From a virus: a stretch of 27,875 nucleotides of DNA. Location of the stretch: positions 1 through 27,875 of IMG/VR virus record IMGVR_UViG_3300033148_003500. One strand, written 5' to 3'. A model generated the notes under the pieces. The model saw nothing but the letters and a program-made list of their open reading frames with translations, was not told where the DNA came from and did not search any database. Positions within the stretch are counted from its first letter, which is position 1; every line of letters begins with the position of its first letter. Below, piece after piece: positions 1 through 27,875 of this stretch. Position numbers and translations under genes: made by a program.

Positions 1-201
1 TTTCTCTCCACCCAATAGCCCCTCTGCGTCACGACCCATCGTGTCTATGTGATAGGCCGCATACTTGAGGAGATTTCCGAGATCACCGGCAAACCATGCG
101 CCAATCGGGTCCGCTCTGACGCGAGCGAGGATCTTCTCGGCGTCATGCGTCCCGAAATAAATAGCAAGATCGGCGACAACCAGATCAGTGTTTGCTGGCA
201 T
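1..201 (-). CDS. Hypothetical protein, 3' end beyond the window
   Basis: An open frame starts at ATG 201 and runs 67 codons to the window edge without a stop, so the C-terminus is missing. It begins MPANTDLVVADLAIYFGTHD and looks like a soluble, partly helical protein; no family is recognised. The start is supported by an AGGG purine stretch about 8 nt upstream and by its position 4 nt after the stop of the holin-like gene. It therefore appears to be the next gene of the same late operon. A lysis accessory role is possible from position alone, but nothing in the visible residues shows it. Confidence 0.7.
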   Translation of the reverse strand, partial: MPANTDLVVADLAIYFGTHDAEKILARVRADPIGAWFAGDLGNLLKYAAYHIDTMGRDAEGLLGGEK

Positions 202-205
202 CGGT

Positions 206-409
206 CTACCCTTTCTTTTGGAACTTCACGAAGAACAGGGCGACGACAATGAAGATGATCCCGCCCTGCGCGATCCCGAAGTTCATGGGGGCCATCCCGG
301 TAAATTGCTCTGGCAGATACCAGAGTGCAGCAATGCCGAACATCGCCACGAATGCTTTGGCTGGCATCTTATCCAGCACGGCCTTGAGAAATTCCAAAAC
401 CTTTTCCAT
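206..409 (-). CDS. Small holin-like membrane protein (67 aa)
   Basis: This 67-aa protein has an amphipathic N-terminus (MEKVLEFLKAVLDKMPAK), a first hydrophobic segment at about residues 19-32, a second at about 45-62, and a Lys-rich tail (KFQKKG). Two membrane segments, small size and a basic C-terminus are typical of class II holins, which permeabilise the inner membrane to release or activate endolysin. The gene follows the NlpC/P60 gene directly, as in a lysis cassette. I chose ATG 409 because AGGA lies 5 nt upstream and it avoids a 91-nt overlap that a longer reading to 502 would create. No sequence signature proves holin function; another small membrane protein is possible. Confidence 0.6.
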   Translation of the reverse strand: MEKVLEFLKAVLDKMPAKAFVAMFGIAALWYLPEQFTGMAPMNFGIAQGGIIFIVVALFFVKFQKKG

Positions 410-411
410 AG

Positions 412-870
412 TTATCCTTTCTTGAATGGATCTACAAGTATATGTATCCCCGTAACCAATACGGGCAGCGGGCGCAGTTTGACAAAAGCATTTTGTTCCC
501 ACGCCTCAGCCTCGGTATCAACATCAGAGCCGCCACCAGAGGCTCCAATGTGGTACTGATTATCGAGGCAGATGGTCACGTGGGTAGCATGACCATCCCG
601 CCTCGTGCGAAACAGCAGACACCCACCGTGCGGATGGCGCTGGTTTGCTTTGTCGAATGCAAGCATCAAGCCATGAGCCGTTAGTCTGTCACGGTCTTTC
701 AGAATACCAACCGAGCGTAGACATTCGCACACTAACCCGGAGCAATCAAACCCACCAGGATCATCACCACCCCAGATATAGGGGCGGCCCAACTGCTCCC
801 AAGCTACCGCCAGAAAACGATCCACCCGCGTCGGTTTACCTCGCGGCCAAAGAATCGGTAAGGTCCACAT
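412..870 (-). CDS. NlpC/P60 family cell-wall hydrolase (152 aa), probable endolysin
   Basis: NlpC/P60 peptidases cut peptide bonds in peptidoglycan stems, usually D-Glu to diamino acid. The catalytic Cys is in FDCSGLV (about residues 41-47), after the usual GRPYIWGGDDPGG lead-in. The His is probably in ATHVTICL (about 95-102), and the third polar residue may be His107 in NQYHIGA. There is no signal peptide or extra binding domain, so as an endolysin it would need the adjacent holin. ATG 870 is preceded by GGAG at 7 nt and overlaps the upstream fibre gene by 35 nt; GTG 825 is an alternative. In siphoviruses NlpC/P60 domains also occur in tail-tip proteins, but the place beside a holin favours lysis. 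Confidence 0.85.
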   Translation of the reverse strand: MWTLPILWPRGKPTRVDRFLAVAWEQLGRPYIWGGDDPGGFDCSGLVCECLRSVGILKDRDRLTAHGLMLAFDKANQRHPHGGCLLFRTRRDGHATHVTICLDNQYHIGASGGGSDVDTEAEAWEQNAFVKLRPLPVLVTGIHILVDPFKKG

Positions 871-3800
871 TGCCTGACTCCGGTATGCGCAAGCTGTCTA
901 TTACAAACACCTTGCGACGATTGCGGCCCTTGGTTCCTTCGATATGATACCAGCCCTTGGTTGTATCGTCATATTGATCGGAACGCATCAGATCAATTGA
1001 CCAATAACCGGAGGCGTCAGTGGTATCCCATATTGCATAGGGCGTGATGGTGTAGCCTGGCGTACTGGCCGTGACATTGATATCCGGCATCAGCCATCCC
1101 TTCACAACAATGCCACTATCGGCGGTTCCATTCGGCTTGTAAAGTGAAGCATATACAGTGGCATATGATGCCCCACCAGCGGGCGGGTCGATAACTACAT
1201 TGTAACCAAGCACCGCCAGTGAATCCTCGTTGCCAGTAATAGTTGCCGACAACGTGTCAAACTGATAGCTGGCCCCAAGCCGTGATATAAACCGTGTCAC
1301 CCCAGCGTCGAGCATGAACGTAACGTTTCCTTGATTATTAGCTACCAACGGCCCCGCCAGCGGTATACCATCGGTCGTCTGAGCCGCTATACTGACCGCA
1401 GGCACAACGGCATCGGTTCCAGATGTATCGACCGCATAGACAGTGACGGAATATAGACCGCCGCCTGTGGCCGTTGGGCCGTAGAATATGGATGGATACG
1501 CCGTAGCTGTATCCTTGACGTATTGGGCGATATCCTTTTTGTCGGCGTCGCTGATTGTAGCCGACCCCGATGCTGCATTGCCGATCCACACGCCTATATC
1601 TGAACTGTCCACGTTGTTCGTATCGATATTGCGCCATACCTCCTCCCATTCTGTACTTGTAAGGCTGAAGCCGGATTTGCCCCAAGTAGCCAGAGCGTCA
1701 GCTACAGCGTCATTGATATCCAGACTGTCGCCAGTAACGGACGGGTCGAAAGTTGATCCGGCATCGGCCAGGGATAGCATAAGACCGACCCAGCTACCGC
1801 TTATTGTATCGCCCGCCGCCCGCCGCATTAAGCTATCGATGATCGCGCCCATATCGGCATCGGCAATAGTAGCAGTGGCCCCGCTGGCCGCCGAGTCAGA
1901 TTTACGAATGACCGCCGCTGTCCAGCTAGCTGTTACCGTATCGCTCGCAGCTCGCCGCATGATGCTATCAACAATGGCAGCCATATCAGCGTCGGCAATA
2001 GTCGCCGTAGCTCCGGCACTCGATACCTTGGCATCAATTGAATCATAGACAATAGAGCCTGCCGTATATTGGGTGGAGTATGTCGACAAATCCTCGGCCC
2101 ATGTTGCGGCGGCAAACTCCTCACCAACATTGCTATGGAAATGTGTTGCTAACCAGACATTGGCTTCAAAGTCGGCAGCATCGAATGAACCACTGGTATT
2201 GTCAGCGTTGATCTTGAGTGCCACGGCTTGGATTGAATCTGCTTGCTTGGCAAGCAAACCATCCTCCACCGATGCTGCGCTCACGTCAACTATCACAGAA
2301 TCAGTTGCAGCCGCGAACGTACTGAATCCAGTAGCTTTATAATCGGCCGCATTGGCGTGGATGGAATCCTCAATTACACTACAGAAACCGTTGTCAACAA
2401 GGCTACTGATATCCGGCAAGGTCGAGTCAGTAGTTGGATCAAAGGTGGACAATCCTGATACATCGGCTTTATAATCGGCCGCGTTGGCATGTACCGAATC
2501 CTCAATGGCCGCCCGTTCAGCGGTAGACAGACCAAAGCCAGCCTTGTCTGTCAGTGCCCGCGTTGCTACAGACCATACATCAGCGGCAGCATGCGTTGAG
2601 AATCCGGTAGCCTTATAATCGGCCGCGTTGGCATGGACTGTATCCTCTATTGCAGCGAGCAATCCGCTGGCTATCATCTTGCTAATGTCTGGTAGCGTTG
2701 AATCTGTTGCGACATCAAAGGTCGACGCACCCGCGGCATAGCTCAACACGCGGCCAACCCATGACCCCGATATTGTATCAGCCACGACACGACGCATGAG
2801 GCTGTCGATAATGTCACCCATTGCATCATCTGAGATTCCGGCCCCACCAGAGGCCGCTTCACTTAGCACACGCCCCGCCCACGAACCAGTGATTGTATCG
2901 GCGACAATTCTACGCATGAGCGAGTCAATGATCGCGCCCATATCGGCGTCTGAGATTGTAGCCGAACCACCAGCGCTTGAAACCGAGGCGTCGAATAGAA
3001 TGCCGAAACTATTAGCAGTGCCGTTGTGGCTGGCAGTATCAGCGTTCCAAACTGAATCCGCTGCATGACCCGCTGCAATCTGCATATCATTCACAGTTAG
3101 AGTGTAGCCAGTCTTGTCATTGTTGTTGCTCAGATTTGTGGCCGTGGTGACGGTTGCAATAGTCTGTCCATCAATATCTATCGTCGTGGTATCCTCGTCA
3201 AGCGACGTAAGCCACCGGTAATCATCGGTGTTGCGCCACACCGAATCCTTGATAGTATTATAGGCCGTTGTTGATAAGGCGAAGTTGGCCTTGTCCGTCA
3301 ATGCCCTGATGCCCACCGCCCATACGGCATCTGCGTTATGAGTTGAGAAACCGGTAGCTTTATAGTCCGCCGCATTGCCATGGACCGAATCTTCGATGGC
3401 CGCTCGCTCAGCCGTCGTCAATGAATAACCAGTCTTGTCGTTATTGTTAGTTAGGTTGGTGGCCGTTGTTGCAACAGCAATGGTCTGACCATCTATATCA
3501 ATAGTGGTAAAATCCTCGTCGAACTGTACCAGGCGGTAGACCTCAGTACCATTCAAGTCGATTGTTGTATTGTCCTCATCAAGCTCGGTCAGAGTGCGGG
3601 CAGCGGCAGCCCATACATTAGCAGCCGAATGCGTTGACCAATCACCCTTGCCATCCAGCGACGATGCTTCAAAATCAGCAGCAGCAAGATCACCACTGGT
3701 ATTGTCAAGGTCAACTCCCGCCTCACCCGTTGCCAAAACATCCAGCGTGCGACCAGCCGTTGTTGGCTTGAGGCGGTTATGGAGAATCGTTTCTGTGGCG

Positions 3801-4063
3801 GCATAGTAAGATCCGCTGGCCCAATATTTATATATGATGCTATAATCAGTATTATCATCAAGCACAATTGAGGTATCAACATTGGTAGTGAAGATAGTGG
3901 TTGAATCGTCCTGACCTGTAGCCATATCAATATAGGTTAGAATCTGCACCGAATCCCATTGCGTATCAAACCGCAGGACCTTGTTATAGTTTGCTGCCCG
4001 CGCATCACTATAGAATGTCAAGGGCAGCAATAAGAGGGTCAGTATTGTAGTTATGAATTTCAT
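836..4063 (-). CDS. Large repeat-containing fibre-like protein with Sec signal peptide (1075 aa)
   Basis: The N-terminus (MKFITTILTLLLLPLTFYSD, then ARA before the mature part) reads as a cleavable Sec signal peptide with cleavage near residue 23. Residues about 160-850 consist of three repeat families: an AIEDSVHANAADYKATGF type (about 214-262, 264-290, 463-510, 511-558, 561-590), an ADMGAIIDSLMRR type (363-402, 403-444, 682-722, 726-770, partial 831-850) and a TIDIDGQTI type (160-180, 180-216, 287-323). The last 200 residues look like one or two Ig-like or carboxypeptidase-regulatory beta domains, with a tail-fibre-like end (IPESGNVDLTDSLAAR). AGGAG lies 6 nt before ATG 4063. Position between the tail hub and endolysin suggests a fibre or adhesin; an export signal on such a gene is unusual. 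Function is inferred. Confidence 0.75.
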   Translation of the reverse strand: MKFITTILTLLLLPLTFYSDARAANYNKVLRFDTQWDSVQILTYIDMATGQDDSTTIFTTNVDTSIVLDDNTDYSIIYKYWASGSYYAATETILHNRLKPTTAGRTLDVLATGEAGVDLDNTSGDLAAADFEASSLDGKGDWSTHSAANVWAAAARTLTELDEDNTTIDLNGTEVYRLVQFDEDFTTIDIDGQTIAVATTATNLTNNNDKTGYSLTTAERAAIEDSVHGNAADYKATGFSTHNADAVWAVGIRALTDKANFALSTTAYNTIKDSVWRNTDDYRWLTSLDEDTTTIDIDGQTIATVTTATNLSNNNDKTGYTLTVNDMQIAAGHAADSVWNADTASHNGTANSFGILFDASVSSAGGSATISDADMGAIIDSLMRRIVADTITGSWAGRVLSEAASGGAGISDDAMGDIIDSLMRRVVADTISGSWVGRVLSYAAGASTFDVATDSTLPDISKMIASGLLAAIEDTVHANAADYKATGFSTHAAADVWSVATRALTDKAGFGLSTAERAAIEDSVHANAADYKADVSGLSTFDPTTDSTLPDISSLVDNGFCSVIEDSIHANAADYKATGFSTFAAATDSVIVDVSAASVEDGLLAKQADSIQAVALKINADNTSGSFDAADFEANVWLATHFHSNVGEEFAAATWAEDLSTYSTQYTAGSIVYDSIDAKVSSAGATATIADADMAAIVDSIMRRAASDTVTASWTAAVIRKSDSAASGATATIADADMGAIIDSLMRRAAGDTISGSWVGLMLSLADAGSTFDPSVTGDSLDINDAVADALATWGKSGFSLTSTEWEEVWRNIDTNNVDSSDIGVWIGNAASGSATISDADKKDIAQYVKDTATAYPSIFYGPTATGGGLYSVTVYAVDTSGTDAVVPAVSIAAQTTDGIPLAGPLVANNQGNVTFMLDAGVTRFISRLGASYQFDTLSATITGNEDSLAVLGYNVVIDPPAGGASYATVYASLYKPNGTADSGIVVKGWLMPDINVTASTPGYTITPYAIWDTTDASGYWSIDLMRSDQYDDTTKGWYHIEGTKGRNRRKVFVIDSLRIPESGNVDLTDSLAAR
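1514..3586 (-). repeat. Intragenic protein-repeat region of the 1075-aa fibre-like protein
   Basis: The coding sequence here contains at least thirteen diverged copies of three short protein repeats. They are interleaved rather than in one tandem run: a TIDIDGQTI type, an EDSVHANAADYKATGF type and a DADMGAIIDSLMRR type. At DNA level the recurring plus-strand words include tataatcggccgc and gtcgataat/gtcaatgat variants. Such modular arrays suit elongated fibre shafts and can change length by recombination. Confidence 0.8.
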
Positions 4064-4073
4064 TTCATACTCC

Positions 4074-6698
4074 TCATTTCAGGTATCCACCCTTGATGTA
4101 TGTCCCCCGCCACGAGCCGGTTGTATCGGTCGGGCCGCCGCCTTCCTCCATGTAAGTAATAATACAACTCGGGAACACGACTGTTTTTCTTTCATTGCTC
4201 GTGTAAAAGCAAGCAGCGGGCGTGCCAGTGCCCGCTGGAGCGTATGCTGATAATAGTAAACTCACAGAACTATCGTTTGTGTAGGCGTTTTGTACCTCAT
4301 CTGTGATGTCGAGTTGATAGTCGAATATCGCAGCGTAAAGACTAACACTATCAATGATAGTACTATCGGCATCATAACAGTCATCATCGGCACCGCAATC
4401 TACAAAACCACCAGCACAATCATTGTCATTATCATCGATCCCGCCCATACAGGTAAATCGAAGAACATGCCCGATAGTATTGGTGTCGGCATCCCAATAT
4501 GCCGTATCATAGCTCCAATATTCACCACAAACCTCACCCGCCGTTGCTGCCTTAGCAGCTTTGTCCCCTTCATTCCAGGGCTTCAGAAGTCGCCGAGCAA
4601 CCAATAACTGGCCTTCGGTTATGGCCGTATTGCGCCGCTTGAGATCCAATAACGCTTCGGTAATGACCATCCCCGCCGGTACATAATCCGCAATGCTGTC
4701 GATCCGAATCACAGCACTATATCCATAATGCGCGCTCTCGGTGGCATCCCACGTAATACCCATATACATATATTTATATGCACCATAATTATTATCCTTA
4801 TGGCTGCCATAGTCATAGATACAAGCATCGTCAATCGGTCCACTGTTTACCGTGTTGTCTGTATTTTTGAGTGATATAGTCCACGTTGGTGCTGTGCCTG
4901 TGAGCGTATCAGTATAATCATTCCAGGCGATTGTCATGGAATCCTCAAGTGTATCGGAATTGACAATACAAGCAAAATGGAAATCATTGAAATTACTATC
5001 CGGTGGATTACTAGTCTGGGCATACCATTCATAATAGGTAACGATAGGATAAGCATGCCCGCTGGCATTGGTAGTATCCCACAGGGTATCGCCGTTGCCG
5101 TCGTTGGTTATCCATACCTCGACGTTAGCTTTTGGAATGCCAGACTCGACGACGACAATATCAAGGGTACGTTGCAAACCAAGCTGATACGGGTCCGGTT
5201 GATTATATACCGTAACATCATATTCATTGATGAAACTGCCCGTATATGTCATATCACGGAGATAATTATACATCCCAGTGTCGCCCGATCCATAGGAACC
5301 GGCCAAGCCAACCGTGCCTTGTTGGACGGTACCGATCTGTGCTTCAAGGACACAAGTGTCCCGATCTATCAATACCCCGGCCGCAGTACCATCATCGCCA
5401 CCAATGTTATAGCACCAACCCGGCGACGTAATATGATTACCATACCAATTGATATTGGCACCCTCCCAAGTGTAACTCGTGGTATTCATATTGAAAGCCG
5501 AGGCTATGAATATCCCGCGAATGCCATCATTATCAATATCAGTGCCCTCGGCGTGCATAGTAATAGTATTATTGTAGATCCATATATTACTATCAGGCTT
5601 ATCACAGTTTGGGAGCCAATAACAATTAGCTGCACCAGTAAGATAGGTAATACCACACGCTTTATTCCCAAGATATGATTTAGTTAGATCCCCAAGGTAG
5701 GCATGAATCTCGTTGTCGCGGACGACGACCCAATAGTTCCGGTAGCGCATTTTGAGAGCACTGACCCACAATTCGTATCCATAGTAATCATCCTCCCCCT
5801 TCTGAGCATGAATGGTATTTCCTTCAATAATTACCGTATCACCAGTCGTCCCCTCAGATGCTTGGCTTAGGATAGCTGTCTGCATCCCAGTATAGGTACT
5901 GCCAGCACAAATATAGTTATCATATATCCAGGTGCCACCAGTGAAAGCCCCGCCGATGCCGGTGCAGTTCTTTGTGCCCTCATTACTCGATCCAGACGGA
6001 TAATTATAGTAATCATTGTGGGCGTCGATCTGAAAATAGTTGTCGTGAAATAGGATCTTGCCCCCACAGGTGAAGCCTGCTGGTGCCCACAGTGAGCACA
6101 GCGACATTTCAATGGTATAGGAACCGGACAACGCTCGCCCCAGATCCAGAAATCGAATGGCGTGGCCGTCGTTTGTACCCGCCGATGTAAAGGAATGCAC
6201 GGTTGACACGAAATTGCAGCTGGTAATGTCGCACTCGATTATGTCGCCACTGCTGTAATTCATGCAATGCCCGTTAGTTCCCCTAATAAAGAAATCGACA
6301 TTTTCAATCACGATGTTATCATTGCCGCCCTCCCAAAACATACAATCACAGCTGTCGGCAATATCATCCCCAGCGTGATAAATGGCACCGTCGTGGATCG
6401 TTATATTATAAGCGTTGCTTTTGAACACCATGCCCACATCATTAGTACCAGCAGGTCGATCACCAAAAAACAAGGTGTGACCATTCATGTTAATGCGTAT
6501 GTTGTGTGTTCCTATATTAGTACGCCAAGCGGTCGCGGCTGCATCCGTTAGGTCTGAGGTCATATAATAACAGGTATCGGAAGCGCTAAATATAAAGCTG
6601 CCTGACGTAATCTCAATACTGTCGCTGCAACTCGCTGGGCCTTGAGCATTGACCAAACATGGCAACAACATAAATATAGCAACAGCCAAATATCTCAT
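4074..6698 (-). CDS. Secreted beta-helix and DNRLRE-domain protein, fibre/tailspike candidate (874 aa)
   Basis: The N-terminus MRYLAVAIFMLLPCLVNA is a short Sec signal peptide with cleavage expected after residue 18. Residues about 25-480 show the spaced Asn/Ile/Val ladder of a right-handed parallel beta-helix (NIRINMNGHTL, NITIHDGAIY, NIVIENVDF, VIIEGNTIH, IWIYNNTIT), the fold of pectate lyases and many tailspikes. About 505-610 is an Ig-like segment. About 622-850 matches the DNRLRE pattern (ALLDLKRRN, then LLKPWNEGDK and an EYWSYDTAYWDADT segment). Cysteines are unusually frequent, which fits export and disulphides. ATG 6698 (TGATG overlap with the upstream stop, GAGG at 5 nt) was preferred; ATG 6701 is one codon earlier. 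Catalytic residues cannot be assigned. It may bind or degrade surface polysaccharide, by inference. Confidence 0.78.
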   Translation of the reverse strand: MRYLAVAIFMLLPCLVNAQGPASCSDSIEITSGSFIFSASDTCYYMTSDLTDAAATAWRTNIGTHNIRINMNGHTLFFGDRPAGTNDVGMVFKSNAYNITIHDGAIYHAGDDIADSCDCMFWEGGNDNIVIENVDFFIRGTNGHCMNYSSGDIIECDITSCNFVSTVHSFTSAGTNDGHAIRFLDLGRALSGSYTIEMSLCSLWAPAGFTCGGKILFHDNYFQIDAHNDYYNYPSGSSNEGTKNCTGIGGAFTGGTWIYDNYICAGSTYTGMQTAILSQASEGTTGDTVIIEGNTIHAQKGEDDYYGYELWVSALKMRYRNYWVVVRDNEIHAYLGDLTKSYLGNKACGITYLTGAANCYWLPNCDKPDSNIWIYNNTITMHAEGTDIDNDGIRGIFIASAFNMNTTSYTWEGANINWYGNHITSPGWCYNIGGDDGTAAGVLIDRDTCVLEAQIGTVQQGTVGLAGSYGSGDTGMYNYLRDMTYTGSFINEYDVTVYNQPDPYQLGLQRTLDIVVVESGIPKANVEVWITNDGNGDTLWDTTNASGHAYPIVTYYEWYAQTSNPPDSNFNDFHFACIVNSDTLEDSMTIAWNDYTDTLTGTAPTWTISLKNTDNTVNSGPIDDACIYDYGSHKDNNYGAYKYMYMGITWDATESAHYGYSAVIRIDSIADYVPAGMVITEALLDLKRRNTAITEGQLLVARRLLKPWNEGDKAAKAATAGEVCGEYWSYDTAYWDADTNTIGHVLRFTCMGGIDDNDNDCAGGFVDCGADDDCYDADSTIIDSVSLYAAIFDYQLDITDEVQNAYTNDSSVSLLLSAYAPAGTGTPAACFYTSNERKTVVFPSCIITYMEEGGGPTDTTGSWRGTYIKGGYLK

Positions 6699-7267
6699 CA
6701 TCGCCTCGTTATTGAAGTAACGCGGGGCTTGGAAGTTGCCGCTGGAGTATATGAAATCACTACCCACAGTTGAGTGCACCGATTATTCCCACTGCCATTA
6801 TGCAGCCCCCCCGCTTCCCATGAGATCCCGTTGACTTCAGCAACCGTCCAGTCCCCACCACCAGGTTTACTTATAGCCTCTGAATATTCAACATAGCTGG
6901 TTGTCAGCGACTGAGCCGATCCGTCGTTGTCAGTAGAAGAGAATCGCAAGAACGGTGTGAATGCTGGCGACCCTAGCGCACCGGACTTCTTACTAATATA
7001 ATGTACTGTAACTGATATGTCGGTAGCTCCAGAAGGCACTGCCGGAGTTGTTGGGAACGTGCAGGAGAAACGGTTGGCGCTCTCTGAATAAATATAAGTT
7101 CCATCATCATCACTAGTAGCTTCATCAATCATGGCCCATTGATCTGTGCCAGTGCTGACGATCCAATTCCCGTCATAATTCCCCTCGGCGCTGGGACGTC
7201 GTGTCACCGAGTCAGCCCACACCATACAGGGCAGCAGAAACAATATCGCCAATAGCCACTTAATCAT
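6698..7267 (-). CDS. Secreted beta-sandwich protein of the fibre cluster (189 aa)
   Basis: MIKWLLAILFLLPCMVWA is a clear Sec signal peptide; cleavage is expected after residue 18, before DSVTRRP. The mature part is all-beta in appearance: a conserved-looking Asp/Tyr stretch (SDDDGTYIYSES), a strand-rich centre, a TSYVEYSEAI segment, and GGGDWTVAEVNGISWEAGG followed by CTQLWVVISYTP. This layout is familiar from small beta-sandwich proteins of metagenomic phages, but I cannot name a family. ATG 7267 overlaps the upstream stop by 8 nt and gives a proper signal peptide; a TTG at 7288 would add seven residues. The LLPC sequence is not a valid lipobox because Pro precedes Cys. Probably a fibre or surface accessory protein, from context. 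Confidence 0.7.
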   Translation of the reverse strand: MIKWLLAILFLLPCMVWADSVTRRPSAEGNYDGNWIVSTGTDQWAMIDEATSDDDGTYIYSESANRFSCTFPTTPAVPSGATDISVTVHYISKKSGALGSPAFTPFLRFSSTDNDGSAQSLTTSYVEYSEAISKPGGGDWTVAEVNGISWEAGGLHNGSGNNRCTQLWVVISYTPAATSKPRVTSITRR

Positions 7268-9212
7268 AAGTATATCCCACGTCCACAATTACCTCCGTAA
7301 TATCCGCATCCGGATCAGAATAGATCAAAACGTAAATAGCCTTACCCGCCGCAATGGTCGCATCATCAAAACTCGTAACCTCAGCCGTCCCGGATGTTGA
7401 CGTGATAGTACAGATAGTATCAGCGTTGGCTCTTGTCGTCCTGTCATCGGCAAACATGAGCCGCCAATCTAACTCCGTTGTCGGGTCCGCATCACAAGCC
7501 ACCTTAACCGTATCAATTGTCAGCGCGTAATCGGTTTCGATCCAAATACCGCAAACAGAGTCATCGTCAAACCATGCGTTAGGATAAGACACGACTCGAC
7601 CTATCCAATGATGCTTCTGTCGAGCCGAGAGCGAGGAGTCAGCAATCGCACCAGCAGCAGTAGCTAATTGAGTTGTGGCAACAATATGGGCAGCACTCAT
7701 GCTGTCGGCGGATATTTCACCGACCGCATGAAGGTTGTCCTCAATTACCACGGCAGTATCGGCTTTGATTGCTATATATTCCTTGCCTCCGGCAACTCGC
7801 GCATATATGATAGCGGTATCAACGCGATCTGTACCGTCTCGTAAGTATTGCCCCCAATCCGGATAAAAGCTATAATTGCGTGGCTCCGCGCTATCGCTGG
7901 CTAACACGAGGCAAGCGTCAGATGTATCGTAATACAATGCGCCGTCCTCTTGCAACCCTGCGTCCTTGAGGGGGATTTTCAACAACAAGGCAGCCCTAAC
8001 ACTATCAACATCAATCAGACCTGGCAGGGCGCTATTCGGCACAGCACTATAATTCACAAGCGAATCTGGAATACAGTCAGCCGGGCCAGTGACGTCAACC
8101 CCGATGTCGATATGGTCGGTGGCCAGGCTATCAGCGGTAACAGATCCAGACGCTTCAATGTGTCCCGTAACATATACGTCGGTATCACTCTGCCAACGTT
8201 CTTGGGCTTCATTGTAGAACCAGTCCCACAAATCACCAGCGGCATCGGTGGCTCGGATTCCCGCATCGCTACCAGAGGAATCAGCATTCAAGACAACCCA
8301 TTCTCCGGCCATGAGGGCTTTGTAACTATAAAAATCGATACCCGACAGATAGAGATATTTGTTTATGTCGTCGGCTTTGAGTTCATAGATGGTTGAGTCT
8401 CGGGCTATAAATTCAATGCCACATACTCTGTCCAAGGCCTGATAGTTGCAAGCGAAATCCCAAGTTGACCAGACCGGGTTCAATGAATCCAGGTTGCCAT
8501 CATAGCCATCAACCTGAGAAAAGATATCTGGCGTGACGCTATATTGACCATCGGAGTAGGTAATACCCCAGCCAGCTTCATCGGCACCACGCGAGGCCCT
8601 TGTTTCCCAGCTTAACACACCGGAGCCGTTAGTTTTCAATACAGCATCAGCCGCCCCATCACTCTGTGGAAAGCAGTAGTTTCCAGAAATTTGCAAGCGA
8701 TAGATATTCGTCGTATCATTAGGATCATTGCTAAAAATAGAATCGGCATAGATCGTAACCTTAACGCTGTCATTCGATGCGTTCCGCAATGGGCGACCAA
8801 TCAGACTCGAATCTGTAGTACGCCGCCATTGCCATAGGCTGTCAGTGCTCAACATCAGATTGGCCAAGGTGTCATCGATATTAGTCCACAGGCCAGCCGT
8901 AACACCAAAGCGGCCCTCTGCATTTGCAATTGAATCAAGTAGGGCGCTATCAAGCAGATTGGCAGGGTCCGACTTGAAATAGAATCCAGTTGCCGGATCA
9001 AATACTAAGGTATCATTGCTGGCGTTAAAGAACATCAATACGTTGCCGTCACGATTCATTACCGTATCGGTATCTTGCCGCCATTCGGGTAGTACTATCG
9101 GAGCGGGCTGGGCCAGCACGTCATCATAACAAACAATCAACAGCGCCGCAATGACTATGATTATAATCAGCAACAACGCATTGATCGCCTGTTTGTTTTT
9201 GACTGTATTCAT
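7260..9212 (-). CDS. Fibre-like protein with N-terminal signal/anchor (650 aa)
   Basis: The protein starts with a basic stretch (MNTVKNKQ), a very hydrophobic core (ALLLIIIIVIAALLIVC) and a signal-peptidase-like site, VLA before QPAP (about residue 34). It is either exported or membrane-anchored. The rest resembles tail-fibre sequence: low complexity, rich in Asp, Ser and Thr, with fibre-type phrases (LKTNGSGVLSWET at about 185-200 and TGHIEASGSVTADSLATDHI further on). The last 110 residues form a probable beta-sandwich ending EVIVDVGYTYD. ATG 9212 has GGAG 8 nt upstream and follows the stop of the 85-aa gene by 2 nt. It is the first of four consecutive genes with export-type N-termini. No enzyme motif was found. 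Confidence 0.72.
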   Translation of the reverse strand: MNTVKNKQAINALLLIIIIVIAALLIVCYDDVLAQPAPIVLPEWRQDTDTVMNRDGNVLMFFNASNDTLVFDPATGFYFKSDPANLLDSALLDSIANAEGRFGVTAGLWTNIDDTLANLMLSTDSLWQWRRTTDSSLIGRPLRNASNDSVKVTIYADSIFSNDPNDTTNIYRLQISGNYCFPQSDGAADAVLKTNGSGVLSWETRASRGADEAGWGITYSDGQYSVTPDIFSQVDGYDGNLDSLNPVWSTWDFACNYQALDRVCGIEFIARDSTIYELKADDINKYLYLSGIDFYSYKALMAGEWVVLNADSSGSDAGIRATDAAGDLWDWFYNEAQERWQSDTDVYVTGHIEASGSVTADSLATDHIDIGVDVTGPADCIPDSLVNYSAVPNSALPGLIDVDSVRAALLLKIPLKDAGLQEDGALYYDTSDACLVLASDSAEPRNYSFYPDWGQYLRDGTDRVDTAIIYARVAGGKEYIAIKADTAVVIEDNLHAVGEISADSMSAAHIVATTQLATAAGAIADSSLSARQKHHWIGRVVSYPNAWFDDDSVCGIWIETDYALTIDTVKVACDADPTTELDWRLMFADDRTTRANADTICTITSTSGTAEVTSFDDATIAAGKAIYVLIYSDPDADITEVIVDVGYTYD

Positions 9213-9214
9213 AG

Positions 9215-9472
9215 CTATTGCTCCAATTTTGATCGGATCGCTTTCAACTCGTCCTTGATCTCGGCTATGTCGCTCTGGATATAAATCATTCGCTCTTCTA
9301 ATCGGATCGCCGTCTTGTCGGTCGAGTCAGTCTTGATAGAAAGCGTCTTGATATCCTGAGCGTTCTGAGCGATGTCGCCAGTCGTCGTGGCCCATACCAG
9401 CCCTATCATCCCCACCAAAGCAAGGATCAACCCGCCGACGATCCACATCCAGAATTTACCATTATCATTCAC
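9215..9472 (-). CDS. Membrane-anchored coiled-coil protein, spanin or holin-accessory candidate (85 aa)
   Basis: After NDNGKF there is one transmembrane helix (about residues 8-29), then a hydrophilic heptad-like region to the end (DIAQNAQDIKTLSIKTD ... SDIAEIKDELKAIRSKLEQ) that reads as a coiled coil. This is the plan of inner-membrane spanins and of some XhlA-like lysis proteins; those act in the envelope during lysis. It sits away from the holin and hydrolase, at the head of the signal-peptide gene cluster, so a role in anchoring or exporting those proteins is also possible. The start is GTG 9472, with AGGAG 8 nt upstream. No outer-membrane spanin partner was found in the window. Confidence 0.62.
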   Translation of the reverse strand: MNDNGKFWMWIVGGLILALVGMIGLVWATTTGDIAQNAQDIKTLSIKTDSTDKTAIRLEERMIYIQSDIAEIKDELKAIRSKLEQ

Positions 9473-9483
9473 AATACTTGCTC

Positions 9484-11862
9484 CTATGTCGAAAGCTGTA
9501 CCGCCGTGACCTGAGTATATACGTCAGGAGCGCAGCCATGCCGTAATTCTGTAATCATGAAATGAGTGTTCTCCCAAGTATCGCCATATATCTTGAGGTG
9601 CGGGTCGCATGATTCGTGATCGAACGTAATGTGATCGCCAACCTCAAGATCGGTATTCGTGAATCCAAGGGCTGTGAACTTAACATAGTTATGCGGCCGG
9701 GACCAAAGACCTTCCCCCCAACCCTCATCAGTTTGAGCCAGATCAGGATCGCCAACAAGCATCCGGCCAATATAGGCCGCGCCCTGCCATGGCGGGATAT
9801 CAGTTGGGTTATATCTGGCCGATATGTTTGGCCAATGAACCTCGGCAGCAATGATTCCATAAAGTGCTTGTGACTCCACATCATTCAATTGGAACTGTAC
9901 GCGATAAATATCCTTTTCCTGGTGATAGCGACAATTGACAACAAGCCGGTTGGCATATATGGGTGTTTTGCCTATAGTGATATCACCATCCTTGATATGG
10001 GTGAAGTGAATTGTGCGGCTAGTCGTTGCCGACAACCAACCGGCGTGTAATAGATTGATACAACGAGCCACACCGCGCGCATCCCATTGAAATGCAAAAG
10101 TTGATTGCTCCGACAGTTGTTGAATTGTCTGGTTGATTGTTAAGTTATTATCGCTATGGAGTTGGATATGTACCGGATGCTTACAATACAAACCATCTGG
10201 TCCCAGCGATATTACCACATCGTAACATTCATCAAATCTATTGGTATCGATAGGTGGGGCTATGTCGGCATAATTGCGTAGAATATCCTCTATAATCCCG
10301 GCTGATGATACGATGACATCACCGGGGCCATGATGAGGCAAAGATAAATTATTCCATCGAGATGATGGACTTTCAATCCACGAGCCATAGAGACGCCCTT
10401 CTGCCGCTGCATAACAAATAGTGGGTTGCTCGGGTGGAGATAATAAAATGCGAGCCTGGAATTCATATGCCCGCCATACAAGCTGATTCTCAGGGATATC
10501 ATCGCCAGCTGCAATGACGACCACCCATAATAACATAGCCGGAGAATAGTACTCGCCATTGTCAGGATCTACCTCAAAAGCATTCTGCCCTTGAATGATA
10601 CACCATTCCCACGATGTTTGATCCCATGCTACGTCCCCAAAGCGGCCCTGCTGTCCGATGTATCCGGTTGCCGTGCCATCCGTCCCAAAATATAAAGTTG
10701 CTAGGGGTGATACTCCTACATCTCCAGACACATCTTGATGGGCATTATATATCCCCGCTTGCATATATCTATTAGAACCTGGCGCAGCCAACAATGTCTT
10801 TCTGAACAATACATCCTGTGCAAAATAGAATGGTGCCCAACCGAAAACATTTCCTCCGAAATCCTCGCCGTCATAAATACGCAGATAGGTATTTAACAAT
10901 CCATCAGTTGCACTATCGGCTGATGTGACACGATAATTTTTGACCGGCGCACCTGAGTATGCAGGCCAGACATCACCTTCGGCATAAGCAATTAAGGGGA
11001 AATACGCATATCCATAGCCTGCGCTTGTATCAACAACAACAGGCCCAACCACCGTCCCGCTGCTTGTTTCATTGATAGCAGGAATAGGGCAGTCATTGAG
11101 AGAAAGATATACCGACCCGACAGAGTTGATTGCTGTATTAGCTATGACATAACTAAAGAACCCATCTATCGTTTTATAAGCTATTGCTTTAGCTAATCCA
11201 TTCCCCGCGAATGGATCGTCCCGGTCCCCCAATGAATTGCCTGCAAAATAGTTGTCTCGGTTAAAATTCTCATTCCAGATGCCCCATAACTCCGGCACAA
11301 ATTCTCCTTTATTATCCGTAGGTACTTCAGCTGCGGGCAGATCCTCTATTTTATCCGTCAATATTGTATGGTTATATGCCTTACCCCACGATGAGGCCTT
11401 GATTGTGATCGTTGCGGGCGTGATTTGTATATCCGTAATTGGACCAGAGAACTTTAGGAGCCATGTAGTAACACTCACCGAGGCAAATTCGCCAACCGCC
11501 AAATATATGTCGACACTGTTGGCGTGCTCCCAAATATTGCCGTCAGCGTTGACAACCTGGTCGAGTGGTTTGACCATAGTATTTGATACTATATCTGCGA
11601 CGGATATATTCATCAATTTAATGGTTGTTGAGGGGAATGAAAGCCGTCGCGTCTCCCAATCAAGTCGTTCTGTAAATGGACTAATTGACTTTAGTACCGG
11701 TTGCAATTGTCCCGCATTTAGACCACCACCAGCAAGGGACCGAAATGCAAAATTGCTCGCATAGAACGATTCGGCAGTAGGCGTATTAACCCTCACAATA
11801 CAGCCACCAGTAGATACTACGCTATCTTTGGCCACTTCATATACTGTATTCAATTCCCGCAC
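9484..11862 (-). CDS. Tail hub / tip attachment protein (792 aa)
   Basis: The protein has the layout of siphovirus tail hub (Tal or gp27-like) proteins, which close the end of the tail tube and carry fibres. An N-terminal beta region (about 60-170) contains LLKFSGPITDIQITPATITI, the usual strand pattern before the hub barrel. The C-terminal third contains FQWDARGVARCINLL, the IKDGDITIGKTPIYANRLVV segment, and LEVGDHITFDHESCDPHLKI near the end. The middle (about 210-500) is an insertion rich in aromatic residues that may be a carbohydrate-binding or jelly-roll domain. GTG 11862 overlaps the upstream stop as TAGTG with GGAG 10 nt upstream. It lies after the tape measure and distal tail genes, as expected. 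No lysozyme motif is visible. Confidence 0.7.
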   Translation of the reverse strand: MRELNTVYEVAKDSVVSTGGCIVRVNTPTAESFYASNFAFRSLAGGGLNAGQLQPVLKSISPFTERLDWETRRLSFPSTTIKLMNISVADIVSNTMVKPLDQVVNADGNIWEHANSVDIYLAVGEFASVSVTTWLLKFSGPITDIQITPATITIKASSWGKAYNHTILTDKIEDLPAAEVPTDNKGEFVPELWGIWNENFNRDNYFAGNSLGDRDDPFAGNGLAKAIAYKTIDGFFSYVIANTAINSVGSVYLSLNDCPIPAINETSSGTVVGPVVVDTSAGYGYAYFPLIAYAEGDVWPAYSGAPVKNYRVTSADSATDGLLNTYLRIYDGEDFGGNVFGWAPFYFAQDVLFRKTLLAAPGSNRYMQAGIYNAHQDVSGDVGVSPLATLYFGTDGTATGYIGQQGRFGDVAWDQTSWEWCIIQGQNAFEVDPDNGEYYSPAMLLWVVVIAAGDDIPENQLVWRAYEFQARILLSPPEQPTICYAAAEGRLYGSWIESPSSRWNNLSLPHHGPGDVIVSSAGIIEDILRNYADIAPPIDTNRFDECYDVVISLGPDGLYCKHPVHIQLHSDNNLTINQTIQQLSEQSTFAFQWDARGVARCINLLHAGWLSATTSRTIHFTHIKDGDITIGKTPIYANRLVVNCRYHQEKDIYRVQFQLNDVESQALYGIIAAEVHWPNISARYNPTDIPPWQGAAYIGRMLVGDPDLAQTDEGWGEGLWSRPHNYVKFTALGFTNTDLEVGDHITFDHESCDPHLKIYGDTWENTHFMITELRHGCAPDVYTQVTAVQLST

Positions 11863-12665
11863 TAGTAGTATTCTCCGCTTGGTAGTAACGGCAGACCAGT
11901 CCAGATAACATTCGCGTCATATATCTGATATCCAATCTCAACAATATCAAGCTGGTCGGGGAATCGTACCAGTTTAGAATTGTAATACGCTGACCCCTCT
12001 TGTAATATGCAGGGCTTGAATGCTCCCTGACAATCGGCGTGGGCATTGACGAGCGCATTCTTATTAGTGGTTCCATCAAAAGTATATTTCCGGATGATAT
12101 GATGAGTACTAGTAGTATTATATTGAGTTGTAAATATACGTCCACCTGATCCACGTTGAATGCGAGTATTGAATGTCGGCTTGTCAGCCAAGGGATATTC
12201 AGAATTCTGCGTGATGGTCCACTTCCGGAGGGCCATTACCATGCTGGCTTTGACTGGTGTATTGTGGCCGCTAATGCGGATACGAAAATATTGATGGTTC
12301 TGAGCGAGGGCTTGTCCGAAATCAATGAGCCGCAAGCCATTCAGCGTCCCCGATAAGGGAAAGGGATATGTATCCGGTACAATACTAAACCAAGTGCTAC
12401 CGTTATCACTCCAAAAAACATAGATTGACCCAGTAGTAAAGTCCTCGTAGTTAGTCAGCACAATCAATAACGCTTCTATATTATAATTGAGAACATCATT
12501 TGCATTCCGGATTATGATATCGACCGTGCCAGTAGAATTATACCACCAATATGTTGAGGGATTGAAATCACCAAGATGTTTACCCTCGAAACCTACTTCT
12601 TCACCCGTCACGCTATAGATTGGCGAGCTGCCCATTGCGCCGGGAGTGTATATACTAAACGACAC
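11862..12665 (-). CDS. Distal tail (Dit-position) protein with discoidin-like segment (267 aa)
   Basis: The gene directly follows the tape measure gene, where siphoviruses encode the distal tail protein linking tube and hub. Residues about 20-155 resemble a galactose-binding or discoidin-like beta-sandwich: NPSTYWWYNSTGTVDIIIRN, then IYVFWSDNGSTWFSI and HQYFRIRISGHN. That pattern is common in sugar-binding modules. The C-terminal part (about 165-267) is beta-rich without a known motif. ATG 12665 overlaps the tape measure stop by 11 nt. The role is assigned mostly from position; a minor tail protein that binds the receptor is the alternative. Confidence 0.6.
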   Translation of the reverse strand: MSFSIYTPGAMGSSPIYSVTGEEVGFEGKHLGDFNPSTYWWYNSTGTVDIIIRNANDVLNYNIEALLIVLTNYEDFTTGSIYVFWSDNGSTWFSIVPDTYPFPLSGTLNGLRLIDFGQALAQNHQYFRIRISGHNTPVKASMVMALRKWTITQNSEYPLADKPTFNTRIQRGSGGRIFTTQYNTTSTHHIIRKYTFDGTTNKNALVNAHADCQGAFKPCILQEGSAYYNSKLVRFPDQLDIVEIGYQIYDANVIWTGLPLLPSGEYY

Positions 12666-14463
12666 GGAGTGCTCCTCCTGTAATCATATCGGGCGACAAC
12701 GCTATCTTGCTTGTTAGATTCTCGGCTGCCATCTCAATACCCGGAATAATTCTATTGAGTACAGACTCATCGGCATCACCGCTGATGTTAATCGTTAGGT
12801 TAAGCCCGGAGCCGCCGTTAGCCATTGCCCCGCCACTATAGCCACCACTAACCGCTGCGCCCGCAAAAGCCGGAGAGAATCCCTGCATCCCATCCATAGC
12901 ACCCCGCTTAAAGAATCTGGCAAAATCGGCACCCTGTTTCATAGCCATGCGGTCATTGGCTGCCGTATCAAAGATACTGCTTAGTAGTCTAATTATACCC
13001 GGAATGAGATATTTGGCAATATCTTTCAACACTTGGCGAGCAAAGTATTTCAAGAAATCCTCCGCCATATCTTGCCAGACCTCCCGCATGACAATCTTGC
13101 CTTTACGGAATTGCCTGATGATACTATCGCTTGTCGATCCCATTACGCCCGCTGCATAACGACTGAATCTCTGGTATTCTTCTGAGCGGGCTGCAAGAGA
13201 AGCGGCTTCGTGCTCTCTAACGAGATCCTGCAAGTAGGTATCCTCTTCAGTCGCCTTTTGATTGAGTTTGATATGCCGGATATGAAACTCCTGATACATT
13301 ACATTTTTTCTGAATAGCTCTTGCATCAGTCGCTCTTCGCGGGACAGCGATTCCTCGGCTTCTGTTTTGGTCTGTTCCTTGGCAGCGGCCACGCCGACAG
13401 CGACGGCGTTAGCTAACGCCGATGAGACAGCGTCCGCCGTAGCTAAAGCCGCATCTTGCAGGGCCTCCAGATTAGTTTTGAATTCATCGGTGGCTATATT
13501 CGCCCGCCCGACTCCCATAGCAATAGCGAGAGATAATTGGTCAAAGTCACCCGTTAAGAACGCTTTGAGTGCATCACCAGCATGACCAAGAAGTTTGAGA
13601 AAGTTATCGAGGTTCTCACTGGCCAGTGTCCAATACGCCCCAAAGGTCGCCCCGCCTGTGGACAATATGTGCGATAGATCACCGATATATGCCCCGATGC
13701 CACGCAAGGCACCATTGATAGCATCCAGTATGGTAACATCACCCTCATCTAAACCAAGCGCAACATCGCCAGCGGCTACTTTCAAATCCTGCCATGCCAC
13801 GGTTATCTTCTCAATTCTACCTTGGGTTGTTTTCAGAAACGCCGCCTCAACACCCTGAAACTTTGCGGTCTGTTTGAGAATCTCGGTGTAAATAGCTTGC
13901 TGCTGTGTCGCTTCGCTAACGACCGTATTGAGACCATAGTAGCCTTGTGTAATCTTGCGGTTGATTACATCAAGCCGGACGTTCACGCCGATGTTATCAA
14001 GGATGGCTGGGTTCAACTGTTTCAAGCCCTTGATAATCAACGGTAGCTGGACGTTGAAATCTTCGCCCATTGCCAGCGACGCCTCACGGATGGCCTTCGT
14101 CATCTTGCTGACTTGTTCAGTAGATAACGAGGTTGTCATACCCTTGAGGAATCCCGACGCCACCGAGGCCTTTGACGCCAAGCCGCCGAGGTGCTTGCCC
14201 ATTTCCTCGTATATCTTATTGACGTCCCGGCCAGTATTGACAGCTACCATATTCAGAGATATAAGCGTGGCCTCGTATTTGGCGGCGTCGCTGATGGCAC
14301 TCTCGATAAATTCAGTCGAGGCTTGCCATACCTTGTAGGCAGCACCAACAAGCAGGGCGGACTTGGCGATCCCGCCCATGCCGACATTCACTTTATTGAT
14401 CTGCCGCGAGGCTCGGTCCTTGGCCGAGATAATTATATCGTGTTTGTCTCTGGTCGTCGCCAT
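12655..14463 (-). CDS. Tape measure protein (602 aa)
   Basis: Tape measure proteins fill the tail tube, set its length and help DNA entry. This one is mainly alpha-helical and Ala-rich: an N-terminal DIIISAKDRASRQINKVNVG segment, a long helical body with hydrophobic stretches (SALLVGAAYKVW; the ALANAVAVGVAAA region), a helical region MREVWQDMAEDFLKYFARQV before a hydrophobic segment IAKYLIPGIIRLLSSIF, and a Gly-rich C-terminal part (GGYSGGAMANGGSG). That C-terminal pattern (EDFLKYFA..., Gly-rich loop, INISGDAD) is typical. AAGGAG lies 5 nt before ATG 14463, in a TAATG overlap with the chaperone gene. At roughly 0.15 nm per residue the tail would be about 90 nm, an inference. Confidence 0.9.
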   Translation of the reverse strand: MATTRDKHDIIISAKDRASRQINKVNVGMGGIAKSALLVGAAYKVWQASTEFIESAISDAAKYEATLISLNMVAVNTGRDVNKIYEEMGKHLGGLASKASVASGFLKGMTTSLSTEQVSKMTKAIREASLAMGEDFNVQLPLIIKGLKQLNPAILDNIGVNVRLDVINRKITQGYYGLNTVVSEATQQQAIYTEILKQTAKFQGVEAAFLKTTQGRIEKITVAWQDLKVAAGDVALGLDEGDVTILDAINGALRGIGAYIGDLSHILSTGGATFGAYWTLASENLDNFLKLLGHAGDALKAFLTGDFDQLSLAIAMGVGRANIATDEFKTNLEALQDAALATADAVSSALANAVAVGVAAAKEQTKTEAEESLSREERLMQELFRKNVMYQEFHIRHIKLNQKATEEDTYLQDLVREHEAASLAARSEEYQRFSRYAAGVMGSTSDSIIRQFRKGKIVMREVWQDMAEDFLKYFARQVLKDIAKYLIPGIIRLLSSIFDTAANDRMAMKQGADFARFFKRGAMDGMQGFSPAFAGAAVSGGYSGGAMANGGSGLNLTINISGDADESVLNRIIPGIEMAAENLTSKIALSPDMITGGALRVV

Positions 14464-14900
14464 TACGACTCCTTGGCTTTCCGCGCCTCGGCTAATTGCT
14501 CACCGATGATCCCACAGGCGGCCACATAGATATGCGGCAAAGCGTAGTAGTCATTGGGACACGTTACCCTATTGAGACCATCACAGGCCATGTACATTTC
14601 TAACAGCATCCGATTCTCATCTGTGAACAACGGTTTGGGACAGATCCCATACAACTCGAAAGCCCGATATGGTAATAGCTTAAACCTGCCATCTGTGCTA
14701 GTATGGCCGAAGATTCTATGTAGTGAGCTAATAAGACCATGCCAATCACCCCTTGTGATCGTGACCGTTTCCTTGTGCGCTGGCAACCGTGCTATAACCG
14801 GGCCATCCTTCAGGCATCCGACTCCTCGTCGTTTGTAGTTACAGTCCCCGCAGTCTGGCTCTGAGTTTCCCCAGAAGAACCATCCAGCGAGGAGGGCGAG
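14463..14900 (-). CDS. T-part of the tail assembly chaperone, reached by -1 frameshift
   Basis: The -1 frame relative to the G-like gene is open from 14933 to the stop at 14463. After slippage on GGGAAAC it adds 145 residues to the first 109 of G, giving a fusion of about 254 aa (15226-14463). The residues before the first conventional start (TTG 14786) look truly coding: CGDCNYKRRGVGCLKDGP, with a Cys-x2-Cys-x8-Cys arrangement that may bind metal. This argues against a free-standing 107-aa protein beginning at 14786, which also lacks a good ribosome site. The remainder includes GDWHGLISSLHRIF and a helical C-terminus (GIIGEQLAEARKAKES). It ends with TAATG overlapping the tape measure gene. 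Confidence 0.72.
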   Translation of the reverse strand, partial: LALLAGWFFWGNSEPDCGDCNYKRRGVGCLKDGPVIARLPAHKETVTITRGDWHGLISSLHRIFGHTSTDGRFKLLPYRAFELYGICPKPLFTDENRMLLEMYMACDGLNRVTCPNDYYALPHIYVAACGIIGEQLAEARKAKES

Positions 14901-15226
14901 TTTCCCTCCGGCCCACCATCCGGCTGATTGAACTCATAGATGGCATTCTGTAATTCTAAGACAACTTGGAGATCAGCAATCCGCTTCATAACACTCGCCA
15001 TCCCCTCGGTTACGCCATCAATTGATACAATGCACTTAGCCAGAATATCACAAAAGCCGCCCCACTCTTTCAGAATGCCAGTATCTTCATCTGACTCCGG
15101 GACCATGACGCTGAGATCACTTACCAGCCGCATCCATTCAGCTTGATCGAGTCGGCGCAAAACGACGATCCCACCGCCGATCTCCACCTCTTTCGTTTCG
15201 CCCACCTTAATAAGTTCTATTGGCAT
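14810..15226 (-). CDS. Tail assembly chaperone, G-like (138 aa)
   Basis: This is the unshifted product of a two-gene chaperone pair. In lambda-like phages gpG and gpGT bind the tape measure protein during tail assembly and are absent from the virion. The protein begins with a beta-rich part (MPIELIKVGETKEVEIGGGI), continues helical (about 28-98) and ends in a low-complexity tail rich in Ser, Gly, Thr and Glu. That tail is the part replaced when ribosomes shift at 14906-14900. Its place between tail tube and tape measure genes is diagnostic. ATG 15226 forms TAATG with the tube gene stop, with AGAGG 6 nt upstream. Sequence alone would not identify it; context and the frameshift do. Confidence 0.78.
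   Translation of the reverse strand: MPIELIKVGETKEVEIGGGIVVLRRLDQAEWMRLVSDLSVMVPESDEDTGILKEWGGFCDILAKCIVSIDGVTEGMASVMKRIADLQVVLELQNAIYEFNQPDGGPEGNSPSSLDGSSGETQSQTAGTVTTNDEESDA
14900..14906 (-). promoter_or_regulatory. -1 ribosomal frameshift slippery site GGGAAAC
   Basis: Reading the minus strand, the heptamer G GGA AAC is in register with the G-like frame (GGA at 14905-14903, AAC at 14902-14900). It fits the X XXY YYZ rule and differs only in the last base from the lambda G/T site GGGAAAG. It lies inside the overlap where the -1 frame is open, 30 nt after a TGA (14936-14934) in that frame. No other heptamer of this type was seen in the overlap. A downstream stimulatory structure was not established. 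Confidence 0.75.
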
Positions 15227-16242
15227 TAGAATCCTCTCAATATGGCGTTGGCCGTGATAATGGTTACGGGTGAATCAACACCCGCGTTGTCGTCGTACAT
15301 CTTGCCGGTCAATACTAATGACTCCGGCGATTCGTGGTCGTAAGTCGGGGAGGCGATCACTCCATTGAAAGCGATATCGAAATCGTTCTCGTCTGTGCCT
15401 GGTGTAGCATGGCCCCAACCGATCCGCACTTCACGATCGATCCCTTGCTCAGCGTCAGTATCATATAAGGAACGCAGACCACCATTGTCGAGGATGTTCA
15501 AAGTGAACTCACCCGTGAAATTAGTTTGGGCAAACGACTCCGGCTCACCACTATCATAGCCAATCGGGACGATATCATAATGCAACGAGACCTCGAAGCT
15601 GGTCAGGATGCGGTCGATACTGTTATATTGACATATAGCTAGGTCCGAATGATATAGCACATCGTTATCACTGACCGTCCAAGTGCCGGATGGCGTACAG
15701 GTTGTCAAGTTACCTCGGCCTACCAGGGTCGCCTCATACATGACCATTTCCTGATTAGCCATTGTGAACTTGAGATCGGACACAATGCAGTCCTTGAGCT
15801 TGACTGACTTAGAGGCACCCGACGGATGTCGTTCAAAGAATGTCACGTAATACCCAGCACTATTAGTGAAATCAGCTGGCTGCCCGCTGGCCATTGTGAA
15901 GGTAGATCCATATGGGGTTGTACCGCTCTCGGTTACCGTCTGGAAAAAGCACGCCAGCAATAGATCAATTTCATTGATCTTGCATATTCCGGTTATCGTT
16001 ACCTTGGGCATCGATCCCTTGGTATTCTGGATGATGCTTTGAGTAGTCGGACGTCGAGTGCCATGAGTCTTCGGTAACTCGCGGACCTTGACGTCAGACT
16101 CAAAGTTCGTCAATTCGCAGGACAGTTCGGCCCCATTGTTGGCCGTGGTCAAATCTGAGTTATCAGCCTCGGCTGTACCCCACGTGCTTTGTAGGACTAT
16201 GCCGTATCGTAACTCCTGCGCAGCTATGTCAGTAATGGCCAT
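15226..16242 (-). CDS. Major tail tube protein (338 aa)
   Basis: The gene sits upstream of the G/GT chaperones and tape measure, the usual place of the tail tube gene. The product is beta-rich and of suitable length. Its N-terminus MAITDIAAQELRYGIVLQST with WGTAEADNSD follows the common start of tube proteins that give an early 'evtWGT' motif. The mid-section holds MPKVTITGICKINEIDLLLA, and the C-terminus contains SPESLVLTGKMYDDN. Tube subunits polymerise into hexameric rings that form the tail lumen. ATG 16242 overlaps the preceding stop as TAATG. No Ig-like decoration domain is evident at the C-terminus. Confidence 0.82.
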   Translation of the reverse strand: MAITDIAAQELRYGIVLQSTWGTAEADNSDLTTANNGAELSCELTNFESDVKVRELPKTHGTRRPTTQSIIQNTKGSMPKVTITGICKINEIDLLLACFFQTVTESGTTPYGSTFTMASGQPADFTNSAGYYVTFFERHPSGASKSVKLKDCIVSDLKFTMANQEMVMYEATLVGRGNLTTCTPSGTWTVSDNDVLYHSDLAICQYNSIDRILTSFEVSLHYDIVPIGYDSGEPESFAQTNFTGEFTLNILDNGGLRSLYDTDAEQGIDREVRIGWGHATPGTDENDFDIAFNGVIASPTYDHESPESLVLTGKMYDDNAGVDSPVTIITANAILRGF

Positions 16243-16466
16243 TAGTTACCTCCTGGTTTTGGTGTGCCCGGCTTAGGCTTTGCCGTAGCTATAACACCAA
16301 TCTCTATGAAATGCTGCACCTCTTCATTGTCTTCGACCTTGACTGACTTGCCGTACTTCAGATCACGGGCGGCCTTCTTGTTGATGTCAAAGACGCGCGC
16401 CAGCGTGTAAGCCGGATAGCTTTTCATTATCTCCGGGTTGGCACCCTTGATTGTTATAGTAGCCAT
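16242..16466 (-). CDS. Small neck/tail-region protein of unknown function (74 aa)
   Basis: This basic small protein carries one conserved-looking segment, YGKSVKVEDNEEVQHFIEIG with VIAT following, then a Pro/Lys-rich tail (KPKPGTPKPGGN). Small proteins of the form 'charged loop, hydrophobic end, Gly' are common between tail terminator and tube genes in phages, but I cannot name a family. It starts 2 nt after the upstream stop and shares TAATG with the tube gene, so it is almost certainly translated. A role in neck assembly is inferred from place only. Confidence 0.65.
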   Translation of the reverse strand: MATITIKGANPEIMKSYPAYTLARVFDINKKAARDLKYGKSVKVEDNEEVQHFIEIGVIATAKPKPGTPKPGGN

Positions 16467-16468
16467 CG

Positions 16469-16930
16469 TTACTCCTGTATATGTTCTACAAATTTGCTAA
16501 TTGTTAATGATAGCGAACCGCCCAGCGTATGATTGAATGGCTCGTCTGGAATCATACTAGTGATGGCTGTTATTCGATAGCCGCTGCCGAGATCGCGGTT
16601 GTCGAACATCTTATTGGCTACGCTGTTGAGCAATCGGCTTACCATGACCCCATCCATAATGCCACCAATATAGGCTACATGCACCCGGATGCTGTAATTT
16701 AGTTCCCACAACAAGCCAATGGTGGGCCGATTAGGATAATTGCCATCCCATGTAGCCGCCTCAAAATCTACTGTTGCCCCATTTAATTGAATATCAGCCG
16801 TATCATGCCCATCATAGGCATAGCTGATCTTCGGATCATCGGCTGCCATTGACGTAATCAGGGCATCCAACAACACCTTGAGCTTGTCGCGCCCGGTTTC
16901 TATGAAGGCCGTGCCGTAAACTTCACCCAT
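16469..16930 (-). CDS. Tail-terminator-like protein, second copy (153 aa)
   Basis: Predicted alpha/beta protein: an N-terminal helix (about 12-30), a strand with ISYAYDGHD, a central block LLWELNYSIRVHVAYIGG, a helix (SRLLNSVANKMF), a DLGSGYRITAI strand and a final strand (SLSLTISKFV). This order matches tail terminator or minor tail U-like proteins, which cap the tube and bind the neck. The gene next upstream has the same fold pattern, so one is likely the terminator and the other an accessory. ATG 16930 forms TAATG with the previous stop. The exact role is uncertain. Confidence 0.6.
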   Translation of the reverse strand: MGEVYGTAFIETGRDKLKVLLDALITSMAADDPKISYAYDGHDTADIQLNGATVDFEAATWDGNYPNRPTIGLLWELNYSIRVHVAYIGGIMDGVMVSRLLNSVANKMFDNRDLGSGYRITAITSMIPDEPFNHTLGGSLSLTISKFVEHIQE

Positions 16931-17382
16931 TAGAACGTCCCCGCTGCGCAGACATATAGAATATAGATATCAATACTGGCTATGGCAATCCCAGAATCAG
17001 GGCCGTACTCTATCCAACCCGGTCCGATCTGTTGTAAATCCCGATAACCCGTGCCGAGGTTTGGTTCGGTATCTAAGAACTGTTTGAGGGTGGCCAATAA
17101 AGCATTGCCCCGGCTCTGTAGATCGCCTCCCTCTGTTATCTTGATAGCCCCAGCGACCCTAAGCGTTGTCCGATAGAAATAATGGCTCGCATCCTGCGCT
17201 ATCAATTCCTCATCTCCGGTATCAATCACAAATAGGGCGGGTAGCAATTCGTCGGCCAAGGTCTGGATTGGCTCGGTAAAATGATGTACGCTAACCGGAT
17301 CAAGTGGATAGCCTGCCGGGTTGTCAACAATATCCAGCAGCTCATCCTCAAGCGCCTGTAGGATGTCACCCCGGATACTCAT
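16930..17382 (-). CDS. Tail terminator candidate (150 aa)
   Basis: The sequence starts with a helix (SIRGDILQALEDELLDIV), followed by LPALFVIDTGDEEL, a strand block (HYFYRTTLRVAGAIKITEG), a helix (LQSRGNALLATLKQFLD), and ends with IAIASIDIYILYVC. This is the usual pattern of phage tail terminator proteins, which form the hexameric ring stopping tube growth and joining tail to head. Placement between a gp10-like neck protein and the tube gene agrees. The start overlaps the upstream stop by 4 nt (ATGA). The downstream 153-aa protein shares the same outline, so the assignment between the two is provisional. Confidence 0.65.
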   Translation of the reverse strand: MSIRGDILQALEDELLDIVDNPAGYPLDPVSVHHFTEPIQTLADELLPALFVIDTGDEELIAQDASHYFYRTTLRVAGAIKITEGGDLQSRGNALLATLKQFLDTEPNLGTGYRDLQQIGPGWIEYGPDSGIAIASIDIYILYVCAAGTF

Positions 17383-17864
17383 CGCAGTGGCCTCGTAATG
17401 GCGTTGCGGATTGCCCTGATGGCGACCTTCCCTTTCTTGCGCCAGAGATCAGGTCGCACGGCCCGCTTGGGAATAACAACCCTCGTCGTCGATTTCCTCA
17501 AGTGGATCCCCTTGTAATGGAGGAACCCGCGCATCTTTTTAGTAACTGCGATTGTCGCCCCGGTTTCATGCACGGCAATATACCGTGCTGCTGGGGATGG
17601 GCCTATACGCACCGCCATGCCATCACCTGAAACTTTATGAGTGATACTCTTGCGGGCCAGCCCAGATAGGATACCATAATACTTTGAGGTCCTTTGTGGA
17701 TTACGTACAAAGCCCGGCCCTGAAATCATTTGTTTCCAACCGCCCTCAAGAACAGCACCAGCCCTATTCAACCCACGCCGCAAGTTCGGACCCATCTGGG
17801 CCTTGAACCGCGTTAGCTTGATCGGGTATGGCGGTACCACCTTGATTATAAAGTCCCTAGCCAA
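17379..17864 (-). CDS. Neck / head-tail connector protein, HK97 gp10-like (161 aa)
   Basis: A basic protein with the layout of HK97 gp10-like or virion morphogenesis proteins: an N-terminal helix region, SGPGFVRNPQRTSKYYGILS, SGLARKSITHKV, a strand VRIGPSPAARYIAVHETGA and a basic C-terminal helix (KVAIRAIRNAITRPLR). The 'iG....YI..hE.Ga' motif is typical of the family, which links the neck to the tail. It lies between the head-tail adaptor and the tail terminator. ATG 17864 overlaps the preceding gene by 8 nt. Confidence 0.75.
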   Translation of the reverse strand: MARDFIIKVVPPYPIKLTRFKAQMGPNLRRGLNRAGAVLEGGWKQMISGPGFVRNPQRTSKYYGILSGLARKSITHKVSGDGMAVRIGPSPAARYIAVHETGATIAVTKKMRGFLHYKGIHLRKSTTRVVIPKRAVRPDLWRKKGKVAIRAIRNAITRPLR

Positions 17865-18471
17865 AGCTCGGCCTCTTGAATCGGGCTAGGGTTGCTTTAA
17901 TATCGGCCGGCCATGTACTTAGATCAAATGCCTGAGTCTCCTCGGCGATTGTTCGGCTAGTCATGGCTTCCATATGCTTGACTGATTTAAGCCTGGCCCT
18001 CTGAACCAACTGACAGCATACCATCACCAGGTCTTGATCCATATCGCCAAGATTACTGCCATAGCTGTATGTCACCCGCCAACCGTCCTTGCCCATGTAT
18101 CGGCTGAATATAGCTCCCGCATTGAAATATACCCGATTATGACGAGTATCAACGGTGCGTGGATAACTAGCGGTTGTGGCCTCGTCCCAGCTTTGTGATC
18201 CAGCGTTCCAGTAAGCTATTTCCGACACCGAAATCAACGGCCAATTATGAACACGATATTCACGGCTATCATCACCTGTAAACGTCTCACCTAAATCAGT
18301 CCCCGTCCTGAATAACCGTCCACAATATTTCTGCACACGGGTACTGACCATATTAATAAGCATCTGATAATGATCGCGCTTGATCGTTGCTGACGATGGA
18401 TCATCGGTGCCCATATAGGCCAGATATTCTTCAACTGTTATCAGGCTGTCGGCGGCTGGTTCAATCGGCAT
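17857..18471 (-). CDS. Head-tail adaptor, gp6/gp15-like (204 aa)
   Basis: The protein opens with LITVEEYLAYMG, has a helix with INMVSTRVQKYCGRLF, a strand region ETFTGDDSREYRVHNWPLIS followed by VSEIAYW, and a C-terminal helical part (DLVMVCCQLVQRARLKSV). This is the classic order of HK97 gp6 / SPP1 gp15 adaptors that dock under the portal as a ring. It overlaps the upstream stop as TAATG and the gp10-like gene by 8 nt. Length is typical for the family, slightly longer at the C-terminus. Confidence 0.8.
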   Translation of the reverse strand: MPIEPAADSLITVEEYLAYMGTDDPSSATIKRDHYQMLINMVSTRVQKYCGRLFRTGTDLGETFTGDDSREYRVHNWPLISVSEIAYWNAGSQSWDEATTASYPRTVDTRHNRVYFNAGAIFSRYMGKDGWRVTYSYGSNLGDMDQDLVMVCCQLVQRARLKSVKHMEAMTSRTIAEETQAFDLSTWPADIKATLARFKRPSFG

Positions 18472-18893
18472 TACTCGGCATCCTCTATCGCATCAAGAAT
18501 CGCATGGTGAGTTGCTTCGTGAGCCATTAGATACTCGGCGGACTGGACATAACTGCGGCCAAGCCGTTTCTCACCAAAGAACATCCATGGTCCTTTTTTC
18601 TTAATTACACCAGCCCCAATAGCTTTCTGAATCAGGGCCTTAGTATTAGCCTGGAAACCGGGTGCCATGTTCGCTGACGGTTCCAGAGCTTTATTTGCCG
18701 TCGGACCCGATGCCATCTTTTGACCAGCAAAGGCTTCTATCGACAATTCAAAGTTATGAGGGAACGCCGTGCAAAGTTGCGTTGCGACTCCGGGTGCTAT
18801 GTCTTGCACCATACCATCAGTCCACGATTTGATATTCGACTTGGCACTCGGAAGCGTCTGGTATTGCTCCGTCGCATGGAATTTGACTTTCAT
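18471..18893 (-). CDS. Unknown protein in the connector region (140 aa)
   Basis: No family is recognised. It begins MKVKFHATEQYQTLPSAKSN, has a low-complexity Ala/Pro/Ser centre (about 55-85), and ends with helices (YLMAHEATHHAILDAIEDAE). The His/Glu-rich end contains HEATHH, which resembles an HExxH zinc site but has the wrong spacing. ATG 18893 has GGAG 9 nt upstream and makes a 77-nt out-of-frame overlap with the glycosyltransferase C-terminus; a later ATG at 18812 would remove the overlap but lacks a ribosome site. The stop overlaps the adaptor start as TAATG. A neck role is inferred from position. Confidence 0.6.
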   Translation of the reverse strand: MKVKFHATEQYQTLPSAKSNIKSWTDGMVQDIAPGVATQLCTAFPHNFELSIEAFAGQKMASGPTANKALEPSANMAPGFQANTKALIQKAIGAGVIKKKGPWMFFGEKRLGRSYVQSAEYLMAHEATHHAILDAIEDAE

Positions 18894-19854
18894 TGTCCGT
18901 ACTCCGTATCATATCGAGCATTCGTTCTTTACTTTCGGCGAGACCATATCTTTTGATTGCGGTAAAGGCATTGGTTATTACGTGATTGTAGATATCCTCA
19001 TCCCCAACCAGATTTATCAATGCGGCTCGCTGTTGTGCTATATCAAAGCTATCGGTTGTCAATGATGGCCATAGCAGTTCCTGCATATAGATATCTTTTG
19101 TCCCAATCGTCGGCACCCCAAAAATAGCATTCTCCATTTGGATGCGTCCCGCGGCTGGAATGCCGTGATATGAGTCAACCATAACTAACTGCTGCGCCGC
19201 AAACTTGAGATATTCAGAGTAGGGCATTGGCTTTCGCACGATATCGAAAAATCCCGTAAGCCTTACGTCACTTGGCCACGCCACCGCATATGTCCGATAA
19301 CCTATGTCAGTACAGACAATTGATGGCGTAAGCCATTCATTATCATAGCGGTGGATAAATGCGCAGAGGCCGCCCGTGCGGACTTCTGGCGTCATCGCTT
19401 CGGCCAATATGCCATCAATATCAACGGGATGGCTGAGCAGTTGAACAGGTACTTCTTGGCCGAGTAATGTTTTAAGATATCCCACCGCCGAGGGTTCTTG
19501 GCATATAACAAAGTCGGCTTGTCGTAATGCCATCGTCAGGCCAGCAGGATTATAATGCTGCTTCCAAAGCGCCACACTATAATCAACCCCGATTACTAGT
19601 GTCGTCTTCTCTTTGTCAATCTCGGCCCGCACTTTCTGAGCCAGAAAGGTTGTATGATCGTTACTTGATAGGTTGATATAAATAATATCATATTGATTCA
19701 GGTTCCCGCGTACTTCACCATAAGATATCCAATCGCCGCCAAAGGCCTTACTCCAGCAGGCTGAACCTGTCATGCGAACATCATTAGTCTTCAATATCTC
19801 GGCCACGTCGGTGCTGACATGCAAAAACTTAGGTGGTTGAATTTGTAAACTCAT
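18817..19854 (-). CDS. GT-B fold glycosyltransferase (345 aa)
   Basis: The two Rossmann halves of a GT-B enzyme can be read. The N-terminal half contains KFLHVSTDVAEILKTND, QYDIIYINLSS, and ADFVICQEPSAVGYLKTLLG with LLSHPVDID. The C-terminal half holds GGLCAFIHRYDNEWLTPSIV, YSEYLKFAAQQLVMVDSYHG, and the sugar-nucleotide signature AAGRIQMENAIFGVPTIGT with its conserved Glu. Such enzymes transfer a sugar from an activated donor to a protein or glycan. There is no membrane segment. The gene lies between capsid and connector genes, with no clear Shine-Dalgarno before ATG 19854 and a hairpin just upstream. A virion protein is a plausible acceptor, by inference; host surface modification is the main alternative. 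Confidence 0.8.
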   Translation of the reverse strand: MSLQIQPPKFLHVSTDVAEILKTNDVRMTGSACWSKAFGGDWISYGEVRGNLNQYDIIYINLSSNDHTTFLAQKVRAEIDKEKTTLVIGVDYSVALWKQHYNPAGLTMALRQADFVICQEPSAVGYLKTLLGQEVPVQLLSHPVDIDGILAEAMTPEVRTGGLCAFIHRYDNEWLTPSIVCTDIGYRTYAVAWPSDVRLTGFFDIVRKPMPYSEYLKFAAQQLVMVDSYHGIPAAGRIQMENAIFGVPTIGTKDIYMQELLWPSLTTDSFDIAQQRAALINLVGDEDIYNHVITNAFTAIKRYGLAESKERMLDMIRSTDNESQIPCDGAIPDASECQVEYQIVD

Positions 19855-19865
19855 AGCTAATGGCT

Positions 19866-19887
19866 GGGGCGGGAATTAGCCCGCCCC
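19866..19887 (-). terminator. GC-rich hairpin after the capsid block
   Basis: On the minus strand GGGGCGGG, a 6-nt loop (CTAATT) and CCCGCCCC form a perfect 8-bp stem. It sits 9 nt after the stop of the 92-aa gene and just before the glycosyltransferase start. No run of T follows, so it is not a standard intrinsic terminator. It may lower read-through, protect the capsid mRNA 3' end, or be a processing site. Confidence 0.55.
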
Positions 19888-19896
19888 AATCCTTGA

Positions 19897-20175
19897 TTAG
19901 ATCGACGTATCAATCCAAATGAAGAGAAGAGTCGTCGACGTGGTTGTATTGGCAATCGTCACAGTATTGTCCGTGACGGTGGCGGTCGCTAGCCAACTCT
20001 GGGAAGTACTATTATCCGTACCGATACCCCATACGGCCTGAAGTTCATCGCCTTCGGATATCCCCGTCAAGGTGATCGGGGAGTTGCTGGCGTTGCCCTG
20101 TGAGATTCCAAAACGCAACCCACTATACGAACGAGATTGAGTCCCGCCCGTTACGGTTCCAGTTACAGCAGCCAT
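19897..20175 (-). CDS. Ser/Thr-rich small protein, head decoration candidate (92 aa)
   Basis: About one third of the 92 residues are Ser or Thr. The sequence is beta-rich with no signal peptide: AAVTGTVTGGTQSRSYSG at the start, PITLTGISEGDELQAVWGIG in the middle and NTTTSTTLLFIWIDTSI at the end. It directly follows the capsid gene, where decoration or cement proteins are often encoded. AGGAG with AATATATT spacing precedes ATG 20175, a strong ribosome site that suits a structural protein. No family match is recognised. The neighbouring glycosyltransferase makes it a candidate acceptor. Confidence 0.65.
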   Translation of the reverse strand: MAAVTGTVTGGTQSRSYSGLRFGISQGNASNSPITLTGISEGDELQAVWGIGTDNSTSQSWLATATVTDNTVTIANTTTSTTLLFIWIDTSI

Positions 20176-20218
20176 AATATATTCTCCTGTTCTTTCATGA
20201 GAACTGTGAGGTCCATTC

Positions 20219-22372
20219 TTAGGTTATGTTGTATAGCAATCCAACCGGCAGCACGGTCGTGGTCTCACATAGTGTCTGGAAATCCTTGCGCATAGTCGCA
20301 ATGAATCCCATCTGGCCGGTATATGGATCACGGGCATACTCGATCGTCACGCCGCGTCGCACGCCAACCCGCCAGGCGGTTGTGTTGTAATGAATCAAGC
20401 ATCGCTTCGCACCGCTGTTGGTCACTGTACCATCGGTATGTTGACCCTGTGACAACTGATCGGAGATCAATACATCATGGCCATCGAATGAGAATATCTC
20501 ACCCGTCAGCCAAGTAGCATTAGCACCATAGGTGCCAGGCTGTGACGCCTGCGCCAGGGAAAGCAGGTCGAAATACGGGCCAAGTGACGTAACGCATTTG
20601 ACTTCACGAGGGTTGACACCATAAGATCCCATGATCTCTCGATTAGCTCGAATCGATGCCGCTTCTAAGGCTCCGCCTTCACTGGTATGCGCCGAACGGT
20701 CGATGGCTGTATAGCGCATCCCCATGGCAGTGCTCTCGGGGCTAATCGATGTATAGCCAACGTCAGTATCCCGATGAGTGGCGGTGGTGTCACCATTCAG
20801 GATAACCGAATCCATACCTTTGGCCAAGCAGCGGGCTATTCGGCTACGGACCTCTGACGCGACATCGAAGATCGCATCTTCCTCAAATTCATCCGATAGC
20901 CGAACCAGGCCGTTGAATTTGGTGGCCGTGAATGTCACCTTACCGGTCCCGATATCAGATGCCAGCATATTGCTGGGGTTATTGGTGGTAGCTTCGGCGG
21001 CTACGTACATAGTCGGCAAGCTGGTCACAACAGGATAAGTGGCGGGGTTGCTCGGCATATTATAGACCGGAATGGTCGGCTCGACGACCGCTTCCATTTT
21101 GATCTCGTCAAATAGGGCTTGAGCCATAATCTCAGGTACCCATTCGTCACCGAGATCCGTCCCGGTCGAATACATTGCCTTGAACTGTGGGTCAACAGCA
21201 TCCAGCAACTTCTCGTAAATTGCAAAGGCTTTGCATTCCTCCTTTGCTCCACGATACATATTACCGCGGATACCATGGCGATACGCGTTCTCGATCAGCA
21301 GCACGTCGGCGGCATTGCGAAATGCCTTGAGCGTTTCAGCTTCCCGTGTACCGTCTTCCTTGACCGGGGTGATAAGCAGTTCGCGCATCCGAGCCTTGCC
21401 AGCCATCAGAGCCTTGCCACTGTCTGTCGTGTGCCGATCAAAACAAGCTGCCCGACTCACGAGATCGCCGGGGCTGACACGAGTTTCGTTATACATAGCG
21501 ACTGCTTTCTGACCATCCTCGACTTGCTTTTTGATAGCAAGAAAGTCATCGGCCATCGCCTTCTTGAATTCCTCGACTTCGGACTGCGAGGCCGTGCCAC
21601 CCTCTACAGCCTTCACCTTCTCGCCCAGAGTTCGCAGCATTTCGGCTGCTTTCTGGGTCTGGTTCTCCATGTCGCCCACTCGGGATAACGCCGTCTCTAC
21701 CTGTGTTTCGGTAGCACTCAACTTATCCGTCAAGGCCTTCAGTTCTTCTGGGGTCATTACATTACTCCTGTGGTGTTTGCCTCCGGCACGGTTTTGAGGC
21801 GATTGGTTTATTGATTTCAATTCTAAGCCATGTTGTTTGGCCTGTTCAAATAGCGCCCCCCGATTGGCGGGGATGTTTACAACTGACACTTCCCATAGGT
21901 TTAAGGCTTCAACAATATCGGGGTCTTTGTCTTCTCCAAATGTCAAAGTAACATATGAGAAACCAATCGATAGGGCCTTGAGAATCCCATTATCGACGAG
22001 CAGAGCAACATCTTTGCCCTCCGCTGTATTATAGATTACACCTTCAACCCACAAACCCCGATCATCAATCTTATAGTTAAGCCATTTCCCGATTGGCTTC
22101 TCTGACCAGTGATGCCCAAAGAGCATAACCGGGAACTCCATAAATGAGGCCATTGTACCGGCGAAAGCAGATGGCAGCACTATCTCGTTATATGAATCCA
22201 CGTCGTTGGTAGAAGCATAGCCTTCTATCCGCATCGCGATGTCAGCATCATCTGGTTGGGCAGCCTTGCCTGTGATAGTAGCCATGCAAACTCGATGTTT
22301 GATATCGCCATCCTTGGGCGGTTCAATATTTCGCCGAGCCGCCATCTTAGCTAATAGTTCTTTCCAATCCAT
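20219..22372 (-). CDS. Prohead protease fused to HK97-fold major capsid protein (717 aa)
   Basis: Residues about 45-180 form a HK97-type prohead protease: FGHHWSEKPIGKW gives the catalytic His (87/88), LKALSIGFSY the Ser (135), and LWEVSVVNIPANRGA the third conserved region (Glu161). A linker follows, then from about 206 a helical scaffold-like delta domain (MTPEELKALTDKLSATE and heptads to about 300), and from about 310 the HK97-fold capsid (STGTDLGDEWVPEIMAQALF, RVGVRRGVTIEYA). Family proteases and capsids are usually separate genes. GAGGAG lies 5 nt before ATG 22372. A second strong start at 21757 would yield a 512-aa capsid alone. The protease would mature the head by removing the delta domain. 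Confidence 0.9.
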   Translation of the reverse strand: MDWKELLAKMAARRNIEPPKDGDIKHRVCMATITGKAAQPDDADIAMRIEGYASTNDVDSYNEIVLPSAFAGTMASFMEFPVMLFGHHWSEKPIGKWLNYKIDDRGLWVEGVIYNTAEGKDVALLVDNGILKALSIGFSYVTLTFGEDKDPDIVEALNLWEVSVVNIPANRGALFEQAKQHGLELKSINQSPQNRAGGKHHRSNVMTPEELKALTDKLSATETQVETALSRVGDMENQTQKAAEMLRTLGEKVKAVEGGTASQSEVEEFKKAMADDFLAIKKQVEDGQKAVAMYNETRVSPGDLVSRAACFDRHTTDSGKALMAGKARMRELLITPVKEDGTREAETLKAFRNAADVLLIENAYRHGIRGNMYRGAKEECKAFAIYEKLLDAVDPQFKAMYSTGTDLGDEWVPEIMAQALFDEIKMEAVVEPTIPVYNMPSNPATYPVVTSLPTMYVAAEATTNNPSNMLASDIGTGKVTFTATKFNGLVRLSDEFEEDAIFDVASEVRSRIARCLAKGMDSVILNGDTTATHRDTDVGYTSISPESTAMGMRYTAIDRSAHTSEGGALEAASIRANREIMGSYGVNPREVKCVTSLGPYFDLLSLAQASQPGTYGANATWLTGEIFSFDGHDVLISDQLSQGQHTDGTVTNSGAKRCLIHYNTTAWRVGVRRGVTIEYARDPYTGQMGFIATMRKDFQTLCETTTVLPVGLLYNIT
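21755..21769 (-). promoter_or_regulatory. Internal ribosome binding site and ATG of the capsid domain
   Basis: Inside the fusion, AGGAG (21769-21765) precedes an in-frame ATG (21757) by 7 nt. The ATG falls exactly where the protease linker ends and the capsid delta domain begins (MTPEELKAL). Such spacing matches the strongest starts in this operon. Use of this start would make capsid without protease. Confidence 0.6.
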
Positions 22373-22374
22373 AT

Positions 22375-24441
22375 TTACTCCTCATCCTCCGCTATTACTG
22401 GCAGTAGGGTACAATAACAGTTTACTACGTTGCGAGCGCTGGCATTCGTATCATTAGGATACATCATAGCCTCGCCGCCAACCATGAATCGTTGATTGAG
22501 CGGAATGGCCTCAACCGTCCCCATCGCTGTATGCCATGCCCGGCTGGTCGGCAGATACGCTGGTAGCCATTTCTTCTTTTCCACCCCAGCTTGGCCATAC
22601 CCCAAAAAGGAACCGCCGTTTATCATCGCCCCGGTCTCAGTCCGGGCAATTACCATCGCCCTGCCTGTACTGAAATCCCCATATAGCTCTTTTAACTTCT
22701 GAGCAGTTAGGTCATAGCCCCAACCCTCAGTATAGGATTCATCGAGCAGTTCTTGAATCCGGGTATACGTCGTTTCGTTAATCCCTACAATTCGCGTAGC
22801 CACTTGGTCTTTCATCAGGCTAACGGCTGGATTGGTAACGTCAAAGGTTAGATCTACTCGGACCTGATTAACGGCTCTACCACCGGCCTCGTTTATGCGG
22901 GCATCAATAAATGGGCTGGCTTTGTCTTTAAGTTTTGCATCCTCACTCTCGGGGTCAAGCAACCCACCGCCTTTGGCCTTGATTGCAATCACCATCTGGA
23001 TATGCGATAAACTATTGCGACCGATCATAAAGGCTTTGAGGGCTTCCTGCGCCCGCTTCTCTTGGCCAAGCCAATATTGGCGCATCAATGTGGCCAGACT
23101 CTTCTCGTGCTGTTGAGCTAAGACATAATGAGCCTGCCAGATATTTTCTTCGGCTGAGCGTGGTTCTGCGAGGCTGCGATCCGCGACCCCGCCATCATCG
23201 GTCCCGGTTAGAGCAACGGCGGTCGGAGTTTCCTTGAACTCATCACCATCATCAACCGGCTCAAGATTGACCATTTCCCTAGCTTCGTTGCGAGTAGCTA
23301 ACTGTCCCTGGTACAGACGGTAGGCTCGTTGAGCCTGCTTGTTACGATCAGGCTGCAATGCCTCGATTTGTGAGTTGTCAGTCTGTATCCGATAATTGTC
23401 ACCATACTTGCGGGCCAACTGGATTGTTAGCGCAGCACAGATCACCCGCTGCCAGGGGATGATCGTATCCTGCCAAAACGAGCGCCTCTGTTCCCTGGCA
23501 GTGGCATAATTAGCGACTTCTACCCCGGCGATCACTGGTGGCACGCCTAAAGCCGATAGCGTGGTATCTCGTGGTATGGTATGCAATGCATCAACCATTA
23601 GATCCTTGAGGGGTGGGGATATCTGAGTATATGTAGTACCATCACCAATGACCGCTATCTGATGAGCATTAGCAGTGCCAGCATAAGCCTTGATCCATTG
23701 CTTTTTGGTTTCGGCTATAACTGATTCATCAACCGACTGTTCAGTCGTCAGTATACCGGTTGGCACGGCGTGCTTCTGAAAGAATGTCGCCAGGTGATTG
23801 CTATAGTATTCGTTCAGAGCCACCTTGGGAGATAGGGCCGTGATCGGTGATTGACCATAGATATCATGGAGAATAGACGGATAGGTTATGTGGATAACCT
23901 GTTCAAGCTCAAGCCGCTTCTCTTTATTACCATAGGTAATAACCCAATGATCCAGATCGCCGGTAGCCTTTGAAACGACCGCTCTTATGATCTGGGGTCG
24001 GCAATGATATAAAGCAAGTATGCCAGGGCTATCGTCGAATACTAGAAAAGCATCACCCGTGAACAGGCTCATTGTCAGCTTCCAGAGTAGAATATCCCAT
24101 GACTCCAATTGATTCGGTCGTTTCAGCAATTCAGCCAGCGGGCCAACTTCTAAATTGATCCAACCTAAATTGCCATCCATCCGCGTTTCCGCTTGAGCCA
24201 CCAACGGCGACGCGGCTACGTTCTGAGCAATTCTGGTCACGCCAACCATTACCCAAGGATCGGTCTGCATAACATTGGCCAGCTTATGGACATTATCTAG
24301 CTTAGGTAGGGGATGGCCTGGCAGTACCGACCCCATATTGTAACCGATAGATGGATTGCCCTTCCAGGCCATCCCCGCCAATCGAGATATGTTGCCCATA
24401 AAGGCGATCATTCTGAGGATCGGATTATTTGTGTCTCTCAC
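22375..24441 (-). CDS. Portal protein fused to a Mu gpF-like head morphogenesis domain (688 aa)
   Basis: The first 420 or so residues match HK97-type portals: WVMVGVTRIAQNVAASPLVA, LTGDAFLVFD-type core (FTGDAFLVFDDSPG), DIYGQSPITALSPKVALNEY, and PRDTTLSALGVPPVIAGVE. Portals form the dodecameric DNA entry ring. From about residue 530 the sequence changes to a MuF pattern: ARTETGAMINGGSFLGYGQA, EKKKWLPAYLPTSRAWHTAM and VVNCYCTLLPV. MuF-like proteins are minor head proteins, and some carry toxin domains; none is seen here. GTG 24441 overlaps the terminase stop as GTGA; an ATG at 24483 would add 14 residues and a longer overlap. The gene ends 2 nt before the protease-capsid gene. Confidence 0.88.
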   Translation of the reverse strand: MRDTNNPILRMIAFMGNISRLAGMAWKGNPSIGYNMGSVLPGHPLPKLDNVHKLANVMQTDPWVMVGVTRIAQNVAASPLVAQAETRMDGNLGWINLEVGPLAELLKRPNQLESWDILLWKLTMSLFTGDAFLVFDDSPGILALYHCRPQIIRAVVSKATGDLDHWVITYGNKEKRLELEQVIHITYPSILHDIYGQSPITALSPKVALNEYYSNHLATFFQKHAVPTGILTTEQSVDESVIAETKKQWIKAYAGTANAHQIAVIGDGTTYTQISPPLKDLMVDALHTIPRDTTLSALGVPPVIAGVEVANYATAREQRRSFWQDTIIPWQRVICAALTIQLARKYGDNYRIQTDNSQIEALQPDRNKQAQRAYRLYQGQLATRNEAREMVNLEPVDDGDEFKETPTAVALTGTDDGGVADRSLAEPRSAEENIWQAHYVLAQQHEKSLATLMRQYWLGQEKRAQEALKAFMIGRNSLSHIQMVIAIKAKGGGLLDPESEDAKLKDKASPFIDARINEAGGRAVNQVRVDLTFDVTNPAVSLMKDQVATRIVGINETTYTRIQELLDESYTEGWGYDLTAQKLKELYGDFSTGRAMVIARTETGAMINGGSFLGYGQAGVEKKKWLPAYLPTSRAWHTAMGTVEAIPLNQRFMVGGEAMMYPNDTNASARNVVNCYCTLLPVIAEDEE

Positions 24442-26099
24442 GATATCAGCGATCCTCTCTGAAACATGGTTCCGGCAAGGCAAGCGTAATTGTCGGCGTG
24501 CTGGTGGTGGTCAGGTAGATTACCCTCGTCCCAGATATACCGAGCCTTGTCCTCGTCATATTTACGGACGGCGGCTGTCATCTGAGGCACAAAATCACCG
24601 TGGTCCAGCGCTTCCCAACCTTTCGGCAATTGAATCGCCCCTTGTGCATAACGGGCATAGGCCGCATCGAGACTGGCTGTGCGATCCACAACAATTCGCC
24701 GCTTCTTGTGGTCCGGAGCACGCTCGACATCGGCTGTACTGCGATTGCTCGTGTATGTACAGGTATACCAACCAGCGTGACGACGGCACCAGTCACGGGC
24801 CGCATGGTGTTCTGGTTCGGCATCAATAACGCCGCGTTTCACGTGAAACATTGCGCAAACTCGCTGTAGTTCATCCCAATCCTTAACCGAGCCAACATAG
24901 ACCTTGCGGGGCACGCTATTGGTGAACTCTTCAATGTGCAGGTGTAATGTAGCCCCAACATCAACCCCGGCATAAGTGCGATCAGCAGCGGCGGGCATGG
25001 TGTAGTCGCTGGCACAGAATGATAATGTGCTCCATGTAAAACTATCACCACTGCCCTTGTATGGTTCGCCAAGGATGTTGTTTGCAAACCGCTGCCTCTG
25101 AGTTGGGTTCCCCTCTGAGGCCACCCAATCTCTGAACATCTGGTAAATGACTGGAATGCCGCGAACATCAGCAAAGAGCTTTGAAATCTTATATCCACGA
25201 GATAGATATACATCAGGCCGGGCAGCGACCCATTGCCCCGGTGTCAATCTATCAAAGAAATCATTACACCGGCGGCACTGTGCGTGAGCATCAGCACCGC
25301 CGCGTGTGAATGGAGGAATACTGCCGATACCAAGATCACCATCCCTTAACAACCATTGACCATCGTTGTCTTGCCTAACAAAATTCTGCTTCCAGGCCAA
25401 TTCTTGTCGTTCGCCGCAATGAGGACATTTAACCAACCAAGTCTGTTGATCTGAATCGGTATATAGCTTGTTGATTCCCATTCCCTGTTGAGTTGGATTA
25501 CCAAACTTGCGCATGATCGGTTGCTCGGCTGCGCCTAGGCGGTCCTCGGCATAGATTAGGTTTTGCTGGTCACAGCGGTCGTACTCGTCGATAAGCAGAG
25601 CGCCAGCCGGAAACTCAAAGAAGTTTGATCGCTGACGAGACCCAACAAACTTCCAGCTGGCATTGAATAGGGTTTTGAGGCCCACACTGTCAGCATAGGC
25701 CTTGCCCCGACCCTGCTTAATACAGTAGAATGGAGATATCTCAAGACCCCGGTCAACTCGATTCTTGACAAAGGTATTGCGCCACTCGTCGGTTGGTAGA
25801 ACATACAGACCATCGATCTTACCGAAGGCCAGAGTCATCATATCACAGAGCGCCCATTCGGTGATCCCTACCTGTGAGGCTTTCTGAACAATGATATTGG
25901 GGGAATTGTCCTGATAGAGAGCAGTCAGCCAGGCGCGGTTAGAACCAAACTCAAGTACGGCCCCAGCCCCCGTTCTGTGGTGCAGATAGCCCATTGCCCA
26001 CCGGGGCCAATCGTGGGCCATCAATGCCACTGCCAGCTTGTCAGCATCGGCTAGCGATAAGTCAGAAGCGTTTGCGGTGCTGTTCAAAAGCGTCGGCAA
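24438..26099 (-). CDS. Large terminase subunit, lambda GpA-like (about 553 aa)
   Basis: This is the ATP-driven packaging motor and nuclease. The ATPase part shows a Walker A-like loop in VQKASQVGITEW and a Walker B in GALLIDEYDRC. A four-Cys zinc-finger-like insert follows (CPHCGERQ ... CRRCN), typical of the GpA family. The C-terminal nuclease includes YAGVDVGATLHLHIEE, GVIDAEPEHHA and DHHQHADNYACL, where acidic residues would hold metal. The start is uncertain: the frame is open to ATG 26216, but that would overlap the small subunit by 155 nt. TTG 26099, with GAGG 5 nt upstream, is my choice; TTG 26087, GTG 30 and ATG 26021 remain possible. Confidence 0.92.
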   Translation of the reverse strand: MPTLLNSTANASDLSLADADKLAVALMAHDWPRWAMGYLHHRTGAGAVLEFGSNRAWLTALYQDNSPNIIVQKASQVGITEWALCDMMTLAFGKIDGLYVLPTDEWRNTFVKNRVDRGLEISPFYCIKQGRGKAYADSVGLKTLFNASWKFVGSRQRSNFFEFPAGALLIDEYDRCDQQNLIYAEDRLGAAEQPIMRKFGNPTQQGMGINKLYTDSDQQTWLVKCPHCGERQELAWKQNFVRQDNDGQWLLRDGDLGIGSIPPFTRGGADAHAQCRRCNDFFDRLTPGQWVAARPDVYLSRGYKISKLFADVRGIPVIYQMFRDWVASEGNPTQRQRFANNILGEPYKGSGDSFTWSTLSFCASDYTMPAAADRTYAGVDVGATLHLHIEEFTNSVPRKVYVGSVKDWDELQRVCAMFHVKRGVIDAEPEHHAARDWCRRHAGWYTCTYTSNRSTADVERAPDHKKRRIVVDRTASLDAAYARYAQGAIQLPKGWEALDHGDFVPQMTAAVRKYDEDKARYIWDEGNLPDHHQHADNYACLAGTMFQRGSLIS

Positions 26100-26577
26100 G
26101 CGAGCCTCGCAATTCTTCCTGGCGCTCGGGTGGCATCTGCTGTATGATGTTGGTAGTGATAAGATTGACATCACCACCAGCACCAGTATTGAGATTGCCG
26201 GAAAGTTCTTCCTCAAGTCGAATCAATCCTATCAGTTCATGGATTTGTGGCACAAAGTCCGGTTGCGTCTGTAGCTTATGTTTGATACGTTTGGCAGCCT
26301 CTGAGGCAATGCCGCGTACGGTCTTGATGTTCTGAATACCCGCCTTGACGATCTGCTGATCCTGGCGTTCCCTGATCTCAATCTGGGCCGCCTTATATCG
26401 CTCAACCCAATCGTCGCGTTTGGCAATTCGGCATATTGTGGTTAGGCTCCGGACAAACTTTTTCGCCGTAGCTGATTTACCGCCCTTATTGACCACACTA
26501 GTCCAGAACTGGTACATTTGCTCAGCTTCTTTTTCAGAAACCCCAGCTCGCGCACCAGCACCAGATCGGCGTTTCAT
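26062..26577 (-). CDS. Small terminase subunit (171 aa)
   Basis: The protein sits just ahead of the large terminase and has the general layout of small subunits: an N-terminal helix-turn-helix-like region (MYQFWTSVVNKGGKSATAKK followed by FVRSLTTICRIAKRDDWVERY), a long helical middle (about 65-135) for oligomerisation, and a C-terminal segment with MPPERQEELRGSLADAFEQH that may contact the large subunit. It recognises viral DNA for packaging. The start ATG 26577 overlaps the 27-aa leader ORF stop as ATGA, which suggests coupled translation. The basic N-terminus MKRRSGAGARAG fits DNA binding. Confidence 0.82.
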   Translation of the reverse strand: MKRRSGAGARAGVSEKEAEQMYQFWTSVVNKGGKSATAKKFVRSLTTICRIAKRDDWVERYKAAQIEIRERQDQQIVKAGIQNIKTVRGIASEAAKRIKHKLQTQPDFVPQIHELIGLIRLEEELSGNLNTGAGGDVNLITTNIIQQMPPERQEELRGSLADAFEQHRKRF

Positions 26578-26657
26578 GGCCTGCCCCTACGTAATATAGC
26601 AATCTTTTTGAAATTATTGCCAGTTTGGCAGATCCAAGTATAATAATGGCAGCTCAT
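26574..26657 (-). CDS. 27-aa leader ORF overlapping the small terminase
   Basis: A 27-codon frame starts at ATG 26657 with a perfect AGGAGG (26670-26665) spaced 7 nt, the strongest ribosome site in this region. Its stop overlaps the small terminase ATG (ATGA). The peptide begins MSCHYYTWICQTGNN and ends KKIAILRRGRP; it is basic, with two Cys. It may be a functional micropeptide or mainly a device to couple and tune terminase translation. No homology is recognised. Confidence 0.55.
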   Translation of the reverse strand: MSCHYYTWICQTGNNFKKIAILRRGRP

Positions 26658-26676
26658 TCAGATGCCTCCTATATGC

Positions 26677-26705
26677 ATAATAGTAGCATTGAATTGCTTT
26701 GGCAA
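26677..26705 (-). promoter_or_regulatory. Sigma70-like promoter upstream of the packaging genes
   Basis: On the minus strand, TTGCCA (26705-26700), a 17-nt spacer and TATTAT (26682-26677) match the -35 and -10 boxes at five of six positions each. A start near 26670 would give a very short leader just before AGGAGG. It lies in the only sizeable intergenic stretch of the window. Confidence 0.45.
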
Positions 26706-26718
26706 GTAAAGATTTGCC
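26701..26718. promoter_or_regulatory. Operator-like inverted repeat over the -35 box
   Basis: GGCAA and TTGCC half-sites are separated by 8 nt and overlap the proposed -35 element. The arrangement would suit a dimeric regulator. The half-sites are only 5 bp, so chance is possible. Confidence 0.3.
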
Positions 26719-26746
26719 GATCGTGTCTTTATTCTATGTAAAGTCG

Positions 26747-27190
26747 TTACGTATTGTTTACATGTTGTTTACATATCTGTTTTCTCAATTCATTCAGGGC
26801 GGCGAAGATGTCTTTGCGGGGCTTGGTTGAATATTCGCTATCGAGGACCTCGCCTGGCCTGCGGCAGCAGAGATATACCTGTTCACAGCGTACTACCCTT
26901 TTTGGTCGGCAATATATGATGGCTAATTCTGGTTCTGGGAACATCGTGCTTGTTGGATGTGATAGATAAGCCTCCCCCAGTCCCCTTATGATGTCGTCGG
27001 GAGTATAGGCGGGGAGCGTTGTATCCAGATTCTTGAGGTCGTCGCTTCGGCAGCAGGTCTCACACGCCACGGACTCACCCATGTCAACAGTATAAACATA
27101 GCGACTGAAAGTATATACCTCTACCCCAAGCTTCTTGAACAGCGTCCGCCACTCTTCGCAGTCTTTTGGTGTAAAGTGAAATTGGGTCAT
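26747..27190 (-). CDS. Cys-rich hypothetical protein (147 aa)
   Basis: No family is recognised. The protein has seven Cys in two groups, C43/C46/C47 (VACETCCRSD) and C94/C102/C108/C109 (IIYCRPKRVVRCEQVYLCCR), a pattern that may hold a structural metal. The C-terminus is helical (IFAALNELRKQIC). ATG 27190 is chosen because GGAGG lies 5 nt upstream and it overlaps the preceding mini-ORF stop as ATGA; an earlier ATG at 27202 would place the ribosome site inside the gene. It is the last gene before the promoter region and may belong to the operon coming from the right. Confidence 0.65.
   Translation of the reverse strand: MTQFHFTPKDCEEWRTLFKKLGVEVYTFSRYVYTVDMGESVACETCCRSDDLKNLDTTLPAYTPDDIIRGLGEAYLSHPTSTMFPEPELAIIYCRPKRVVRCEQVYLCCRRPGEVLDSEYSTKPRKDIFAALNELRKQICKQHVNNT
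26754..26774. repeat. Tandem 10-bp direct repeat TTGTTTACAT
   Basis: TTGTTTACAT occurs at 26754-26763 and 26765-26774, one nt apart. The related inverted word ATGTAAA occurs at 26735-26741. The repeat overlaps the 3' end of the 147-aa gene and lies about 180 bp upstream of the small terminase. It could be a protein binding site, including one for terminase; this is inference. Confidence 0.45.
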
Positions 27191-27285
27191 TTGAACCTCC
27201 ATAAATACCCCACGATAAAACCAGAACAGAACGCAATAACGGCTACTATTATTATCGCAATTGCGTAGGCTGCTTGCTCACTCAC
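27187..27285 (-). CDS. 32-aa single-span membrane peptide
   Basis: GTG 27285 begins a 32-codon frame: a short polar start (SEQAAYA), a hydrophobic helix of about 20 residues (IAIIIVAVIAFCSGFIVGYL) and a basic end (WRFK). It overlaps the previous mini-ORF as GTGA and the 147-aa gene as ATGA, so coupling is likely. Size and topology fit small phage membrane proteins such as exclusion or lysis modulators, but function is unknown. Confidence 0.55.
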   Translation of the reverse strand: MSEQAAYAIAIIIVAVIAFCSGFIVGYLWRFK

Positions 27286-27359
27286 TTCTCCCATTGCTCA
27301 CTTGCCATCATCGGCCCCCTTCGTATGCCGTTGACTATATCTTCGATTATCTCCGCCAC
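27282..27359 (-). CDS. 25-aa mini-ORF
   Basis: A 25-codon frame from GTG 27359 (AAAGG about 5 nt upstream) overlaps the end of the 71-aa gene and ends in GTGA with the membrane peptide. The peptide (starts AEIIEDIVNGIRRG, ends SEQWEK) looks like a normal amphipathic helix. It could be a real micropeptide or a coupling ORF. Support is only moderate. Confidence 0.4.
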   Translation of the reverse strand: MAEIIEDIVNGIRRGPMMASEQWEK

Positions 27360-27562
27360 CTCTCCCTTTCAGCCCTATCAGCCTTGGCCTTATCAGCCTT
27401 GGCCTTCTTGAAACGCTCGGGTTGATTCCGTGCTATCTCGATATGCGCACTGCAATATCTCTTTCCGTCAGGGCCGAGGTGCTTGCTCTTTTTCCCGCAG
27501 CGCCATCCCCGCCACGGCCCCGTCAGGCATACTCCTCGGCACCATCCTTTTTCTCTACTCAC
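27347..27562 (-). CDS. Small Cys/His protein, possible zinc ribbon (71 aa)
   Basis: Cys at 8, 12, 22 and 37 and His at 40 (CRGVCLTGPWRGWRCGKK, then RYCSAH) suggest a small metal-binding fold like the many short C...C...CxxH phage proteins. The C-terminus is a highly charged helix (KKAKADKAKADRAERERWRR) with a short internal duplication of KADKA. GTG 27562, 1 nt after the upstream stop with AAGGTGG about 10 nt upstream, is the likely start; GTG 27574 is possible, and ATG 27649 would overlap the neighbour by 86 nt. Function is unknown, nucleic-acid binding being the usual guess. Confidence 0.6.
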   Translation of the reverse strand: MSREKGWCRGVCLTGPWRGWRCGKKSKHLGPDGKRYCSAHIEIARNQPERFKKAKADKAKADRAERERWRR

Positions 27563-27563
27563 T

Positions 27564-27875
27564 TCACTTCCCACCTTCCCAGTGGCCCGGCACCCAGACA
27601 GAGCAGGGCGGAGATGGGGGATAAAACCAACTGTCGGGTAGCGGATCAATTGGTGGAAGTGAGCGAATCATTGAATCCACGAGAAGTGGATCCGCTAAGA
27701 TACTATCTTTCGGCGTACCCCTCTCCCGCAGCGAGTCAAGGGAGCGGTAAAGAGTTTCGGCGTTGAGACGTTTACCAAAGGACACTGGTGCCTCGAAGTA
27801 TGGTCCGTATGGTGTCGGGCGTGATCCTACTGGCAAACTATCTCTATGCCAACCGGGCAACTCAAGCCACGTCGT
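27564..27875 (-). CDS. Hypothetical protein, 5' end beyond the window
   Basis: The frame is open from the right edge to a TGA at 27566-27564, so the N-terminus is missing; a TTG at 27860 is not a convincing start. Visible residues include LPGWHRDSLPVGSRPTPYGP, FGKRLNAETLYRSLDSLRER and a Pro/Trp-rich end (DSWFYPPSPPCSVWVPGHW). No family is recognised. It is followed after 1 nt by the Cys/His protein and so belongs to the same transcript. Confidence 0.55.
   Translation of the reverse strand, partial: TTWLELPGWHRDSLPVGSRPTPYGPYFEAPVSFGKRLNAETLYRSLDSLRERGTPKDSILADPLLVDSMIRSLPPIDPLPDSWFYPPSPPCSVWVPGHWEGGK

Follow-up and report, generated by a model that had tools for sequence, protein, structure and literature searches.

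What does a glycosyltransferase (GT) gene do among the genes that build a virus particle? This question is raised by a virus record of 27,875 bases, here called the window, whose main genes lie on the minus strand. In the direction of transcription, the genes encode the terminase large subunit, the portal, a protease-capsid fusion, a 92-aa protein, the 345-aa enzyme, a 140-aa connector-region protein and the head-tail adaptor, followed by further connector-size genes and a tube-like protein (Table 1). The first-pass annotation had placed a complete GT-B enzyme between a Ser/Thr-rich candidate decoration protein and the connector genes. Its coordinates proved exact, and the portal, the capsid fusion, the phrog_442 adaptor and the tube-like protein confirm the surroundings that it described.

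Table 1. Features of the virion gene block in the window
Feature	Position	Strand	Evidence
Terminase large subunit	24438..26216	-	PF05876 6.6e-20, phrog_675 3.8e-74
Portal protein with Mu F-like C-terminal part	22375..24483	-	PF04860 6.1e-50, phrog_2662 1.6e-89
Prohead protease-major capsid protein fusion, 717 aa	20219..22372	-	PF04586 3.7e-22, PF05065 2.3e-12
92-aa Ser/Thr-rich decoration-like protein, candidate acceptor	19897..20175	-	aligns with L034 and L036 counterparts
GC-rich hairpin, 10-bp stem, 6-nt loop, no T run	19864..19889	-	folding against shuffles
GT-B glycosyltransferase, 345 aa	18817..19854	-	ORF, homologues, alignment, model, fold and profile matches
140-aa connector-region protein, RecA C-terminal-like part	18471..18893	-	PF21096 7e-5, below the model's cut-off
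Head-tail adaptor	17857..18471	-	phrog_442 4.2e-18
Tail-tube-like protein, alternative candidate acceptor	15226..16242	-	PF18906 5.7e-5 (below cut-off), phrog_290 8.5e-6

Identity of the enzyme

The open reading frame of the enzyme begins with ATG, and its own frame has the best codon-usage score among the six frames. The ATG lies about 10 nt downstream of a strong hairpin, and no clear Shine-Dalgarno sequence was seen ahead of it. At its 3' end the gene overlaps that of the 140-aa protein by 77 nt. The last 25 or so residues, which fall in this overlap, were modelled with a pLDDT below 50 for most of positions 321-345. The C-terminal part of the 140-aa protein resembles the RecA C-terminal domain (also TIGR02012, 0.0027), a domain that is odd to find among connector genes. 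Beyond the tail genes, the window encodes four large proteins (1075, 901, 650 and 792 aa; 836-11862, minus strand), three of which are very rich in Asp (for example, 116 Asp in 1075). These four had no Pfam matches at E 0.1 and are probably tail tip or fibre proteins of unknown type.

No Pfam, NCBIfam or PHROG model gives the enzyme a name. Pfam returned no family at E up to 1, NCBIfam returned a single match (0.13) to sucrose-phosphate synthase, and PHROG returned two weak matches, both of unknown function. The GT-B label of the first-pass annotation therefore had no family match to rest on. A structural model and the family profile confirmed the label. An AlphaFold2 model built from eight family members reached a pLDDT of 82.5 and a pTM of 0.82; a single-sequence model was poor (pLDDT 42) and was excluded from the fold searches. 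The best fold match of the family model was the GT4-type enzyme BshA (2jjm; Z 23.6, rmsd 3.0, 291 residues aligned), which covered residues 7-320 of the window protein at 12% identity. HepE, OtsA, PimA and PglA lay within about 2 Z units of BshA, in a ranking where rows within Z 1 of each other count as ties. Across GT-B enzymes, the fold of two facing Rossmann-like domains was matched with Z 21-24 over about 290-310 residues. The family sequence profile matched BshA independently (E 0.0013), with BshA ESFGLVLLEAMACGVPCIG aligned to window PAAGRIQMENAIFGVPTIG.

The window enzyme shares with BshA and other GT4 enzymes of GT-B fold (2jjm, 3mbo, 6n1x) the overall fold, the second Glu of the EX7E motif and a GVPxIG stretch that is in register between the window enzyme and BshA. 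It differs from them in its low identity (about 12%), in its lack of a Pfam GT model match, and in that its family has a conserved Arg and lacks the first EX7E Glu. The second Glu corresponds to E241 of the window and is Glu in 14 of the 15 viral rows and Asp in the other. The first is absent from all 15, its place being taken by His, Asn or Ser and, in the window only, by Pro. Four residues before the second Glu, R237 is conserved in every viral row (15/15). R237 and E241, retained despite about 23-33% identity to relatives, are putative donor-site residues. An HRYD motif (168-171) follows the opening strand of the second domain and could supply a diphosphate-binding Arg, although the L025 group does not conserve it.

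The enzyme does not carry the E-x7-E motif of the retaining GT-B family GT4 of CAZy, nor does it reach the cut-off of the Pfam group-1 GT models. When Pfam GT models were compared with eight family members, one reached E 0.01 or better (E 0.0048); the PHROG matches of the eight were no better than 0.001 and of unknown function. Assignment to GT4 was rejected on the EX7E motif, and the enzyme, GT4-like in appearance and failing that motif, is therefore referred to as belonging to an unnamed GT-B family. The best viral fold match was BFVD entry A0A1B1IVA4, an unnamed 591-aa viral protein (26% identity, E 5.2e-24) that is perhaps a family member carrying an extra domain.

Relatives of the enzyme and their surroundings

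When the GT itself was the query, direct BLAST-type searches of phages, plasmids, IMG/VR and GTDB contigs found no usable relative, and neither did the portal or the capsid as single queries. A scan with a capsid-motif pattern gave zero matches. In 50,697 isolate phage records, tblastn found no relative of the window protein and none of members L022, L027 and L025 at E 0.001. Since the BLAST-type searches had failed, a degenerate DNA pattern was made from the putative donor motif (R, 3 residues, E, x, A, 2 residues, G, x, P, x, I/V, G, 9 residues, L, F/W, P). This pattern occurs a single time in the window and in no shuffle out of 100. Scanning IMG/VR with it yielded 15 stretches. Each of them codes for a protein homologous to that of the window, with phmmer E values from 9e-55 to 1.4e-8, and they represent 11 distinct proteins once duplicates are removed. 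A second scan added three distinct members, for a total of 15 distinct viral rows including the window, all collected by motif scans that proteins without the motif escape. The same pattern hit seven records among GTDB contigs; six were chance out-of-frame matches, and the other was a real distant relative, a protein of an Omnitrophota MAG. In one viral member (L028:3-1505), the GT seems to be joined to the end of a methyltransferase-like domain within a single open frame of 500 aa. Searches of open-licence papers, none of them by sequence, gave no description of this enzyme family.

Where do these genes sit? Like the window gene, most are encoded with virion assembly genes: 12 of the 15 distinct members lie in a late virion module, and three lie among DNA-metabolism genes. 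The virion-module members span at least four capsid/portal backgrounds, namely the related capsids of the window, L034, L036 and L045; the SU10-type L027 and L028; the L025 group; and L020 and L023. The two closest virion-module relatives of the window share its order of capsid, small Ser/Thr-rich protein, hairpin, GT, small gene and adaptor. In L034 (contig of L022), the portal is followed by a 728-aa protease-capsid fusion, an 86-aa protein, the GT, a 79-aa protein and the phrog_442 adaptor; in L036 (contig of L033), the portal is followed by the capsid, an 89-aa protein, the GT, a 117-aa protein and the phrog_442 adaptor. Between the window and L034, identity is 34.6% for the GT and 34.8% for the capsid fusion.

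The other virion-module settings are looser. In L029/L030, a window-related capsid lies about 3 kb upstream of the GT and connector-size genes lie downstream. In L027 and L028, an SU10-type capsid and portal lie upstream; the call for L028 is based on homology to the portal, capsid and later genes of L027. L025, L019, L026 and L032 have virion genes upstream of the GT and a GT2 gene immediately adjoining it. For these four, the assignment comes from L025, where PHROG models matched a portal and a terminase, and from the homology of the others to L025, with no recognised capsid. In L020 and L023, the GT is found 3.6-3.8 kb past the capsid and shortly ahead of the tape measure, and adjoins a gene whose product weakly matches a major tail protein (0.0023). 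Overall, Pfam portal models matched 4 of the 18 contigs searched and capsid models matched 5 of 18. A formal probability for the position bias was rejected, given that the contigs are fragmentary and that the lineages cannot be counted as independent.

The remaining three members, L035, L037 and L038, are found on contigs of 91-117 kb that gave no Pfam portal or capsid matches. Their GT neighbours resemble DNA methylase, AAA/helicase and exonuclease genes, mostly as judged by eye (in L035, exonuclease phrog_7838, 3.9e-5). On the tree, these three form one group (support 82/95) beside the relatives of the window, as one relocation would give, and most other forks close to the window are poorly resolved.

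Further glycan-related genes were seen on two of these contigs. Directly upstream of the portal, L034:3202-5075 encodes a PglD-like acyltransferase, with hexapeptide repeats at 6.1e-17 and PglD_N at 2.1e-5, together with another GT-B, which is weakly matched. Outside the virion module, the contig of L036 encodes a TET-associated GT (L042:6517-7359, PF20691 1.4e-8) and a GT4 (10950-11951, PF13692 4e-14), and that phage may thus also hypermodify its DNA.

The 92-aa protein and the hairpin

The first-pass annotation described the 92-aa neighbour as one-third Ser/Thr, and the count agrees (31/92, 34%). This protein has no convincing family match in Pfam, PHROG or NCBIfam. It aligns with the 86-aa protein of L034 and the 89-aa protein of L036 (26% identity, 11 invariant columns), in which Ser and Thr make up 29% and 24%, respectively. 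In three decoration-like proteins of GT-free relatives they make up 14-19%, and the 114-aa post-capsid protein of the GT-bearing L027 goes against the trend at 17.5%. This comparison is very small, and the post-capsid proteins of GBK2 and Renna12 (9-10%) were excluded from it as connector-like. Beta-rich coat proteins are frequently rich in Thr and Ser. As a sign of glycosylation, the Ser/Thr content of the 92-aa protein is suggestive at most, and as an argument by itself it was rejected because the sample is too small and L027 is contrary.

Downstream of the 92-aa gene and just ahead of the GT start, the RNA is predicted to form a hairpin with z -3.69, and 0 of 200 shuffles were as stable. 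Hairpins that differ from it in sequence occupy this place in L034 (z -3.15, 3/200 shuffles as stable) and L036 (z -2.18, 5/200). The hairpin of L036 is followed by TCTTTT (UCUUUU in RNA), which resembles an intrinsic terminator. Terminators downstream of capsid genes are common in phages, and one is annotated after the capsid gene of Silence. The hairpin of the window is probably an attenuator or an mRNA-stabilising element. The natural reading is that the head proteins would be strongly expressed and the enzyme more weakly, as would befit a catalyst.

Function and the capsid-to-connector interval

The first-pass annotation also held that phage GTs usually lie away from structural genes, which is too strong in view of several published loci. 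In cluster J mycobacteriophages, 8-10 genes lie between the capsid and the connectors, in exactly the interval of the window GT; they include several GTs, methyltransferases and a kinase, unlike the single GT of the window, and the authors do not decide between viral and host targets (PMC3706429). The 'Gratiaviridae' have a GT near the portal and major capsid protein (MCP), together with a HipA-like kinase and an AAA ATPase, and their authors propose modification of the host capsule (PMC8008677). Cluster O (Corndog-type) phages are reported to glycosylate their capsid and tail tube (PMC11600133, PMC12363180). Virion glycosylation of tailed phages has been reported for few phages, those named being Che8, Corndog and Myrna (PMC12363180). 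In Firecracker (Corndogvirus), an O-methyltransferase, an annotated polypeptide GalNAc-transferase and a GT lie between the portal and the protease (gp35-36 are GTs). Corndog-type phages resemble the window in having GT genes within the head gene block, but these precede the capsid and comprise several GTs with an O-methyltransferase, whereas the window GT follows the capsid. Placement with virion assembly genes is true of the Corndog type and is not required for Che8. A profile of the GT family (A4) had no match in Firecracker and six other phages, records that included no positive control. Given these examples, the kind of setting is already known; the enzyme family is new, being unnamed in the libraries searched.

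The most likely function of the enzyme, and one that we consider moderately probable, is to put sugar on the virus particle. The fold, the conserved residues that resemble a donor site, the gene position and the recurrence beside virion genes are shown, and from them we infer the activity, donor, acceptor and timing of the enzyme. Virion glycosylation is favoured by the repeated occurrence of relatives next to coat genes in viruses that are otherwise unrelated. The gene product would be a GT4-like enzyme of GT-B fold, catalytically active and from a viral family that has no name. Its gene would be transcribed late, along with those of the head, and the hairpin would probably lower its output relative to the capsid and decoration protein. 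Before or during assembly, the enzyme would take a sugar from a nucleotide donor and attach it to Ser/Thr residues of some abundant protein of the virion, either alone or as one step toward a short glycan. The likeliest acceptors would be the 92-aa decoration-like protein or the capsid, with the tail tube next. Virion glycosylation had been put forward in the first-pass annotation from gene position and Ser/Thr content; the positional part is strengthened by the 12 virion-module members and the published precedents, and the Ser/Thr part is weak evidence.

Could the enzyme instead act on the host? A GT whose gene simply sits where the late operon tolerates insertions might, late in infection, modify a host surface glycan (capsule, O-antigen or teichoic acid) and so exclude other phages or keep progeny from binding to debris. 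The 'Gratiaviridae' GT has been read in this way, the authors on cluster J allow for it, and the structural matches include enzymes for small molecules and surface glycans. Nevertheless, this is unlikely: the GT comes after the capsid and decoration genes in an order that is the same in L034 and L036, no predicted membrane or lipid-carrier gene adjoins it in the window (by eye), and so late a change of the host surface would have little time to act. Glycosylation of a modified base in phage DNA, in the manner of the T4 glucosyltransferases, would suit the surroundings of L035, L037 and L038, the TET-associated GT elsewhere on the contig of L036, and a phage DNA alpha-GT among the weaker fold matches (rank 24). 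We regard this as quite improbable in view of the 12 of 15 members in virion modules. In addition, no DNA-modification gene was recognised beside the window GT and no base-modification gene in the 27.9 kb record, although this says little since the window is mainly late region and its early region is absent or not recognised.

A degenerate or non-catalytic GT-B scaffold, kept for another role or decaying, might account for the family-wide loss of the first EX7E Glu, for the Pro of the window where the other 14 rows have His, Asn or Ser, and for the lack of a clear Shine-Dalgarno sequence. Many GT-B enzymes lack a full EX7E, however, and the full-length open frame, typical codon use and retention of R237 and E241 at such low identity make this reading very improbable. 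Virion glycosylation draws its strongest support from members that recur in virion modules with several different capsids and from the gene order that L034 and L036, kin of the window, have kept. What weighs most against it is the subgroup outside virion modules, the loss of the first Glu (Pro in the window) and a substrate that we infer.

The interval between capsid and connectors is also occupied by other glycan genes. A portal-based scan gave nine loci, with such genes in this interval in at least three. The portal relatives L008, L014 and L015 carry them in the slot of the window GT. L008 encodes a GT2-methyltransferase fusion and a protein of 711 aa that matches TOD1/MUCI70 and GT2. Between capsid and adaptor, the closely related L014 and L015 have a five-gene glycan cassette (L014:6764-11078, L015:12725-17113). 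Pfam identifies FkbM methyltransferase, GT11 and GT4 in it, and the other two proteins are GT-A-like as judged by eye. The annotations of GBK2, Roos, Silence, Renna12 and ctLpZ231 show no GT between MCP and adaptor, and the ORF listing of JGon-2020a has a 79-aa connector-type protein after the capsid. As a tentative idea, held with less than even confidence, the capsid-to-connector interval may be an exchangeable virion-glycosylation slot of tailed phages, into which unrelated glycan gene sets swap, with the GT-B family as a dedicated lineage of virion-protein glycosyltransferases. The sets would include this GT-B alone, GT2 with GT-B, GT2/methyltransferase fusions and the five-gene GT11 cassette, and in one lineage the slot would adjoin a dedicated Ser/Thr-rich coat protein. 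Virions would thereby be given heritable glycan types, comparable to bacterial surface-antigen loci.

A GT family that recurs beside capsid genes in a number of unrelated lineages of uncultured phages is a concrete marker for predicting phages with sugar-bearing particles. If virion glycosylation by this enzyme is true, it would provide a testable enzyme-substrate pair and would matter for the use of receptors, the stability of particles and their recognition by the immune system.

Follow-up and report, generated by a model that had tools for sequence, protein, structure and literature searches.

In UL26/UL26.5 of herpesviruses, a protease is joined to an assembly protein, and a shorter product that lacks the protease is nested inside. 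In phage lambda, an in-frame start nested past the protease region of gene C yields the downstream part, Nu3, alone (PMC8508860, citing Shaw and Murialdo 1980), and a nested scaffold start is likewise described for Mu-like phages (Mu I/Z; PMC4378225), as far as the covered parts of these sources go. Genes in which the protease is fused to the capsid protein are also known, from the portions of the literature covered, in actinophages, thaumarchaeal proviruses, MD8 and Gifsy-2 (PMC5513430, PMC10793303, PMC6563490, PMC8508860). The 'Major capsid and protease fusion protein' of Circum (gp12), Maggie (gp7) and Alucard (gp5), and that of RcBaka, each combine the protease with the capsid within one gene (PMC5513430, PMC10793303) and are annotated, in the passages covered, as a single product; the genes of Gifsy-2 and MD8 are tripartite, with protease, scaffold and capsid in one gene (PMC8508860, covered in part). 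Protease-capsid fusions are thus not new, and neither are nested scaffold starts. For a conserved nested start that serves the capsid itself, no report was found in the literature searched, which consists in part of extracts and does not extend to the key paper on Gifsy-2.

The window analysed here, an entire IMG/VR virus record of 27,875 bases, carries a gene of the same layout. Downstream of a portal gene and a gpA-type terminase gene, an ORF with an ATG start (20219-22372, minus strand) encodes 717 aa, and the proposal of a preliminary description of this DNA, that protease and capsid share one frame, was borne out by Pfam, which recognises Peptidase_S78 at residues 43-176 (3.7e-22; 21845-22246, minus strand) and Phage_capsid at residues 412-531 (2.3e-12). 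The catalytic residues are present in the Peptidase_S78 domain, and H87, S135, E161 and S163 are invariant across 40 fused proteins. In the AlphaFold model (mean pLDDT 77), residues 177-206 are disordered; they comprise the linker (residues 177-205, 21758-21844, pLDDT < 50), which is followed by a delta/scaffold region (residues 206-402, 21167-21757, its domain border being approximate) and by an HK97-fold capsid domain (about residues 408-717, 20222-21151), all on the minus strand. The long helices modelled at residues 208-257 and 263-297, after the disordered stretch, are as would be expected of a delta/scaffold domain. The best structural match of the capsid part is with T5-type capsids (Foldseek, T5/DT57C, E 3.8e-16), and the capsid sequence match starts from residue 401. 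With an S78 protease and an HK97-fold capsid in one open frame, the gene agrees in architecture with HK97-type protease-capsid fusions.

Within this frame, the minus strand reads CACAGGAGTAATGTAATGACC, in which AGGAG (21769-21765) is followed by a 7-nt spacer and an in-frame ATG (21757-21755) encoding Met206, every coordinate being as first described. Initiation there would give a predicted 512-aa capsid precursor (20219-21757, minus strand). Met206 aligns with Met1 of the separate capsid genes of T5-like phages and of Bacillus phage Silence and ends the disordered stretch, which places the nested start between the protease linker and the delta domain, exactly at the domain border as had been claimed; there are stops in both other frames right at this protease/capsid junction. 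The site had also been called strong: it is indeed conserved, with an anti-SD duplex energy of -6.9 kcal/mol, but the protease start upstream pairs more strongly (-9.3 kcal/mol); its Shine-Dalgarno (SD) sequence GAGGAG (22378-22383, minus strand) lies 5 nt before the ATG at 22372 and overlaps the end and stop of the portal gene. As the protease start of the window also has weaker RNA structure than the nested one, the figures of the window do not by themselves imply that capsid is made in excess; among relatives, the nested SD is stronger than that of the upstream start in 28 of 51. Synonymous recoding of the preceding codons of this ORF yielded a site at or below -5.3 kcal/mol in 11% of draws, so that the single site of the window is by itself only suggestive, and it is the conservation in relatives that makes it convincing. 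An out-of-frame minimal ATG-TAA overlaps the nested ATG (window 21762-21757, minus strand, AGGAGTAATGTAATG); lying 2 nt from the SD and absent among the relatives listed, it was given no role.

The arrangement differs from the nested genes of herpesviruses, lambda and Mu in the protein concerned. In herpesviruses a nested transcript is used and the partner of the protease is a scaffold, whereas here it is the shell protein. In lambda Nu3 and Mu Z, the nested product is a scaffold and the capsid lies in a separate gene, whereas here the nested product would be the major capsid protein with its own delta domain. The locus has in common with Nu3-type genes an in-frame SD and start within a longer gene, conserved in relatives, but it lacks the defining feature of that family, as its nested product contains the capsid domain; the comparison with Nu3 drawn in the preliminary description, which already made this distinction, is apt in the light of the nested starts described in the covered parts of the lambda and Mu-like literature (PMC8508860, PMC4378225). 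Among cultured phages, the closest relatives are T5-like (Demerecviridae): their S78 protease, delta domain and capsid follow one another as in the window, with a match in structure, but a stop codon divides their protease gene from their capsid gene, whereas the window has one open frame. In Bacillus phage Silence, too, the two proteins are encoded by separate genes that lie side by side.

Relatives were collected by alignment-based scans of IMG/VR, which recovered both fused and separate protease-capsid genes; alignments were needed, since single-sequence searches with the window protein or the portal found no relatives among viral contigs, and a search of genome contigs gave only 7 matches, all with separate genes, from which no host was assigned. 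Excluding L057, which has no recognisable capsid domain, 52 of the 53 non-redundant fused ORFs were retained. An in-frame ATG or GTG at codons 160-262, preceded by a sequence whose duplex with the anti-SD reaches -5.3 kcal/mol or lower, was present at the border in 51 of these 52, and was the best internal start of the gene in 40. A later scan added 20 non-redundant fusions, 19 with the site, giving 70 of 72 non-redundant environmental fusions; of the two exceptions, L028 falls under the cut-off and L211 has no site. Strong starts are concentrated in this region (0.0099 per codon inside codons 160-262 versus 0.0017 outside), and 44 of the 785 other internal ATG/GTG codons are as strong. Synonymous recoding, evaluated at that same codon, predicts 19.5 of 52 (37% per gene) versus the 51 observed; the nominal probability of 51 or more (6e-21) is overstated, as are the counts, because the sequences are related and not independent. 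In the clade of the window, Met206 is an invariant column inside a variable linker. As a control, the upstream portal-MuF fusion of the window displayed SD-like starts scattered along its ORF and none at its domain border (nearest, 508 TTG).

The conservation extends to the nucleotide level. Among close relatives, the synonymous codons -6 to -1 before the nested start are identical in 111 of 125 comparisons (89%) and codons 0 to +5 in 100 of 118, against a level of about 57% elsewhere; no other stretch of the gene is as conserved at synonymous positions as codons -6 to -1. Because the sites were chosen by SD strength, the figure for the upstream codons is somewhat biased, but this does not apply to codons +3 and +4, synonymously identical in 52 of 52. 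The SD core is found in all three codon phases, so that the encoded dipeptide varies (KE, GE, RS) while the SD is kept. From these alignments we conclude that synonymous sites at the nested start are under selection. RNA structure is also weaker at the nested sites than at other internal starts (-5.0 versus -11.1 kcal/mol), but accessibility was rejected as evidence of codon-level selection, as synonymous recoding gives nearly the same value (-4.97 versus -5.28): the low structure is due to amino-acid composition, not to codon choice.

The same site is found in distant cultured fusions. Starts were scanned gene-wide and the border site picked by eye, and an SD-preceded in-frame ATG was present at the protease/scaffold border in 8 of 8 cultured fusions, of S78 and ClpP types: Rhodococcus RRH1 (codon 274), Gifsy-2 (221), Arthrobacter Circum (165) and Maggie (160), Microbacterium Alucard (166), Escherichia mEp043 (188), Pseudomonas D14L (220) and Rhodobacter RcBaka (214). 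Those of Circum, Maggie, Alucard and RcBaka are very distant in sequence from the window. Gifsy-2, mEp043 and D14L are one family and were counted as a single lineage; the tripartite capsid gene of Gifsy-2, reportedly treated by Effantin in 2010, carries its nested SD/ATG at the protease border as the window does, but has a ClpP-type protease and is an independent fusion. Conservation of the SD/ATG pair, set beforehand as the test of the nested start, was thus found in environmental and cultured fusions alike, together with elevated synonymous conservation. The nested start at 21757 is strongly supported by these comparisons, being conserved in sequence, position and frame.

We consider it very probable that this one gene has two translation products, the 717-aa fusion and a 512-aa precursor forming most of the shell, with the protease built into the prohead as a minority. 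Ribosomes starting at 22372 would make the protease-delta-capsid chain, and those starting at 21757 the delta-capsid precursor that would be the bulk of the shell. In HK97-type subunits the N-terminal delta domain is established to face inward (PMC10275583), so that a protease fused to it would sit inside the prohead. Carried by a minority of shell subunits, the protease would be incorporated sub-stoichiometrically and would later cut away the delta domains and itself. We infer in this way the making of both products, their ratio, their co-assembly and the self-release.

It could be argued instead that only the full-length fusion is made, with a protease on every subunit that is removed later, and that the nested SD/ATG is due to chance or is a relic of separate genes. 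SD-like sequences easily arise in Lys/Glu-rich linkers, as the 37% per gene under synonymous recoding illustrates, and a fused ancestor could have inherited the site from separate genes, fused and separate genes being mixed on the tree. A relic would decay, however, whereas the site is kept across divergent fusions with the top synonymous conservation of the gene, and independent fusions with other proteases carry it too, which makes this reading highly improbable. An assembly or sequencing error that deleted a stop codon has a practically negligible probability: the stops in both other frames at the junction mean that one indel would separate the genes, but the relatives refute it, the same fusion recurring across 72 non-redundant contigs as well as named phages. 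The capsid might also be made alone from a nested promoter and a shorter transcript, in the manner of herpesvirus UL26/UL26.5, and the nested SD would then act on that transcript. A sigma70-like match does lie at 21849-21820, some 60 nt before the nested start, but such matches are no more frequent than in shuffles (8 found versus 5.8 +/- 2.4 expected), and initiation on the long mRNA requires no extra element; we regard this as very unlikely.

The two products could, finally, exist without any role for the fusion, the protease working equally well alone, the missing stop being tolerated and the chain being cut in the linker, which is disordered in the AlphaFold model and might be where cleavage occurs. 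Separate genes serve the same purpose in T5-like phages that share about 50% identity with the fused L095. Frameshifts and stops should then be scattered in the linker, but on the protease and capsid tree the separate genes mainly form one T5-like clade nested among the fused ones, plus a few outliers (3 changes of label, L102 being counted as fused), although this test is biased, since the fused genes were chosen for having an open frame. The tree has no known root, and we claim no direction of change. Among relatives the linker is anywhere between 21 and 111 codons long, with the frame open throughout, and the four protease residues remain invariant; judging from these sequences, the fusion itself is maintained, besides the nested site. 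A fusion without a role is thus unlikely, if less so than the other alternatives. L102 (2978-4930) carries a fused protease-capsid gene with one in-frame TAG in the delta region, which may be either an error, a mutation or a recoded TAG. In a third arrangement (L173, L184, L188, L200, L208, L228 and others), a separate capsid gene follows an ORF of 460-640 aa whose N-terminal part is an S78 protease; around codons 260-305, several of these ORFs contain a strong in-frame SD/ATG that resembles the start of a Nu3-type nested scaffold.

Fused protease-capsid genes pose a puzzle of stoichiometry, one protease per shell subunit, to which the two-product reading with its conserved nested start offers a testable solution. 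It seems rather probable that a rule holds in tailed phages, every protease-capsid fusion having a nested capsid start and the fusion serving as a built-in means of dosing the protease and bringing it into the head on a minority of shell subunits; it would have arisen in several lineages independently, with two unrelated proteases. On the two-product reading, the annotation of many such genes should change to two products instead of one, and cultured phages with the fusion, such as Maggie or Alucard, are suited to a direct test.

Elsewhere on the minus strand of the window, a single 702-aa ORF (22375-24483) joins the portal protein with a head morphogenesis domain (MuF/SPP1 gp7-like) at its C-terminus, and the tail region (836-11862) contains four large ORFs of 650-1075 aa with no Pfam or PHROG match. 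A 345-aa ORF (18817-19854) with no Pfam match, between the capsid and head-tail connector genes, looks by eye like a putative glycosyltransferase.
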